Both the position numbers and the translations under genes were made by a program. A stretch of 62,513 nucleotides of DNA, taken from Planctomycetota bacterium (GTDB lineage Bacteria; Planctomycetota; Planctomycetia; Pirellulales; Lacipirellulaceae). Positions 1-62,513 of this stretch are shown one piece after another. The stretch's first letter is position 1, and every line of letters starts with the position of its first letter. The notes below the pieces were generated by a model, which had not been told where the DNA came from, did no database searches, and saw nothing but the letters and a program-made list of their open reading frames with translations. Location of the stretch: positions 1 to 62,513 of the forward strand of contig JAADGV010000081.1 of NCBI GenBank assembly GCA_013152205.1. The letters are read 5' to 3'.

Positions 1-126
1 CCGTTCGATAGTTTTCCATCCCCCCAGTATAAGATCCTAAAGGTTTCGCCTAAAGGCGAGGGTTTTATACCCATCGCAAGGACAATAAAAACTTGGGGGG
101 ACTACATCCAGGCCGTAAAACCGTTG
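1..126. other. non-coding stretch downstream of the GTPase pair, with a small hairpin
   Basis: No credible gene. A short perfect stem (TCGCC-TAAA-GGCGA, 46-59) lies just past the stop codon of the minus-strand GTPase gene. A C6 run near 20 and a G6 run near 95 could pair around it. It may be a terminator or a fragment of an intergenic repeat; a similar ACGCC-AAA-GGCGT stem occurs at the far right end of the window. Confidence 0.3.
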
Positions 127-1485
127 CTAGGCGTCCCCCGCATACGGGTTCAGCGAGATCTTCTTCTTAATTTCTGCCTTCAGTTGTTCGAGCACCGATT
201 CTTTGTCGGTGTTTTCTAGAATTTGAGTAATCACCTGCTTCGGCGATTCGCTGCCCCAGCTTGCGCCGTGTTGGAAATAGTAGCGAGCCGCTTGGCCGAC
301 AATATACGAACCGTAACCGGCAGCCGCACCCTGAGGCAAGGCCGTAGCCACGCTGCCGTAGCCGACGGTCAACGCTTTGAAAACTGAAGCAGCGTAGGTG
401 ACAACCGCCTCGCTCAACATCACCCAGCCGGCTGCTTTGAGAATCGAAGTCACCAACGACCGTGCGTTGGAGGTCGTGATGCTCATGCCGTAAATGCGTC
501 CCAAGGTTACCACCATCGTGGCGTCGACTGCCGTGCCTCCCAACACATCAATAGCCGGAAGCGGATTCAGCGCAACGGCCAACGATTTGATCACCGCGAA
601 CTTCCAGATCGTACTCGCCGCGGCATCTTCGCGCAGACGAACCCGCAACGCCGCCATCCGGTCGCTCTTATCCGCTGCAAACATGGCCGCGTTTAGCGCC
701 AGCAGCGATTTCCCTTCCGCATCCAGGACTTCCAAAATCCGTTCTTGTAGCTCGTCGACTTGCGGAGCTGGCTTTCGCCATTCGCTCTTTGAACTGCCAT
801 CGGCAGACTCGACGACATACTCCACCTCTCGCGGGTCTGCCTGCGTAACAACGATATTCTCCGCCTCGACCATCCCCGACAAACGGGGTCCACGAAACAG
901 GCTCAGCAATTGCTCCAGTTCTTCGCGACGGTAGAGGTCCGCTTTATTCAACACCAGCAAAATCGGTTTGTTGCTGACGACCAAATGTTCGAGTGCGGAA
1001 TATTCCGTATCATTCAAATCCGAATCGGTAACAAACAGCACTAAGTCGGCCCGGGCAGCCGCTGCCTGAGCCATCTCGGCACGTTCGGCACCTTCAACTT
1101 CGTTCAACCCGGGGGTGTCGACCAGCACCACCTGCGAGTTGGCAAACCCCGGCACGCAATAGCCAACCCCCTCCCACGGCACATGCCAGATATCTTTCGT
1201 CCAGCCACCTTGCACATTAACATTCGTCAGGTCGTCGCCCACCAAGGCATTGATCAGCGCCGATTTTCCCGTGCTGATTTCGCCAAACACGACAATCTCG
1301 ACCCGACCCGACTCCAACTTCTCCGACATCCGCGCAAGCTCGTCCAGATCGTGCTGCAACTCTTGCCGCTCGTCGTCGCTACAGCCTGCGAACTGCTGGA
1401 TCGCATGACGTACCGAGTCGATCGCAGCTTGATAGTCGGTATCGACATCCGACGAGTCGCCGGGATGAGGAGGTTGGTCGCTCAT
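127..1485 (-). CDS. Era/YcjF-like (DUF697-type) GTPase, membrane-associated
   Basis: A P-loop GTPase of 452 residues. G1 is GEISTGKS (residues 68-75), G3 is DTPG (123-126) and G4 is NKAD (180-183). The C-terminal third is hydrophobic and glycine/alanine-rich, as in GTPases with a DUF697-like membrane domain. The start is ATG at 1485 because AAGGAGG precedes it closely and the ATG overlaps the upstream stop as ATGA; upstream extensions have poor coding character. It is therefore translationally coupled to the homologous GTPase before it. The family is known but its cellular role is not settled; membrane stress or remodelling is a guess. The GTPase call is firm, the function is not. Confidence 0.85.
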   Translation of the reverse strand: MSDQPPHPGDSSDVDTDYQAAIDSVRHAIQQFAGCSDDERQELQHDLDELARMSEKLESGRVEIVVFGEISTGKSALINALVGDDLTNVNVQGGWTKDIWHVPWEGVGYCVPGFANSQVVLVDTPGLNEVEGAERAEMAQAAAARADLVLFVTDSDLNDTEYSALEHLVVSNKPILLVLNKADLYRREELEQLLSLFRGPRLSGMVEAENIVVTQADPREVEYVVESADGSSKSEWRKPAPQVDELQERILEVLDAEGKSLLALNAAMFAADKSDRMAALRVRLREDAAASTIWKFAVIKSLAVALNPLPAIDVLGGTAVDATMVVTLGRIYGMSITTSNARSLVTSILKAAGWVMLSEAVVTYAASVFKALTVGYGSVATALPQGAAAGYGSYIVGQAARYYFQHGASWGSESPKQVITQILENTDKESVLEQLKAEIKKKISLNPYAGDA

Positions 1486-3053
1486 TGGTCCTCCTTTTGC
1501 TGCTTCAGAGCCGCCAATTCGCGACGCCCTAGTTGCACAATCTTGCGCAGCGATTCGGGACGCGTAAGCCGTTGCCATTCGTCGCGGGCAAGCTCGACCA
1601 TGCCGGTGCCTTGTGGTTTCATTTCCTGTCGGAAGTATTTCATAAAAACATTTCCAATCCAGCGAGTCACGATTGCCTGTACCAAACCCTGCACCAACCC
1701 GCCGGCAATCGTGCCAATGCCTGGCACCGTTTTGAGCAACGCACCAACGCCACTGGCCAAGGCTGGGGTAACTGCGGTCACGCCCACCATCGCCACGAGG
1801 TTCTTGCCCAGTTGCTCTAACATCTTCACCACCATCTCGGCATCGATCGGCTGCTTGTAAATCCTCGCAAGTTCCAACACCATCTTCACCGTTATGGCGC
1901 TACCGCCTGCAATGTCTAGCAGCGGAATCGGGTTGATTCCCGCAGCCCCACCGGCAGCCCACATGTGCCGGCTAACCACCTCCTCCGCTCGAGCATCAAG
2001 CACCGCCCGAACGCGCTCTTTCGCCTCGTCGACCAACCCACGAGATTGCAGCAGCAGATTGGCCAACAGCAGGTCGCTCCCATCTCGAGCAACAATTTGC
2101 AACAACCGTTCAGCCAGCGCCTGCACATTCGCCGGCAGGTCCACCTGTTCCACGACTTCTTGCCCGTCTGCTGCCACACGAACTCGCGATCGCGAAACGG
2201 CACTCGCCCTTATCGCTACGACATCGGCCACGTCGATGCCTAGCAATTGACCGGCAATCTGTGCAACGAGCTGTTGCTGCTGCTCTTCGTCGTACCAATC
2301 TTCTTTGTTCAAACAAACCACCACTCGCTTTTCCATTTCGACGAGCTTGCCGACAAGCTCAGCCTCATAGTCCTTCAGCGGACCATCAACCACTAGCAAC
2401 ACCAGATCCGCATCCTTAGCAGCCGCAGACGCTTCGGCCGCCCGGCTCTCACCGCGCACCTCCGCCAACCCAGGCGTATCAACCAACACCACCCGATCGT
2501 TTCCGGGCCAAGGGATTTCACTCCGAATCGAAGTCGTGCCGCCCACAACGTCAGCAGCAAACACCTGCCGTCCCGCCAAAGCATTGAGCAACGACGATTT
2601 GCCGCTAGAGATCGTTCCAAACGCAACCACTTCGAGACGGCAACTTTGCTGTTTCTTTTCTAGCTCGGCCAAACCTTGTTGCACTTCGGCACGAAGCTCG
2701 GTCGAAACCCCCGCGTCGTCGGCGAACTCACGGCTTGTCGACAGATTGTCTTGCAACTCGCTTTGCCGCTGCGCAGCCGACAGCTCGCTGGGGTTCTTCG
2801 CCCGCCGCGAAAGTTTGCGCTGTTTTCCAAGCGAATTGCGAAACAGGCGTACCATGGCCCAAATCGAAAGCCCCCCCAGCAACACGCAGCCAACGGCAAT
2901 CAGCACCAGATAAGCCGTCGCCACACGCGGGCTTGTTTCAACCAAGCCTTGGTAGCTATCCACAATCGAGGGCAGCCATGCGACCAGCGCATAGCCAACC
3001 ACCGCCAAATAGACGATCAGCAGCAAACCAAAGCGTTGCGGAAGACGAGCCAT
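1482..3053 (-). CDS. membrane-anchored GTPase, DUF697-type, paralogue of the downstream gene
   Basis: A protein of 523 residues with two N-terminal membrane segments (about 8-30 and 45-70). A charged linker follows, then a GTPase domain with G1 GTISSGKS (146-153), G3 DTPGLAEV and G4 NKED. The hydrophobic C-terminal region resembles that of YcjF/DUF697 proteins. Met at 3053 is the start; upstream in-frame sequence has no membrane or domain character. The shoulder sequences after the G3 and G4 motifs resemble those of the next gene, so the pair probably arose by duplication. The two genes overlap by ATGA at 1482-1485. They may form a heterodimeric membrane GTPase; this is inferred from coupling and homology only. 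Confidence 0.85.
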   Translation of the reverse strand: MARLPQRFGLLLIVYLAVVGYALVAWLPSIVDSYQGLVETSPRVATAYLVLIAVGCVLLGGLSIWAMVRLFRNSLGKQRKLSRRAKNPSELSAAQRQSELQDNLSTSREFADDAGVSTELRAEVQQGLAELEKKQQSCRLEVVAFGTISSGKSSLLNALAGRQVFAADVVGGTTSIRSEIPWPGNDRVVLVDTPGLAEVRGESRAAEASAAAKDADLVLLVVDGPLKDYEAELVGKLVEMEKRVVVCLNKEDWYDEEQQQQLVAQIAGQLLGIDVADVVAIRASAVSRSRVRVAADGQEVVEQVDLPANVQALAERLLQIVARDGSDLLLANLLLQSRGLVDEAKERVRAVLDARAEEVVSRHMWAAGGAAGINPIPLLDIAGGSAITVKMVLELARIYKQPIDAEMVVKMLEQLGKNLVAMVGVTAVTPALASGVGALLKTVPGIGTIAGGLVQGLVQAIVTRWIGNVFMKYFRQEMKPQGTGMVELARDEWQRLTRPESLRKIVQLGRRELAALKQQKEDQ

Positions 3054-3206
3054 ACACCAATCAACATGAACCAAAAAAGAAAGCCCCAGCCCGGGTATTC
3101 GCCAGCGAGAGCAAAATATTCTGAAAAACACCCTCAAACCATTATAAACGCAGCCCCGCCGTACCGCCACGCAGCACTCCGCCGCAGGATGATGGCAAAA
3201 TCATGC

Positions 3207-3265
3207 TAGCCGCATGCGGAAGCCGCGGTCGAATCTGAAAAAACCGCGGCTTCCGCCCGCGGCTA
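3207..3265. repeat. imperfect palindrome (23-bp arms) in the GTPase-recQ gap
   Basis: Arms 3207-3229 and 3243-3265 are complementary at 21 of 23 positions; each contains GGAAGCCGCGGT or its complement. The loop is an A-rich 13 bases. It is the only structure I see in the 359-base gap 3054-3412 between divergently transcribed genes. Since neither gene ends here it is more likely a REP-like dispersed element than a terminator. Confidence 0.7.
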
Positions 3266-3412
3266 CTACAGAATCAGTGACTTTGTAATCGTCCTGCACT
3301 CTGCGGCCCACCGGTTGTCGACCCCATCCACAAATAGTAGCCTATACGCACGTATAGCGACCCCTCAACTTTTCAGAAAACCTCCCCCGACGCCAACCAC
3401 TCGCATACCGCC

Positions 3413-5623
3413 ATGTCCACCCTACCAACCCAAGCCGAAAATTCAGCCATTGAAATCGACGCCGTCCGCCAGGTCGTTCGCCAGTCGTGGGGCTACGATT
3501 CGTTCCGCCCGTTGCAACAGGAAGCGATCGAATGCGTTCTCGCAGGTCGCGATTCTGTGGTTGTCCTGCCAACCGGCGGAGGCAAGTCGCTTTGCTTTCA
3601 GGCGCCTGCCTGTTGCCTAGAGGGACTTGCCGTCGTTGTGTCGCCGCTTATCTCTTTGATGAAAGACCAAGTCGACTCGCTGCGAACAAACGGCATTGCC
3701 GCCGCTTTTTTTAATAGCTCGCTCACACCACGCGAGCGAAACGATGTCATCGAGGCGATTCGTTCCGACTCGCTCAAACTGCTCTACCTTGCGCCCGAAA
3801 GTTTACTCACCGAAAACGTATTGTCCCTGCTTGCCGGCGTGAAGATTTCGATGTTCGCCATCGACGAAGCGCACTGCATAAGTTCTTGGGGGCATGATTT
3901 TCGCCCCGAGTATCGGGGCCTTCGCACCCTGAAACAACGGTTCCCGAATGTTGCCGTTCATACCTACACGGCAACAGCCACCGAGCGCGTCCGCCACGAC
4001 ATCGCCACAGAGCTTGCGCTCGACCAGCCTGCAATGCTGGTTGGATCATTCGATCGACCCAATCTCAACTATCGTATTCAGCGGCGCAACCGCGGCATGG
4101 ATCAGATGCTCGAGGTCATCGAGCGACACCACGGCGAGTCGGGTATCGTCTATTGCATTTCTCGCAAAGAGGTCGAAAAGACCGCCGCCGCACTAAACGC
4201 TTTGGGCCACTCGGCTGTCGCCTACCATGCGGGGCTTTCCGACACCGACCGCATCAAAAACCAAGAGGCGTTTCTCGAAGAACGGATCGATATCGTTGTC
4301 GCCACGGTCGCCTTCGGCATGGGCATCGACAAATCAAACGTTCGTTTCGTCATTCACACCGGAATGCCCAAATCGCTCGAAGCCTATCAACAGGAAAGCG
4401 GTCGCGCAGGACGTGATGGCCTAGAGGCCGACTGTTGCCTCTTCTTCGGCGGCGGCGATTTTGGCACCTGGAAACGCTTGATGGCCTACTCCGGCGAAGT
4501 CACCGAAGCAGCCCTTGAGTCGCTACAAGCGATCGACCGATTTTGCAACTCCACCCGATGTCGACACAAGTCGCTCGTCGAGCATTTCGGTCAGACACTC
4601 GATCAACAGGAGTGCCAAGCCTGTGATATTTGTCTCGACCAAGTCGAACAAGTCGACGATCCGCTTATCGTCGCCCAAAAAATCCTCTCTTGCGTCATTC
4701 GGCTCGAGCAAATGTATGGCGCAGACTACACTGCCCAAGTGCTCGCCGGCAGCAACGATCAACGCATACTAGAAAAGCGCCACGACCAACTCAGCACCCA
4801 CGGCATCTTGGGCGAATACCCAAAAGGCGCCATCCGAGATTGGATCGAGCAACTCATCAGCCAAGATTGCGCACAAAAAATCGGCGAGTACAACCAACTG
4901 CAAGTCACCGAGCTGGGTTGGCAAGTCTTACGCGGCGAACATACCCCTACGTTGCTCAAGCCGGCGTCGAAAAGCTCCGACAAGAAAAGCCAGCGAAGCC
5001 AGTCTGTCGATCCGGCCTCTTGGGAAGGCGTCGATCGACCGCTCTTCGAATCGCTCAGAGATCTACGTCGTGAAATCGCCACCGAACAAGGCGTGCCCGC
5101 CTACATTGTCTTCGGCGATGCTGCCTTGCGAGACATGGCCCGCCGCCGCCCTTCGACCCAAGACGATTTCCTCCAGGTGCAGGGCGTCGGACAGAAAAAA
5201 TGTGAAGACTACGCCGAGCCGTTTTTAAGTTGCATCAACGACTACTGCACAACCAACTCACTCCCCACCGACGTCACTCCAACAGCCCTACCCTCAACGC
5301 CAACCAAGCCCCGCCGCCCAGCGAAAACCGCTTCAGCGGTCGCGGCCTTCCCCTACTTCAAAGAAGGCAAAACCGTCGCCCAAGTTGCCGAAGAGATGGG
5401 CCGCGCCGAATCAACCGTCTACGGCTACCTCGACATCTTCCTCCGCCACGAGCAGATCACCGACCCCTCTCCATGGATCGACGAAGCAACCGCAACCCGC
5501 ATCCGGCAAGCCATCGAAGCGGTCGGCAACGAAAAACTAAAACCGATTTTCGAGCACCTCGACAGCGAAGTCCCCTACCACCAAATCCGAATCGTCGCTG
5601 CTTGTTTGGCAAACGCGGAATAG
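3413..5623 (+). CDS. recQ: ATP-dependent DNA helicase RecQ
   Basis: A superfamily 2 3'-5' DNA helicase of 736 residues. Visible motifs are Walker A (TGGGKS, 54-59), the DEAH box (DEAHCISSWGHDFRPEYR, from 151) and the arginine-finger block (QQESGRAGRDG). The RecQ zinc site runs CRHKS (383) to CQACDIC. An HRDC domain lies at about 545-615. The last 100 residues form a helix-turn-helix region (KTVAQVAEEMGRAESTVYGYL) seen in longer RecQ proteins and absent from E. coli RecQ. RecQ acts in recombination and replication-fork repair. The ATG at 3413 gives a normal N-terminus. It stands alone between two repeat-bearing gaps. Confidence 0.95.
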   Translation: MSTLPTQAENSAIEIDAVRQVVRQSWGYDSFRPLQQEAIECVLAGRDSVVVLPTGGGKSLCFQAPACCLEGLAVVVSPLISLMKDQVDSLRTNGIAAAFFNSSLTPRERNDVIEAIRSDSLKLLYLAPESLLTENVLSLLAGVKISMFAIDEAHCISSWGHDFRPEYRGLRTLKQRFPNVAVHTYTATATERVRHDIATELALDQPAMLVGSFDRPNLNYRIQRRNRGMDQMLEVIERHHGESGIVYCISRKEVEKTAAALNALGHSAVAYHAGLSDTDRIKNQEAFLEERIDIVVATVAFGMGIDKSNVRFVIHTGMPKSLEAYQQESGRAGRDGLEADCCLFFGGGDFGTWKRLMAYSGEVTEAALESLQAIDRFCNSTRCRHKSLVEHFGQTLDQQECQACDICLDQVEQVDDPLIVAQKILSCVIRLEQMYGADYTAQVLAGSNDQRILEKRHDQLSTHGILGEYPKGAIRDWIEQLISQDCAQKIGEYNQLQVTELGWQVLRGEHTPTLLKPASKSSDKKSQRSQSVDPASWEGVDRPLFESLRDLRREIATEQGVPAYIVFGDAALRDMARRRPSTQDDFLQVQGVGQKKCEDYAEPFLSCINDYCTTNSLPTDVTPTALPSTPTKPRRPAKTASAVAAFPYFKEGKTVAQVAEEMGRAESTVYGYLDIFLRHEQITDPSPWIDEATATRIRQAIEAVGNEKLKPIFEHLDSEVPYHQIRIVAACLANAE

Positions 5624-5751
5624 GAATAAACCAACCCCACAAACAAGCCCCCCGGTAGCGGTCGTTGCCAAACGACCCTTATCAGTTCGTAGGGCAGCAG
5701 AGCCTGCTGGTACACGGTGCCTAGCGCTTGGTTTCAACTAAAATGCAAGTC

Positions 5752-5869
5752 GGTAGGGTGCGTGATCGTTGAAAAAACGGTGCGTTCGACCTCGGCTTCA
5801 AAGTTGATATGGTGTGGACGTATTACTCGCATGTAACGCACCAGATTAGGCGACGACCACGCACCCTAC
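5752..5869. repeat. inverted GTAGGGTGCGTG repeat downstream of recQ
   Basis: Arms 5752-5770 and 5851-5869 match at 17 of 19 positions in inverted orientation, with GTAGGGTGCGTG on the left and CACGCACCCTAC on the right. They enclose about 80 bases that include another ACGCACC copy. It lies between convergent genes (recQ and a VWA gene), so a bidirectional terminator or a dispersed repeat is equally likely. Confidence 0.6.
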
Positions 5870-5905
5870 GGACTCCCTCAGCCCCCAATCCCGAGCCCCC
5901 CCTCC

Positions 5906-8182
5906 TCACACCAACCCCCAGCGCTTTCGCAACAACCACTCGCCACTCAAAAGCCCAACTAGCGTCAGCAACAGTGGCCAGGTGTCCCATAGGGTGCGTT
6001 TTTGTGAAATTTCTTCTTCAAACTCGCTCGCTCGCAATTTGAGTTGCTCCAACAACCCCGGCAATTCCTCTGGCGCCAGCCCGGCGCCGCCTGCTTCGGC
6101 GGTGAGGTTCGCCAGCGAAGCCAACAGCGTAGGTTCTGCCGCCGGTTGATCTAGCTCCATGTCTCGATCAGGCACCAAAAACCGCGATTCCGTGGTGCCC
6201 AACACGGTCCCCTGGTCGCTGGCTGTTACCGTCACTCGATAATCGCCCGCTAGTTTGGTTTCAGCGAAATTGCCAATCACCTTCTCGCCTCGACGAGTTG
6301 CCCGAACCGAGACCGTACTCCCATCCGGCTTTTCGATTTTAATATCAAACGTAGCCGAAGTCAGCGGCTCGCGTTGGTCGTCGAACGCCCCGAGAGAAAA
6401 TTCTACTTCGCTGCCGCGTTGATAACGGCGACCATCGAGCCGCACCCACACCGCCTGCCCCTCGGTTTCATCTTTCCGCCCCAGCCACAGCACCAGTTGC
6501 CGCCAGAAACGGCGATGCACCTCGCCAAACCCTTCCATTTGCCAACGCCAAGTCGAGTCGACCGCCAACGCCAGGGTTCGACCTTCTCCCCATGCCCCCG
6601 TCACAAGCAACGGCCAGCGCTTCGCATTGCCAGACTCCGCCACCACCTGGGCGTTGGGCCGTAGCCGCGATCGGTCCAAACGATTCGCCCCATCCAAAAG
6701 CGGCAACGACTTCCAATCGAAAGCCTCTTGGCCCTCGCCGCTCAACTTCATGATCGGATGGTTTTGCATCCCTTTGGCGGGCACTAACCGTAGTGGCGAA
6801 AAATGGTGCATGTCTTTCCGCAAGGGTTCGCCAAAGTTCTGCCGTTCGGCACGACCAATCCGAACCGGCAACGCACCAGCCAACGGTGAACCTCGAAAGC
6901 CGCCCGGCCCAAAGCTATGGAAACCCCCTAGCATGGCCAAGCCTGCACCGTTTTCTATGTCTTCGGCAATCTTCTGCCACGATCGCTTGTTGAGTGCCGA
7001 GACATCCACATCGCCTAGCAAAAACGCATCGTACTTGCCCTCTCGTAGCTGCTGACGAATGTCGAGTTGTCGCTTTCGGTAGTTGAACTGCTCGTATTGC
7101 ACGTCAATGTCGGCATGCGCAGCCAACGCGCCGCGGACAAATCGCGGCTCGATGCTAGGCCCGCCACCAATCCGCGTGGCACCGGCAAGATATAGCACGT
7201 TGATCCCACCTTTTAGCACCGAAACAAACGTGCTTTGCTCGTTGTTATTGATGGCCAACTCGCCCTCGGGCGAAGTGATCTTCACCGAGACCTTATATTC
7301 GCCCGGCTCCATCGGCGTGTGAGAAAACGAAACCGGGATGCGCCGCCGATTGTTTTCGACCAACACTTGCCGAGTATCGACCACTTCCATCTCGCCGTCG
7401 GACGACTCCCACAATAGTTGGACTTTGAACGTTTGGTTTGCGTAGCCATCGGCTCCGATGGTCGCTTCAACGGGCACAGACGTTTCGGCAAAGACCGTAT
7501 CACCAACCAGCAGGTCTTCGACCCGTAGATCGGATTGCAGCCCCAACGCCGGTTTGCCAAACGTAAACGTATAAAGGGGCGTTCCCTCGTTGGCCAACCG
7601 TCTGGCAACCGTCTGCGGTGGAATATCGCGCGGAGCAAAGGCCCGTTGCGCACCATCGCTAAACAGCAGCACCGCAACCATCCGCTGCTGAGCTTCACGT
7701 TGCAGTATATCGTCCAGCGCCGAACCGATGGCCGTCTGTGGTCCGTCGGGTTCTGCCGGCAACTCGGCCTGACCCTCATTCCATTTCACGAGCGTAGTTG
7801 TTTCGTCAAATTGATAGAGTCGCAAATCCCACGACTCCGCCAGCTCAGCAAACTGATCCTGAGCTGAGCCAAGTGCCAGGAGCAGCGCATCCCAACGCGA
7901 TCGAGTGCCGACCGAATCGGCGATTTTCATGCTCCGCGAACTATCCACCAACAACACGAGCGAGCCAGGTAACTTGTGAATCTCGGTCATCATCAGCGTC
8001 GGTCGCAACATAGAGAACAGCAATAGCAATGCCGTGGCAGCTCGCAGCGAAACGAGTATCAGACGCTGCCGAGGCGAGAGCCGGCGCGAATTGGGCCCCA
8101 CCAGCAAAGCCAGCACCATCAGTCCAGCGACAACCGCCAAAAACCAAGGGCCCCCTACGGGGTCGACGCTCCATGAATTCAT
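5906..8182 (-). CDS. membrane VWA-domain protein with amidotransferase-like region (operon 1)
   Basis: A 758-residue protein with two N-terminal membrane segments, a von Willebrand A domain starting at LVDSSRSM (intact DxSxS metal site), a predicted beta-sandwich region, a class-I-glutamine-amidotransferase-like middle part (INVLYLAG, DAFLLGDVD) and a C-terminal membrane helix. Such proteins are the last gene of MoxR-DUF58-BatA clusters in planctomycetes. The VWA domain probably faces the periplasm and binds a protein partner in a metal-dependent way. The ATG at 8182 overlaps the BatA stop as ATGA. The substrate is unknown. Confidence 0.85.
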   Translation of the reverse strand: MNSWSVDPVGGPWFLAVVAGLMVLALLVGPNSRRLSPRQRLILVSLRAATALLLLFSMLRPTLMMTEIHKLPGSLVLLVDSSRSMKIADSVGTRSRWDALLLALGSAQDQFAELAESWDLRLYQFDETTTLVKWNEGQAELPAEPDGPQTAIGSALDDILQREAQQRMVAVLLFSDGAQRAFAPRDIPPQTVARRLANEGTPLYTFTFGKPALGLQSDLRVEDLLVGDTVFAETSVPVEATIGADGYANQTFKVQLLWESSDGEMEVVDTRQVLVENNRRRIPVSFSHTPMEPGEYKVSVKITSPEGELAINNNEQSTFVSVLKGGINVLYLAGATRIGGGPSIEPRFVRGALAAHADIDVQYEQFNYRKRQLDIRQQLREGKYDAFLLGDVDVSALNKRSWQKIAEDIENGAGLAMLGGFHSFGPGGFRGSPLAGALPVRIGRAERQNFGEPLRKDMHHFSPLRLVPAKGMQNHPIMKLSGEGQEAFDWKSLPLLDGANRLDRSRLRPNAQVVAESGNAKRWPLLVTGAWGEGRTLALAVDSTWRWQMEGFGEVHRRFWRQLVLWLGRKDETEGQAVWVRLDGRRYQRGSEVEFSLGAFDDQREPLTSATFDIKIEKPDGSTVSVRATRRGEKVIGNFAETKLAGDYRVTVTASDQGTVLGTTESRFLVPDRDMELDQPAAEPTLLASLANLTAEAGGAGLAPEELPGLLEQLKLRASEFEEEISQKRTLWDTWPLLLTLVGLLSGEWLLRKRWGLV

Positions 8183-10311
8183 GACGCCTCCCGATAGAAC
8201 CGATTGCCCAGCAGATGCTCAGCACCCCAAACTATCGCGACCAACATAATCGCCCACGAAAACAACCCCTGCCCCGTCCGGCCAATGTCGACATACCGTT
8301 CGACATCGTCCAGAGAACTCGCCAGCTTCACTTGCTCGCTCTGCAAAGCCTCGGCCAGCACCTCGGGCGCAACGCGCGTAAGCTGGCTCATCGCGGGCGA
8401 AACATTGACGCTGAACCCGCGATCCAATAGCCGACTCTCGCCACCCGAAGCAACCCGATAGTTGCCCAACTGCTGGGTGGTACTAATCTGAATCGTGTCT
8501 TCGCCCGGCGGCAGCGAACGCCGTAGCGACTCGCCATTCGGTTGATGCAGCACAAAGCTCGAAATCTGATGTCGGGGTGCAAGCCGTAGGCTAACCGTTT
8601 CGCCCGCATAAAAATCCAGCGGCTCGCTCTCGCTCTGAGCCAAATAACCAACCAACTGATTACTCAGCGCAACAAAAGGCCAAGGCTCGGGGCCTGTGGG
8701 CAGCAGGTTCCAAGGCTCGCGATTTTCGATCTCAAGTCGGTCGGACACGGCGGTAGCAAACGTCACCACCCGCCCGCGCCCCACGGGTCGTTCGATCAAT
8801 GCCGCTTTGTTGTCAGCAAACCGCGCCACAACATACGCGTCGCCCGTCCAATCGCCAAACTCCCAGTACTGCAAAACCGGATAAAGTTGCCACGGAATCT
8901 GCTCCGCGTAATTTCGTAGCCCCGTCAACACCGGGTGATCCAACTGCTGCGGCCTGAGATAAGTCGCATGGCGAGACTTGCGCAACAGCCTACCTGGCAA
9001 CAAACGCTGTGCCGCCTCGCCATTAAAGTTACTCAGCCGCGCACGATGCCCCAGAAAAACCCCGACCCCGCCGCCATGCTCAACATACTCGGTCAGCGAT
9101 TGCCAAAGCCCCTCGGAAAGCGGTGGAGGATCCAACAGACAAACGGCATCGTAACCTTCTAGATCGATTGAGGCCGCTTTGGCGACGGTTTCTGTCACAC
9201 ACTGAAATCGCACATCCGCCCGATTGGCGATCAGCGACGGGCTTAACGCTTCGCGTAAAAACAAGGCGTCGCTCTTTCGCTCGCCCAAAAGCAACACCTT
9301 CGCTGTCGGCCGCACCTCAACCGTAAAGTAACGAGCATTATCCGCCTCCAAAGCATCGGTTGCCGAAAATTTCACCAACCCCTGGTGCGTTCCGATTGGC
9401 AAATCCCCTAACTCAAATACCGCGCGACCTGAGCCTTCGGCAGAGACTTCCAATATCTGTTGTCCACGTTTTATCGGTTTACCATCGGCGCCCTGCAAAT
9501 AGATCTCAACCAACGGAGCCTCGGCCAACCCGGTGATTTCAGCAGGAACCTCGACTCGCAATGGCTGGCCTGGGCGAAGCACACTCCCGCTCAATTCCAA
9601 GGGCTGTAGCGCCCGATTGCTAACCTCCTCGACCCCAACATCGACCAGATAAAGCCGCACGTCGGGTGCCTCGGCCATCGCCATCTGAATTGCTTCGAGC
9701 GCCGCCTCGTCCAACGACTCGACGCTCAAATCGCTGAACAGAAAAACCTCTTGCCGGTGGTCTTCTTGTTCCGCCACCAGACGTATCGCTTCATGCACCG
9801 CATTTTCTAGCGGGCGAGGGTTGTTCTCGACCGCCAGATTGCGAACTCGCGACTCGGCCGTTCCAAGATCGACCACAAACCCCGTCGCTGCGCGGCTTCG
9901 ATCCACTACCGCAACTTGCGCATCCTCAGGCAACTGATCAACCAACCACTGCGCCATCTCCTTCGCCTTTTGCTGACGGGTTTGGTTCTGAAACACATAT
10001 TGCATTCGCACCGAGTTATCAATCACCAAGGCCACCGCCAACGGTGCCCCTTCTTTGCCACGCAATCCGCTCCCTTTGATCGTCGGACGCGCAAGTGCCA
10101 CGGCCAACCCGGCGATCAAAGCACACCGCAGGGCAAGCAATAGGAGATGGCGAAGATTGAACCGACGCCGGTTCGCGGCTCGCCTTTTGCGTACGAACTG
10201 CAACGCCGGGAATTCCAGCTTCTGCGGCTGCCGACGCATCACCAGATGCAGCGCTATTGGCAACGCAATCAGCGCGATTCCTCCCAGCAAAACGGGGGTC
10301 AAGAAGCCCAT
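8179..10311 (-). CDS. BatA-domain membrane protein with degenerate VWA site (operon 1)
   Basis: A protein of 710 residues. The N-terminal BatA domain (FLTPVLLGGIALIALPIALHL, then a FNLRHLLLLALR segment) carries two membrane helices. The following VWA domain has LVIDNSVRMQ in place of DxSxS, so the last serine of the metal site is arginine and metal binding is doubtful. A large periplasmic region resembles the amidotransferase-like part of the next protein, and a final membrane segment precedes the C-terminus. The ATG at 10311 follows a G-rich stretch and lies 3 bases after the DUF58 stop. It is probably a structural partner of the neighbouring VWA protein. Confidence 0.85.
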   Translation of the reverse strand: MGFLTPVLLGGIALIALPIALHLVMRRQPQKLEFPALQFVRKRRAANRRRFNLRHLLLLALRCALIAGLAVALARPTIKGSGLRGKEGAPLAVALVIDNSVRMQYVFQNQTRQQKAKEMAQWLVDQLPEDAQVAVVDRSRAATGFVVDLGTAESRVRNLAVENNPRPLENAVHEAIRLVAEQEDHRQEVFLFSDLSVESLDEAALEAIQMAMAEAPDVRLYLVDVGVEEVSNRALQPLELSGSVLRPGQPLRVEVPAEITGLAEAPLVEIYLQGADGKPIKRGQQILEVSAEGSGRAVFELGDLPIGTHQGLVKFSATDALEADNARYFTVEVRPTAKVLLLGERKSDALFLREALSPSLIANRADVRFQCVTETVAKAASIDLEGYDAVCLLDPPPLSEGLWQSLTEYVEHGGGVGVFLGHRARLSNFNGEAAQRLLPGRLLRKSRHATYLRPQQLDHPVLTGLRNYAEQIPWQLYPVLQYWEFGDWTGDAYVVARFADNKAALIERPVGRGRVVTFATAVSDRLEIENREPWNLLPTGPEPWPFVALSNQLVGYLAQSESEPLDFYAGETVSLRLAPRHQISSFVLHQPNGESLRRSLPPGEDTIQISTTQQLGNYRVASGGESRLLDRGFSVNVSPAMSQLTRVAPEVLAEALQSEQVKLASSLDDVERYVDIGRTGQGLFSWAIMLVAIVWGAEHLLGNRFYREAS

Positions 10312-10314
10312 CGA

Positions 10315-11211
10315 CTACCCCCAGTTCCGACGGTTAACTAAATACTCGGTCAGCGCCCGATCGAACTGCATACTGGTATCCAGCGGCACGTAATCGATGC
10401 CAATTTGCCGACATTCACGCTCGTACCGCAAACGAAACTTGCCGATCTCTTCGAGGTATTCACTACGGTAAGCATCGGCGTCGACTTCAAGTGTCTCATT
10501 CGATTCCGGGTCGTGCAGCTCCACAAGCCCCTCGAACGGAAAATCAACTTCGGCCTGATCGAGCACATGAAACAAAATCACGTCGTGCCCACCATGCCGC
10601 AACCGTCGCAACGAAGCAATCACTTCGTCGGGGTCGGCCAGCAAATCGCTGAACAGCATTACCAAGCTGCTGTGCTTCAGCATCGCCGCCAATTGGTTCA
10701 AGCTTTGACCGATGTTCGTCTTGCTCTGCGGTTTGAGTTTGGCGAGCATCGACAGAATATTCCCGATCTGCTGCCGCTTCGACTTAGGAGCCAGACTGTC
10801 GACAATTTTTTCGCCAAAGGTAATCAACCCTACCGGGTCGTTTTGGTGGATCATCAAATAACACAACGCCGCAGCCAAACAAATCGAGTATTCAAACTTC
10901 GTAAGCTCTTGCTTGTGGCTGTAGCCCATCGAAGCGCTCAGATCCATCACCAAATAGCCCGTCAGATTGGTTTCCGCCTCAAACTTCTTGACATAATACT
11001 TATCGGTTTTGGCGTAGACCAGCCAATCGATATCATCAGGATTATCGCCAGCCGTGTATTTACGGTGTTCGCTAAACTCGACCGAGAACCCATGAAACGG
11101 GCTTGCATGTAGGCCTTGCAAAAAACCTTTCACAATAAACTGAGCTCGCAGATCGAGCCGAGCAATCTGGCGGATAATCTCAGGTTTTAAGTATTGTTCG
11201 ACAGCAGTCAT
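10315..11211 (-). CDS. DUF58 protein with VWA-like fold (operon 1)
   Basis: A 298-residue cytoplasmic DUF58 protein. The family block is clear: FSVEFSEHRKYTAGDNPDDIDWLVYAKTDKYYVKKFEAETN. It is followed by LVMDLSASM, an intact DxSxS metal-binding motif. DUF58 proteins are encoded next to MoxR ATPases and are thought to be their clients or adaptors. The start is ATG at 11211 (MTAVEQYLKPE), giving exactly the length of its paralogue at 30224-31120. It lies 3 bases before the BatA gene and is separated from MoxR by a repeat-bearing gap. Confidence 0.9.
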   Translation of the reverse strand: MTAVEQYLKPEIIRQIARLDLRAQFIVKGFLQGLHASPFHGFSVEFSEHRKYTAGDNPDDIDWLVYAKTDKYYVKKFEAETNLTGYLVMDLSASMGYSHKQELTKFEYSICLAAALCYLMIHQNDPVGLITFGEKIVDSLAPKSKRQQIGNILSMLAKLKPQSKTNIGQSLNQLAAMLKHSSLVMLFSDLLADPDEVIASLRRLRHGGHDVILFHVLDQAEVDFPFEGLVELHDPESNETLEVDADAYRSEYLEEIGKFRLRYERECRQIGIDYVPLDTSMQFDRALTEYLVNRRNWG

Positions 11212-11301
11212 AAAATGAACCCTAACCACAGAGCCGCGACCGTAAGAGAGCATTCACTCGCCCGCGCCCAATTTTTCCTTACTCAAACTGAAAAGAGAAT
11301 A

Positions 11302-11414
11302 ACCACGGAGCCACGGAGGACACTGAGAAAACAGCCACAAAGTCCAATTTGAAGTAGCGTATATTCCGACATTTTTTGATTCAAAATACTCGGTGTCCCC
11401 CGTGACTCCGTGGT
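11302..11414. repeat. inverted CACGGAG-type repeat inside MoxR operon 1
   Basis: Arms 11302-11326 (beginning ACCACGGAGCCACGG) and 11390-11414 (ending CCGTGGT) match at 22 of 25 positions in inverted orientation. They occupy the 234-base gap 11212-11445 between MoxR and DUF58. Related CACGGAG sequences occur near 25310, 32280 and 39220. It resembles a dispersed intergenic element of the kind that gives rise to spurious 'NHRGHGGHRE' peptides. Confidence 0.65.
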
Positions 11415-11445
11415 GAAATTCCTTCTTGTTTTCAGTTTGAGTTCT

Positions 11446-12510
11446 TTATTCCGTATACTTGGGAATCTCCGGCGTTGGAATCTCCTTCAGCAATCGATTG
11501 ATCAAATCTTCGGTCGTCATCCCCTCGGCTTGGGCTTGGAAGTTGGTGCTGACCCGATGTCGTAAAACGGGGATCGCAATTTTCTGCACGTCTTCAATCG
11601 CAACCGTAAACCGCCCGTCCATTGCCGCGAGTGCTTTGCCACCGTGGATCAAAAACTGACCCGCACGAGGGCCAGCGCCCCAGTCCACCATTTCGCGAAC
11701 GTAATCGGGGGCCGACTCGTCTTTAGGGCGAGTTGCTCTTACCAGCGCCGCCACATACTGAATGATGTACTCGCTCACCGCCACCGAACTCACCAGCTTT
11801 TGCAAATTCAAAATTGCTCGGACTGAAAGAATCTTGTTCACCTCTGGCTTCTCGTGACGGGTCGTCGAAGCCAGAATGCGCTGCTCTTCTTCCGCTGACG
11901 GATATTCCACCTTGATGTTAAACATAAACCGGTCGAGCTGGGCCTCAGGCAACGGGTACGTGCCTTCCTGCTCGATCGGGTTTTGGGTAGCGATCGTAAA
12001 GAACGGATCCGGCAAATCGTAGGTAGTTTGGCCCACCGTCACTTCATGTTCTTGCATTGCTTGCAGCAACGCTGCCTGAGTCTTGGGCGGCGTTCGGTTG
12101 ATTTCGTCGGCCAGCAGAATGTTGGTAAACACTGGGCCTTCCACAAACCGAAAGCTTCGTCGACCGTGTTCGTCTTCGTCCAAAACATTTGTGCCCGTGA
12201 TGTCCGAGGGCATCAGGTCGGGCGTAAATTGAATCCGTTTGAATTTCAGATCGACAATCTGTGCCAGCGTGCTAACCATCAAAGTCTTCGCAAGCCCCGG
12301 AACACCCTCTAGCAGACAGTGTCCTCGGGTGAAGATGGCGGCAAAAATTTGCTCGATCACCTCATCCTGGCCGATAATTACTTTTTGCAGCTCTTGCTGC
12401 ATAATGTGGCGGTGCTGACGGAATTCCTTTAGGATGTCGCCAAGGTTGCGGGTTTTAGCGGTCAACGTACCATCCTTACTCAAGTTATCAGGGTTACTTT
12501 TCATCGGCAT
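11446..12510 (-). CDS. MoxR-family AAA+ ATPase (operon 1)
   Basis: A protein of about 354 residues. Walker A is GVPGLAKT, Walker B is LLADEINR, and the sensor region reads ATQNPIEQEGTYPLPEAQLDRF, all typical of MoxR. MoxR ATPases act as chaperones that activate or assemble VWA-containing proteins, which are encoded immediately downstream here. I chose ATG at 12510 over a TTG at 12525; ATG at 12504 is also possible, and none has a strong ribosome-binding site. It heads operon 1 and diverges from the DUF4159 gene across 243 bases. Confidence 0.92.
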   Translation of the reverse strand: MPMKSNPDNLSKDGTLTAKTRNLGDILKEFRQHRHIMQQELQKVIIGQDEVIEQIFAAIFTRGHCLLEGVPGLAKTLMVSTLAQIVDLKFKRIQFTPDLMPSDITGTNVLDEDEHGRRSFRFVEGPVFTNILLADEINRTPPKTQAALLQAMQEHEVTVGQTTYDLPDPFFTIATQNPIEQEGTYPLPEAQLDRFMFNIKVEYPSAEEEQRILASTTRHEKPEVNKILSVRAILNLQKLVSSVAVSEYIIQYVAALVRATRPKDESAPDYVREMVDWGAGPRAGQFLIHGGKALAAMDGRFTVAIEDVQKIAIPVLRHRVSTNFQAQAEGMTTEDLINRLLKEIPTPEIPKYTE

Positions 12511-12663
12511 AGAGCCTAGACGCAATTCTATAGGTCAGCGCCGAAACGGACAATGTACGCTGTCAGCAGCATTGTCCCCCTAGCTAACGCACCTTACGAT
12601 GAAACTGGACTTCCAGCCGGCGACCATTCACTTTTTCGCAATACGAAGCATAATAAACTCACT

Positions 12664-12720
12664 AGCCCGACGCGTTAGCGAGGGGATTTTGCGAGAAATC
12701 CCTCGCTAACGCGTCGGGCT
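12664..12720. repeat. perfect palindrome with 21-bp arms (AGCCCGACGCG family)
   Basis: Arms 12664-12684 and 12700-12720 are perfectly complementary over 21 bases and enclose a 15-base loop. Each carries AGCCCGACGCGTTAGCGA or its complement. It lies between the divergent MoxR and DUF4159 genes, 34 bases before the latter's start. Related copies are at 15132-15191 and, as a half-site, at 39368-39382. A REP-like dispersed element is likely. Confidence 0.85.
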
Positions 12721-12753
12721 GGTGTGGCGTACCCTTTGACAGAAGGCATTTCT

Positions 12754-15117
12754 ATGGCGAGCCTCACCAAGCACCTATTCGCGGCGTGCATAGCCATCGC
12801 CTTTTGCAGCGGTAACACCTCCTCATTATTCGCTCAGCCGGCAGGCCCCGTCACTGCCGAGCAAGTTCGCAACGCGATTAGCGGCGGCATCAAGTATCTG
12901 TTAAGCGAACAAAACTCCAACAGCGGTTCTTGGGACGACCTCGTCCAATATCCGGGCGGCGTCACGGGACTCTGTACGCTTGCCCTGTTGAACTCCGGCG
13001 TCTCGCCGAACGACCCACACATCCAGAAGGCCCTCCGCCTTCTTCGCTCAAAAAAGCCCACCAAAACTTACAGCGTCGCCCTACAAACCATGGCCCTTTG
13101 CGCTGCCGAACCGCACCGCGACCTGTTGCTCATCAAAAGAAATGTCCGCTGGTTGGAAGAAACTCAGTTGCCGCCTGGCAATTGGTCGTACCCAGGCGCT
13201 GGCGGCGACAACAGTAATTCGCAATTCGCAGTTTTAGCATTACACGAAGCCGAACGAGTCGGCGTCAAAGTTTCCTCTGAAACCTGGCAGCGAGCAGCCA
13301 AGTACTGGAAAGAATGCCAGAATCCAGACGGCTCGTGGGGATACAAAGCGCAGTGGGGCAGCGGCCTTGGCAGCATGACCTGCGCCGGAATTAGTGCGCT
13401 AGTGATTAGCTCGGGCCACGCCAGCAAACCCAACGCCGAAATCAAAAACGGACTCGTCCAATGCTGCCGCCCTCACGAAGAAGACGATTCGCTGGAAAAC
13501 GCACTCACATGGCTCGGGCGAAATTTCTCGGTACAACGAAACCCTGGCCAAGTCCGAAATAACAGGCAGGTCTGGCATTATTATTACCTCTACGGCTTAG
13601 AACGCGTGGGCCGACTCACGGCCCGACGACTCATTGGCGAACACGATTGGTATCGCGAAGGGGCCGAATTTCTTATCCAGCAGCAAGATCAGTTTAGCCA
13701 CCATTGGATCGGCTTGGGCCACTCCGAAGACAACCCCCATATCAGCACCGCCCTGGCCCTCCTATTTCTTTCCAAGGGGCGACGTCCCGTCTTAATGGGG
13801 AAACTCACCCACGGACCCGGCGAAGATTGGAACAACCACCAAAGCGACGTCGCCAACCTCACCGCCCGAACCGAAAAACTCTGGGGCATCGACCTCACCT
13901 GGCAAATCATCAATCCCAAGCTGGCCTCGGTCGACGATATGCTGCAAGTGCCTGTGATGTTTCTCAGCGGCAGCCGGTCTCCGGATTTAGCGGGCCAAGA
14001 AAAAAAGATGCGAGACTACCTCGATCGCGGCGGCTTTCTCTTTGCCGAGGCCTGCTGCGTCGATGGCAATCAATTTGAGAAAGGGTTCCGTAAATTTCTC
14101 GATCGGGTATTCCCCGAGAAAGAATACAAGCTGCGCCGCGCAGGCCCCGAACATCCGATCTGGCGGGTTGAAGAACTTGTTCGACCCGAGTCGCCCTACG
14201 TCGGTCGCCTTTGGACCGTCGAATACGGATGCCGCACGTGTGTCGTATTCTCCGAAATCGATCTCTCCTGTTACTGGGAACTTTATGGGCAAGGCCGAGC
14301 ACGCGGCTTGCCCGAAACGGTCAAGGGACGCTTGGCCGATGCCAATGCGGTGGGCGTCAACGTCTTAGCCTATGCCACCAACCGCGAACCCAAGGGCAAA
14401 GAAACCGCCTTTGTAGGCGAAAACAATCTGGCAGAACTCAACGCCGCTGGCAGCCGTGGCACGATCCAAATCGCCAAGCTTCAACATGGGGGAGGTTGCA
14501 ACGACGCACCGGGGGCACTCGTCAATTTGTTACGCACCGCAGCGCAAGGCGATCTGCAACTCCGCATCAGCACCACGGAATTCCCGATTCGTGCCGACGA
14601 CAAAAATCTTTTTCGCTTTCACATGGCATTCATGCACGGTCGACACGATTTTCGCTTCACGCCGAACGAACGCGAAACACTCAAACGCTACTTAGAAAAC
14701 GGCGGCACACTGTTTGCCGATTCGATCTGCGCCAGCAAAGAATTTGCGACCGCCTTCCGGCGAGAACTTCAAGCCGTCTTACCCGGAACCGCCTTGCAAC
14801 GCATCCCTGCCGCCGACCCACTCTTTAGCAACTCCGCAGGCAAGTTCGACCTATCGAAAGTAAGCCGCCGCGACCCCGTCGAGCAACAGGCCGACGAACC
14901 ACTCCGCACACGGGTACGCAAAGTCGAGCCTGAGTTTGAGGGCATCGCCCTCGACGGCCGTTGGGCAGTCATCTTTTCGCCCTACGACATCAGCTGCGCG
15001 CTAGAACAACACGAATCACTCGAATGCCGAGGCTACACCCAAGAAGACGCCGCCCGCCTAGGTCTCAACGTGCTGATGTACTCCCTAGCCCCCGACGCCG
15101 AAAGCGCCAGGCCCTAA
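12754..15117 (+). CDS. secreted squalene-cyclase-like and double DUF4159 protein
   Basis: A protein of 787 residues. A Sec signal peptide (hydrophobic core LFAACIAIAFC, then SLFAQPAG) leads into alpha/alpha-toroid repeats of prenyltransferase/squalene-cyclase type (GSWDDLVQYPGG, GNWSYPGAGGDNSNSQFA, GSWGYKAQWGSG; about 25-340). Two DUF4159-like domains follow, at about 345-545 and 585-785; both contain a 'YLxxGGxLFA' block (DYLDRGGFLFAEACC and RYLENGGTLFADSIC). DUF4159 folds like class-I amidotransferases but lacks a shown activity. Start ATG 12754 has AGAAGG upstream; a GTG 30 bases earlier is less likely. Enzymatic terpene cyclisation is not implied. Its position beside MoxR operon 1 suggests a linked envelope function. 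Confidence 0.82.
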   Translation: MASLTKHLFAACIAIAFCSGNTSSLFAQPAGPVTAEQVRNAISGGIKYLLSEQNSNSGSWDDLVQYPGGVTGLCTLALLNSGVSPNDPHIQKALRLLRSKKPTKTYSVALQTMALCAAEPHRDLLLIKRNVRWLEETQLPPGNWSYPGAGGDNSNSQFAVLALHEAERVGVKVSSETWQRAAKYWKECQNPDGSWGYKAQWGSGLGSMTCAGISALVISSGHASKPNAEIKNGLVQCCRPHEEDDSLENALTWLGRNFSVQRNPGQVRNNRQVWHYYYLYGLERVGRLTARRLIGEHDWYREGAEFLIQQQDQFSHHWIGLGHSEDNPHISTALALLFLSKGRRPVLMGKLTHGPGEDWNNHQSDVANLTARTEKLWGIDLTWQIINPKLASVDDMLQVPVMFLSGSRSPDLAGQEKKMRDYLDRGGFLFAEACCVDGNQFEKGFRKFLDRVFPEKEYKLRRAGPEHPIWRVEELVRPESPYVGRLWTVEYGCRTCVVFSEIDLSCYWELYGQGRARGLPETVKGRLADANAVGVNVLAYATNREPKGKETAFVGENNLAELNAAGSRGTIQIAKLQHGGGCNDAPGALVNLLRTAAQGDLQLRISTTEFPIRADDKNLFRFHMAFMHGRHDFRFTPNERETLKRYLENGGTLFADSICASKEFATAFRRELQAVLPGTALQRIPAADPLFSNSAGKFDLSKVSRRDPVEQQADEPLRTRVRKVEPEFEGIALDGRWAVIFSPYDISCALEQHESLECRGYTQEDAARLGLNVLMYSLAPDAESARP

Positions 15118-15131
15118 CGCCGCCACACACA

Positions 15132-15191
15132 CTAGCCCGACGCGCTAGCAAGGGACTTTGCGCGTAATCCCTCGCTAGCGCTTCGGGCTAG
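15132..15191. repeat. near-perfect palindrome, 24-bp arms (AGCCCGACGCG family)
   Basis: Arms 15132-15155 and 15168-15191 match at 22 of 24 positions around a 12-base loop. It fills the gap between two convergent genes, and its right arm overlaps the last codons of the RND gene (stop at 15188). Same family as 12664-12720; the position suits a bidirectional terminator. Confidence 0.85.
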
Positions 15192-17389
15192 TATACTCGC
15201 ATCCCGTCAACCCTCCGGATCAACAGCGGCAACACCACCAGATTCCCCACCAGGCCGCCGATCATCGAAAGACTTACCAATACACCAAAATAGATGGTCG
15301 GCACAAAATCGCTGTAGCAAAGCGTTGCAAACCCTACGACCAACGCCAACGTGGCAAGCACCGCTGCTCGACCGACCGTGGCTTGGACTGAGTGCAGAGC
15401 CTCGTCGACCGAAGTGCCTTTCCGCCGCTCACGTTGGTACGACATCACGTAATGAATCGAACCATCGACCGACAAACCAAGCGAAACTGCGGCGATCATC
15501 GCGGCTCCCATGTTCACAGGCACGCCGAGCCAACCCATCGCGCCAAAGAGCAACAAAATCGGGAGCGCATTGGGCACAAGCGTCGCAATTGCTAAACCAA
15601 AACTACGAAATGCCAGGACCATCACCACCAAGATCACCACGGCAGCCACGCCAAAGGTGATCCATTGGTCGCGTAACAAACTATCGATCAACTTTGTTAG
15701 CAAAACGTAGTAACCGGTTACTTGCGAGCCGGGGAACGCCTTCTCGGCTTCCTGCCGGACCTGCTCGATCATCTGTGTCTTCTCAGCCGCAGTCAATCGC
15801 TCGGGCGAGCGCAACATGATCCGCAATTGTGGCCGCTTCCCTTTTTCGCCACGATAAAAAATCGCATTCACAAACTCTGGCATTCGGCCACGCATCAGAG
15901 AGATGCCGCTACGAATCGCAAGTTTTGCACTCCTGCCGATTTTGTCTAACCCGCCCGTCCCCGCATCCAAAATATCTGCAATCGAAATAGCCTTGTTCAG
16001 ATGCGGCACATTTTCTAGCAAATGTTTTTCAAAAGCCAGCACACGTTGGAGAAACTTCTTATCCACTCGCCGTGGGACCGTCACCAGAATATCCCAAACT
16101 CCAGCGCCACCAAACTTGTCTTCAACAAATTGATAGCCACTCACTAGGTGACTATCTTCACGAAAGTTGCGTGTAAAATCAGTCTCGCGAACTAACTGTG
16201 TGCTACCGATGCCTGCTCCGATCGTCATCAACCCAATCAGAACGGCCAGCAATCTCGCACGGCGAGTCGACCAATCAAGCAGATGTTGAAGTGCCTGCTG
16301 CAACGTCTCCCCGTCGCTCGGCAAAAGACTGGTCGCCCGATGTCTGCCGACCAACACAATCGCTGGCGTTACAAGAAGCACGCTTACCAACACCATCAAG
16401 CTGCCAATGGCCATCATCAGACCAAAATCTTTGACTGGCCCAACGCCCGAGGTCATCAAGGCCGCAAACCCCGCAGCATCGGTGAGGCAAGCAAAAAATA
16501 TCGGGGCGACTAAAATCTGGCCCGCCTGCAACAACGCGCTGGCCGGCGCTCGACCTTGCGACTGCGCATCTCGGAAGCGAACGATCACATGCACCACCGC
16601 CGCGACACCAACGACCGTGACAATTGCCGAAAGCATCGAACTGACCATACTCAACTGTAAACCAAGCAACACGAGTGTGCCGCGAGTTAGCGCAAGTGTC
16701 ATTTGCACAACCACCAGCGGCAACAGGAGCCATCGCAACGACCGAAAGCAGATAAAAATTGTCAGCATCAACAACACCGTACACCAAGTGTTGAGCCACC
16801 AACCATCGGCCTCCAGCAACTCAAATGCCTCGTCAACAAGCACCGGCTCGCCAACGATGGTCCCACCAGGATGTTCCTCCATCAACTCGCGAAGCTGACG
16901 CAACGTCTCGCCACGTGGCGGGTCATCGGCCGTAGGTCTCTTCAGAAGACAAATAATCGCAACGGCATCCAGTGCATCATTATGCGTGTAGCCCGAAAAC
17001 ACTTCTCGCAGCCGCGCCCCGCGTCCCTCGTTCTCAAAATCAGCAGCACCGGGCGGATCGAGCAACGACACCGCTGCCACCACCCCTGGCACCTCGCCGA
17101 TTTGTTTCGACAGCCGTCCAACCCGCTCCAGCCCGGCGTCGCTCGACAGTTGCGGCTCCGAGTAAACTGCCAACACAATTTCATGCTGCCCAAACGTCTG
17201 CTGCAGCTCGCGGTAGGGTTTCAATATCGGGTCGTCGTCGGCAAACATATGTTCGATCGAACGATCAAGCTGCAAACCACGCCCCGCCACAGCTGCACCG
17301 ACCGCCAACACCATCCCCGCCAGCAATAGCCAGCCGCGATAGCGAATCATGCACTTGAGAAAACGGTAAAGGTGTCGACTGGAATTCAT
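15188..17389 (-). CDS. RND/MMPL-family exporter
   Basis: A protein of 733 residues with the RND repeat layout: a membrane helix near the N-terminus, a large periplasmic loop, a block of helices, then a second helix/loop/block. The second block shows the sterol-sensing-like sequence VPVNMGAAMIAAVSLGLSVDGSIHYV, typical of HAE-3/MMPL exporters of lipids or hydrophobic molecules. At about 730 residues it is shorter than tripartite drug pumps (about 1,030). Start ATG 17389 (MNSSRHLYRFLK) is chosen because earlier in-frame sequence is not membrane-like; its ribosome-binding site is weak. No membrane-fusion or TolC partner lies nearby. Hopanoid or other lipid export is a possibility, not shown. Confidence 0.85.
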   Translation of the reverse strand: MNSSRHLYRFLKCMIRYRGWLLLAGMVLAVGAAVAGRGLQLDRSIEHMFADDDPILKPYRELQQTFGQHEIVLAVYSEPQLSSDAGLERVGRLSKQIGEVPGVVAAVSLLDPPGAADFENEGRGARLREVFSGYTHNDALDAVAIICLLKRPTADDPPRGETLRQLRELMEEHPGGTIVGEPVLVDEAFELLEADGWWLNTWCTVLLMLTIFICFRSLRWLLLPLVVVQMTLALTRGTLVLLGLQLSMVSSMLSAIVTVVGVAAVVHVIVRFRDAQSQGRAPASALLQAGQILVAPIFFACLTDAAGFAALMTSGVGPVKDFGLMMAIGSLMVLVSVLLVTPAIVLVGRHRATSLLPSDGETLQQALQHLLDWSTRRARLLAVLIGLMTIGAGIGSTQLVRETDFTRNFREDSHLVSGYQFVEDKFGGAGVWDILVTVPRRVDKKFLQRVLAFEKHLLENVPHLNKAISIADILDAGTGGLDKIGRSAKLAIRSGISLMRGRMPEFVNAIFYRGEKGKRPQLRIMLRSPERLTAAEKTQMIEQVRQEAEKAFPGSQVTGYYVLLTKLIDSLLRDQWITFGVAAVVILVVMVLAFRSFGLAIATLVPNALPILLLFGAMGWLGVPVNMGAAMIAAVSLGLSVDGSIHYVMSYQRERRKGTSVDEALHSVQATVGRAAVLATLALVVGFATLCYSDFVPTIYFGVLVSLSMIGGLVGNLVVLPLLIRRVDGMRVY

Positions 17390-17814
17390 AGGGAGGGGAG
17401 TGTGTAGTGAACAAAACGGAGGGAAAGCAAGCACAGTATCTCGCCTGCACCCTTCGCTCACAACCGGCCTTTCAATTATCCGTCCTGTGAGCCTTTTCAC
17501 TGGTCAACTCCCGTGGTCTACGTAGCTTCAAGCGACGTGGTTGCGAGTGAAATCTGAGAATCCACGGCTGGCACCTCATGCTAGCATTGTTGGTGCTCGA
17601 ATTTTCGCGTCGCAACTGCCATCGAGATAAGGAGTTGCGCCCTGCCGACAGATGGCCAAAGCGACTTGACCCCTGTTGCACGCCGCACCTATAATCCGCC
17701 GCCCCAATTCGGGGCACTCACTTTTCGTAACTCGAAGTCTCGCTTGTTGTTGTGTGCGTCCGGCTAGCCGATCAAACTCTCGGCCTTGTCGGCCTCACCT
17801 ACCCTCGCCAGACA
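17390..17814. other. divergent intergenic region between RND and LptD-like genes
   Basis: 425 bases with no credible gene. It must hold promoters for both divergent genes, but I cannot place them confidently. A small stem (GCCCC-AATTC-GGGGC, 17701-17715) lies about 100 bases before the LptD-like start. Confidence 0.4.
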
Positions 17815-20800
17815 ATGTCAGGAAGAGACTCTCTGATCAACGCGCGAACTCCATCGCGTCATTGCTTCGCAGTCCGTTTTGCGCGGGCCGTTTCCCGCTG
17901 CGCAATTCTCTTCGCCTCGTTGCTGCTGTTCTGCGTTGCACCACCCACAACAGGCTACGCTGGCGACATTGCACCTCCTGCCGCCGACCCTACGCAACCC
18001 ATTACCATCGCGGCGGATTGGTGCAGTCGTTGGCGACAGGGTGTCTACGACGTCTACCACCTCCGCGGCAACTGCTACATCAATCAAGGGCTCACCTACG
18101 CCCGCGCACCCGAGGCCGTTCTCTGGGTCGACCATACGGGTGGGACGCAAAAACCTACCAAAATCATCGCCTACCTCGAATCAGCAACCGACAAGCAAGT
18201 CGTGGTCGACTATCGTCAAACAGCGGATAACGATGGCAAAGCATTGGGGCAAGAAAAAACTTCTACTTGGTTCGAGCGATTCTATACCACCGCCCCCCTC
18301 CGATTAAAACTACCTCAATCGGCACCCGAACCGGCAACTCGACCGGCAATCTACGATCGCGGCCTGGCGCAGTTCGATCCCCAACGACGTCGACAGCTTA
18401 TGCTGGCGCAGTTCACCGAATTTACGCCAATCGTCGACCCTGCCCAACCACTGCCCTCCGGAATGCGCCGGTACCAAATCTCGCCTCGCAACGATTCATC
18501 ACTTCGCTTTGACTCTCGACCCCAACCCAACGGCGAACTAATCACCGTCCTGTCAGGTGGAATTCGCGTTCTCATCGAAGGCCTATCCGCAGACAACATT
18601 CCCGCCGCAGTTGGACCTGTCGGGACGATCGACATCTCAACCGATCGCGCGGTGATTTGGTCGGGCGGAGCAGAGCTTGGAGTCGGCAGCCCCTCGATCC
18701 AATCGCAAGATTCCCCCATGGAAATCTACATGGAGGGCAACATCGAGTTCCGGCAAGGCGACCGCGTGGTCTATGCCGACCGCATGTTCTACGACGTCCG
18801 TCGACAAATCGGCATCATCCTAAACGCCGAACTGCTGACACCGCTTCCCAAGGTCGGCGATTACGAATACCAAGGCCTCGTACGGCTACGTGCCGCCACC
18901 ATCCGCGTGCTTGACCAGTCACATTTCTCTGCCACCAACGCACTGGTCACCACCAGCCGACTTGAAGAACCTTCCTACCACTTCGCTGCAAACGAAATCT
19001 CCTTTCAAGACGTGCAAAGCCAAGTCTTCAATCCACGAACCGGCGAACCGATGGTCGAGCACCAACAATTGGCCGAAAGCCAGGGCAATTGGGTCTACAT
19101 GGGCGGCTTCCCCGTTTTCTACTGGCCTACGATAGCCACCAACTTGCAGAAGCCGTCGTTTTTTATCGATGGTATTCGTGTCGGCAACGACAGCGTCTTT
19201 GGCACCCAGGTAATGGCAGACCTTGATGCTTACCAACTGTTCGGCATACGCAATGCGCCCCAGGGAACCGAATGGGGGCTTAGCACCGACTACCTCAGCG
19301 ATCGTGGCTTCGGACACGGAACCAACTTCAATTACGATCGTACCGAGTTGCTAGGGCATGATGGCCCCGCTTGGGGGAATTGGGATTTTTGGGGCATCAA
19401 AGACAACGGGCTCGACAACCTCGGGGGCGTCGGCCGACGCGCGATTACGCCAGAGAAAGACTATCGCTTCCGACTCTACGGCCAACATCGGCAACGTTTC
19501 CAAAATGGCTGGGAACTTACCGGCGAAGCTGGTTGGATCAGCGACCGCACTTTCCTCGAACAATTCTACGAACGCGAATGGGATGAGCTGAAAGATCCAC
19601 GCACCGGCTTGCGAATCAAAAAACTGACCGACAATCGTTCGTTCTCGATCGAAGCCAACGGGCAAGTCAACAATTTCTTTACCGAAACACAATGGCTACC
19701 CCGACTCGATCACTACTGGCTTGGCGAATCGCTGTTTGGCGATCGAATCACCTGGTTCGAACACTCCCAAGCCGCCTATGCAAACCTGAACAACGCGGTC
19801 GCTCCAACCGATCCGGCATTTTTCTTTAGCCCCCTGCCCTGGGAGAGTGGCTCGGGGCAGGAGGGCGAACGAATCGTCACCCGACAAGAACTCGACCTGC
19901 CACTGAACCTCGGCCCGGTAAAGGTCGTGCCCTTTGTACTCGGCGAACTTGCCCACTGGGGCGAAGCGATCGATGGCGAAGATCTCCAACGTGCCTACAT
20001 CAACACGGGCGTCCGCGCCAGCATTCCTATGTGGGCCGTCTTCCCCGAAGTCCGCGATTCGCTGTTCAATCTAAATGGTTTAGCGCACAAGGTCGTCTTC
20101 GAAGGCGAGTTTGCCTACGCAGACGCCACACAAAATTTCACCGATCTGCCTCTCTACGACCCGCTCGACGACATCTCCATCCTCGAATTCCGACGTCGAA
20201 TACTAAATCCGGGAATCGCCCCCACGATTACCGACCCTAAATTCGACCCACGCAACTACGCCTTCCGCACGGGAATCCAAGGTTGGGTTACCTCGCCGAC
20301 TACTGAAATCGTTGACGATCTCATGACGCTTCGCCTCGGCATGAGACATCGTTGGCAAACCAAGCGTGGTGCCCCAGGACGACAGCACATCATCGATTGG
20401 CTCACCATCGATTCCAATGTCACATGGTTCCCCAAACAAGACCGCGACAACTTTGGCTCCGATTTCGGGCTCGCCGACTACGATGTCCGTTGGCACCTCG
20501 GCGATCGCTTTACCATTGTTTCCGACGGGGCGGCCGATTTCTTTGGTGATGGCCTACGTACCGTCTCGGCCGGCGTGTTCCTCAACCGACCTTCCCGCGG
20601 AAACGCCTACGTGGGCGTCCGCTCGATCCACGGACCCATCTCCAGCGATGTACTGATCGGCAGCTACAGCTACCGACTCAGCCCGAAATGGATCTCCACA
20701 GCTGGAGCATCCGTCGACTTCAGCAGCACCGGCAACATCGGGCAATCGTTCTCGATGACGAGGATCGGCGAGTCGATGCTCGTCACCTTGGGTATCAACG

Positions 20801-20925
20801 TCGACTCGGCTAGAAACAATGTCGGCTTTAGCTTCTTGGTCGAGCCACGTTTCTTGCCCAACCTTCAACTCACCAACCTAACCGGCATTGAAGTGCCACC
20901 CGCCGGAGCATTCGGCTTAGAATGA
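17815..20925 (+). CDS. LptD/OstA-like outer-membrane protein
   Basis: A protein of 1036 residues. A long basic N-terminus and hydrophobic stretch (AILFASLLLFCVAPPTTGYA) form a signal peptide. The N-terminal half holds OstA-like beta-jellyroll strands (YMEGNIEFRQGDRVVYADRMFYDVRRQIGIILNAELLTP). Then comes a FPVFYWPTIATNL segment like the 'PxFYxPY' region at the start of LptD barrels, and a long region of alternating strands ending in NLTGIEVPPAGAFGLE. LptD inserts lipopolysaccharide into the outer leaflet. ATG 17815 is chosen; GTG 17752 would add 21 residues. The assignment rests on architecture and could instead be a diverged organic-solvent-tolerance paralogue. Its stop overlaps the next start. 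Confidence 0.65.
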   Translation: MSGRDSLINARTPSRHCFAVRFARAVSRCAILFASLLLFCVAPPTTGYAGDIAPPAADPTQPITIAADWCSRWRQGVYDVYHLRGNCYINQGLTYARAPEAVLWVDHTGGTQKPTKIIAYLESATDKQVVVDYRQTADNDGKALGQEKTSTWFERFYTTAPLRLKLPQSAPEPATRPAIYDRGLAQFDPQRRRQLMLAQFTEFTPIVDPAQPLPSGMRRYQISPRNDSSLRFDSRPQPNGELITVLSGGIRVLIEGLSADNIPAAVGPVGTIDISTDRAVIWSGGAELGVGSPSIQSQDSPMEIYMEGNIEFRQGDRVVYADRMFYDVRRQIGIILNAELLTPLPKVGDYEYQGLVRLRAATIRVLDQSHFSATNALVTTSRLEEPSYHFAANEISFQDVQSQVFNPRTGEPMVEHQQLAESQGNWVYMGGFPVFYWPTIATNLQKPSFFIDGIRVGNDSVFGTQVMADLDAYQLFGIRNAPQGTEWGLSTDYLSDRGFGHGTNFNYDRTELLGHDGPAWGNWDFWGIKDNGLDNLGGVGRRAITPEKDYRFRLYGQHRQRFQNGWELTGEAGWISDRTFLEQFYEREWDELKDPRTGLRIKKLTDNRSFSIEANGQVNNFFTETQWLPRLDHYWLGESLFGDRITWFEHSQAAYANLNNAVAPTDPAFFFSPLPWESGSGQEGERIVTRQELDLPLNLGPVKVVPFVLGELAHWGEAIDGEDLQRAYINTGVRASIPMWAVFPEVRDSLFNLNGLAHKVVFEGEFAYADATQNFTDLPLYDPLDDISILEFRRRILNPGIAPTITDPKFDPRNYAFRTGIQGWVTSPTTEIVDDLMTLRLGMRHRWQTKRGAPGRQHIIDWLTIDSNVTWFPKQDRDNFGSDFGLADYDVRWHLGDRFTIVSDGAADFFGDGLRTVSAGVFLNRPSRGNAYVGVRSIHGPISSDVLIGSYSYRLSPKWISTAGASVDFSSTGNIGQSFSMTRIGESMLVTLGINVDSARNNVGFSFLVEPRFLPNLQLTNLTGIEVPPAGAFGLE

Positions 20926-21335
20926 TGGCCAACCACTCACCAACTTCGTCCGATCACGAAAGCGAACTCGTTCGTACCAAGCAAACTTGGGGCGAGAGAT
21001 TCGCAGTCGCCTGCCGTGGAATGAAAATCGCGGTTCGCGACGAAGTGAGTCTCCGTGTGCATCTCTCCATGGCCACGGTCGCCCTTCTTGCTAGTGCGGC
21101 CCTTGGCATCTCGCGTTTGGAATGGTGCTTGATCATACTTTGCATCGTCGTGGCAATCAGCGCAGAACTCTTCAACACTGCGATCGAGCGGCTCGCCAAA
21201 GCGATTACCCGTGAAGAGAATCCAGATATCCGCGATGCGCTCGACACCGCTGCCGGCGCCATCCTGGTGATTGCTATCGGGGCCATCGTCCTCGCCGCGA
21301 TCCTACTGGGCTGGAACGCTTGGAATTTGCTTTGA
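20922..21335 (+). CDS. dgkA: diacylglycerol/undecaprenol kinase
   Basis: A small integral-membrane lipid kinase of 137 residues. Three hydrophobic segments (about 45-62, 66-84, 110-132) and the family motif ELFNTAIERL, with the later acidic DALDTAAGA stretch, match bacterial DgkA. These enzymes phosphorylate diacylglycerol or undecaprenol using ATP. The ATG at 20922 overlaps the stop of the LptD-like gene (ATGATGG), so the two are coupled; a second ATG follows directly at 20925. The charged N-terminal 30 residues precede the conserved domain. Confidence 0.92.
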   Translation: MMANHSPTSSDHESELVRTKQTWGERFAVACRGMKIAVRDEVSLRVHLSMATVALLASAALGISRLEWCLIILCIVVAISAELFNTAIERLAKAITREENPDIRDALDTAAGAILVIAIGAIVLAAILLGWNAWNLL

Positions 21336-21345
21336 CCAACGAGAT

Positions 21346-21732
21346 CTAAGAATTGCTTAGATCGTTTGGACTGAGGCCGACGTCAACGATGCTGCAAGCG
21401 GTAATGGGCTCGAGACCCAGCTCGCGTGCTTTGGTTGCAAGTTCTTCGCTGTCGCTGCCCGGATTGAGCCACAGTTCTTCGCAGCCTTTTTCTGCAATTT
21501 CTTCGATCAGCGATAACCCTACCGCAGGTGGCACGTAGAGGCTTACTCGATCGAGTCGCTCGACCGGCACATCGCTCACGCTCGAATAGGCCGTGAAGCC
21601 TTCAATTTCGCCGCCTTTGGGGTTGATCGGATACACGTCGTATCCCTGGGCGGCGTGGGCACGCACGGATTTGTTGCCAAACTTTTCTCGATCGGCGCTG
21701 GCACCGATAATCGCGACGGTTGGTTTCGGCAT
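21346..21732 (-). CDS. CoA-binding domain protein (YccU-like)
   Basis: A 128-residue single Rossmann-fold protein. The N-terminal VAIIGASADREKFGNKSVR and the later PAVGLSLIEEIAEKG and LWLNPGSDSEEL stretches match the CoA-binding family found as YccU in enterobacteria. The start is ATG 21732 because GGGAGG lies just upstream on the coding strand. The family binds CoA or a nucleotide; a specific role is not established. It ends 10 bases from dgkA (convergent) and is followed upstream by a HEAT-repeat gene on the same strand. Confidence 0.9.
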   Translation of the reverse strand: MPKPTVAIIGASADREKFGNKSVRAHAAQGYDVYPINPKGGEIEGFTAYSSVSDVPVERLDRVSLYVPPAVGLSLIEEIAEKGCEELWLNPGSDSEELATKARELGLEPITACSIVDVGLSPNDLSNS

Positions 21733-21762
21733 CGCTTGCCTCCCATGCAACTGCTGGATGTA

Positions 21763-22980
21763 TTACTTATCGCGTCGGGCGTCGACAAATTCTCGCACTT
21801 GCTGGTTGATGTACCAACGGCGCCAAGCTTTACGGTTGTATTCGAAATCTTGCCCCCCGGAAAGTTCGACCAGTGCTTGGCGGACATCTAGGTTTTTCTG
21901 GTCGATTTTGCGAATTTTAGGGGCACCGCCAAAGCTGAGGCCTCCTCCGCCACCGCCGCCACTATCGCTAGAAAACGACGTGGTAATGTCTCCTGGCGGT
22001 GCGTCGCCGTTTTTGTATTTGTGGGTTGTGATTAGCGAGTCGATGAGCGGGCTTAGTGCCTCAGGGTTACCAATCTCTTGCAGTGCTTCCGCCGCACGGT
22101 TGACCATCACGTTGTCGCGATGCTTCAATACTTTCACATAAGTTCTTAAACTGATGGGCTGGTGATACTTGATCAAGTAGTCGAGGCATTGCAAACGCAC
22201 CTCGCGGTCAGGGTTGTTTAGCGAAAAGTTGACCAGGGTGGTTGCCGCCTGCGGGTGCTTGAGTTCAGCCAGAGTTTCTAGAAGCAAGTCGCGAACTTGT
22301 AGATTGCGTTCTTTCTCCAAAAATTTCACGAGGGCAGGTGCCGCATAGGGGTCGTTGATCTCAGAGATCAGTTGAACTGCTTCGGCCGAGCGCCGATCGT
22401 CGAGCCAATTTCGCCAGAGGCGAATCTTGCGTTGCCAATCAACTTCTTCGGTTTTTCGCCTTTTTTCATTCTCGCGTAATGCAATATCCTGAACAGTTCG
22501 ATAGGCACCATCATATCGAACAAACCCGCGCTGGGCCATGATCTCTTCTTGAGTGAGCCAACGACCTTGATGCTGTTGGAAGCCCAAACTGGCGCGCGCT
22601 TGTTCGTCGCTGGGGTCTAGTTCGAGTAGTCGTCTGCGATGGTGGTCGGTTAATTTGTTCAGTTTCGATTCTTTGCACCAATCGATGATCATGCGATGAG
22701 CGTCCGCCGTGTCTGGCAGCGATCGGCTGAGCTTCACATATTCGAGATACTTGGCGTCTTGAGAGACAACACGCCGTACTTGTTTACGGGTGAGAGTGAC
22801 GACCGCTCCCTCAGTAGTCTCGACAACATATTCCCCATCCTTGCCGCGATCTATCAAATTGCCCGCGACTTGACCGCCATCTTTCATTTCATAGACATCG
22901 GCCCAAGCCACGTCGATCGAGATCAACAGCACGTAGGCGATCGCCCAGAGGTTCGAAAGGTGGGGTATGGTTCGAATCAT
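21763..22980 (-). CDS. secreted HEAT-repeat protein
   Basis: A protein of 405 residues with a signal peptide (LWAIAYVLLISIDVAWA). A short beta-rich region (DVYEMKDGGQVAGNLIDRG) resembles envelope SH3-like openings common in planctomycete secreted proteins. Helical HEAT-like repeats span about 200-310 (DPYAAPALVKFL, HPQAATTLVNF, NPEALSPLIDSL). A seven-glycine run separates the repeats from a basic C-terminal helix. It probably acts as a periplasmic scaffold. The 30-base gap to the CoA-binding gene suggests cotranscription. I do not recognise a named family beyond this. Confidence 0.8.
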   Translation of the reverse strand: MIRTIPHLSNLWAIAYVLLISIDVAWADVYEMKDGGQVAGNLIDRGKDGEYVVETTEGAVVTLTRKQVRRVVSQDAKYLEYVKLSRSLPDTADAHRMIIDWCKESKLNKLTDHHRRRLLELDPSDEQARASLGFQQHQGRWLTQEEIMAQRGFVRYDGAYRTVQDIALRENEKRRKTEEVDWQRKIRLWRNWLDDRRSAEAVQLISEINDPYAAPALVKFLEKERNLQVRDLLLETLAELKHPQAATTLVNFSLNNPDREVRLQCLDYLIKYHQPISLRTYVKVLKHRDNVMVNRAAEALQEIGNPEALSPLIDSLITTHKYKNGDAPPGDITTSFSSDSGGGGGGGLSFGGAPKIRKIDQKNLDVRQALVELSGGQDFEYNRKAWRRWYINQQVREFVDARRDK

Positions 22981-23066
22981 TTCGTTACAATATGGGGTGG
23001 TTGCTAGCTAAGGGGCAACTATGCTCAATTATAAGCGGTAGACCTAGACAAAGTTGGTGTAAATTT

Positions 23067-23591
23067 ATGGCAAACCCCTATGAAAGCCCCTCTGCGGAGG
23101 AGCACCGGGCGAATTCTTCGGCCTGTGTACGCTGTGCGGTGGTGACTGTTAGCGACACTCGCACTTTGGAGCAAGATTCCAGCGGCCAGACCATGGTTGA
23201 ATTGCTGGAAGCTGAGGGACATCGGGTGGCCGAGCGCACGATTGTTCCGGATGAACCGGCCGTACTGATAGAACTTGTTCAGCGGTTTTCTCAATCGCCG
23301 GAAATCGACGCGATTCTTTTTACCGGTGGCACCGGCATTGCGGCTCGGGATCAGACGGTCGACGCCATTGCTAGCTTGTTGACCAAAGAGTTGCCTGGCT
23401 ACGGCGAACTACTACGGATGCTCAGTTACCAGGAGATTGGTGCTGCGGCGATGCTCAGCCGGGCTTTGGGCGGCATTGTCGATCAGACGGTCGTGCTGAC
23501 GATGCCCGGCTCGACGGCAGCAGTGCGGCTTGCCATGCAGAAACTCGTACTTCCGGAGCTGGCACACATGGTGTCGCTCGCTGGACGCTAG
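23067..23591 (+). CDS. MogA/MoaB-family molybdenum cofactor protein
   Basis: A protein of 174 residues with the molybdopterin-binding fold: VVTVSDTRTLEQDSSG, FTGGTGIAARDQT and MPGSTAAVRLAM. MogA adenylates molybdopterin before metal insertion; MoaB is a close relative. The conserved TGGTG loop and the aspartate in ARDQTVDA favour an active fold. ATG 23067 (MANPYESPSAEE) is preferred over an upstream extension lacking family sequence. No other cofactor genes are nearby. Confidence 0.88.
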   Translation: MANPYESPSAEEHRANSSACVRCAVVTVSDTRTLEQDSSGQTMVELLEAEGHRVAERTIVPDEPAVLIELVQRFSQSPEIDAILFTGGTGIAARDQTVDAIASLLTKELPGYGELLRMLSYQEIGAAAMLSRALGGIVDQTVVLTMPGSTAAVRLAMQKLVLPELAHMVSLAGR

Positions 23592-23866
23592 CAGCGAAAT
23601 TACCCCAATTCGCCTAGCCTAAGCTGCCGACTTTCGGTAGTCTTCTGCATCTACTTCGCCGCATTGGCCGATGTGGTCTTATTTTGAATTGCATTCGCAT
23701 CTGGCTGCAACCGTGCTGCCATGGTCACGAATTTAGACTAACTAGAGCATTTATCACTTGTGTGTTCCGCTCCACCGAGACGGTGGGACTATATAGTCTG
23801 ACCCTCTGGGTCGGAGTGCTGGAATACACAACCGTGAGACAAACTAGTCGCGCCCAAGGAGGGGCT

Positions 23867-24949
23867 GTGCAACGATTACTTTCGCTAGCGACGCTCGCCG
23901 TGATGGGTGGGCTTGGTTTCCTCTTTCTTAAAGGGGGCGGTCTCGACCAAGTGATCGTCGCTCCGCGTGCGGACCAATCGCAGGCGGCAAATTCGTTTCC
24001 TGGCGGATCTCAAGCGCCCAGTTCATGGGGTGCGCCCGGCAATAATCCTGCGACGCAGAATCCCTCGATCTCGCAGCCCCAGTATCAGCCGACTACAAAC
24101 AACGGCGCAGCACTGCCGGTTGGGGCCGCAAACGGCCCGACGATTCGAATCGCGTCGTTTAATATCCAGGTTTTTGGCAACAAAAAAGCGAGCAAGCCGT
24201 ATGTGATGAATACGCTCGCCGAGATTGTGCGAAAATTTGATGTGGTTGCGATTCAAGAAATTCGGTCGAAGGATCAATATCTAATTCCAAACTTTGTCCA
24301 ACTCATCAACCAACAAGGCCGGAAATACGACCATGTGATCGGTCCTAGACTTGGCGTGACTACCTCCAAGGAGCAGTATGTCTATTTGTTTGATACCGAG
24401 CGGATCGACATCGATCATCAGAGTGTCTACACCGTCGGCGATCCCGATGGCCTGCTTCACCGACCACCGCTGGTAGCGACGTTTCGCACGCGAGGCGTCA
24501 ATCCGGACAACGCATTTACGTTTACTTTGGTCAATACGCACACCGACCCCGACCTTGTGCCGAGAGAGCTTGCCGCGTTGGCTGAAGTCTACCGTGTGGT
24601 GCGACGCTCTAGCCGTGGCGAGGACGATATCATCCTGCTCGGCGATTTGAATACCGACGACCGTCGTTTAGGGCGATTAGGTCAACTGCCAAGTATTCTT
24701 CCGTTGATTACCGGGGTTTGGACGAATACTAAACAGAACAAACAGTACGACAATCTCATCATCCATCAGCCTTCGACGACCGAGTACACCGGCCGATCGG
24801 GGGTCTTCAACGTGAGTCGGTGGTTCAATCTCACGCAGCAGCAAGCCACGGAAGTATCTGACCACTTCCCCGTCTGGGCGGAGTTCAGCGTCTACGAACG
24901 CGACCTGGCCGGCCGGGTTGCTAGTCACCGGCGAAATGCTAATCGCTAG
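23867..24949 (+). CDS. secreted endonuclease/exonuclease/phosphatase-fold protein
   Basis: A protein of 360 residues. An N-terminal hydrophobic anchor or signal (RLLSLATLAVMGGLGFLFL) and a Pro/Gln/Ser-rich linker (about 40-90) precede the EEP domain. Catalytic blocks are IASFNIQVFG (Asn), VVAIQEIRS (metal Glu), VNTHTDPD (His), LGDLNTD (Asp, Asn) and VSDHFPVWAEF (Asp-His). DNase-I-like enzymes of this fold cut DNA or remove phosphates from lipids or nucleotides. I choose GTG 23867 because AAGGAGG lies at the right spacing; sequence further upstream is not coding-like. Substrate unknown. Confidence 0.87.
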   Translation: MQRLLSLATLAVMGGLGFLFLKGGGLDQVIVAPRADQSQAANSFPGGSQAPSSWGAPGNNPATQNPSISQPQYQPTTNNGAALPVGAANGPTIRIASFNIQVFGNKKASKPYVMNTLAEIVRKFDVVAIQEIRSKDQYLIPNFVQLINQQGRKYDHVIGPRLGVTTSKEQYVYLFDTERIDIDHQSVYTVGDPDGLLHRPPLVATFRTRGVNPDNAFTFTLVNTHTDPDLVPRELAALAEVYRVVRRSSRGEDDIILLGDLNTDDRRLGRLGQLPSILPLITGVWTNTKQNKQYDNLIIHQPSTTEYTGRSGVFNVSRWFNLTQQQATEVSDHFPVWAEFSVYERDLAGRVASHRRNANR

Positions 24950-25382
24950 TCCGTGTCGGACAGACATGTAGCGTTTGTGGCGGCATAAATCCCAAGCGAA
25001 ACCGACGAAATAACGCTAAACGAAAATCGGATACGCGCTAGGCGATTTTACAAAATGCGTAACACCTCAGCCGAGTAGAGAATCTAGCGCTGCCTCTGGC
25101 CGCAACCAAACAGGCAGGAATTTCTCGCAAAGTCGCAAAGGAAACAAGAAAAAGGAATGTCTCGCAGAGGCGCAGAGACAGCAGAGAAAACCGGAATGTT
25201 GTAGCTCTGCCGTCTCTGCGAGAGTCCTATCTTTAATGGCCTAATTTGCTCGTAGCGCAAACTTGAACCGTTAGTAGCATAGAGTGCCTTAAAAAGTAGA
25301 TTTTCTCTGTGACCTCCGTGTCCTCTGTGGTTCAAATTGTTGCGGTTTTTTTGTGCAATTGTGACTTTGCAGTTTCCCTGTG
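24950..25382. repeat. 433-base intergenic stretch with 'CTCGCAGAGGCGCAGAGA' repeat (copy A)
   Basis: No credible gene. From about 25090 to 25345 it carries a degenerate repeat related to 32345-32640. A 33-base block (25158-25190) is identical to 32423-32455, and flanking pieces such as CCGCAACCAAA and CTCGTAGCGCAAA also match. The right part (25308-25335) is a CCTCCGTGTCCTCTGTGGTT stretch of the CACGGAG family. The translated repeat gives NHRGHGGHRE, a well-known spurious peptide. It lies downstream of MoxR operon 2. Confidence 0.8.
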
Positions 25383-27725
25383 TTACAACATGCCGTGGCG
25401 GCGACGCAACAGCCATTCAGTGGTTAAAATCAATACGAATATTCCCACGATCCAGTGGCTATTCCACAGCGATCGAGCTGGCAGGGCGTTTCGCTCTGTT
25501 TGCTGCGGCTGTGGCAGGTCGTCGAACATCTGGGCAGCCGTATCTATGGTATACATCCGCCCTCCCGAAAACTTGGCGGCAGCCTGTAGAGCTTGCTTCT
25601 CGACCACTACGCGGGCTAACTCCCTTGGCGGTTGTTTTATTTCGAACCGTACCACGCCTGATGGTATGTCGCCTAGCGATGGTAAAAGTTGGGCCTCGTA
25701 CTCGTCTGGCAATAAATTTTCGACGTCCGATTCAAACACGCCACGGCGATAGCTGCGGCGAAGTAGCGTAACTTCTCGTCGCGAGCCGTTGGCTCCTCGC
25801 AATTCTACGACCACCCCTTTTTCGTCGTTTGGTGCTTGCGATGGATTGCGAAATCTCACCTGTAGCCGAACTGGTTCTCCTGGTTCGTACCGCGCGCGAT
25901 CCGTAGTGAGCTGTTCGCCACGACGATTGGCTGCCAAATGTCCGCGCCCTAGCCGTCGGACGGCTTGCCCCCAGTATTGGGCGAAGTATCGGTCGTCGGT
26001 ACGCCATCGCCACCGCCAGGTTTCGTCAGTCGCATGAAACAAGACTTCGCCAGCACCAACATAGTGGCGCAAAATCATTGGCACTCTTTCGCTATCGCCC
26101 CGTTTGCTGGTCGCCAATACCTGGGCACCTGGCTTTGGTCTTATCCCTTCCAGCCGCCATGCTACTGCTGGCAAGCTGTGCCAAATTGCTGCCGACTCTG
26201 CTTCAGTGTTTCCGAGTTGCAGACTCGAAACCCCGCGCCCGATTGCCGTTAGTTCTATGGGATAGGTCTGCAACGAGGTAGACTCCGCTAACGCCGCCCT
26301 AGCATACTCGATCGGCAACAACATTTGCATCGCGGGTACGTCGCGATAGGCTCGCGGCATGAACCTTGGGCCTGCGATGCAAATCATTCCTCCCGCGGAT
26401 CCGGAAACAAATTTTTCGATCGCTGGCCAAGCACGTCGGGGTAGCAAAGCGGGATCGACGTCGCCGAAGATCAAGACATCGTACCGATTTAATTCCTGTT
26501 CGCTAACGGGAAATTCGGGTATCGCAATTTCTTCAACTTCCGAAAAGTCGACGTCAGCTTCTTGCAGCAAGACTCGCAAATCGATTGCCGGATCGCGTTG
26601 CAACAAACTTTTTAATGACCGATATTCGTAGCTCGGGCTTGCCTGAACCAATAGCGTTTTGATCTTCTTGTCGCTGACCTCAATCACCTGGCGTGCGACA
26701 TTGTTTTCTTTATTCGCTTCCCCTTCAAGTGGTTCGACCACCAGCTCCAACGCCAAATCGCCCGGCTCTGTGGGTCGCAGTGCCAGCCGCACAAGCGTTT
26801 CCTGCTCGTCGACAGGCAGCTCGACATCGGTTTGCGCAAGAACTGTCTGGGTTTCTGCCGCAAGTAGTTTGACGGTTGCTGTTTGGCCGGCAAAACCAGT
26901 CGCCCGCAACGTCGCTTCGACCTGTAGCCGATCGCCGGGGAAGACCAAATCTTCCACCAGCAAGCTCTCGATCGCGACATCGGGACGCCGTTTTTCACTA
27001 CCCACGGCAACCGGGTAAAGCGGCACACGCAGTCGCCTTGCCAAGCGCACAGTCTCTTCCAGCAACGGTCCCTGGGTCGTTACCCCATCGGTAAACACCA
27101 CCACTGCCACGGGCACTTGCCCCGGCAACTCTTGTAACGCATAACCAATTGCCCCTCCCAAGTTTGTCCCGTCAGCAGCATCTCCCGACGTATTGAGCGA
27201 GCGTATCTTTTTCTTCCAATCTTCGTTCTGCGAATCCAGCTGCAATCGGCCTCTATCAAATGCGACCACCTCTAGTTGGAAGTTCGCTGCCAAACGATCG
27301 AGAAATGGTTCTTCGCCTTCGACGAGCAATCGCTTGACGGCATCTAGTCGCGACAGTTCGGCAATGTCCTCGTTAGCGTCTGGTGATAAGACGTCATGCG
27401 TGCCCATGCTGGCTGATTGGTCGATCAGCACGACTAATCGAGGGCGGGTCAATCGAAACCACTCCATGGTCGGCTGGGCAAACATGACCACGGCAATAAG
27501 AATTGCAACCAATCGCAACAGCGAAAGTGCAGCTCGAACGGGCTTGCCGGAAGGCGAGATTTCTCGTGCGTACCATACGCCGATCCAACCAACGACAAGC
27601 AGCGCCGCCAGGACGCTTGCCCAGAGCGGCCAGTTCCAATCCCAACGTATACGCCAGTTGGGATCAGAAAAACTATCGGTTTGCGCAACAAGCCCCGACG
27701 CGAGCGAAATCAATTGAACATTCAT
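25383..27725 (-). CDS. membrane VWA-domain protein with amidotransferase-like region (operon 2)
   Basis: A protein of 780 residues. Two N-terminal membrane segments (WPLWASVLAALLVVGWIGVWY; LLRLVAILIAVVMFA) precede a VWA domain with an intact metal site: LIDQSASMG, GDAADGTNLGGAI and TDGVTTQGP. A middle beta-sandwich and an amidotransferase-like portion (YRSLKSLLQRDP, YDVLIFGDVDP) follow, then a C-terminal helix (WIVGIFVLILTTEWLLRR). It is a homologue of the operon 1 VWA protein. Start ATG 27725 overlaps the upstream BatA stop as ATGA. Likely a periplasm-facing partner of the BatA protein; target unknown. Confidence 0.87.
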   Translation of the reverse strand: MNVQLISLASGLVAQTDSFSDPNWRIRWDWNWPLWASVLAALLVVGWIGVWYAREISPSGKPVRAALSLLRLVAILIAVVMFAQPTMEWFRLTRPRLVVLIDQSASMGTHDVLSPDANEDIAELSRLDAVKRLLVEGEEPFLDRLAANFQLEVVAFDRGRLQLDSQNEDWKKKIRSLNTSGDAADGTNLGGAIGYALQELPGQVPVAVVVFTDGVTTQGPLLEETVRLARRLRVPLYPVAVGSEKRRPDVAIESLLVEDLVFPGDRLQVEATLRATGFAGQTATVKLLAAETQTVLAQTDVELPVDEQETLVRLALRPTEPGDLALELVVEPLEGEANKENNVARQVIEVSDKKIKTLLVQASPSYEYRSLKSLLQRDPAIDLRVLLQEADVDFSEVEEIAIPEFPVSEQELNRYDVLIFGDVDPALLPRRAWPAIEKFVSGSAGGMICIAGPRFMPRAYRDVPAMQMLLPIEYARAALAESTSLQTYPIELTAIGRGVSSLQLGNTEAESAAIWHSLPAVAWRLEGIRPKPGAQVLATSKRGDSERVPMILRHYVGAGEVLFHATDETWRWRWRTDDRYFAQYWGQAVRRLGRGHLAANRRGEQLTTDRARYEPGEPVRLQVRFRNPSQAPNDEKGVVVELRGANGSRREVTLLRRSYRRGVFESDVENLLPDEYEAQLLPSLGDIPSGVVRFEIKQPPRELARVVVEKQALQAAAKFSGGRMYTIDTAAQMFDDLPQPQQTERNALPARSLWNSHWIVGIFVLILTTEWLLRRRHGML

Positions 27726-29932
27726 TGCCACGCCCTCCCCTGCCAACAGGCCAAGGCGTTTTCGAACAGCAGGAGTACGATCGCTAAGGCCAACAAACTG
27801 CGCACCCACGAATGCTCGCCACGGGCAATACTTTGGCCTTGTTTTCCATGCGTAGAGCTAGCGCTCAATTCTTTGGGCAGCGACCTCAATTCAATCGTAC
27901 TCAGGTTGCTTTCCGCAGGGTCGAGGTTCACCGCAACCCGTGCGAACTCGTCGCCCGCTGCGCTCAACGTATAGATGCCACTCAGCCGGGTGTCTGCCAA
28001 AACCACCTGCCCCGCGTCCTCGACTCCCGGGGCGGGTAACGTGAAGTGGAGACTCCCAGGCCCGCGAACCTCGACCGGCACCGGTCGGCGTGAAGCGTCC
28101 CACGAGCAAGTCGCAGGCTGACCCACGAGAAGGTTTTGCTGCCCTTGCGAAGTATTGGCTGCCAAATGTCTCGCCAATTCTTGCATCATCGGCAAGAAGC
28201 TGGGGCTCACCGGAAAACTCGACCAGGGCATGCCGTCGGCAGTTTGCGACGCCAACGAAGCGGGGATTGCCAGGACGGCAATTCGCCCTGCTCCTATTTC
28301 ATCCACTACCAACGCCGGGTCGCCCGTATTTACTGCACGTCCCAAAACCGTTTGATTGTTCAGACTTTCCCGGCCGCTGGAAGCCTCCATACTGGTTCTG
28401 GGATAGGCTCTAAACGCCAGCACAACCTGGGCCGATTCTCGTTTGGCTTGCGGGAGAAGCTGTCGGTATTTTGCAATGGCCACACGTAACAGGCCCGATG
28501 TCGTTTGCCCGCGAAACGGTTTTAGGATTGGGTGAGCATACTGCATGGGGTCGAATCGATAATCACCTATCGCGACACTAGGCCCAATTTCGAAAGGCAA
28601 CAGCTCGCCCAACTCGCCATCGATGTCTGTTTGCTCGTCGGCTAGCACAGCCAGTCCCCCGCCTGATTGCACATAGTAGGCCAATCGCGTTTGCTCGCTC
28701 GGATTTAAATTCTGAATTCCACACAGAAAAACCGTATCGTAGCGAGACAAATCCAACTCCAGCAGGCGACCCAAGGGCACAATTTCTGCCTGAACCGCAT
28801 GGCCAGTAGCCTCGGACGTTTCGTAGGGCTCCAGCGCTCGGGCAACATCGTCTGCTGCCTTTGGTGTCCCCGCGATGCAAGCAATGCGCAGGCGAGGTCG
28901 CACATCAATCACCAATGCACGTCGATCGTCCACAGACAAAGCGTCGTCGTTACCTACCAGCGAAACTTGCACGGTGTGCTGACCCTCATCAACAAACTGG
29001 TAAGAAAATGTTACGGCCTTTTCGCCAGTCGCTAGCAGACTTACCGTTGCAGTTTCGGTCATCTGGCCATCGATCTTTAGCTCCACGGCCACGTCGTTCC
29101 ACGGCTGAGATCCGAACCCGCGCAAGGATGCCGTTATACGAATCTCTTGCTGTCGCAGGATCACCTCGGAGTCGACCGTGATGTCGACAACCGCCAAGTT
29201 GTCTCGCTGCTCATCGCCGACGTCAACCACCGAGAGGTTTGCCCGCTCAGCCAAAGCAGCAAGCCCAGAATTTTCGATATCTTCTGTCGCCCACGTCGTG
29301 CGCGTCTGGTCAGAAATAAACACAACGTGATGTCGATCGGTTTGCGGCCACTCCTGCTCCACTCGATCGATCGCAGCCGACACCGTCAGCACGGCCTTTG
29401 ATAACTGGGCGTTTGAATGACGCTGCTCTAAGCCTTCGATGGCTGCCCTCGCTAGAGAAGCCTCTTCTGTCGGGCGCCCGATCACATTCTTGGCGCTTTG
29501 GGACCAACCAATCACCGAGAACACTTCGTACTCGCCACGGTCCACCAACTGCTGTGCGTGCTGTTTCGCTCGCTCCAGTCGCGAGCCGTTTTCTCTCTGG
29601 CAACTCATCGAATACGATTGGTCGACCACAACAATTAGATGCCCCTGGGAGTCTCCGCTAGCCCCAAAACTCCAATCGTTCCACACCGGCTGGGCTACGG
29701 CGATTGCCGCCAGAACAATGATCAAGGTCCGTACCGCTAGCAACAACCACTGCTGAAAATGCACGCGGCGAGCGCGTTGCTGCACCGCGACTAGTAGCAA
29801 TTCCACCGCTGCCCAAGGCATGGCTTGATGCTGCTGCCGCATATACCGGTGAATCAGCCAAGGCAACAGAGCCGCCGCCAGCCAACCCAACATAGGCAAG
29901 CTACCGAACTGAAAGGCGGAAAAGAGAATCAT
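27722..29932 (-). CDS. BatA-domain membrane protein with intact VWA site (operon 2)
   Basis: A protein of 736 residues. The BatA start (FGSLPMLGWLAAALLPWLIH) and second helix (WLLLAVRTLIIVLAAIAVAQP) are typical. The VWA domain has VVDQSYSMS, an intact DxSxS, unlike its operon 1 counterpart (DNSVR). An amidotransferase-like region (YDTVFLCGIQNLN, GGGLAVLADEQ) follows, with a C-terminal membrane segment (LLALAIVLLLFENALACW). ATG 29932 is the start; the earlier in-frame stretch is not membrane-like. It lies 291 bases downstream of DUF58 and is coupled to the VWA gene after it. Confidence 0.86.
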   Translation of the reverse strand: MILFSAFQFGSLPMLGWLAAALLPWLIHRYMRQQHQAMPWAAVELLLVAVQQRARRVHFQQWLLLAVRTLIIVLAAIAVAQPVWNDWSFGASGDSQGHLIVVVDQSYSMSCQRENGSRLERAKQHAQQLVDRGEYEVFSVIGWSQSAKNVIGRPTEEASLARAAIEGLEQRHSNAQLSKAVLTVSAAIDRVEQEWPQTDRHHVVFISDQTRTTWATEDIENSGLAALAERANLSVVDVGDEQRDNLAVVDITVDSEVILRQQEIRITASLRGFGSQPWNDVAVELKIDGQMTETATVSLLATGEKAVTFSYQFVDEGQHTVQVSLVGNDDALSVDDRRALVIDVRPRLRIACIAGTPKAADDVARALEPYETSEATGHAVQAEIVPLGRLLELDLSRYDTVFLCGIQNLNPSEQTRLAYYVQSGGGLAVLADEQTDIDGELGELLPFEIGPSVAIGDYRFDPMQYAHPILKPFRGQTTSGLLRVAIAKYRQLLPQAKRESAQVVLAFRAYPRTSMEASSGRESLNNQTVLGRAVNTGDPALVVDEIGAGRIAVLAIPASLASQTADGMPWSSFPVSPSFLPMMQELARHLAANTSQGQQNLLVGQPATCSWDASRRPVPVEVRGPGSLHFTLPAPGVEDAGQVVLADTRLSGIYTLSAAGDEFARVAVNLDPAESNLSTIELRSLPKELSASSTHGKQGQSIARGEHSWVRSLLALAIVLLLFENALACWQGRAWQ

Positions 29933-30223
29933 AAAATCTGGTTCTGCAGGTATTCTAACTAACCCTAGTACTACTGCGCAAGGTTGAACCACAACGGCAC
30001 AACGGACACGACGAAAGAAGACTGGATTTCAGGTATTTTCCACGATCCGTGACCTACCAAAATTCCAAAAGTGTTGTTTCTTGAAAAAATCTCTTTCCTT
30101 TGGATTGGTTGGGGTCGAATTGAATGTTCCACTCTAGATTCACGTCGTGGTCGTTGTGTCGTTGTGGTTAACTTGACCCCGCGCTGTAGTACTAGCCACT
30201 GAAATGCTGAGAAAATCTACTTT
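29933..30223. other. 291-base gap inside MoxR operon 2
   Basis: No credible gene on either strand. It contains AT-rich stretches and two GTCGTTGTG-like words near 30150, but no clear hairpin. It separates DUF58 from BatA, which in operon 1 are only 3 bases apart, so a separate promoter for BatA-VWA is possible. Confidence 0.35.
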
Positions 30224-31120
30224 TCACCCGCCACGTTTTACTGTCAACAATCGATGCAACGCCGCGTCCAACGGCTCGTCGGTACGCACGCGTTGATAAT
30301 CAATTTGCAACGAGCGGCATCCCGCTTCGATCCGTTCTAAAAACTCGGCCATCGCAGACAAATATGCCTGCCGTACACTTCGTGGTTCAACCATCACCTC
30401 GGGCAGCGCCTCCAAACCTTGAAATCGTGTTGTTCGGTCGAAGTGAAACTCGATCTCTGCCGGGTCGAGCAACTGCATCAACATCACCTCGTGCCGTTGA
30501 TGCCGCAAGTGTTTTAAGCCCGAGAGCAGCGAGTCGACGTCTCCTAGCAGATCGCTCAGCACAATCACAACTCCGCGACGCTCGAGCCGCTGCGAGACTT
30601 CGTGCAGCGTTCGACCAAGATCCGACTTTCTCGTAGGCTTGGTTTGTTCTAACACCTGCACCAACTGCTGCAAGTGTGCCGGGTTGTCGCTGGCTCGAAC
30701 CAGATCGCAAATGTTTTCGTCAAAGGTTACTAAACTCACGCGATCTCGTTGTCGCAACACGATATAGCCCAAAGCGGCAGCCAGGCAGTGGGCGTACTCC
30801 AACTTCGACAACGCGGCAGATTCGCTCTGGTAAATCATGCTCTCGCTCACGTCGACCAGCAGATAACAAACCAAGTTGGTCTCTGCCTCGAACTGTTTGA
30901 GATAGACTTTGTCGGTCTTGCCGAACACCTTCCAGTCGACATATCGCAAGTCGTCGCCCGGTGCATATTCGCGATGCTCGGCAAACTCGACCGACTGTCC
31001 CCGATACCGACTTCGATGTCGGCCCACTAAGTAGCCATCGACGAGGCAGCGTGCCCGAAGCTCTAGCCCTTGTAGCTGCGCTAGCGTTTCGGGATCAAGA
31101 TTTGCAACCGATGTGGGCAC
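30224..31120 (-). CDS. DUF58 protein with VWA-like fold (operon 2)
   Basis: A protein of 298 residues, the same length as the operon 1 copy. The DUF58 block SVEFAEHREYAPGDDLRYVDWKVFGKTDKVYLKQFEAETN is clear, and LLVDVSESM provides an intact metal-site motif. I start it at GTG 31120 (VPTSVANLDPETL) because GAGGAGCT precedes it at good spacing; an upstream in-frame extension overlaps the MoxR coding sequence and is unlikely. It follows MoxR by 22 bases and is probably activated or delivered by it. Confidence 0.88.
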   Translation of the reverse strand: MPTSVANLDPETLAQLQGLELRARCLVDGYLVGRHRSRYRGQSVEFAEHREYAPGDDLRYVDWKVFGKTDKVYLKQFEAETNLVCYLLVDVSESMIYQSESAALSKLEYAHCLAAALGYIVLRQRDRVSLVTFDENICDLVRASDNPAHLQQLVQVLEQTKPTRKSDLGRTLHEVSQRLERRGVVIVLSDLLGDVDSLLSGLKHLRHQRHEVMLMQLLDPAEIEFHFDRTTRFQGLEALPEVMVEPRSVRQAYLSAMAEFLERIEAGCRSLQIDYQRVRTDEPLDAALHRLLTVKRGG

Positions 31121-31142
31121 TGTAGCTCCTCTCTCTGTCGAG

Positions 31143-32156
31143 TTACACCGACTTGTTTGTGCCGTCCACCGAGGTATTTTCCAGTAGATGCTCGACAATC
31201 GCGTCGGTAGTTACGCCGTCTGCTTCAGCATTGAAGTTGGCAATGATCCGATGACGCAACACCGGGGCCGCGACTGCGCGGATGTCGTCGCTCGCCACGA
31301 GATACCGGCCTTGCAAGGCCGCCCGTGCCTTCGCTGCCAAGACTAGACACAAACTCGCCCGCGGCCCTGCTCCCCAGCTAACATACTTGGTCACCAACTC
31401 GGGCACCTGCCCACGTCCAACTCGTGTTTGACGTACCAGACGCAATGCGTAGCTGGCCACATGATCGGCGACCGGGACTCGCCGCACGAGATCAGAGTAG
31501 CTCTGTATTTCGGCGGCATCCAAAGCGGGGGTTAGTTGCGGCTTACTACCCGAGGTGGTTTGCTTGACGATCCGCAGTTCTTCTTCCTCGTCGGGGTAGT
31601 CGATCAGCACTTCGAACATAAACCGATCTAGTTGTGCCTCGGGCAAAGGGTAGGTTCCCTCCTGCTCGATCGGATTTTGAGTTGCCAACACAAAAAACGG
31701 TTGCGGCAAGGCATGTCGCACGCCGCCGACGGTAACTTGCTGTTCTTGCATGGCTTCTAAAAGCGCCGCCTGTGTTTTGGGTGGCGTGCGGTTGATCTCG
31801 TCGGCCAGCAATACGTTGGCAAACACCGGGCCGGGAAGAAATCGAAAGCTTCGCTCTCCCGAAGAACGATTCTCTTGGATCACTTCGGTTCCGGTAATAT
31901 CCGCAGGCATCAGGTCGGGCGTAAACTGCACGCGGCTAAAGTCCAAAGCCAGCGTCTCGGCCAATGTCCGTACTAACAAGGTCTTGGCCAACCCTGGCAC
32001 ACCGACCAACAGACAATGCCCCCCGGCAAACAAGGCAATCAACAGTTGCTCGATCACATCTTGCTGACCGACAACCACTTTGCCCAATTCGCTACACAAA
32101 TGGCCATACGTGACGTGCAGCTGATCAACTGCTTGGACATCCTCTTCGTCTGCCAT
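31143..32156 (-). CDS. MoxR-family AAA+ ATPase (operon 2)
   Basis: A protein of 337 residues. Walker A is GVPGLAKT, Walker B is LLADEINR and the sensor block is ATQNPIEQEGTYPLPEAQLDRF. It is a clear homologue of the operon 1 ATPase, with a different N-terminus and a diverged C-terminal lid. ATG 32156 is the start. It is the first gene of operon 2 (MoxR, DUF58, BatA, VWA) and is preceded by 590 non-coding bases that hold a repeat also found after the operon. Confidence 0.93.
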   Translation of the reverse strand: MADEEDVQAVDQLHVTYGHLCSELGKVVVGQQDVIEQLLIALFAGGHCLLVGVPGLAKTLLVRTLAETLALDFSRVQFTPDLMPADITGTEVIQENRSSGERSFRFLPGPVFANVLLADEINRTPPKTQAALLEAMQEQQVTVGGVRHALPQPFFVLATQNPIEQEGTYPLPEAQLDRFMFEVLIDYPDEEEELRIVKQTTSGSKPQLTPALDAAEIQSYSDLVRRVPVADHVASYALRLVRQTRVGRGQVPELVTKYVSWGAGPRASLCLVLAAKARAALQGRYLVASDDIRAVAAPVLRHRIIANFNAEADGVTTDAIVEHLLENTSVDGTNKSV

Positions 32157-32746
32157 GTTTGGGTCTTTCTTCGTTCGACTTACTTGTGCTTAGGCAACAC
32201 TCTGAATTGGAATAATAAAGCACTCGAGGACGGGTTAAAAATAACTTCCGCTTTCCCTCTGAAGTAGTCATTTTTTACCACCGAGTCACGGGGGACACGG
32301 AGGAGTAATTGATGGAACTGTTGTAAACTGGCCTGCAAATCATACAGCGCGACAGGACCGCAACCAAATGGGTAGAATTTTCTCGCAAAGGCGCTAAGGC
32401 GCAAAAGAAACACAAAAAGGATTGTCTCGCAGAGGCGCAGAGACAGCAGAGAAAACTAGAATACTGTAGCTCTGCCGCCTCAGCGTCTCTGCGAGATCCA
32501 AATTACCTTACGGAGCCGCGAGGGTTTATAAGGATTGATTTCCCCTTTCTTTGCGCCTTAACGCCTTTGCGTGAGTCTGAATTCAGGTCCGATCATACCA
32601 AACTTTTGCTCATAGCGAAAATTGTGAATCGTTAGTAACTCAAAGAGAAAAGACGCAAGTGAATTTTATTTTCCTCGATAAACTCACCTCCTCAAACTTG
32701 CTGCAAGACGAAAGTTGAATATTCTGAGAAACGAGTCCTTTCGCGT
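32157..32746. repeat. 590-base intergenic stretch with 'CTCGCAGAGGCGCAGAGA' repeat (copy B)
   Basis: No credible gene. A CACGGAG-type segment lies near 32278-32305 (ACCGAGTCACGGGGGACACGG). The block from about 32345 to 32640 is homologous to 25085-25290: 32423-32455 is identical over 33 bases, and CCGCAACCAAA and TCGTTAGTAAC pieces also match. Inside, GTCTCGCAGAGGCGCAGAGA faces GTCTCTGCGAGA (near 32488), so the repeat has an internal inverted component. The promoter of MoxR operon 2 must lie here too. Confidence 0.8.
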
Positions 32747-34777
32747 CTATTCGCGTAATTCGCGGGCTCCTTTTTTTTCACTTGGCTCGGTTATAACGCG
32801 ATAGGCGGTAATCTGGGTACGTCCCGTTGCGATCAGGTAGTTGTCTGCCAGCACCAAATTTACTCCGCCCTGCTCTGCCAAGGGGACTGTTTGTTCAAGC
32901 ACCGCGCCCGTTGCGGTTTCAATCAATTCGATTTTTTCATTGCTTGGCCAGAAGATCAAACCCTCGGTGATCGCTGGCTGGCCGAATAGGCGCAGGTTCG
33001 AATTCAGCGTTATCGCTTCTCCCGTGCGCGAATCAACCGCCTGCAAACCTTGATCCGACAAAAAAACTTTGTCACCGGCCACTCCGATAATTTCGCCGGT
33101 CAGGCTCACCATCTCTTGCTGCCATTGCACGTCGCCGGTTGCGGCCTTCAAAGCGAATAGTTTATCACTATCGGACGGAGCAACAAACAACGTGCTATCG
33201 TGATAAATGCAAGGGTTCGGCAGACGAAATCTTGCCAAACCATCCCCAGGCAGCATTTTCGTACGATCGTAGGTTCTCAGCCATAGCACTTGCCCGTCGC
33301 TGGCCCTCAGGGCCGCTGTGGCGCCGATGTTCGTACAGCAAAACACCACGCCGGAATCGTAAGTCAGCAGATTGCTCGCCCCTAGATTTACTGCACTCGG
33401 GACAATACCACGGGTTTGGCAGATCCACTGCTGCCAACGAAGCTTGCTTGTCGCCAAGTCGTAACATGCGATACCGACCCGTGCTGAATTGTCGCTCGCG
33501 CGAATCGCCACAAACATTTGCGAGCCGACCACCAACGGTGCCCCGGCAAACCCTACCGCCGATTTTTCCATTTTCTTTCGGACAGCCAAGGCTCCATCTC
33601 GTTCTAGATCGATCCCCCAAAGCACGCCCTCTGCCTCATGCGATTGGCGCCGTCCGACCAACTTAATCGTTGACCCGAAAACATATTGGTCGGATGCCAT
33701 CAACGTATGAATTGGCTGCTGCGTTGCTTCGCTCAGTTCGCTTGGCGACTGAAATGTTTCTCCCTGGGACGAAAAAGCCTCTTCTCCCGATTCCAGATGT
33801 AACGCTTGAACTTGCGAGGCATCTTGGTAGATCGCTAAACGGTCTGTCACGATGGGGAAGGTGCTGAGCAGATCACGATCTTGCTCGCTTATTTGGTGGG
33901 ACCAAATTTTTTGAAACGATATTGGGCGGCGCAAACGGCGAGAATTTTTTCGAGCGGGCGTGCCCCCGAAGGTCGGCCAGTTGCTTGGCTCCTTTTTCGG
34001 TGGCCAAGACCGGGCTTGCTCAATAAGTTGTTTGAGTGCCGCGGTATAAACCACCTCGCGACCACCAAGCCAACCGCGCGCGTCGGCGTGCTTTTGAAAT
34101 AGTCTCTTCAATTCGCTTTCAGCGCGAACTAGATTCTCTTCGCGCAGAGATACCAATACCAGGCGGGCTTGTACTTCGGCCAAATTCAAGTCGGCATCGG
34201 GATAAGTCAAACCAACGCTGCCCTCTTCGTTATGCAGACTCGCACTGATCCTCATCCAAGCCATCCGGGCTGCCAAATAGTCCCCGCGTTCTAGCGATAA
34301 CTGGCCCAGTGCATTCAGGGCATCGTCGCCCCAACTGCTGCAGAATGCTTCGTCGAGAACTCGCTGCAATAGCCGCTCGTCGCGGTTTGCGACTCCCTGG
34401 CGATACCAAACCTCCGCCGGTGCATCAACCAAGGCTCGGTAGTCGGCCAATGCTTCGGCGGGCAATTGCGACAGCAGCCGATGGCAATACTCTTGCAAGC
34501 TGACGTAGTGAGTCTTGTCGACCGCGACAACCGCTTGCGAATCGAGGGTAAGAATTTGATCCGCGATATCCAGGGCATCTTGGGCATGTTCTAGGGATCG
34601 CTCGAATCGGGCTAGTAGTCGTCGTTCGGTGCCTCGTACTTCGTTGGGTTGGGCTTGCGAAGACGCGAAGCGGTTGGCGGATTTTGGTTCTTGGACTGCG
34701 TTGGCTAGGTTGAGAGGCCCAGCCAGTGCGATGATTAGCCCGAGGCAACGCATGCAGGATGAGGTTGCTTCGGGCAT
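32747..34777 (-). CDS. secreted PQQ-binding-like beta-propeller protein
   Basis: A protein of 676 residues. A signal peptide (CLGLIIALAGPLNLANA) precedes a helical TPR-like segment (about 45-260, including LADYRALVDAPAEVWYRQG, common in planctomycete propeller proteins). A beta-propeller of PQQ/PQQ-like blades follows (WPTFGGTPARKNS; ALHLESGEEAF; CYDLATSKLRWQQ; ALRASDGQVLWLR; ALKAATGDVQWQQ). No PQQ-dehydrogenase active site is obvious, so a scaffold or ligand-binding role is more likely. ATG 34777 is the start; Met9 is an alternative. It is transcribed toward operon 2, with the repeat gap between. Confidence 0.85.
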   Translation of the reverse strand: MPEATSSCMRCLGLIIALAGPLNLANAVQEPKSANRFASSQAQPNEVRGTERRLLARFERSLEHAQDALDIADQILTLDSQAVVAVDKTHYVSLQEYCHRLLSQLPAEALADYRALVDAPAEVWYRQGVANRDERLLQRVLDEAFCSSWGDDALNALGQLSLERGDYLAARMAWMRISASLHNEEGSVGLTYPDADLNLAEVQARLVLVSLREENLVRAESELKRLFQKHADARGWLGGREVVYTAALKQLIEQARSWPPKKEPSNWPTFGGTPARKNSRRLRRPISFQKIWSHQISEQDRDLLSTFPIVTDRLAIYQDASQVQALHLESGEEAFSSQGETFQSPSELSEATQQPIHTLMASDQYVFGSTIKLVGRRQSHEAEGVLWGIDLERDGALAVRKKMEKSAVGFAGAPLVVGSQMFVAIRASDNSARVGIACYDLATSKLRWQQWICQTRGIVPSAVNLGASNLLTYDSGVVFCCTNIGATAALRASDGQVLWLRTYDRTKMLPGDGLARFRLPNPCIYHDSTLFVAPSDSDKLFALKAATGDVQWQQEMVSLTGEIIGVAGDKVFLSDQGLQAVDSRTGEAITLNSNLRLFGQPAITEGLIFWPSNEKIELIETATGAVLEQTVPLAEQGGVNLVLADNYLIATGRTQITAYRVITEPSEKKGARELRE

Positions 34778-34876
34778 GGCAGAAAATGCGGGGGCTGAGG
34801 GATTCAGAAGGTCACGAGTGCGTTTTGCCTTTTCTTGCGATGGGCCGCTTTCACTATATGTGGTGGCGCGAGTAAG

Positions 34877-35053
34877 TTACTGGGACGAGCCGCTAAAACG
34901 TTGGAGCGTGTAGCCGACGAGAAATATCCCCACGGACATCAACAGAAATTTCAGCATTTCGCCTACGGAAATTTTTCCGCTTAGCTGGACTACCATTGCC
35001 AGCGGAGCGATCGACATTCCCAACAACTGTAGTAATCGAGCCACGGTATGCAT
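34877..35053 (-). CDS. small membrane protein, 58 residues
   Basis: An unrecognised small protein with two hydrophobic helices (VARLLQLLGMSIAPLAMVVQL and MLKFLLMSVGIFLVGYTL) joined by a short polar loop (SGKISVGE). ATG 35053 is chosen because AAGGTAGG lies upstream; a longer reading from 35239 has no support. The two-helix hairpin and the polar tail (QRFSGSSQ) look real rather than random, but no function can be given. It diverges from the DUF983 gene. Confidence 0.55.
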   Translation of the reverse strand: MHTVARLLQLLGMSIAPLAMVVQLSGKISVGEMLKFLLMSVGIFLVGYTLQRFSGSSQ

Positions 35054-35189
35054 ACTAAGCAACCTACCTTGACGGTGCCTTCCTGACAAGATGCTGCGCT
35101 GCCGGTAGGCGTATCTCTGGAAAGCGTTTAGGATGTGCAATACGGGTGGTCGTTTCAGCCAACCAATTTTCCCTGCACTGGTACCCAAT

Positions 35190-35624
35190 ATGGATTCGCA
35201 GCCGTTGGCGGATAAAACCGACAAGCCAACTCTCGCCACACTTTTCGCTCGCGCACTACGGCTGCGCTGCCCTGCCTGCGGGCAGACGAAATTATTTCGG
35301 AACCGGCTCTCGATGTACGACCGCTGCGAGGCCTGTGGCCGAAAATTCGACCGGGCGCCCGGCTACTTGCTCGGGTCGATCTATTTCAACTACGGGATCA
35401 CCGCATTGCTGGTGATAGTTTTTTTCTTCAGCATGTTTCTTTCGCAGGCCATGAGCGGCAAGGCACTTCTGATCGTACTCTCTCTGTTTATTCTCTTATT
35501 TCCGATCTGGTTTTTTCGCTACGCACGAGCCATGTGGATTGCGTTCGACGAAAAATTCGACCCTTGGCCCAACGAGCAAGAAGCTCGGGAAATGGCGAAA
35601 AACAAACAGCGGCCCGAAGCGTAA
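35190..35624 (+). CDS. DUF983 zinc-ribbon membrane protein
   Basis: A protein of 144 residues. Two CxxC pairs (CPACG and CEACG) form a zinc-ribbon-like start, then GYLLGSIYFNYGITALLVIVFFF and LLIVLSLFILLFPIWFF form two membrane helices. DUF983 proteins are often encoded within cytochrome oxidase gene clusters of alphaproteobacteria, and here the gene sits at the end of one, convergent with it. A role in oxidase assembly is inferred from context. ATG 35190 is chosen over an upstream in-frame start that overlaps the divergent promoter region. Confidence 0.85.
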   Translation: MDSQPLADKTDKPTLATLFARALRLRCPACGQTKLFRNRLSMYDRCEACGRKFDRAPGYLLGSIYFNYGITALLVIVFFFSMFLSQAMSGKALLIVLSLFILLFPIWFFRYARAMWIAFDEKFDPWPNEQEAREMAKNKQRPEA

Positions 35625-35628
35625 ACCT

Positions 35629-35922
35629 TTAGCTGTCTGAATCAACCGTTTGCTGAGCTTCTTGTTGCTCTCGTGCGCGGCGAATCGAAAAATAGGCTGC
35701 GCTGCCAAACGTGCCGATGATGACAAACGGCATCGCCATCATAAAGAGAATGCTAAAGAAGTAGCCACGGGCTATTGCCTGCGACTCGGGCCCGGACATA
35801 CCATCCTTGCACGTAGGGCAAGCCATCGCGTCTGTCGCCACCAGGGCAACCGCGACTAGCACCACTAGCACAATTGCGTAACGAATCAGCTTTTGCATGG
35901 TTAGTCTGTGGCGGGTTTGCAT
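35629..35922 (-). CDS. small CPTCK membrane protein, possible oxidase assembly factor
   Basis: A protein of 97 residues (or 89 if started at Met9, 35898). The layout is a basic N-terminus, a hydrophobic segment (YAIVLVVLVAVALVATDAMA, about 15-34), a CxxC pair at 35-38 (CPTCKDGM) just outside the membrane, a second helix (FFSILFMMAMPFVIIGTFGSAAYF, 55-78) and a charged tail. I do not recognise a named family. The periplasm-facing CxxC plus methionines, next to SCO1 and DUF420, suggests a copper or redox role; this is inference. It is the last gene of the respiratory operon. Confidence 0.7.
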   Translation of the reverse strand: MQTRHRLTMQKLIRYAIVLVVLVAVALVATDAMACPTCKDGMSGPESQAIARGYFFSILFMMAMPFVIIGTFGSAAYFSIRRAREQQEAQQTVDSDS

Positions 35923-35967
35923 GATTAGTTTCCCTCAGTGTTTTTCTTCTGTTGGCTCGATTCTACG

Positions 35968-36489
35968 TCATTCTCCAACCGGGGGCCAGAGGTGATACAG
36001 CATTGCGTAAACTGCGACCCCGGTCACCGAAACGTAAAGCCAAATAGGGTAGGTCCAACGGGCCAGTTTGCGATGTCGGGCCAAATATTGCTCTCGCTGC
36101 TCTGAGGACAAATCAGCCGCCCCCCCGGCGCCGGTCGCTTTGAGGGCGTAGTAAATCGTCGTTAGGGCCAGAAAGGGCACCGCAACGGCTAATAGCACAT
36201 GCGTCAGTAGGATCGTTAAATAGACGTAACGAACCGCCCCGGGGTGAGTGAATTTCACGCTCCCGGCCATCCAGTGGTAGGTCAAGTAACTAATGAGAAA
36301 CAAACACGATACGCCAAACGCCGTAAGCATCACCCGACCATGGGCCTGACGTTGTTGCTGTTTGATGAGGATCATCCCGACGATCAACAGCACGGTGGCC
36401 AAAGTGTTGAGCGCTGCGTTGAGATGCACCAAAGGATGAGCCGAGGACGCTAGGCTAAGGTACTGAAGTGATAAGAATGGGTGGAGCAT
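35968..36489 (-). CDS. DUF420 membrane protein (oxidase assembly-type)
   Basis: A protein of 173 residues with four hydrophobic helices. Histidines lie in HPLVHLNAALNTL, QAHGRVM, YLTYHW and TILLTHVLL, matching DUF420, the family of Bacillus YozB. Staphylococcal CtaM, which I believe belongs to this family, is needed for aa3 oxidase maturation. The start is ATG 36489 (MLHPFLSLQYL); a GTG 9 codons upstream is an alternative. It lies 68 bases after SCO1 within the operon, in agreement with a role in haem-copper oxidase assembly. Confidence 0.85.
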   Translation of the reverse strand: MLHPFLSLQYLSLASSAHPLVHLNAALNTLATVLLIVGMILIKQQQRQAHGRVMLTAFGVSCLFLISYLTYHWMAGSVKFTHPGAVRYVYLTILLTHVLLAVAVPFLALTTIYYALKATGAGGAADLSSEQREQYLARHRKLARWTYPIWLYVSVTGVAVYAMLYHLWPPVGE

Positions 36490-36539
36490 GGGTGTTGGGT
36501 TTGCTGTGAGAGAAACGTTGTTTTGCTTTGGTCGTATTT

Positions 36540-36556
36540 CCGGCCAGGATGACCGG
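36540..36556. repeat. short CCGGCCAGGATGRCCGG palindrome after the SCO1 stop
   Basis: CCGGCCAGGATGACCGG starts one base beyond the SCO1 stop codon. A copy with one difference (CCGGCCAGGATGGCCGG) lies 15 bases after the stop of the FtsX-type gene at 62176-62192. It looks like a short dispersed palindrome that sits next to gene ends. Confidence 0.6.
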
Positions 36557-36557
36557 G

Positions 36558-37184
36558 CTATATGGTCTCGCTGTCTTTGGGTGGGGCTTCTTCGGCCAGG
36601 CATTCTTTCAGCAGCAGTGCGAGTTTCTTCGATTGACTTCGGCTCGACGCATCGTACATGCCACGCACTTTGCCAAATTTATCTATCACCACGGCATGCT
36701 CGTTATGGCCTTTCCAATTGATCGGGAGGCTAAAAACATCTTTGCCAACTCGCTTGATGTAGCCAAGATCGCCTCGGCAAAATAGCCAACGCTCGGGATC
36801 GGCCTGGAACCCCTTGGCATACTCGCTTAGCACCGACAACGTGTCGGTATCGGGGTCGACCGTGATGCTTACCCAGGTAACGTCCTGCAACTCTTCCAGG
36901 CTGTTGAGATACTTGATGTTTGCATTCAATCGGGGGCAAGTTCCAGGACAAGAGGCGAAGAAAAACGAAGTCACCCAAACTTTCCCCAGCATATCACGAG
37001 AACGAAACTGTTTGCCGCTCCGCTCGGTCAACTCAAACTCTTTGAGAGGCGGGCCCGCGGTTTGAATACCTCCCTCAGCCCGCGACGCCTCGAACTGCTG
37101 TACCCGCCACCAGGTCCAGCCACCGTAGCTTGCCGCGATAATCACCATCAACGAGAGCCAATAAGGAAGAGCCGATTTGTTCAT
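36558..37184 (-). CDS. sco1: SCO1/SenC copper chaperone for oxidase CuA
   Basis: A thioredoxin-fold protein of 208 residues. The N-terminal membrane anchor is about 8-26. The copper-binding CxxxC is CPGTC (C79, C83), and the distal ligand is most likely H163 in GHNEHAVVID. SCO1 delivers copper to the CuA site of oxidase subunit II, whose gene lies in the same operon. ATG 37184 overlaps the ABC permease stop as ATGA, so translation is coupled. Longer in-frame readings upstream are frame shadows of the permease. Confidence 0.93.
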   Translation of the reverse strand: MNKSALPYWLSLMVIIAASYGGWTWWRVQQFEASRAEGGIQTAGPPLKEFELTERSGKQFRSRDMLGKVWVTSFFFASCPGTCPRLNANIKYLNSLEELQDVTWVSITVDPDTDTLSVLSEYAKGFQADPERWLFCRGDLGYIKRVGKDVFSLPINWKGHNEHAVVIDKFGKVRGMYDASSRSQSKKLALLLKECLAEEAPPKDSETI

Positions 37185-37972
37185 AAAAGATCTCCCGTCG
37201 TGCGAGTCTCGGCTATTTTCCAAGAAAGCACTAGCATCACTGCGGCAAACCCGAAGGTTACGAGCCAACAAATGGGTAACGATGGTAGGGCATCGGTTGC
37301 TACGATCGAATCTTTGAATTGTAAATAATGTCGCAACCCGGCAACCCCATAGGTGAGTGGATTGAACCGAGATAAGACCGTCAACCAGCTTCCAGCGTCG
37401 TCGGGGAACAACGAGCCGGACAACAGCCACATGGGGAGCAAAAACACGCTCATGATCGCGTGAAACCCCTGCGTCGAATTCATTCGCCAAGCGATCAAGA
37501 ACCCGAGCGACGTCAGAGCAATTGCCATAACCGCCATCAGCCCGATCGCCATCAACACCGCAAGTATCGAACTCGTAATCCCCAACGTCAACCAGCCTAA
37601 GGCAAGGAACAGCAATGCCTGCAACATCGCGATGGATGCTCCGCCAAGAATTTTGCCTAGCACCATCGCCCAACGCGGAGCGGGTGCTACCAACACCGAC
37701 TGCAAAAAACCTTCTCGACGATCTTCGATGATCGAAATTGTGGCAAAGATGGCGGTAAACAACAGAATCATTGCCAACGTACCAGGGAAAAAGAATGCGT
37801 GCCCCAAATCGTTTCCGCGCAAACCAGCACTAAACAACAACCAAAACATGATCGGCTGAACCAAGGCACCGATCACCCGATTTCGCTGTCGAAAAAATCG
37901 CACCAGCTCGCGCTGCGCCAGCGTTGCAACGACCGGCCCTGCGGGAACACTTGCAGCTAAGGAATTCGCCAT
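37181..37972 (-). CDS. ABC-2-type transporter permease
   Basis: A protein of 263 residues with six predicted membrane helices and the ABC-2 signature region (FFPGTLAMILLFTAIFATISIIEDRREGFLQSVLVAPAPR, then the MNSTQGFHAIMSVFLLPMWLLSGSLFP block). It pairs with the ATPase encoded just upstream. ATPase-permease pairs of this kind often neighbour sco genes in oxidase clusters; the cargo is unknown, but a copper- or haem-related factor is plausible. ATG 37972 is the start. A MITE-like element separates it from the ATPase gene. Confidence 0.9.
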   Translation of the reverse strand: MANSLAASVPAGPVVATLAQRELVRFFRQRNRVIGALVQPIMFWLLFSAGLRGNDLGHAFFFPGTLAMILLFTAIFATISIIEDRREGFLQSVLVAPAPRWAMVLGKILGGASIAMLQALLFLALGWLTLGITSSILAVLMAIGLMAVMAIALTSLGFLIAWRMNSTQGFHAIMSVFLLPMWLLSGSLFPDDAGSWLTVLSRFNPLTYGVAGLRHYLQFKDSIVATDALPSLPICWLVTFGFAAVMLVLSWKIAETRTTGDLL

Positions 37973-37995
37973 GGTGTATCACCTATAAAATCACT

Positions 37996-38187
37996 CAGTA
38001 GTTCCAAGTTCGCTGTTTTTCTCGAAAAACTCTGGTCTTTGCAAGTGGAAGCTAAGCGATTAGCGATTAGCTTTGGTAGGCTACGTTTTCTCGGACAAAA
38101 AGCTAATTGCTAATAGCTAACTGCTCCTAACGTCACTATCTCAAAACACTTTAATCACCGAGCTAAACGCCGAACTTGGAACTACTG
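37996..38187. mobile_element. MITE-like element with 17-bp terminal inverted repeats
   Basis: CAGTAGTTCCAAGTTCG at 37996-38012 and its exact complement at 38171-38187 bound a 192-base AT-rich stretch between the ABC permease and ATPase. Similarity weakly continues inward (GTTTTTCTCG versus GTTTAGCTCG). The interior has its own inverted words (AGCTAAGCGATTAGC and GCTAATAGCTAACT) and no gene. The same end sequence recurs at 62429-62450 with one difference. The right end overlaps the last bases before the ATPase stop codon. Confidence 0.6.
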
Positions 38188-39150
38188 TCATTCTTCACTT
38201 AAATACCGATGTCCGGTTCGATCGATAAACACATCTTCGAGAGTCGGTTTGCCCAGCGTCACTGTTTGGATTTTGTCTGGAAACGCTTCCACCAGTCGGC
38301 TAATCCACTGATGCCCGTCGGGTTGCTCAAGCCGCACGGTGCCATCTAAGACGGTTGCCTCGCAGTCGAACTTAGCGTGAATTGCCTCGGCCAACTGTCT
38401 GGGCTGCTCGGTTCGGATGTTGATCGAGTCGCCCCCCACCGAGGCTTGCAGAGCAACGGGCGTATCGAGGGCTGCTAATTTGCCTTGATGCATGATCGCG
38501 ATCCGATCTGCACGCTCGGCCTCTTCTAGCAAATGGGTTGTCAAAACGATGGTCACGCCATCCTTTTCTCGCACCTGTTGAAGATATTTCCATAGGTCGG
38601 CCCGCGCTCCTGGATCGAGTCCGGTGCTCGGCTCATCGAGCAACAACAACCGCGGACGATGCAACATCCCTTTGGCCAGTTCCACACGGCGTCGCATGCC
38701 TCCCGACAATGTATCTACACGATCGTTTGCTCGCTCAGCCACACCTAGGGCCGTTAACATCTGTTTTTTTCGCTCGGCTAGTTCTTGGCGAGACATGCCG
38801 TAGAGTCGGCCCTGATGGTGCAAGTTCTCGGCCACCGACAACTGTGCATCGAGACTCGGAGCCTGAAACACGACACCCAGCTTGCTGCGTATCGCGGTGG
38901 TCTCTGTCGACATCGAATGGCCCAAGATCGAGACCTCTCCTGCCTGGAGTGGAATCAACGTCGACAGCACCCGAAACAAGGTCGTCTTGCCGCTGCCATT
39001 GGGCCCTAGGAAGACGAATATCTCTCCAGCCTTTATTTCCAACGATAAATCGTCGACCGCGATGCGCTCGCCGTAGCGATGCGAAACGTTGGAAACGGCG
39101 ATGGCGGAGTCGGCAGGCATGGACTGTTTGGGTGGGAATTTCGGCGTCAT
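38188..39150 (-). CDS. ABC transporter ATP-binding protein
   Basis: A protein of 320 residues. Walker A is GPNGSGKTT, the signature is LSGGMRRRVELAKGM, Walker B is LLLLDEPSTGLDP and the switch histidine is in LTTHLLEEAERAD. The C-terminal 90 residues form the extension usual in exporters of the DrrA/CcmA/Nat type. ATG 39150 is used; Met at 39120 is equally possible because neither has a good ribosome-binding site. It powers the permease at 37181-37972. Confidence 0.93.
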   Translation of the reverse strand: MTPKFPPKQSMPADSAIAVSNVSHRYGERIAVDDLSLEIKAGEIFVFLGPNGSGKTTLFRVLSTLIPLQAGEVSILGHSMSTETTAIRSKLGVVFQAPSLDAQLSVAENLHHQGRLYGMSRQELAERKKQMLTALGVAERANDRVDTLSGGMRRRVELAKGMLHRPRLLLLDEPSTGLDPGARADLWKYLQQVREKDGVTIVLTTHLLEEAERADRIAIMHQGKLAALDTPVALQASVGGDSINIRTEQPRQLAEAIHAKFDCEATVLDGTVRLEQPDGHQWISRLVEAFPDKIQTVTLGKPTLEDVFIDRTGHRYLSEE

Positions 39151-39278
39151 GCCATCGGGGTAACATGCTCACTCAACGCGGGATGGCTAATACTATAAAT
39201 CCGGTCAAAAAGAAGAATAACCACGGAGACACGGGAGGCTCAGTGTGGTCTGTAACAGCAACCAAAAAGGCATTTCTC

Positions 39279-39346
39279 GTAGGGTCCGCTGTGCGGACCG
39301 ACATTCATTGGTAACCCCTACAAATGGTCCGCATAGCGGACCCTAC
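39279..39346. repeat. inverted GTAGGGTCCGC repeat between subunit IV and the ABC genes
   Basis: Arms 39279-39299 and 39326-39346 match at 20 of 21 positions inverted (GTAGGGTCCGCTGTGCGGAC on the left), around a 26-base loop. Each arm also holds a small internal stem (GTCCGC...GCGGAC). A CACGGAG-type fragment (39218-39241) and an AGCCCGACGCGCTAG half-palindrome (39368-39382) flank it, so the 254-base gap 39151-39404 is a cluster of three repeat families. It may end transcription of the oxidase structural genes. Confidence 0.75.
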
Positions 39347-39404
39347 TTGGCTGGAACGAGCAACACCAGCCCGACGCGCTAGTATCGGTTTTGGAAACAA
39401 AAGC

Positions 39405-39854
39405 CTAATGCTCGGCCTTGTCACTTGGGGAGTGTGCTTTGTCGTCATGCCCATCGGTATCATGGGCAGTATCCTCGTCGGCGGGCACTTCTGCTGCGTA
39501 AATCATTCTTTCGTAGGAGGCGTGCTGCATTCTCAAGCCAATGTCGGGCACCAATACGGCCATCAGGAAAATTGCCATCAGGCTGGCCGGCACCGTCAAC
39601 ATCCACTTCCAGTTGGCTTCCCACTTTAAGTGCATGAAAAACGTGATTACCAACAGTGCCTTGATGCACGAAACGGCCAACATAAAGGCCCGACTGAAAC
39701 CAACCGGAACCGTATTGCGCCAAAAATCGAAGTAGGTCAGAAACGATAGCGAGGTAAGACAACACAGCGCTATGAACACGCTTACATAGAGGCTTGTGCT
39801 GCCATGACCTTCATGGTCGTCGTGCTGCAACGATTTTTCGTCTTGTATACTCAT
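39405..39854 (-). CDS. cytochrome c oxidase subunit IV (caa3-type, small subunit)
   Basis: A protein of 149 residues. Three helices are visible: VSVFIALCCLTSLSFLTYF, AFMLAVSCIKALLVITFFMHL and WKWMLTVPASLMAIFLMAVLV. The CIKALLVITFFMHL segment is typical of small subunit IV of bacterial oxidases. The N- and C-termini are rich in His, Asp and Glu (HDDHEGHG; HDTDGHDDKAH), which could bind metal. It stabilises the oxidase core. It follows subunit III by 59 bases. Confidence 0.9.
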   Translation of the reverse strand: MSIQDEKSLQHDDHEGHGSTSLYVSVFIALCCLTSLSFLTYFDFWRNTVPVGFSRAFMLAVSCIKALLVITFFMHLKWEANWKWMLTVPASLMAIFLMAVLVPDIGLRMQHASYERMIYAAEVPADEDTAHDTDGHDDKAHSPSDKAEH

Positions 39855-39913
39855 CGTTTGATCGTCCGCCGTGCGAACGCCTCAGTTGTTACAACCAATG
39901 TTTCAGCAAAAAT

Positions 39914-40912
39914 TTAGAACAAGTACAGCAGCGGAAACAGGAAAATCCAAACCAAGTCGACAAAGTGCCAGTAGAGGCCAATGTTTTCTATCAGTCCCGC
40001 CTTTGCAGGCCCTAGGGTCATCTTCAGCAGGATGGCAAATGCAATCAGTCCAACAATCACATGGAGGGCATGAAACCCCGTCAGTAAAAAGTAGGTGCTT
40101 ACCCACATGTTGCCGCCTGGAATCATAATCGGCAATCTGAGCCACGGGTGTTGATCGTTCAAACCCACCGGGTGCGCGGAACTCGCCGAATCGCCTGCGG
40201 TGCTTGCCAAAGTGAAGGTAGGCCCTGCCGCGGCTGCGTGGTTTGCACCCGCTCGATGGTCGTGGATACTCGCCCGTGGGTAAATTTTATCCGAGAGCAT
40301 AAACAGCAACTTTCGGCCTTCGGGCGAATCGGGTTTTTTGCGAATCGCCTTCTCCGCTGGCTCTACCCAATCAAGAGAAATTTTGTCGATCAGCGCTATG
40401 CGTTCTTCTTCTGCCTCGGTGCGTTCTGTCTTTTCGAGCAAAGACTTTTTCAAATCCAACAGCCGCATTCGCACGGCCTGGGCGTAGTACACGTCCGGTT
40501 TTTCGTAGATCTGACTATGTGGCGATTGCGGATACAAGCCGTGAGAAAACTTAGCCCGGTACTCAAACATCTTGATGCCAAGGAACACCGTACCTAGCAC
40601 CAGCGTCAGCAACATCCAACCTTTGGCCGAGGACGGATTGTTCTTCTTCGCAGCTTCTAAGGCCAGTACGACGGTTACGCTAGAGCAAATCAATACAAAG
40701 GTGTTGACGGCACCCCAGATTTCGGCCAAATGCACGTCGTGAGTGCTCGGCCAACTCAACGCACCAAATCGCAGCACGATGTACGTGCCAATCAGGGCGG
40801 CAAAGAACATGATTTCGGTCGACAGGAATAGCCACATAAACGTCTTGCCATTCGAAATTGGCAGCGCGGGCTGGTAGTCGAACATCGGGGAATGATTATT
40901 GGAATCGCTCAT
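39914..40912 (-). CDS. coxC: cytochrome c oxidase subunit III with large hydrophilic insertion
   Basis: A protein of 332 residues. Family motifs are [15 protein letters not shown] (31-45), the [21 protein letters not shown] helix (98-118), [17 protein letters not shown] (272-288) and the terminal [18 protein letters not shown]. Between helix 3 (ending about 118) and the next (about 265) lies some 140 residues of charged sequence (about 125-262), including a helical stretch of Lys/Glu/Arg and an Ala/His-rich part. Ordinary subunit III has only a short loop here. ATG 40912 is the start. It follows ctaB by 54 bases. Confidence 0.93.
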
Positions 40913-40966
40913 GATTTTCTATTTCTTAATTTGCTTCTATTTTTGGCAATGTCACTTTTGGCAATA

Positions 40967-41872
40967 TCACAGCGTGACCATCAGTAACATAGCCATCCAG
41001 GCGGGCAAATAAATCAATGTCCCTCGCAGTAATAACCGCGCGGAGGTCTCGTCGCGATGTAGTGCAAAACGTACTGCCAACGCATACTGGACCGTACCAA
41101 GACAAAAAGTCCAAACTAAAAAAACCAACGGGCTGCCCCCAGTGGGCAAGATCGTGGGAATCAAACTTACGGGGATAAGTACCAAGGCTCCGACCACTGC
41201 CATGCTGCCGCATCGTATTCCCGAAGGATCGACCACCGAGAGCATCTGATGTCCGCCTGCCGCATAGTCGCGACGGTACAGCCAGGCAATCGCCATGAAA
41301 TGAGGGAACTGCCAAAGGAACAGCACCCCGGCCAAAGCATAAGCAGCCAGATCGAGCGTAGCACCGGTTGCGGTCCAGCCCATTAGCACAGGTATCGCCC
41401 CTGCAACGGCGCCGATGGTGGTATTTAGCGGAGTGCGTTTTTTGAGTGGTGTGTAAACCAATACATAAAGTACCCAACTAGCCGTGCCTAAGGCTGCAGT
41501 CAACAAATTTACTTTCCAGACCAGCCAAACCAATCCGAGTAGTACCATCGCCGCCGACAGCAGCAGGGCTTCCGCACTGCTCACTCGACCAGCCGGCAAG
41601 GGTCGATCCGCCGTTCGCTGCATCCGGGCATCGCTATCTCGCTCCCACCATCCGTTGGCGATACTAGCACTTGCCGCGACCAACGCCGTTGCAAACAGTG
41701 CATGCATCACCGTCGCGGCGTCGAGCCCTCGCGGCATCGCCAAACAAGCGGCCACCCCGGCAACGAGTAGTTCCAACACCACAATTCGCGGCTTGGTCAT
41801 CTCGACATAATCGGCAAGTCGCGCCCACACGGCAGAGCCAGTTCGCTCGGCAGTCAAAACAGAGGTACTCAT
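40967..41872 (-). CDS. ctaB: protohaem IX farnesyltransferase (haem O synthase)
   Basis: A protein of 301 residues of the UbiA superfamily. The substrate-binding motif reads NGWWERDSDARMQRTADRPLP, and a second aspartate-rich region sits at YRRDYAAGGHQML. It adds a farnesyl group to haem B to make haem O, the precursor of haem A for the oxidase encoded alongside. ATG 41872 overlaps the ctaA stop as ATGA, so I reject a longer in-frame reading upstream. About nine hydrophobic helices are present. Confidence 0.95.
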   Translation of the reverse strand: MSTSVLTAERTGSAVWARLADYVEMTKPRIVVLELLVAGVAACLAMPRGLDAATVMHALFATALVAASASIANGWWERDSDARMQRTADRPLPAGRVSSAEALLLSAAMVLLGLVWLVWKVNLLTAALGTASWVLYVLVYTPLKKRTPLNTTIGAVAGAIPVLMGWTATGATLDLAAYALAGVLFLWQFPHFMAIAWLYRRDYAAGGHQMLSVVDPSGIRCGSMAVVGALVLIPVSLIPTILPTGGSPLVFLVWTFCLGTVQYALAVRFALHRDETSARLLLRGTLIYLPAWMAMLLMVTL

Positions 41873-42879
41873 CGGGCCACCTCCGTCATCAGAGAAGGCG
41901 ACACCGACAAGAAAACGACTCCTAGGCCCAACTGTCTTGCAAATCGCAAGGCTATCACCAGAGTCGCAACAAATATCAGCGAACCAACAGCGACATGGCT
42001 GGTGATAATAGTCGCCTGTAGGAAGTCTGCTTCGCGGTTTACAAAGGCCATTTCGCCAAACATGGTCGTCGCCCAATTTGGCAGGCCGTATTTTACTAAC
42101 CAAGTGCCAAGGCCAAGAGACAACTGAACGGCAACCAATGCCACCAGACCGATGCCGGCAGCCACTTGCAATCGGTTGCGGAAACACCGCCAAGCCAACA
42201 GCAACACATGCCCCACGATCAGTAGAGCTAGTAGAACGTGTAGGTAAACAGCCGATTGGAACAACGCACCAGCCGTCTCGCTCAGCATGTATGGGCTATG
42301 GCGAACCACTGCCCCAACCACCAACTGAGCGTATGCCATTGCTACGCAAAGAATTGATAAACGCAACACTTTGCGTCTGCTGTCGGTTTCGACTTCGACC
42401 GAAACGCTTTGCCACCAACGCGAGGTAAACACGACCATCGCCGCACACAAAGCAAAAAACAGGGGGCCGGTGCAGCCGTGGATTAAGGCCAGCGTGCGTT
42501 GATCTAGTACCACTCGCATACCACCTATAACGCCTTGCAAAATCACCCCGGCCAAAATCACTAAGCTAAACTTTCGCACCCAACTTCTTGGCTCGGTACG
42601 CCATGTTACCAGCACAAGTGCGATCGAAAGCAAACCGGCAGTCATCCCCAACAGGCGATGCCCATGCTCAACAAATTTATCACCCGCCGAGCTGAACCAC
42701 GGGTAGAAGGGCATCAAATAGCCATCGGAGGTTAGCCAATCGCGAAACGCCATCCCCGCATCGGTGGTTGTCACCAATCCGCCCACCCAAATCAATGGGA
42801 ACGTTGCGCACGCTAACAACCAGGCACAACGGTGCGCCCATTTGCTGCGATTTTCGGCAATGGTCGGTTCAGTGTTCAT
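41869..42879 (-). CDS. ctaA: haem A synthase (CtaA/Cox15)
   Basis: A protein of 336 residues with eight hydrophobic helices. Conserved histidines appear in VEHGHRLLGM, LALIHGCTGPLFF, YLHVLLALLIVGH and IITSHVAVGSL, the haem ligands of the family. The WVGGLVTTTDAGMA segment near the N-terminus is also typical. It oxidises haem O to haem A. It lies 31 bases after subunit I and overlaps ctaB, matching the ctaA-ctaB pairing of many oxidase clusters. Confidence 0.94.
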   Translation of the reverse strand: MNTEPTIAENRSKWAHRCAWLLACATFPLIWVGGLVTTTDAGMAFRDWLTSDGYLMPFYPWFSSAGDKFVEHGHRLLGMTAGLLSIALVLVTWRTEPRSWVRKFSLVILAGVILQGVIGGMRVVLDQRTLALIHGCTGPLFFALCAAMVVFTSRWWQSVSVEVETDSRRKVLRLSILCVAMAYAQLVVGAVVRHSPYMLSETAGALFQSAVYLHVLLALLIVGHVLLLAWRCFRNRLQVAAGIGLVALVAVQLSLGLGTWLVKYGLPNWATTMFGEMAFVNREADFLQATIITSHVAVGSLIFVATLVIALRFARQLGLGVVFLSVSPSLMTEVAR

Positions 42880-42910
42880 GGGCTTTTAAAAATCGGTGAC
42901 TTCAACCGTA

Positions 42911-44683
42911 TTACACGCTTGATTCTTCTGCTTTTTCGGGTGGTGGTTGCGTTTGTGGGTAGTAGTCTTCTTCTACTTCTGGCGAACTGTACTCGTAGGG
43001 TCCGCGATAAATGATCGGTTGGAAATCGAAGTTGCCATGCCCTGGCGGGCTTGGAGCTTGCCATTCTAGTCCATTCGATCGCCAAGGATTTCGGCCAGCC
43101 TTTGGGCCAAAAAACATGCTGCCGAAGAAGTTAATCACAAAGATGATTTGAATGCCAACTAACAGGAATGCACAAACACTCATAAATTGGTTGAGTGGCA
43201 ACAAGTTCTGGAATGTTTCGTACTGATAGGGGTCTGCTAGTCGTCGTGGGAAACCCTGCATCCCCAGAATATGCATCGGATAGAACACACAGTTCAGCAA
43301 GATGAAGGTAAGGAAAAAATGCACTTTCCCCCACGAGTCGTTCATCATCCGTCCAAACATTTTGGGATACCAAAAGTAGATGGCGCCAAAGACGGCCATC
43401 GCGGTTCCAGAAAACAGAACGTAGTGGAAATGTGCCACGATGAAGTAGGTATCGTGGATAAAAATGTCGGTCGGCGTAGCAGCCATGAAGATGCCGCTCA
43501 AACCGCCGATGATAAACATCGACACGAATGAAATGGCAAACAACATCGGCGTGGTGTATTCAATTTTTCCACCCCAAAGCGTCCCCAGCCAGTTGAAGGT
43601 CTTAATCGCACTCGGCAAGGCAATCATCATCGTCGCAACCATAAACGACATGCCCAGCATGGGGTTCATGCCCGAAACAAACATGTGGTGACCCCAGACA
43701 ATGAAGCCTAGGCCGGCAATGCCTGAAATCGAATACACCATCGGCTTGTAACCGAACAATGGTTTGCGTGCAAAGCAGCTTAAAATGTCGGACACCATTC
43801 CCATCGCAGGCAGGATCATGATGTACACCGCCGGATGGCTATAGAACCAGAACAGATGCTGCCACAACAGCGGCTGACCACCGCCAGAAGCCATCGCCAT
43901 GTTATTCGCAGTCGCCCCGTCCGATAGAAAGAAGCCTGTGCCGAGCAGTCGGTCGGCAACTTGCATAAAACCGGCGGCAGTTAGCACTGGCAGTGCGAAG
44001 GCCTGTAGAATCGCGGTGATAAACATTGCCCAAATCGTCATCGGCAATCGGAACATCGTCATTCCGGGAGCGCGCATTTGGATGATGGTCGTCATGTAGT
44101 TGATCGATCCCATCATGGACGAGATCCCGACAAACGTCACGCCCAATAGCCATAACGTCTGTCCCTGACTCGCAAACACCGAAAGCGGAGGATAGGCGGT
44201 CCAGCCGCCCTGGGCAGCACCTCCTTCGACAAAAAAGCTTCCGCCGATCAGCAAAAACGCTGGCCACATGAACCAGTAACTCAGCATGTTCAAAGTTGGC
44301 ACAGCCATATCGTCTGCGCCAATCATCAAGGGGATCAAAAAGTTTCCAAAGGCACCTGCCAAAACGGGAATGATCACAAAAAAGATCATCACCGTGGCGT
44401 GCATGGTGACAAGCATGGTGTAGTTTTCTGGAGCGATCTGGCCACCTTCAGCAGCGCCCACCAAATTCCCCAAAATGGGCATCGGTGCCCAGGGATAAGC
44501 CAATTGCCAGCGAATTCCTAGCGCCAACATTCCGCCTATAAAAAACCAGATCAGCGTGCTGAACAGAAATTGCAGACCGATAACCTTGTGGTCTAACGAA
44601 AAGACGTAGGTCCGCAAAAAGCCGCTGGCGTGCGCGTGCTCTGCATGGTCATCCGAATGGGCGTCAACTGTAACCGTACTCAT
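42911..44683 (-). CDS. coxA: cytochrome c oxidase subunit I, type A2 haem-copper oxidase
   Basis: A protein of 590 residues with about 12 membrane helices. Ligands: H95 for low-spin haem, H283 and Y287 (crosslink), H332 and H333 for CuB, H418 and H420 for the two haems. The segment FWFYSHPAVY has Tyr-Ser (281-282) where type A1 enzymes have the GHPE glutamate, marking a type A2 enzyme as in Rhodothermus caa3. The subunit reduces oxygen to water and pumps protons. ATG 44683 has GAGAG upstream. The His-rich N-terminus and proline-rich C-terminus (about 560-590) extend beyond the core. Confidence 0.97.
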   Translation of the reverse strand: MSTVTVDAHSDDHAEHAHASGFLRTYVFSLDHKVIGLQFLFSTLIWFFIGGMLALGIRWQLAYPWAPMPILGNLVGAAEGGQIAPENYTMLVTMHATVMIFFVIIPVLAGAFGNFLIPLMIGADDMAVPTLNMLSYWFMWPAFLLIGGSFFVEGGAAQGGWTAYPPLSVFASQGQTLWLLGVTFVGISSMMGSINYMTTIIQMRAPGMTMFRLPMTIWAMFITAILQAFALPVLTAAGFMQVADRLLGTGFFLSDGATANNMAMASGGGQPLLWQHLFWFYSHPAVYIMILPAMGMVSDILSCFARKPLFGYKPMVYSISGIAGLGFIVWGHHMFVSGMNPMLGMSFMVATMMIALPSAIKTFNWLGTLWGGKIEYTTPMLFAISFVSMFIIGGLSGIFMAATPTDIFIHDTYFIVAHFHYVLFSGTAMAVFGAIYFWYPKMFGRMMNDSWGKVHFFLTFILLNCVFYPMHILGMQGFPRRLADPYQYETFQNLLPLNQFMSVCAFLLVGIQIIFVINFFGSMFFGPKAGRNPWRSNGLEWQAPSPPGHGNFDFQPIIYRGPYEYSSPEVEEDYYPQTQPPPEKAEESSV

Positions 44684-44846
44684 GGTTCTCTCGCTTTTAC
44701 AAACGATGAGTATTGCCACTCACCATCGATTCTCTTTCGACTCGTGCAAGATGCACAACATGCGGTCGCGACTTGCCGTTTGGCCAACGGTTTCCTGGGA
44801 AATCACGATCACGCATTTTGGAAAGTTATTCTATTACTCGTCTTCG

Positions 44847-45617
44847 TCATCCTCTGCGATGGCGACTCGCATGGTATTCTTTATCTTGCCGCATTTCTTC
44901 GAGCTTTGCCTCGAATTCATCGCGATCAACAAAATAAACACGGCCCTTCATTTTGTAATGGCCCCAGCCGCACAGCTCGGCACAGACGATGTCGAACTCG
45001 CCCTTCTCTGTCGCTTTGAACCACATAATCTGTTCCATGCCCGGCACAACGTCTTGCTTGATCCGCAAGTTTGGCAAAAAGAAACTATGCAGCACATCGG
45101 CGCTGGTAATCCTTAGCACCACGGTCTCGTCGTAGGGCAAGTAGAGTTTGCCATCAGTCCGAACGATATCGTCTTCGGTATACAGTTCGTTATCAGGCCC
45201 CGGGTAGCGGAAGTCCCAATTAAACTGCCGACCGGTCACTTCGACGATAGGCTTGAGATCGGGCGGACGCATTTTAATGTCAGCCCATGCTTCCATTTGA
45301 TAGATCGCAATGAACAGCAGCGTTACCGCGGGCAAAATAGTCCACACGATCTCCAGCGCATGGCTCCCGTGCGAAAAACTGACCGGTTCTTTACTCGTTT
45401 CGCCATTGTACTTCCAAGAGCAGTAGATCAGCACAAACTGCGTGGCGATAAAAACGGCTCCTGTCAGGTACAGGATAAACATGAACAGGTTGTCAATCGT
45501 CTGCCCGTGCTCCGAAACATCTTTCGGTAGCCAAATATTGAAGTACGGGGCAACCATAAAAGTAGCCACGCCGCCAATCGGCACGAGCAGGAACAGAAAA
45601 GTCCAAAAATGTTTCAC
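44847..45617 (-). CDS. coxB: cytochrome c oxidase subunit II (CuA domain)
   Basis: A protein of 256 residues. Two membrane helices (about 10-30 and 45-70 of the N-terminal part, with a further segment near 90-108) precede the CuA domain. CuA ligands are H177 (DVLHSFF), C212, C216, H220 and M223 (CAELCGWGHYKM). There is no cytochrome c domain after CuA, unlike fused caa3 subunit II. I choose GTG 45617 (VKHFWTF) because GGAGG lies 6 bases upstream; TTG 45635 is a poor alternative. It receives electrons and passes them to subunit I. A 163-base gap separates it from coxA. Confidence 0.95.
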   Translation of the reverse strand: MKHFWTFLFLLVPIGGVATFMVAPYFNIWLPKDVSEHGQTIDNLFMFILYLTGAVFIATQFVLIYCSWKYNGETSKEPVSFSHGSHALEIVWTILPAVTLLFIAIYQMEAWADIKMRPPDLKPIVEVTGRQFNWDFRYPGPDNELYTEDDIVRTDGKLYLPYDETVVLRITSADVLHSFFLPNLRIKQDVVPGMEQIMWFKATEKGEFDIVCAELCGWGHYKMKGRVYFVDRDEFEAKLEEMRQDKEYHASRHRRG

Positions 45618-45707
45618 AACAGTCCTCCACGCCAACTAAGTGCGCAGGAATCAGGCGATTTTTAGTTACGAACTCTTAGCCAAGCGACAACGAAACCAGT
45701 CTCTTGG

Positions 45708-47036
45708 CTAATTTACAGCTTCTAAATTTACCGGCAGTGCTTTTAGCGGACGGCTCGGCGTTTCGTAGGGCAACGATAAGACGTAGTCAACAATATTCCA
45801 AATCTCTTCTTCTTTCAGCGTCCCCTGAGCGCCAGGACTAGCTGGCCCGGTGGCAGGCATCGGCGTACCGGCAATGCCCGTGTAAATACGCCAGAAGATG
45901 TCCAATCGACGACGGCCACCGCGGTAAATCCCTTGTCGCAAGTTTCGCGGAATCGCGTTGCGAACCGTATAGATCGAAGCGACCACTTCCGCACGGCTTG
46001 CTACGATTCCCGGATGAACACCCTCTTGGTCTCCGGCATTGACCATATCTTGTAAAAACTTCTTATGGGCTTTGTTCCAACTGTCTTGGTCGTCTTGTTG
46101 GCCATCGCCCAGAGCAGTCGGGCCATGACATTTCACACAGTTTGCTCGTGTGCCAAAAAACAACTCTCGCCCTTGGGCAACCGAGGCGGCAATCTCTTCC
46201 GCATTTCGATTGTCGGCAGGAATGTGATCTTCCGATGGAATCACTACCTTTTCAGCCGACGACTCCCAGCCTTCGATAATCTCAGCCAACAATTCCATGA
46301 CGACTTCGCGTTGCTCAGGATCGTTTACTGGATCAAGGGGAATGCGCTTTGTGATTTCGTTCCCTTCACTATCGACCTTTTCGTCGCCATTCTCATCGAC
46401 TTCGGCTTCCTCACCCAAGTCGTCGTAGACATAGGCGGCTAGACTGACCTCGAGTTGTCCACGGATGCTTAGGTATTTGACGTACTCGACCAGAGCTTCT
46501 AACTCTGAATGGGGAAGCAACGAAAACGAGGGCATTGCCGTACCTGGCACACCATTCACGAGAACTCTGAGTAGATCGTCGTCCGTAGGCCGGTCTGCGT
46601 TGTAGGTCGACTTAAACTTGTAAACGCCCTGACGATAGTCTCGCGGGTAAGGATTCAAGAAGCGAGCCGTTGGGCCTCGACCGTCACCCGTAATCCCGTG
46701 GCAATGCACGCAATGTTTACGGTAGAGACCATGATTGGTACCCTTCTCGTCGCTCCAAGCTGCGCCGGCTGCCATTCGCAAACGACTCAAATCGAGTCCC
46801 GCCTCTGGCACAGCATAAGGCTCGTCTGGCGTACCAAACATTGCTCCCAACACGTCCGCAATCTCTTGTTGATATTCGGGCGAAGTGGGCGTCTCGTTCG
46901 ACACCATCTGCGTCATATTCAGACGAAACGGCGGAGGCTCTACCTTGCCACAGCCAACCAACAAGGCTGCAGCAGCCATCCACCAAGTCAAATTTTTGCG
47001 AAGCGATTCGTGATTCATCGCCACCGAGCCATTCAT
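45708..47036 (-). CDS. dihaem cytochrome c lipoprotein
   Basis: A protein of 442 residues. A lipoprotein signal ends at LLVGCGK (lipid Cys29). Two class-I cytochrome c domains hold CVHCH (109-113) and CVKCH (300-304), with likely Met ligands in GTAMPSF (168) and GTPMPAT. Between them lies an acidic linker (about 195-285, DENGDEKVDSEGNE). It sits directly before coxB, so it probably donates electrons to CuA in place of a fused cytochrome domain. ATG 47036 or 47018 may be the start. The gap to coxB is 90 bases. Confidence 0.92.
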   Translation of the reverse strand: MNGSVAMNHESLRKNLTWWMAAAALLVGCGKVEPPPFRLNMTQMVSNETPTSPEYQQEIADVLGAMFGTPDEPYAVPEAGLDLSRLRMAAGAAWSDEKGTNHGLYRKHCVHCHGITGDGRGPTARFLNPYPRDYRQGVYKFKSTYNADRPTDDDLLRVLVNGVPGTAMPSFSLLPHSELEALVEYVKYLSIRGQLEVSLAAYVYDDLGEEAEVDENGDEKVDSEGNEITKRIPLDPVNDPEQREVVMELLAEIIEGWESSAEKVVIPSEDHIPADNRNAEEIAASVAQGRELFFGTRANCVKCHGPTALGDGQQDDQDSWNKAHKKFLQDMVNAGDQEGVHPGIVASRAEVVASIYTVRNAIPRNLRQGIYRGGRRRLDIFWRIYTGIAGTPMPATGPASPGAQGTLKEEEIWNIVDYVLSLPYETPSRPLKALPVNLEAVN

Positions 47037-47071
47037 TTCTAACTAAAGGACTATAATCAAAAGCGTGCTGT

Positions 47072-48010
47072 TCAGCCGCCAAACGCCGTGGGCGGGACCG
47101 TCAATTGAACTTCTCGCACTTCATCTTCGGCGAGTGAAACAACGAACCGACCTTTCTTATTCCATTTCAACTCTTTCGCTTCGGGCGTATCCAAAAGCAA
47201 AGCACCGCCAGGGCCCGTTCCGATCTCGTGCCAAACCTGGAACTCCAGTTTCTCGCCAGCCGGAACATTGGAAATCTCAAACGACCCATCAGCAGCCGTC
47301 ACAGCGAAATAGCTATTCTTGCGAGGCAGATAGTAGGCGATCATCCATGGGTGGATGCTGCACCGAATTGCCTGCGGTATCGCTTCTTCCTTTTGTGGCA
47401 AAAAATCAACCGTTTCGTTGGCTGGAATCGTCTGATTAAAACCATTCTTGCCTTCGATATTTGTGTTATGCCCAACGGGATCGCTATTTTTAATCGAGAT
47501 GGTCTGACCAACGGTCAGTGGAAATACGTGCGTCAGAAACACGCATGCTTTCTGATCAAACAAGACACTGTCGGCCTTCGGTTCAGCCGACTCATGCACC
47601 CGCGATGTTTTTCGGAGGAAGACCACGACGTTGGCAATCCCTTTGCTACCCGAGTCGACCAACAAAGTTTCTTGCGGCGGGGCTTTGCCATCGATCTTGC
47701 AGGTTGCTTCGTCTTTATTTGCGTTGTAGGGAGCCATCTCCGGGGGCGAACCCTCGAAGACGAACTTGCCTTTGATCGTCGCCCAACCTGTCCCCGCAGC
47801 AACGACCGATTCGCTCGAACCACTTTCTGTAACGCCTGCAGAAAAAGCCTCGCGGATTTTCACGGAAGTCGCGGCATTGGCGACCGGGCCTAGATCTGTG
47901 TTTTGCTGACAGCCGGCAAGCGTCAAAACGCTAAACAGCATCAGCAAGCACCCGATGCCGTGTTTCGCGACGACCAACGATTCTGATTTTCTTGCGTGAT
48001 TTCTGAACAT
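47072..48010 (-). CDS. amicyanin-like cupredoxin lipoprotein
   Basis: A protein of 312 residues. A lipoprotein signal ends at LTLAGCQQ (lipid Cys34). A region with C104 and C156 (FDQKACVFLTHV) precedes a type-1 copper set: H181 (VGHNTN), C217, H220 and M223 in CSIHPWM, the C-x2-H-x2-M spacing of amicyanin. The C-terminal part (AADGSFEISNVPAGEKLEFQVWHE) resembles a carboxypeptidase-regulatory-like beta domain. It is a paralogue of the next upstream gene. A copper electron carrier on the membrane is likely; a structural role cannot be excluded. ATG 48010 gives a normal signal peptide. Confidence 0.8.
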   Translation of the reverse strand: MFRNHARKSESLVVAKHGIGCLLMLFSVLTLAGCQQNTDLGPVANAATSVKIREAFSAGVTESGSSESVVAAGTGWATIKGKFVFEGSPPEMAPYNANKDEATCKIDGKAPPQETLLVDSGSKGIANVVVFLRKTSRVHESAEPKADSVLFDQKACVFLTHVFPLTVGQTISIKNSDPVGHNTNIEGKNGFNQTIPANETVDFLPQKEEAIPQAIRCSIHPWMIAYYLPRKNSYFAVTAADGSFEISNVPAGEKLEFQVWHEIGTGPGGALLLDTPEAKELKWNKKGRFVVSLAEDEVREVQLTVPPTAFGG

Positions 48011-48086
48011 TGAATGCTTCTTTATTCGCGTCAACAGGCAGTGCGGTATGCGATACCGCACTGCCGTGTCTGACACCTATGGTCGC

Positions 48087-48896
48087 TTACTTACGTAAAT
48101 CGGAAAGTTTGACTTTGATTTCGCCCAAGTCGAGTTCACCATCCGCTGGGATCTTCAACTTGGCGCGTCCTTTTCGGCTGGTTTTGGATTTGCCGACGGA
48201 TAGTTTTTTCAGATTGCCGCTGGATTCTTGCCAAAAGATAAACTCATGCGTTCCAGCTGGAATTTTCTCAATCACAAAACTGCCATCCTCACCCGAGGTC
48301 GCCATGTAGGGATTGTCGCGAATCAGCACATGGGCCTTCATCCACGGGTGAATACTACAGACAGCACTGGAAGGATAAGATTCTGACTTCGTAAACATCT
48401 TTTTAATTGGCGAGTCGTTGGTCACCATCTCATTGAATGCTGGATTCTTGAGCAATGTGAAGTTGGTGTTGTGGCCGATGCCTTTATCCGAATTTCTGAC
48501 TTCAAGCGTTTGCCCCGTACGTAGGAGGGCGACATGAGGCTCGAAACGACATCCGTGGTTGTCCAGCACAACCGGTTCGCTACTTGGCTCGGCCAAGTCG
48601 GGATGAATATCTACTGACTTTCCTCGCTTGAGGTAAAGGTACACAAATACGTTTTTCAGAGCGTTACCTTCGCCGACGGCGATTGACTCGTCGACTAAGT
48701 TGTTTTTACCGCAATACTCGACATCTTTACTCACAGTCAGTGCGGTGGGTTCGCCCAGATCACCGTCCAACACAAACCGCCCCTTGAGCGTTCCCCAGTC
48801 GGCAGCAGTGGCCGAGGCAAATGTTGCCAAGGCAATGGCAGCAAACACGGCCACTCGAGTGCAACCCGTCAAATGTTTTGAATTGATTGTCATCAT
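48087..48896 (-). CDS. amicyanin-like cupredoxin, secreted paralogue
   Basis: A protein of 269 residues with a Sec signal (AVFAAIALATFASATAAD) and no lipobox. Conserved features are C62 (YCGK), C116 (NHGCRFEPHV) and the copper set H142 (GHNTNF), C180, H183 and M186 in CSIHPWM. A DGSFVIEKIPAGTHEFIFW beta unit follows. ATG 48896 has GAGGGG upstream; an earlier in-frame ATG overlapping the octahaem gene lacks such a site. It follows the octahaem gene by 47 bases. It probably carries electrons between the octahaem protein and the oxidase. Confidence 0.8.
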   Translation of the reverse strand: MMTINSKHLTGCTRVAVFAAIALATFASATAADWGTLKGRFVLDGDLGEPTALTVSKDVEYCGKNNLVDESIAVGEGNALKNVFVYLYLKRGKSVDIHPDLAEPSSEPVVLDNHGCRFEPHVALLRTGQTLEVRNSDKGIGHNTNFTLLKNPAFNEMVTNDSPIKKMFTKSESYPSSAVCSIHPWMKAHVLIRDNPYMATSGEDGSFVIEKIPAGTHEFIFWQESSGNLKKLSVGKSKTSRKGRAKLKIPADGELDLGEIKVKLSDLRK

Positions 48897-48943
48897 TTTA
48901 CCCCTCTTCTCAAAAACTCGAAAAAATAAACCCCAAAAGTGCT

Positions 48944-51900
48944 TCATCTGCGCGATGGTTTCTCTGGACTTGCGTCTGAGGTTTGAGTACTAGCCTCGGC
49001 TTCAGTCTTTGCCTCGTCTGCTTCGTTGGCCTCTTCTGCCGGAGCCGTTTTTACCTTCGCATCCTCAACGAGTTGTGTCACCGACGTCTGCCGTTTGGCA
49101 TAAACATCAAAGTTCATCAGCACATCAACGAGCCCGTCCAGTTGTTCTAAACTGGTTCCATGATACACATCCTGCGAAATACCTGCTGGGAACGGAATAT
49201 TCACCGGCATGCCCGTGTAAGGCAAAATACGTTTTGGATTCGCTACCCAATTTTGGACGTAATCAGGACGTAGCCGACGGTAAACGTCTGCCAAATTTGG
49301 ACCAAAGGTCGCCCGATCGCCCTGCGGTAAAAAGTCTCCCACAGCATGGCACTTCACGCAATAGTTGCCGTTCACGACGATATTCATCGCCTCGGCCAAT
49401 CGCTCCGGCCGATCGCCTTCTAAACTGGCCAGATAACTCTCGCGTTGTCGCGGCTTGTACTCGTAGGGGAATTCAGCTCCCGAGACGGCTGCAAAATAAT
49501 TAACCAGCTTTTCTGCATCCGCAGCCGACATGTGGAAGTTTGGCATTCGCATCAAAACCGCAGGGCGAATCGCGGTTGGATCCATCAGAAAACCGTGCAG
49601 CCAATCGGTCTGTACTTTCGAGCCTTCGTCCAGCAACTGTGGTGGCAACCAACCCCATGCCTCCGCACCCTTCACCTGCGGGTTGATCTCCTTCGCTCGA
49701 GCAATTGCCTTCGGATAGAGATATCGGGCCAAGTCGCCGCCCCAGGTCGGATAAGCTTTACCGTCCGCCGGGCCGTAGCCTTCGCGGTTGGCCGGAATCA
49801 TTAGGTTCTGCAAACCTACTAGCCAAGGCTCACCGTTAATCACGCTATCTTTCCAAAGAGTGAACAGATAGTACGGATCAGACTCATCATCGTCCGGCTC
49901 AATCGACAAACCGTCTTCGTCAAAGAGCTCTGGCAAACCTGTCTCTTCGCTCATCACCGGCAAGCCGTGTACGGTGGCATGAGTCCGGCCCCGTACATCT
50001 GTTTTCAAAGATGCAGCAATTTCTTTTGGATCGAAATGTTTGGTGAGGAATGGGAAATCGTTCACCTCTGAGGGCGAATCAAACTGATCCTCCTCAAACG
50101 CCAACTGCCACTGCTCCATTTGCAGCGTGTGGCAGCCAGCACAATTGAATCGATCGAGAACCAGCCGACCATCGACAATCGCCTTCTGCCGCGGATCGGG
50201 CTTATAAACAAACTGCTCGGCAGGCGCTTCGTTCACCAAGCCCAAGACAAACGTGATAACTGCTTCACGCTGTTCTTTATTGAAGGGGAACTTCGGCATT
50301 CGTAGCCGTTCGTTGTAACCTTTATTTCTGGTCGTCTTATAATCGTAGCTGCGAGGCATTCTTAACTTTTGCCAAATAAAACCATCGCGAGAATGGCTAT
50401 TAAGCGACTGGATGTAGTAGCTAGTGTCTGGATCGAAGTCGGCCGGATCGAGATGGCCATGCGAAGCATGTTCGTCCTCATCGGCATGCTCTGCCGAAGA
50501 ATGCTCGGCATCAGCATTTGGATTGCCGTGACCTTCTAGGAACTTCTGAATGTTTTCGAAAGCAAGCTTCGAGGTTTCTTTGCGTCCCCAATCAGCTAGC
50601 GGGGTACCAATTGGCTTAGCCGTTTCGAAACCGGGGATATCGTGACAGCCAAAACAACCGTGCTTGCTGATCGAACGACGGGCCACATATTCCTGTAGCT
50701 TAGCAAGCCGGTTTTCGGCGTTGATACCAATGAGCAGCTTCTCGTCCGACTTCAGCTTCGAATCTAAGTGATCTGGAATACCTTGCTCTACAAACTTCTT
50801 TGCTCGGGCAGTCGGTATTGCATCGCTGGTGAGCCATTCTTGAGCCAAATCGGCCAAAGCTTCTTGCTCGGCTGGCGACCACTCTTGGGCAACAGCGGCA
50901 GGCTTCCAGTCCGAGGCACTGCCCATCAGAAAAGCAGCAATATCGGCAGCCGGATCGGTCACCTTTCCGGTAGGTTGGCCGGTTACGTCAACTTCTTCGA
51001 TCGGGTCTAAAAATAGATCAGGCATCTTGGTCCGACCATGGTAGCGGTGCGGTTTCTTGATCCAAGAGTACAGCCAAGATGGCCCCTTCTCAGAACTGAA
51101 CTTTGCCCCAACACGAGACAAATCAGGCCCTTGGTCTGAAGCAATCCCAGTGAAGGCTTCGTGCGAGTGGCAGGCCAAACAGCCGCGCGACTCGAATTGC
51201 CATTTACCACGCTCAGCCGACGGGGCTTCGGTCACCTCCGCAGGCTGCTGGAGATACTCAAACTCGTTGCTATTGGAGAGCAAAAATTCTGCCATCGCAC
51301 GAATTTCGACCGGTTCAAACCGTTTCGACACGGCAAGCTCATCGGCATCGTCTTCGTCTTGCAGATGTTCATGCAATCCAAAGAACTGCGGCATACGAGT
51401 CGTGGGACGGAAATCCGACGGTTTAGAAATCCAGGCATGGAGCCAATCGAAATCAACTTTGGAGTTCAAGTATCGCAAGCTTGGCCCCGCCTTGCGGTAA
51501 GAGCCAGGGGCTTCAACGTCTTTCAAGCCATCTGTCAATTGATGCGTGGCAGTCGTCAGAGTTGCTTCTTCCTGCGTTTCAGCATTTTGAGCCAGCGTCT
51601 CATCTCGCTTAATTGCGACGTTCAACAGATGGCGAATCGCATCGCTGTCAGGCGAGTCGATAAGTGTTTTGGCCCATTTTTGCTGCTCTTCGGTGAGGCC
51701 GCCATCTTGCAAAATCTGGCTGGCCACCTCGCTATAGTTAGGCTCAAGTCGCACATCCGGACCGATACGCTTATCGGGGCCAGCGAAGCCACCGATTTCG
51801 TGGCAACCGAAGCAACCATATTTTTCAACCAGCGTCCAACCTTCGACCAACTTCGGCGCTGGAGGCTCAGGGAAACGCTCGCTCGGTTCCAACGATCCTT

Positions 51901-53551
51901 TGTCATGATGACATTTCGTGCAGTTGCTCTCGGCAAACCGTGCTGGCTTCATCGGAAAAATCCAATGGTGATTATCAAACCAGCCAAACTCCTCCGACCA
52001 TTTTATCTGTTGATCGGCATCGTTTGGCGTATGCGAAGTCCAACGGAAGGAAGTACCGCTGCCCTGTCCGTCATGACAAACGGTGCAGCCAAACACTTTT
52101 TCTGAATGAGGGCTCGCATCGGAAAGGTATAAGTCAAGGCGCGGATGAGAAACAAAGGGGTGGTCTAAGCCACGACGTACGGTTAACGACGCTGCCTCGC
52201 CCCATTTCACTCCATTCAACAGATAGTTCGTCGCGGTCTCGGGGTCGTAAGTTGGCTTGTCGCCCGCCAGACGAATGACATCGCCCGACTCCAGGCCAGC
52301 ACGCGCTGCCGCACTCTCTGGCAAGACGTAATGCACCGTCACGTCGGCGTAATTGACGATTCCTTCTTCGGCTATCACAAAACCATAGACGTCACGCACC
52401 GTCGCATCCGCTGCAGGCGCTTCGTCGGGTGTCGCCAAACTGATTGTCAACTCACGCTGTTCCTCTTCGAGCATTGGATAGGCTGGCTCTGCGGATGTCC
52501 CTGGAGCCGTCAGGGCAATTGCCTGATGGCAAGACTTACACCGATCGAATCGGGCAACCTGCGAAAAGTTGAAGTTGATCGTCAGATCGGGAAGCCAAAT
52601 CTGGTTAATACGGACGTTTCCATCGTAGAGTGCGTCCAATATTGGCCAACGGGTCACCCATTCCAAAGGGTTGGTCGTATCCTTGTATACCTGCTCTTCC
52701 AGACGGGCTAACTCCCCTTTAAGCGAATCCCTCTCCTTTGCCAATTTGGCATGGTCGGAATCCAAGTCGCGGATCAAATACTCTAGACCAAGACGATAGT
52801 CTTTCGCGATTGCAATCTCTTCCGTTAGCGCAGCTATTTCCTCGGTGTATCCGTCGATTCGTGTTTGGATTTTCTCACGAACAGCAACGCTGGCACCTTC
52901 GCCAACTTTTAGTCCCAATTCACTCACCGTGGCAGTACGATCAGCAGCTACTGATTTTCGGTTGGCAACTATTTTTTTCTCTAGCCGCATTGCCTCAGTA
53001 AAATACTCGTGGAGTTCCGCAAATACCTTCTCACGCGCGCTAATCGCCTGGTCTTCTGCTTTCTGAGCCTCACGCTGTAGCGAGGCATCGACTTCGTCGC
53101 CGGCCTGCTCTACTTTGCCGCTTGCTTGCTCTGCTGCTGAAGCAGCTTCGCCTAGCGTTTCTATCGCTTTGTCGAGAGCCGAAAAATCTGTCGGTTCTGA
53201 TCGACGCTCGTTGTCTGCTGACACGAGGGCCTTGAATTTCTCGATCAACGTTGCATCGAGATTTGCAGCCTGAGCGCGACGTATGCCAGCCGCCATGGAG
53301 TCCATGTTCTCAGAAAATTGATCCGCCATGGAGTCGTGCTGCGCACGGATCATCCACGCATCTTTCTTCCGGTCGGCTAGCTGCCATTTCTTCCACTCAC
53401 GGTTATGGTCTTTTGCCAATAGCCAAAGTGTAGCAAACAGCATCACCAGCGTGGACACGCCAAAGACGATGTGTAGCACCTTTTGATTACGCCAAGTTTT
53501 TTCGGTTGCGGGCATAGGGCGAGTAATTCTCAGAGGTCTGCCTAAAGCCAT
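48944..53551 (-). CDS. giant octahaem cytochrome c with coiled coil and PDZ-like domain
   Basis: A protein of 1535 residues. A single membrane anchor (about 24-46) is followed by a long charged coiled coil (about 70-295, Glu/Lys/Ala-rich). Eight CxxCH haem sites start at residues 338 (CKSCH), 489 (CTVCH), 544 (CTKCH), 580 (CFGCH), 791 (CLACH), 966 (CFGCH), 1137 (CAGCH) and 1398 (CVKCH). A PDZ-like domain (about 388-462; SAAARAGLESGDVIRLAGD) lies between sites 1 and 2. A His/Glu/Asp-rich stretch (about 1010-1035) may bind metal. It sits where cytochrome c1 or f would be encoded, so it is likely the electron-accepting subunit of the Rieske/b complex. ATG 53551 is used; Met13 (53515) is possible. 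Confidence 0.93.
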   Translation of the reverse strand: MALGRPLRITRPMPATEKTWRNQKVLHIVFGVSTLVMLFATLWLLAKDHNREWKKWQLADRKKDAWMIRAQHDSMADQFSENMDSMAAGIRRAQAANLDATLIEKFKALVSADNERRSEPTDFSALDKAIETLGEAASAAEQASGKVEQAGDEVDASLQREAQKAEDQAISAREKVFAELHEYFTEAMRLEKKIVANRKSVAADRTATVSELGLKVGEGASVAVREKIQTRIDGYTEEIAALTEEIAIAKDYRLGLEYLIRDLDSDHAKLAKERDSLKGELARLEEQVYKDTTNPLEWVTRWPILDALYDGNVRINQIWLPDLTINFNFSQVARFDRCKSCHQAIALTAPGTSAEPAYPMLEEEQRELTISLATPDEAPAADATVRDVYGFVIAEEGIVNYADVTVHYVLPESAAARAGLESGDVIRLAGDKPTYDPETATNYLLNGVKWGEAASLTVRRGLDHPFVSHPRLDLYLSDASPHSEKVFGCTVCHDGQGSGTSFRWTSHTPNDADQQIKWSEEFGWFDNHHWIFPMKPARFAESNCTKCHHDKGSLEPSERFPEPPAPKLVEGWTLVEKYGCFGCHEIGGFAGPDKRIGPDVRLEPNYSEVASQILQDGGLTEEQQKWAKTLIDSPDSDAIRHLLNVAIKRDETLAQNAETQEEATLTTATHQLTDGLKDVEAPGSYRKAGPSLRYLNSKVDFDWLHAWISKPSDFRPTTRMPQFFGLHEHLQDEDDADELAVSKRFEPVEIRAMAEFLLSNSNEFEYLQQPAEVTEAPSAERGKWQFESRGCLACHSHEAFTGIASDQGPDLSRVGAKFSSEKGPSWLYSWIKKPHRYHGRTKMPDLFLDPIEEVDVTGQPTGKVTDPAADIAAFLMGSASDWKPAAVAQEWSPAEQEALADLAQEWLTSDAIPTARAKKFVEQGIPDHLDSKLKSDEKLLIGINAENRLAKLQEYVARRSISKHGCFGCHDIPGFETAKPIGTPLADWGRKETSKLAFENIQKFLEGHGNPNADAEHSSAEHADEDEHASHGHLDPADFDPDTSYYIQSLNSHSRDGFIWQKLRMPRSYDYKTTRNKGYNERLRMPKFPFNKEQREAVITFVLGLVNEAPAEQFVYKPDPRQKAIVDGRLVLDRFNCAGCHTLQMEQWQLAFEEDQFDSPSEVNDFPFLTKHFDPKEIAASLKTDVRGRTHATVHGLPVMSEETGLPELFDEDGLSIEPDDDESDPYYLFTLWKDSVINGEPWLVGLQNLMIPANREGYGPADGKAYPTWGGDLARYLYPKAIARAKEINPQVKGAEAWGWLPPQLLDEGSKVQTDWLHGFLMDPTAIRPAVLMRMPNFHMSAADAEKLVNYFAAVSGAEFPYEYKPRQRESYLASLEGDRPERLAEAMNIVVNGNYCVKCHAVGDFLPQGDRATFGPNLADVYRRLRPDYVQNWVANPKRILPYTGMPVNIPFPAGISQDVYHGTSLEQLDGLVDVLMNFDVYAKRQTSVTQLVEDAKVKTAPAEEANEADEAKTEAEASTQTSDASPEKPSRR

Positions 53552-53561
53552 TGCTTTAGGC
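53540..53561. promoter_or_regulatory. perfect hairpin spanning the start codon of the octahaem gene
   Basis: GCCTAAAGC (53540-53548) and GCTTTAGGC (53553-53561) pair perfectly around a 4-base loop that contains the ATG at 53551. If that ATG is used, the hairpin would mask it; if Met13 (53515) is used, it lies in the 57-base leader. It may tune translation or may be a dispersed palindrome. Confidence 0.45.
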
Positions 53562-53608
53562 CATCTACCTTGGATGGTTGCTGGTAGCTTGTTGCTAACA
53601 GTGCATCG

Positions 53609-54973
53609 TTAAAAATTCAAAAAGTATTCAGGGATCGTAATCAGGTATTTCAAATTGAAAACCCAACGAAGGACCATCTTGATCGGCAACGAAGCCATAA
53701 ATAGCAGTAGATTGGTCATCACCATAAACCGTATGAAACCCATCTTCTGATAAAACTTGCGGAATATCGTCAGTGCCATAAGTGGCGGAAGTACGATGAA
53801 ATAGCCCAATACTAGGAAAATACCAATCCATTCGCGGTAGATGATATAACCGATTTGCACCAGCAGGTTACTGCCGGCTGGAGCTACCGGGATATGGCCT
53901 TGCCAGAAAACATCCGACAGGTAGACGTTTACTAATGCCTCGACCTTGTGCGCATCCCAATGCTCATAGGGACCAAAGAAGTTCCAGTTCGGGCCTCGCA
54001 AGAGCGTGCCCAGCACGATAAGCGTGACCCACATCTCCAAGAAACCAAACTGAAAAATAATATAGCTAAACTTACGCTCTTTGATCGTGTAGTAGCCATT
54101 CCCTCGCTTGTTGAAGTCGAGATACGGAATGGCCATCAAACCGGCAACGATCAAACTCGGCAGCACCACGCCCGCCATCCACGGGTCGTAGTAGACCAAC
54201 ATTTCTTGCAGGCCGAGGAAATACCAAGGGGCCTTCGAGGGATTCGGCGTCTTTGCTTGATTGGCCGCTTCTTCCAATGGAGCCGGCAGCCCGATCGCCC
54301 AAAAAATCAAGAACGCGGTTAGCGCGATCATGCAAATTAACTCGATATAGACCAAGTCGGGCCATACCAGAACCTTTTCGTTATTCAGTTTCTCTAGTGG
54401 CGGCTCGCCACGAGCAATACGCTTGTCGTTCTCAACTGCCTGAGAGGTCCCCAGCCAAGTAAAGAAGGCGAGCAGGAACACTAGCATGACGATCGGCACA
54501 TTGTCTGGCTTAGCGACGATCTCGTAGAAGTCTGCGTCGGTCATCGACAGGCCAAGAAACAACCACATCAGATTCCAAATTGCCCAAGCGATGGCTGGCT
54601 TGACAAAGAACCCTCGAAAAACATACAGCACCACTAGGCCGAGCGTCGTACCGACACTGTAGATAACCGGCCCCGTGCTATTGTTGATCGCGTCTCGTAC
54701 CGACTCAGGAAGCGACAAAGTTTCTGCCGATCCACCAGCCCAGGCAGCGAGAACCGAAAACGCACAACCGACGATCAACCAAACGTGGGAATTGGTGATT
54801 TCAATTTTGCTGCCAATGCCCGGAATTGGCAGCTTACACCAAGCCTGCATCTGGCCAGATCGCCAAAGATACAGTGCGGCCAAGCCATTCATTGCAGCCA
54901 GCGCAAGGTAATAGGGCACCAAAAATGAGGCGACCATACTAAAAAACTGGGCTTCGGTCAGTCCGTGGGTCAT
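53609..54973 (-). CDS. cytochrome b C-terminal (subunit-IV-like) protein with extra helices
   Basis: A protein of 454 residues with about ten membrane helices. The quinol-site motif is APWYFLGLQE (W250, Y251), equivalent to PEWY, followed by the subunit-IV core (DPWMAGVVLPSLIVAGLMAIPYLDFN). About 200 residues with five helices precede a VLVWPDLVYIELI segment; plant subunit IV (about 160 residues) has no such extension. It forms the quinol-oxidising site with the Rieske protein. ATG 54973 is the only reasonable start. It follows the b6-type gene after an 89-base repeat-like spacer. Confidence 0.9.
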   Translation of the reverse strand: MTHGLTEAQFFSMVASFLVPYYLALAAMNGLAALYLWRSGQMQAWCKLPIPGIGSKIEITNSHVWLIVGCAFSVLAAWAGGSAETLSLPESVRDAINNSTGPVIYSVGTTLGLVVLYVFRGFFVKPAIAWAIWNLMWLFLGLSMTDADFYEIVAKPDNVPIVMLVFLLAFFTWLGTSQAVENDKRIARGEPPLEKLNNEKVLVWPDLVYIELICMIALTAFLIFWAIGLPAPLEEAANQAKTPNPSKAPWYFLGLQEMLVYYDPWMAGVVLPSLIVAGLMAIPYLDFNKRGNGYYTIKERKFSYIIFQFGFLEMWVTLIVLGTLLRGPNWNFFGPYEHWDAHKVEALVNVYLSDVFWQGHIPVAPAGSNLLVQIGYIIYREWIGIFLVLGYFIVLPPLMALTIFRKFYQKMGFIRFMVMTNLLLFMASLPIKMVLRWVFNLKYLITIPEYFLNF

Positions 54974-55062
54974 TGGTGAGGGGCTGGGGACTAAGGGCTG
55001 GGGGCCAGGAGTGGGGCTAGGTTGAATGTTCTCCTAGTCCCTAATCTCTAACCGCTGGTCCC
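54974..55062. repeat. GGGACTAGG-type low-complexity spacer inside the bc operon
   Basis: The 89 bases between the two cytochrome b genes are strongly strand-biased (GGGGCTGGGGACTAAGGGCT on the plus strand near 54980). A CTCCTAGTCCCTAAT part near 55032 pairs with GGGACTAAGG. It resembles a dispersed GGGACTAGG repeat. No ribosome-binding site is visible for the downstream gene. Confidence 0.4.
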
Positions 55063-55839
55063 TTATAAAGGTCCGCTGATGCCGCCGTCCTTTCTTACCC
55101 GCCAAAAGTGGATCGCCAGTAGCAGAGCTACACCTAGCGGGATCGCGATACAATGCAAAATATAAAACCGATTAAGCGTCTCTTCGCCTACCTCGCGCGC
55201 ACCTAAGAGCGCAAAGCGGGCGTCCGAGGCGTTTGTAATCATGTCGACACCGCCTAACGTCAACAACTGCTGGCCGGGGCCTTCGTGTCCAAGTACGGGC
55301 GTAGCGCGAGCCATATTCGAGCCCACAGTAATCGCCCAAACAGCCAACTGATCCCACGGCAACAGATAGCCCGTGAACGACAACAGCAGCGTCAACAACA
55401 ACAAAAACACCCCCACCACCCAATTGAACTCGCGTGGGGGTTTATAGCTACCGGTAAGAAATACACGGTACATGTGCAACCAGACGGTAATCACCATCGC
55501 ATGGGCAGCCCAACGATGGACTTCTCGCAATATCCCCAAGGAATGGACGTCTCGCAGCATCTGAATATCGACATACGCCCACTCGACCGTCGGGCGGTAG
55601 TAAAACATCAACAGCACACCGGTCACGGTTTCCACCAGAAACAGAAAGAACGTCACCCCGCCCATGCACCAAGTGTAGGAAAGCGCAATCCCCTGCTTCT
55701 TGACCGAGACAGGGTGCAGATGCAAGAAAAAGTTGGTCAGCATCACCACAATCCGATTGCGGCGGTCCACCGGCATCGGATGTCGGAAAACGCTCTTCCA
55801 GATTTGTGATTCGCGAATGATCTCGCCTAATCCCGGCAT
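55063..55839 (-). CDS. cytochrome b6-type subunit with candidate haem ci cysteine
   Basis: A protein of 258 residues, four helices. Haem b ligands are H108/H122 (13 residues between) and H229/H244 (14 between, the b6 spacing; bc1 cytochrome b has 13). C58 in [20 protein letters not shown] aligns with Cys35 of plant cytochrome b6, which binds haem ci covalently. The [11 protein letters not shown] and [16 protein letters not shown] segments also match b6. It transfers electrons across the membrane between quinol and quinone sites. ATG 55839 follows GGTAGGTAGAG. It lies 108 bases after the Rieske gene. Confidence 0.94.
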
Positions 55840-55947
55840 AATCTTGCTCTACCTACCAAAGGCCGTTTCTGGCCAAACTGTTGTAATAAACTCTTCGACT
55901 TTGTCTTCAATCTTTTTGAATAGCAACCTTCTGCACGCTCTCGCGGG

Positions 55948-56949
55948 TTATGCAGGAATGTAGCAGGATGCGTCGCTCCATTCGCCCTTTTCTTCAAAGA
56001 ACATGCGACTCTTATCAATTTCAATCTGCCCATCGTCCGCTATTCGGATAGCAAACCGTTCTAATGGACGTGGTGCAGGACCTTCGAAATTGATGCCGTC
56101 CTTGTAAAAGCCACTCCCGTGACAAGGGCATTTGTATTTCTGTTCGGCCTCGAGCCAGTTGGGCGTACAGCCTAAGTGCGTACAAACCGATCGCAAGGCA
56201 TAGATCTGTTGCTGCCCGTTGTACTCGGCGTTGGCTATCCAAACGCCAAACTGAGCCTTGAACTTTGTATTGACTTGGCCTGCGGGAAAAGCATCCGGGA
56301 GCCCTACCTTAAACTTGCTCGGCGGCTCGCGCAGGACGTTGGGAAACATGAACCTCACGGTTTCAACCGTCCACAGCACCAACACACCGAATAAGCCCAC
56401 CATGCCGACGACAAGAAATCCGCGACGAGTTTCCTCTGGCGCTTTACCTTTTGCTTTGACAGGCGGCTTGGCCATTGCGTAAGCCGGCTTCTCGGGCATC
56501 GGCGGCACGACAATTTTTGGCTTAGGCTTCGGGTCGGCCTTCTCTTTCGCAGCCGCTTCCGATTTGCTCATCGGTCCCGCTTTGGACGACTTCTTAGCCG
56601 CAGCCAAGATGCTTGCGGTATCGCGAGGCTCAGCTGGCTTGCTGGGCTTGGCAGCTTTTGCCGCAGCCGGTTTGGCTTTTGCCGCTGGCTTCTTAGCAGC
56701 CGGTTTGGCAGCAGACTTCTCGGCGTCTCCGCCTGCCTTTGCTCCGCGAGCCATTGCCATCATCTCGGCAACGCTTGGCCGACCACCCGACGAAGACTTG
56801 GCCGGCGCCGGTTTCTTAGCAGGCGCGGCTTCTTCCGATGCCGACTCCACTGGGGTACTTTCCTCAGCATCCGACGCCGAGCCATCACCGTCAGCCTTTC
56901 GGGCTGCGGCCAGCATCTCGGCAACCGACATTTTTTTCTTATCCGCCAT
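55948..56949 (-). CDS. Rieske iron-sulfur protein with long Ala/Lys-rich N-terminal domain
   Basis: A protein of 333 residues. The cluster ligands are C256 and H258 (CTHLGC) and C274 and H277 (CPCHGSGF); C261 and C276 should form the disulfide. A membrane helix (about 177-199) follows TRRGFL (174-179), a Tat-like motif usual in Rieske proteins. The first 170 residues are Ala/Lys/Pro-rich and carry three related short motifs: SVAEMLAAAR (8-17), SVAEMMAMAR (59-68) and DTASILAAAK (110-119). This part should be cytoplasmic. Ordinary Rieske proteins lack it. ATG 56949 is the start. The gene heads the respiratory operon. Confidence 0.95.
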   Translation of the reverse strand: MADKKKMSVAEMLAAARKADGDGSASDAEESTPVESASEEAAPAKKPAPAKSSSGGRPSVAEMMAMARGAKAGGDAEKSAAKPAAKKPAAKAKPAAAKAAKPSKPAEPRDTASILAAAKKSSKAGPMSKSEAAAKEKADPKPKPKIVVPPMPEKPAYAMAKPPVKAKGKAPEETRRGFLVVGMVGLFGVLVLWTVETVRFMFPNVLREPPSKFKVGLPDAFPAGQVNTKFKAQFGVWIANAEYNGQQQIYALRSVCTHLGCTPNWLEAEQKYKCPCHGSGFYKDGINFEGPAPRPLERFAIRIADDGQIEIDKSRMFFEEKGEWSDASCYIPA

Positions 56950-57115
56950 TGTCGCCAATTCCGTCACGGTGAACGGTCGCACAAAAAAATCTATTCGAAG
57001 GGCTGCAAGACGAACATCTCACAGCCCATAATTCTACGAAAAAACATCCCGAAACATTTGCCGCAAAACGCTTTCCAGCAATAGTTTACGTAGCAAGACT
57101 CACTGCCACAAGAGT

Positions 57116-57133
57116 TTGTGACATTTTTCACAA
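57116..57133. promoter_or_regulatory. CRP/FNR-family operator-like palindrome upstream of the respiratory operon
   Basis: TTGTGACATTTTTCACAA is an 18-base palindrome with perfect 6-base arms; its core is TGTGA-N6-TCACA, the CRP consensus. Its centre lies about 175 bases before the Rieske start and about 280 before purD. A CRP/FNR-family regulator could control the operon; none is encoded in this window. Confidence 0.6.
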
Positions 57134-57221
57134 GCTCCATAGATTTAAGTCTAACTCCTCAAAATGTCAACCGCCCTTTCTAGCAAATCGTTCGCAGCAA
57201 ACCTAGCCAAGAGCGGTTTTC

Positions 57222-57250
57222 TTGTCTTGATGTAAAAGTGCTGATACTAT
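57222..57250 (+). promoter_or_regulatory. possible sigma-70-type promoter for purD
   Basis: TTGTCT (57222-57227) and TACTAT (57245-57250) are 17 bases apart and match each consensus hexamer at 4 of 6 positions. They lie about 155 bases before purD. The rest of the 457-base gap 56950-57406 shows no gene. Confidence 0.25.
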
Positions 57251-57406
57251 CCCGCTCGAAATGGCAACAATCGCTATCTAATTTATGCACATCGACCTGC
57301 GGAAATACTGGAGCCTTCCTCAACGCTAACAATCCTCCTAGAATCACAGCGGTAGTGCTGAACTTCCTTCCGGAGTTCGAATGAGCCGTTTAGTTTGGAG
57401 ATCGCG

Positions 57407-58693
57407 ATGAAAGTACTGGTAGTTGGCGGCGGTGGCCGTGAACATGCACTAGCCTGGAAAATTGGGCAAAGCCCTCGAGTCGATCAAGTCTTTGTCGCCC
57501 CCGGCAACGCAGGCACGAGCACCGAAGACGACTCACCGGTCATGAATGTCGCCATTTCAGATCACGACATTCCTGCTCAACTCGAGTTTGCCAAGCAAAA
57601 CAACATCCGACTTGTCGTGATCGGCCCTGAGGCCCCCTTGGCCGCCGGTGCAGCCGACGCCTTCTCTGAGGCCGGCATCCCCGCCTTTGGCCCCAGTAAA
57701 CTGGCCTCCGAACTTGAGGCCAGCAAAGTTTTTTGCAAAAACCTCCTACGTCACGCAGATATCCCCACGGCCGAATTTCAGACCTTTCACGATTGTAAGG
57801 GCGCGGTCCAATACCTCACCGACCGCGAAGACGTCCCGGTCGTTGTCAAAGCAGATGGGTTGGCTGCCGGTAAAGGCGTGATCGTCTGCAATAATCGCGA
57901 AGAGGCACTCGCCGCGGTGAATCGCATCGCTGGCAACAGGGAGTTCGGCGAGGCGGGTAGCCAACTGGTGGTCGAGGAACGCCTCGTTGGCCAAGAGGCC
58001 AGTATCCTGGCCATCACCGACGGGCAGACCATCCTCACCATGCCTGCCGCCCAAGACCACAAACCGGCTTTCGATGGTGACCGTGGCCCCAATACGGGCG
58101 GAATGGGTGCCTATAGCCCCACGCCGCTGGTGACCGAGCAGATCATGCGATCGGTCGAAGAAAAAGTGCTCGTCCCCACCGTCCATCAGATGAAGCGATC
58201 TCGCCGCCCCTTCCGCGGAGTTCTTTACGCCGGCCTAATGATTACCAAGCAAGGCTTGAAGGTTCTTGAATACAACGTCCGCTTTGGCGACCCCGAGTGC
58301 CAACCGCTTATGATGCGGCTCCAAAGCGATTTGGTCGACGTGCTCGAAGCGACCGTCGAAGGCCGCCTCGACGAAGTTGCCCCCATGCAATGGGATCCAC
58401 GCCCCTCGATCTGCGTGGTCATGGCGAGCGAAGGTTACCCCGGCTCGTACGACAAAGGCCACGCCATCCGCGGCCTCGACGAAGCAGCCAAGCTGCCTGA
58501 CGTCAAAGTCTTTCACGCTGGCACCGCCACCCAAGATGGCCAAGTCGTCACCAATGGCGGCCGAGTTCTCGGCGTTACCGCCTTGGGCGACACAATTTCA
58601 GCCGCCAAGTTACAAGCGTATACCGCGGTGAAGTGCATCCGCTGGAACGGCGCCTGGTGCCGTAAAGACATTTCCGACAAAGCGCTGCTGTAA
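57407..58693 (+). CDS. purD: phosphoribosylamine-glycine ligase
   Basis: An ATP-grasp enzyme of 428 residues. Clear blocks are VLVVGGGGREHALAWKI, APGNAGT, GPEAPLAAG, FGPSKLASELEASKVF, VVKADGLAAGKGV, DRGPNTGGMGAYSPTP and EYNVRFGDPECQ. It joins glycine to phosphoribosylamine in the second step of purine synthesis. ATG 57407 is preferred to a TTG 12 bases earlier because GGAG lies at the right distance. It is transcribed away from the respiratory operon; no other purine gene is near. Confidence 0.97.
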   Translation: MKVLVVGGGGREHALAWKIGQSPRVDQVFVAPGNAGTSTEDDSPVMNVAISDHDIPAQLEFAKQNNIRLVVIGPEAPLAAGAADAFSEAGIPAFGPSKLASELEASKVFCKNLLRHADIPTAEFQTFHDCKGAVQYLTDREDVPVVVKADGLAAGKGVIVCNNREEALAAVNRIAGNREFGEAGSQLVVEERLVGQEASILAITDGQTILTMPAAQDHKPAFDGDRGPNTGGMGAYSPTPLVTEQIMRSVEEKVLVPTVHQMKRSRRPFRGVLYAGLMITKQGLKVLEYNVRFGDPECQPLMMRLQSDLVDVLEATVEGRLDEVAPMQWDPRPSICVVMASEGYPGSYDKGHAIRGLDEAAKLPDVKVFHAGTATQDGQVVTNGGRVLGVTALGDTISAAKLQAYTAVKCIRWNGAWCRKDISDKALL

Positions 58694-58762
58694 CTGTGCA
58701 AGCGGTAAACAGAAACTTGTCATAGCATTTAGGCCCCCTCAAACGTCACAAGTTTTGGCATA

Positions 58763-61700
58763 ATGGGTCGTATGACTTTTGTGCAATTCATCTTGGCTAG
58801 CCTGTGGCACCATCGGCGTATTCAGCTTGCTGTGGTGGCTGGTGTTGCTATTGCTACGGCGGTTATCACTGGTGCACTCTTGGTTGGTGATTCGGTTCGC
58901 GGGAGTCTGCGCGATCTGGCGCTCGAAGGTCTCGGTCGCATCGATACCGTACTCGTTGCCGAGCAACCTTTTCGCGTTGCGCTGGCTGATGAACTTCTCG
59001 CTAACCCTGCTGTTCAAGAACACTTCGACGGTACTGCTCCGCTGTTGCTTGTGCCGGGTACTCTCAGTTCCACGGGCGGGAAAGAGACCGTCCGACGTGC
59101 AACGCAACTCTCCATCATTGGCCACGATACTCGCTTCTGGCAATTCGGTAGCCAACCATCTCCCGCTCCGCTCGCCGGCAACGAATGTGCTATTACCCGC
59201 TCGATCGCCACGGAGCTTAACGTCGGGGTCGGCGACGAAGTGCTGCTGCGTCTGCCGTTGCTTAGCAATGTCCCCGCCGACAGCACCCTTGGCGAGAAAG
59301 CTGAAACTACGACTACCCGACGGCTCGAAGTCGGTGCCATCCTGCCTAACCAGGGGCTTGCCCGATTCAGTCTGCGGCCTTCGCAGCAATCGCCTCGCAA
59401 TGTTTTTGTTTCTCTCGCTACGCTGCAAAAAACACTTGACCTGAACGATAAAATCAACTTGGTCGCCATCGGTACTCGAAACGCGATGGTTCCCTCAAAT
59501 CAACAAACTCAACAGATGTTGCGGCGGTCGCTGAAGCCGACGCTCGCCGATTTTAATATTCGGGTCGAGCAATCCTCTGTTTTCGATTATCTCAGCATCA
59601 CGGCCGACCGGCTTGTTCTCGCGCCTGCCTTGGTTGCTGCGACCCAGGAAACATTTCCCGAGGTACAAACTCAACCTGCCATCACCTATCTGGCCAACAC
59701 CATCACGCTCGGCAAGCGAAAAATTCCGTACTCGATCGTCACCGGCATCGACTCCAACCCGACGATCGGTCCGCTACTCGATGAAGCAAACAAACCCCTC
59801 GTTCTTGCTGACGACGAGATTGTGCTGAACGATTGGGCTGCCAACGATTTGCAGGCGGCCGTCGGCGACACGATCTCGATTACTTACTACGAACCCGAAA
59901 CCACTCACGGTCGGCTCCGCGAAGCGGCTCCGCTTGAGCTTCGCTTACGTGCAATTGTCCCCCTTCGAAATGCCGACGGCAGCCGAACTGCTGCCAGCGA
60001 TCCGCAGCTCACTCCCACGCTTCCGGGCGTCACCGACCAAGGCTCGATCAGCGATTGGGAGCTTCCGTTTGAACTCGTCGAAACCATCCGTTCGCAAGAC
60101 GAAGACTACTGGGACCAATACACCACGACGCCCAAAGCGTTTGTTTCGTATTCGCTCGCCCAACGGCTTTGGAAAACCCGTTGGGGATCGGTCAGCGTGC
60201 TGCGACTGCCCACCTCGGCAAGTTTGACGGTTGATGTGGTTGAGCAACAATTGCACCCTGAGCCAGCCGACATGGGCATGACGCTACTGCCGGTCAAGCA
60301 ACAGGGCTTACAAGCGGCACGCGGCACCACCTCTTTTGAAGGGCTTTTTCTGGGCTTCAGTTTTTTTCTTGTGGCTTCGGCTCTGTTGCTTATTGCTCTG
60401 CTCGTCCGACTTGGAGTCGAGGGGCGAGCAGCCGAAGTTGGTGTGTTGTCGGCCATCGGCTGGAGCGTCCGTAAACTGCAATGCACCTGGATGGCCGAAG
60501 CTGGTGTTGTTGCGTTGCTTGGCGCTACCCTCGGCGTGGTCGCAGGCATTGGCTACGCCCGACTGATGATTCATGGACTCTCGACTTGGTGGGTGGCTGC
60601 CACGGTTACTCCTTTCTTAAAACTCCACGTTCCGGCGGCTAGTCTTCTCATTGGTTATACCCTTGGTGTTGTCGTTGCGTTGGCAACCATTTGGTTTGCA
60701 CTGCGCAAGCTGGTCAAACTGCCAGCCCGTCAACTTATGGCGGGTGATTGCACTTCGGCTGACGACGCTGTTGGCATCACCAGTCGTGCCAAACGCTGGC
60801 TGCCGCCTGCGCTGCTTGTCGCTGCTTTGGCCATCGGGCTGCTTGCCTTCGGCTTACAGGGCGAAGCACAAGCGGGCGCTTTCTTTGGCGGCGGCGCACT
60901 GGTGTTAACCGGCCTACTCACCTGGCTGCGGCAAACCATTCGCCGGCCAGCCAGCGCCACGCTGCGAAGCCTCTCGCTTGCTGGCTTGGCGACTCGCAAC
61001 GCCCGTCGCAATCCTAGTCGTACGATCCTCTCGATTGGCTTGGCTGCTGTCGCGAGTTTTTTGATCGTTGCGCTCAGCGCGTTTCGACTTGCCCCCACCG
61101 AACAAGGCACCGGCGGTTTTGATCTGATTGCCACGGCTGACCAACCGATTCACTTTGATCTGAACACCTCGGCTGGCCGAGAGGAACTCGGTTTTGGAGA
61201 TCGTGACGACCGGCAACTTGCCAAAACGACCATCCACGGCTTCCGCGTCCATCAGGGCGAAGACGCCAGTTGCCTGAATCTCTACCAAACCTCGCAGCCA
61301 ACCTTGGTCGGTATCCCCCGTTCGTTTTATGCCGAAGATACCTTTGGTTGGGCCGTCGCGGCTGACCATGCGTCTGACGAAGGCCCTTGGCATCTGCTCG
61401 ACTCGAAGCCCTCGACCGACTCGGACGGTCGCACCGCCATCCCGGTGGTGCTTGATAAAAACACCGCCACTTACAGCCTTCATCTCTCTGGCATTGGTGC
61501 CACATTTTCTGTTCGAGACGCCCTCGATCGTCCCGTTACTTTGCAAGTTGTCGGCCTACTTGCCGGCAGTGTTTTGCAAGGCAAAGTTCTTGTCAGCGAA
61601 GCGAACCTCGTCGACTTATTTCCTGAAAACAGCGGTCAGCAATTGTTTCTGATTCGCGGCAACGGCGACTCTTCTGCCGCCGAACAACTTGCGACTCTCT

Positions 61701-62161
61701 TGGAATCGCAACTCGAAGATTACGGCTTCGACGCGGTGTCGACTCAAAAACGGCTTGCTGATTTTCTTGCGGTTCAAAATACTTATCTCTCGACTTTCCA
61801 ATCGCTCGGTGCCCTGGGCTTGCTGCTGGGAGCCTTGGGGCTTGCGGTTGCTCAACTTCGTAGCGTGCTTGAACGCCGGGGCGAGTTGGCCTTGCTCCGC
61901 TCGGTCGGCTTTCGGGGCAACCGACTTGCGGAGATGGTACTTGGCGAAAATGTCCTCCTTTTGCTAAGCGGGCTAGCCGTTGGTTGTTTTGCGGCGCTGG
62001 TTGCGGTGTTGCCCCATTGGCTTCTGCATCGGGCAGAAACGCCGTGGCAAACCTTGGGGATTTTGCTGTTGGCGATTCTTGCCACGGGGCTTGCTGCTGG
62101 CTGGTTGGCGGTTCGTGCTGCTTTGCGTGTTCCTTTGCTTCCTGCTTTGCGTGGGGAGTAG
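58763..62161 (+). CDS. large FtsX/MacB-type ABC transporter permease
   Basis: A protein of 1132 residues. A first membrane helix (about 18-40, LAVVAGVAIATAVITGALLVGD) precedes a long periplasmic part (about 50-525). A block of membrane helices (530-690, with the FtsX cue GRAAEVGVLSAIGWSVRKLQ) follows, then a second periplasmic part (about 770-1000) and a final block (LGALGLLLGALGLAVAQL to WLAVRAALR, with ERRGELALLRSVGFRGNRL). Two FtsX units fused this way resemble LolC/E-like or YbbP-like permeases for lipoproteins or lipids. No ATPase gene is adjacent in the window. ATG 58763 is used; Met4 (58772) is possible. Confidence 0.88.
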   Translation: MGRMTFVQFILASLWHHRRIQLAVVAGVAIATAVITGALLVGDSVRGSLRDLALEGLGRIDTVLVAEQPFRVALADELLANPAVQEHFDGTAPLLLVPGTLSSTGGKETVRRATQLSIIGHDTRFWQFGSQPSPAPLAGNECAITRSIATELNVGVGDEVLLRLPLLSNVPADSTLGEKAETTTTRRLEVGAILPNQGLARFSLRPSQQSPRNVFVSLATLQKTLDLNDKINLVAIGTRNAMVPSNQQTQQMLRRSLKPTLADFNIRVEQSSVFDYLSITADRLVLAPALVAATQETFPEVQTQPAITYLANTITLGKRKIPYSIVTGIDSNPTIGPLLDEANKPLVLADDEIVLNDWAANDLQAAVGDTISITYYEPETTHGRLREAAPLELRLRAIVPLRNADGSRTAASDPQLTPTLPGVTDQGSISDWELPFELVETIRSQDEDYWDQYTTTPKAFVSYSLAQRLWKTRWGSVSVLRLPTSASLTVDVVEQQLHPEPADMGMTLLPVKQQGLQAARGTTSFEGLFLGFSFFLVASALLLIALLVRLGVEGRAAEVGVLSAIGWSVRKLQCTWMAEAGVVALLGATLGVVAGIGYARLMIHGLSTWWVAATVTPFLKLHVPAASLLIGYTLGVVVALATIWFALRKLVKLPARQLMAGDCTSADDAVGITSRAKRWLPPALLVAALAIGLLAFGLQGEAQAGAFFGGGALVLTGLLTWLRQTIRRPASATLRSLSLAGLATRNARRNPSRTILSIGLAAVASFLIVALSAFRLAPTEQGTGGFDLIATADQPIHFDLNTSAGREELGFGDRDDRQLAKTTIHGFRVHQGEDASCLNLYQTSQPTLVGIPRSFYAEDTFGWAVAADHASDEGPWHLLDSKPSTDSDGRTAIPVVLDKNTATYSLHLSGIGATFSVRDALDRPVTLQVVGLLAGSVLQGKVLVSEANLVDLFPENSGQQLFLIRGNGDSSAAEQLATLLESQLEDYGFDAVSTQKRLADFLAVQNTYLSTFQSLGALGLLLGALGLAVAQLRSVLERRGELALLRSVGFRGNRLAEMVLGENVLLLLSGLAVGCFAALVAVLPHWLLHRAETPWQTLGILLLAILATGLAAGWLAVRAALRVPLLPALRGE

Positions 62162-62513
62162 TTAGTTTTGGTTTTCCGGCCAGGATGGCCGGGGGTGCAA
62201 AGCGGAAAGCGGTTGTTTTGACTCGGTATTGGTCGGTTTGTTGACTTTATTGGACAAAAGTATGCGGCTTGGTGCTTCTATCGCAGTGTTTGGCGGGTTA
62301 GTTTTGGCACGAATTGCTGGGGGGCCCCATTGGGGTGGACAGAATTGAGTTCGGAATGCGGAATTTGGAGTGCGGAAGGGGTGGATATTGTCCATTTGGG
62401 CGCGGTAAATGACGAAATCTGAATGACGAATGACAGTAGTTCCAAGTTGGGTGTTGATAGTACCGAACGCAAGCCTTTTACGCCAAAGGCGTTTCACACC
62501 GTAGCCCAGGGTC
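62162..62513. repeat. 352-base repeat-bearing tail of the window
   Basis: No credible gene. It holds the CCGGCCAGGATGGCCGG palindrome (62176-62192), a TGACGAAATCTGAATGACGA stretch (62409-62428), a copy of the MITE-like end (AATGACAGTAGTTCCAAGTT, 62429-62448), and near the end an ACGCC-AAA-GGCGT stem followed by CACACCGTAGCCCAGGGT. These read like several dispersed planctomycete intergenic repeats lying together. Confidence 0.6.

Follow-up and report, generated by a model that had tools for sequence, protein, structure and literature searches.

Background

What serves as the c-type subunit of a Rieske/cytochrome b complex when neither cytochrome c1 nor cytochrome f can be found for it? In the bc complexes of textbooks, the terminal cytochrome carries a single haem. 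In the window analyzed here, positions 1 to 62,513 of contig JAADGV010000081.1 of a Planctomycetota bacterium (assembly GCA_013152205.1), the genes for a Rieske protein, a b6-type cytochrome b and a subunit IV-like protein (SUIV) are followed directly by a gene for a protein with eight CxxCH haem motifs. An initial annotation proposed that this octahaem protein replaces cytochrome c1/f, and treated the replacement as unprecedented. Based upon sequence comparisons and predicted structures, we consider it very probable that the octahaem protein is the c-type subunit of a Rieske/b6/SUIV complex, in the place of c1/f, and that it likely passes electrons toward cupredoxins, a dihaem protein and an oxidase. 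A precedent exists, in the form of Kustd1485 of Kuenenia (PMC12954380, consulted in part).

The consulted portions of that paper describe Kuenenia complexes in which a hexa- or octahaem cytochrome stands in for cytochrome f, alongside SUIV and a b6-like cytochrome b. Kustd1485 was modelled by AlphaFold3 in the place of cytochrome f, with the octahaem anchor inside the complex (PMC12954380). Excerpts of PMC4013037 already mention b6f-type Rieske paralogues and a fused cytochrome b-c1 in Planctomycetes, and a proposal by Dibrova, as cited in an excerpt of PMC5317091, sees multihaem c proteins as early Rieske acceptors. The kind of complex is thus already known from Kuenenia. New here are the ligand set, the copper/oxidase wiring, a PDZ insertion in Pirellulales, a helical arm that occurs without an adjacent oxidase, and the spread of the complex to metagenome-assembled genomes (MAGs) from several further phyla. 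No description of the coil-PDZ-octahaem protein or of its multi-phylum spread was found in the literature searched; earlier work, such as Dibrova et al. 2013, ten Brink and Baymann 2014 and Kartal et al. 2013, may already cover part of these points.

Results and discussion

The octahaem gene and its neighbors

The octahaem cytochrome c gene occupies a stop-free reading frame of 1535 codons on the minus strand (48944..53551), the length initially annotated. A gene on the opposite strand at these positions was ruled out, as plus-strand frame 1 is riddled with stops. Residues M13-P14-A15 are nearly invariant in an alignment of 64 sequences (A2); because the relatives start at residue 13, translation probably begins at the ATG at 53515 and yields 1523 residues, which is also the length of the database copy. 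The hydropathy scan passed one hydrophobic segment, a single anchor at residues 24-47 (53411..53482, minus strand), in keeping with the initial reading. A fusion artefact was rejected, since relatives share the architecture of the protein. Scans for regulatory signals returned 3 promoter-like sites, versus 12.6 in shuffled sequence, and 38 terminator-like sites, versus 21.3.

In order of transcription, the row encodes Rieske, b6, SUIV, octahaem, two cupredoxins, a dihaem cytochrome c, CoxB, CoxA and further ORFs, all on the minus strand. The Rieske [2Fe-2S] protein (344 aa; 55948..56982; PF00355, E 1.3e-8, with Pfam/NCBIfam support) has a long Ala/Pro/Lys-rich N-terminus ahead of its anchor, and its cluster ligands, two Cys-His pairs, are kept in 72-74 of 74 sequences (duplicates included). 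The b6-type cytochrome b (258 aa; 55063..55839), identified by Pfam/NCBIfam and alignment, carries His40/His42 as well as His108, His122, His229 and His244, which we take to be the b-haem ligands, and Cys58, presumably the haem c_n site. The four histidines are present in 81/81 distinct b6 sequences and Cys58 in 77 of them. By hydropathy, the first ~200 residues of SUIV (454 aa; 53609..54973; Pfam/NCBIfam) contain additional hydrophobic segments. As a four-helix b is encoded separately from SUIV, and carries the four haem histidines and the c_n cysteine, the core is b6f-like.

Downstream lie two predicted blue-copper proteins, of 286 aa (48087..48947, minus) and 334 aa (47072..48076, minus), which are homologous to each other (112 bits) and match no Pfam family above its cut-off. 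His159, Cys197, His200 and Met203 (numbering of the first) show type 1 copper-site spacing, presumably like that of amicyanin, and are kept in both proteins and their relatives (75-77 of 77, duplicates included). They are followed by a dihaem cytochrome c (442 aa; 45708..47036; Pfam and homology), CoxB, or cytochrome c oxidase subunit II (44847..45635; PF02790, PF00116), and CoxA, or subunit I (42911..44719; PF00115, E 3e-149), all on the minus strand. Translations of ORFs at 39914-42879 read as CtaA-, CtaB- and CoxC-like.

A Pfam scan at E 1 gave no match to cytochrome c1 (PF02167), and no separate c1 that could serve the Rieske/b pair was found in the 93%-complete genome; apocytochrome f was not among the whole-Pfam matches. 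The genome has two cytochrome b genes, that of the window and one on contig C47. Together with the position of the octahaem gene directly after Rieske, b6 and SUIV, these results agree with the proposed substitution for c1/f.

Among known systems, cytochrome b6f shares with the window the split of b into b6 and SUIV, the haem c_n cysteine, the Rieske protein and a plausible blue-copper acceptor, but the window has no cytochrome f match in Pfam and eight haem motifs rather than one. Alternative complex III (ActA-F) is likewise a multihaem quinol:cytochrome c oxidoreductase; its subunits differ from the Rieske/b6/SUIV/octahaem set. A separate Act-like cluster is present elsewhere in the same genome (G000:C23). 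The Geobacter Ext system, as described in excerpts of PMC5877670, also combines a Rieske/b core (ExtO, a Rieske protein; ExtP, a cytochrome b; and ExtQ) with multihaem cytochromes (ExtM/N/S), but these are separate proteins of 4, 10 and 12 haems. The best NCBIfam models of the window's b6 and SUIV are ExtP and ExtQ, whose cut-offs of 290 and 150 bits are not reached by the scores of 263 and 60 bits.

Eight haem motifs and their candidate ligands

The eight CxxCH motifs, which had been noted initially, lie at residues 338, 489, 544, 580, 791, 966, 1137 and 1398, and all 16 cysteines of the protein sit within them. Such an array is far beyond chance. Eight motifs are also found in all 108 distinct locus sequences (see below) and in 118 of 121 P-set proteins; P0083, P0088 and P0096 are short entries and have seven. 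The aligned column of motif 1 (CKSCH, residues 338-342; 52526..52540, minus) is kept in 112-113 of 113 sequences, and motifs 2-8 are kept in 113/113 (108 distinct), a figure that for haem 6 is partly by construction, as the collection scan used the pattern [IV]x[RK][YQH]GC[FY][GS]CH. By motif scan and alignment, motifs 2-4 span 51800..52087 and motifs 5-8, with Met-Pro pairs at 843, 1085 and 1336, span 49346..51181, both on the minus strand.

Only three histidines outside the CxxCH motifs are kept in at least 85% of the sequences, namely His469, His482 and His507, which cluster around haem motif 2 (52031..52147, minus) and are each present in 113/113 (108 distinct). Among the same sequences, Met720, Met843, Met1085 and Met1336 are kept in 113/113 and Met1448 in 107/113; Met720 falls just before the span of motifs 5-8 and Met1448 just after it. 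Three histidines and five methionines make eight, one possible distal ligand per haem, and we infer from these alignments that haems 1-3 would be bis-His coordinated and haems 4-8 His/Met coordinated. A bis-His front and a His/Met rear fit the cytochrome c7-like matches at the front of the protein and the class I cytochromes behind.

With the window octahaem protein alone, a PDB sequence search reached a best E of only 0.04. A PDB profile search gave 127 matches, and the 60 listed include cbb3 subunit II, NorC, class I cytochromes c and a c7-like protein, with c1 or f named nowhere among these 60. Foldseek returned 77 matches to the haem part (best E 0.06), among them SoxX, NorC and cytochrome c, and complex III chains, which we took as c1/QcrC, at E 2 or worse. 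Because the underlying model (residue 440 to the end) contains no haem or other cofactors and has a mean pLDDT of 70.9, nothing fine was drawn from it. An octahaem enzyme of the HAO/NrfA type was also considered and ruled out, based upon the lack of such a family among the Pfam matches listed and upon the five conserved methionines.

Recurrence of the octahaem gene with b6 and SUIV

In order to follow the gene row in relatives, we used the window, 36 loci from other genomes of the phylum (L019-L054, hand-picked among the matches listed in the phylum genome search) and 80 loci from a named genome collection, the best 80 of 537 confirmed relatives. Loci were annotated using the proteins of the window and of Kuenenia. 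Four (L081, L082, L083 and L090) were left out because an ORF of > 700 aa was missing, which left 113 loci with such an octahaem ORF and 108 distinct ones after removal of L061, L077, L084, L094 and L098. Planctomycetota and Pirellulales labels of the relatives' genomes were assigned from close homologues.

Among the 81 distinct loci with at least 4 kb upstream, b6 and SUIV lie within 6 kb on the same strand in 71, and a Rieske gene is nearby as well in 63. The association extends to 38 loci (within L095-L135) titled neither Planctomycetota nor Brocadiaceae, in 34 of which b6 and SUIV adjoin the octahaem gene. Their names (Acidobacteria, Vicinamibacteria, Deltaproteobacteria, Desulfobacterales, Proteobacteria, Latescibacteria, Gemmatimonadetes, Neomarinimicrobiota, Lentisphaerae, Hydrogenedentota, Bacteroidetes and Chlorobiaceae) are those of MAG titles and may reflect misbinning; the omitted L090, titled Neomarinimicrobiota, resembles an anammox locus. 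The other four of the 38 (L106, L112, L123 and L133) have 0 to 2196 bases upstream, and SUIV is still seen in three.

The octahaem protein could alternatively be a separate multihaem carrier or reductase (for nitrite or an extracellular acceptor, for example), the Rieske/b complex being paired with another cytochrome such as the dihaem protein at 45708-47036. We regard this as improbable. It would account for the ten of 81 distinct loci that lack b6/SUIV nearby (L029, L032, L033, L040, L045, L052, L072, L076, L078 and L085), for the altered gene order in L038, L045, L052 and L073, and for the dihaem protein in the window row itself; in addition, the other complex of Kuenenia has an extra HAO-like octahaem enzyme, according to the consulted part of PMC12954380. 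The genomes of the first six of these loci all carry b6 elsewhere, in L052 and L045 at a distance of ~10-11 kb along one contig and with unchanged strand; the last four are Scalindua MAG loci. Against a separate carrier, the octahaem protein is the more constant partner, as only the smaller part of the loci combining b6, SUIV and octahaem showed the dihaem gene, and neither HAO nor NrfA appears among the listed Pfam matches. The octahaem anchor also sits within the complex in the AlphaFold3 model of Kuenenia (PMC12954380, in part).

Co-occurrence across 392 genomes of the phylum argues in the same direction. A cognate b6 (E <= 1e-50) was found in 131 of the 134 genomes with an octahaem match at E <= 1e-16, but in just 7 of the 197 genomes that gave no octahaem match at 1e-6 (Fisher p 4e-79); 61 genomes with intermediate octahaem matches stand outside this table, and 23 of them have a strong b6. 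The octahaem protein occurs without a strong b6 in three genomes (G072, G119 and G302). Conversely, in 30 genomes a strong b6 is accompanied by an octahaem match that is weak or missing; octahaem divergence or another partner may be the reason. Trees of octahaem and of b6 plus SUIV agree, with a patristic r of 0.85 (0/999 permutations as high) and 47/81 splits in common (84 loci, three duplicate pairs included), and shared species history alone would account for part of this agreement. Gene order and co-occurrence in relatives thus uphold the octahaem protein as the replacement for c1/f.

The helical arm, the oxidase and the PDZ domain

Between the anchor and haem 1 lies a long, coiled-coil-like helical arm (residues 48-309; 52625..53410, minus), as predicted by AlphaFold2 for the N-terminal part of the protein (residues 1-620, 64 sequences, single chain). 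Helices run at 17-95, 100-116, 124-150, 156-217, 222-263, 265-290 and 295-309, with arm pLDDT above 90 from ~71 to 280 and lower toward both ends, so that "coiled coil", as initially annotated, is a fair name for long helices predicted in one chain. Pro plus Gly content is lower in the arm than in the rest of the protein in 107 of 108 relatives, five of which have fewer than 15 scorable arm residues. The window model shares its long N-terminal helices before haem 1 with the Kuenenia octahaem protein, for which they are described in the consulted part of PMC12954380. Haem 1 is at position 338 in the window protein versus 236 in the Kuenenia homologue.

Within the limited flanks available, 16 of the 113 loci show oxidase genes. 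Ten of them, the window and nine more from the first set, have CoxB-CoxA; the remaining six are titled Latescibacteria (three), Gemmatimonadetes, Lentisphaerae and Hydrogenedentota. The downstream half of the row is therefore either lineage-specific or often unseen. These loci bear on the possibility of a quinol:oxygen supercomplex, in which arm and PDZ domain would clamp the oxidase and a soluble carrier would be needless, as in actinobacterial bcc-aa3. Cytochrome b is unsplit in the actinobacterial bcc complex. Its c subunit, QcrC, has more than one haem and oxidase genes nearby, and differs in having two haems rather than eight (PMC8361435, in part). The window row adds cupredoxins. Besides the oxidase genes themselves, a supercomplex is favored by the long stretch before haem 1, the arm of the window and of some further loci with an oxidase link exceeding that of Kuenenia, and by a weak QcrC match (NCBIfam, 30-48 bits against a cut-off of 200) in all three octahaem homologues scanned; QcrC was not among the NCBIfam matches of the window protein. 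We nevertheless consider it rather unlikely. Between the octahaem and oxidase genes lie those for one or two cupredoxins, in many cases together with a dihaem cytochrome gene; the long PDZ-type spacing between haems 1 and 2 is missing in 12 of the 16 loci showing oxidase genes; and the arm is about as long as in the window, or longer, in L044 and L053, where no oxidase was seen.

Since the arm also occurs without an adjacent oxidase, its common function is unlikely to be oxidase docking, and the suggestion of the initial annotation that the coil binds the oxidase was not sustained. Instead, the arm probably serves as a brace that holds the protein around the dimer of Rieske and b6, similar to the AlphaFold3 model of the Kuenenia homologue. 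In two loci of the window's own order, L025 and L039, haem 1 is preceded by just 120 and 95 residues, so that either loss of the arm is possible or the ORF start was misassigned in these two. The stretch is also short in L067, L092 and L106, which have 92, 52 and 0 bases upstream.

The PDZ domain lies between haem motifs 1 and 2, where a PDZ-like fold had been annotated, at residues about 367-462 (52166..52453, minus). AlphaFold2 predicts a folded domain there (pLDDT 86-95), and the best PDB matches of the residues 1-620 model in Foldseek are PDZ domains, with a probability of 1.00 and a TM to target of ~0.75, at E values of ~5e-3, none of which reaches 1e-3. The window protein is thus assigned to PDZ by fold, its Pfam matches to PDZ_2 (E 2e-4) and PDZ_6 (E 4e-4) being below the cut-offs. 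Scores exceed the cut-off in L019, L021 and L025 and fall below it in L020, as in the window, and 3 of the 14 members of alignment A1 have a Pfam PDZ match. Only these five of the 108 distinct loci, all of the same order, have a haem 1-2 spacing of at least 140; in the other 103, including L039 of the window's order, it is at most 100. P0109 has a still longer spacing of 242, which may represent two PDZ domains. The PDZ insertion is seen only in Pirellulales and, being limited to five same-order loci of 108, falls outside any shared mechanism. We read it as a later addition, which probably docks a partner in this lineage.

Comparison with Kuenenia and the extra b-haem site

L028 corresponds to the Kuenenia Kustd1480-1485 locus: its b residues His62, Arg266 and Lys267 match the published numbering, as does Arg at position 550 of its 566-aa oxidoreductase (PMC12954380, in part). 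Its closest named relative is Candidatus Kuenenia hertensis (81%). The L028 octahaem protein (948 aa) is homologous to that of the window (250 bits; 29% identity in A1), and all eight haem motifs are invariant in A1, an alignment of 14 sequences that includes the Kuenenia-type protein. The closest characterized homologue is accordingly found in the same kind of complex, not in an unrelated one (PMC12954380, in part). Both systems have a Rieske protein, a b6-like b, a SUIV with extra helices and a multihaem c replacing cytochrome f, as far as the consulted text of that paper goes. They differ in that the Kuenenia octahaem protein lacks the PDZ insertion of the 1535-codon window gene, in SUIV length (277 aa versus 454 aa) and in the row itself, where the stretch of L028 covered has the NAD(P) oxidoreductase but lacks genes for cupredoxin, dihaem c and oxidase.

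A novel b haem is predicted between two His62 residues of the Kuenenia b, according to the consulted part of PMC12954380. The Kuenenia residues His62, Arg266 and Lys267 correspond to His40, Arg249 and Lys250 in the window. His40 and Arg249 are present in 81/81 distinct b6 sequences, with position 250 being Lys in 66 and Arg in 15; the other cytochrome b of the window genome aligns Glu at the His40 position. This retention is what would speak for bifurcation as in the anammox proposal, with the low-potential branch leading to a cytoplasmic NAD(P) oxidoreductase rather than to quinone, a route that we judge highly improbable here. By homology scan, the oxidoreductase gene is missing from the window row and occurs in only 14 of 113 octahaem loci (also in the dropped L083 and L090), so that the extra b-haem site is not tied to it. 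All oxidoreductase loci with a genus or family name belong to anammox lineages, the title of L090 apart.

A possible electron route

Taken as the c-type subunit, the octahaem protein would work as a molecular wire. Quinol would be oxidized at the b6/Rieske site by electron bifurcation, and the Rieske head would pass one electron to an octahaem haem. In this wire, haems 1-3 would form a tri-haem part with bis-His ligation, and haems 4-8 would be class-I-like with His/Met ligation. Electrons would leave it for the dihaem cytochrome or the cupredoxins, which would in turn reduce the CuA of CoxB. Complex assembly, haem loading and this route are what we infer from the genes and models. Bis-His haems are usually low in potential, which makes them awkward within a high-potential chain and raises the question of why a three-haem bis-His part is kept there.

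Conclusions

It is tentatively hypothesized, at somewhat less than even confidence, that these loci represent a third great class of bc complex, "b6-c8", beside bc1/b6f and present in several phyla. Its members would share two traits, namely an extra b haem between the monomers of the b6/SUIV/Rieske core and an eight-haem arm with a fixed ligand code, three haems bis-His and five His/Met, replacing c1/f; in the lineage of the window the complex would serve oxygen respiration via blue copper, with the PDZ domain as a docking clamp. Homologues of the octahaem gene are present in Bythopirellula goksoeyrii and Lacipirellula limnantheis, both of which are in culture, and the proposal is therefore testable. 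Kustd1480-1485 is no longer isolated, as the octahaem protein and the extra-b-haem residues are common to complexes without an NAD(P) oxidoreductase, and they therefore need an explanation other than NAD(P) reduction. If an eight-haem replacement is indeed conserved in several phyla, much bacterial quinol oxidation may pass through an uncharacterized output arm.

Features of the Rieske/b subunits

Cytochrome b6 (window 55063-55839) carries His40, Arg249 and Lys250, whose Kuenenia counterparts (His62, Arg266 and Lys267) are proposed to bind an extra inter-monomer b haem (PMC12954380). Conservation of these residues extends to complexes that have no NAD(P) oxidoreductase. Subunit IV (window 53609-54973) has 454 residues, with additional hydrophobic segments ahead of its usual part, whereas that of Kuenenia has 277 and was modelled with five helices rather than three (PMC12954380). 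Ahead of its anchor, the window Rieske protein carries an extension of ~184 N-terminal residues (window 56431-56982) that is rich in Ala, Pro and Lys and contains a short repeated motif (VAEMLAAARKADG / VAEMMAMARGAKAGG / ASILAAAKKSSK). A similar extension occurs at two other annotated loci, L019 and L022, but is absent from the Rieske protein of the Kuenenia Kustd1480-1485 locus (L028).

Unusual loci of relatives

No b6 or subunit IV gene was found near the octahaem gene in the locus neighbourhoods of L029, L032, L033, L072, L076, L078 and L085, all from anammox or anammox-like genomes; in several of these seven, the octahaem gene is followed by a cupredoxin, a dihaem c and another multihaem gene. 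Locus L104 holds a tandem pair of Rieske-b6-(oxidoreductase)-subunit IV-octahaem rows on one contig. An anammox-like row including the oxidoreductase also lies at L090, on a contig titled Neomarinimicrobiota that is probably misbinned.

Other putative quinol-oxidising systems in the genome

Contig C47 of the window's genome (L008:3253-9810) encodes a second Rieske/cytochrome b pair. After it come a 580-residue protein with eight CxxCH motifs, a large putative molybdopterin oxidoreductase and a protein with four CxxCH motifs. This row is reminiscent of the Nap-linked Rieske/b arrangement of Caldithrix (PMC5317091). On contig C118 (L138:9140-11730), a row of a four-CxxCH protein, an iron-sulphur-like protein and an NrfD-like protein is possibly an Nrf/Psr-type unit. 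Contig C23 (L139:6279-14004) carries an alternative complex III-like cluster, comprising a five-CxxCH protein, a 1009-residue molybdopterin-like protein, an NrfD-like protein and a one-CxxCH protein, and the window's genome therefore likely encodes three quinol-oxidising systems.
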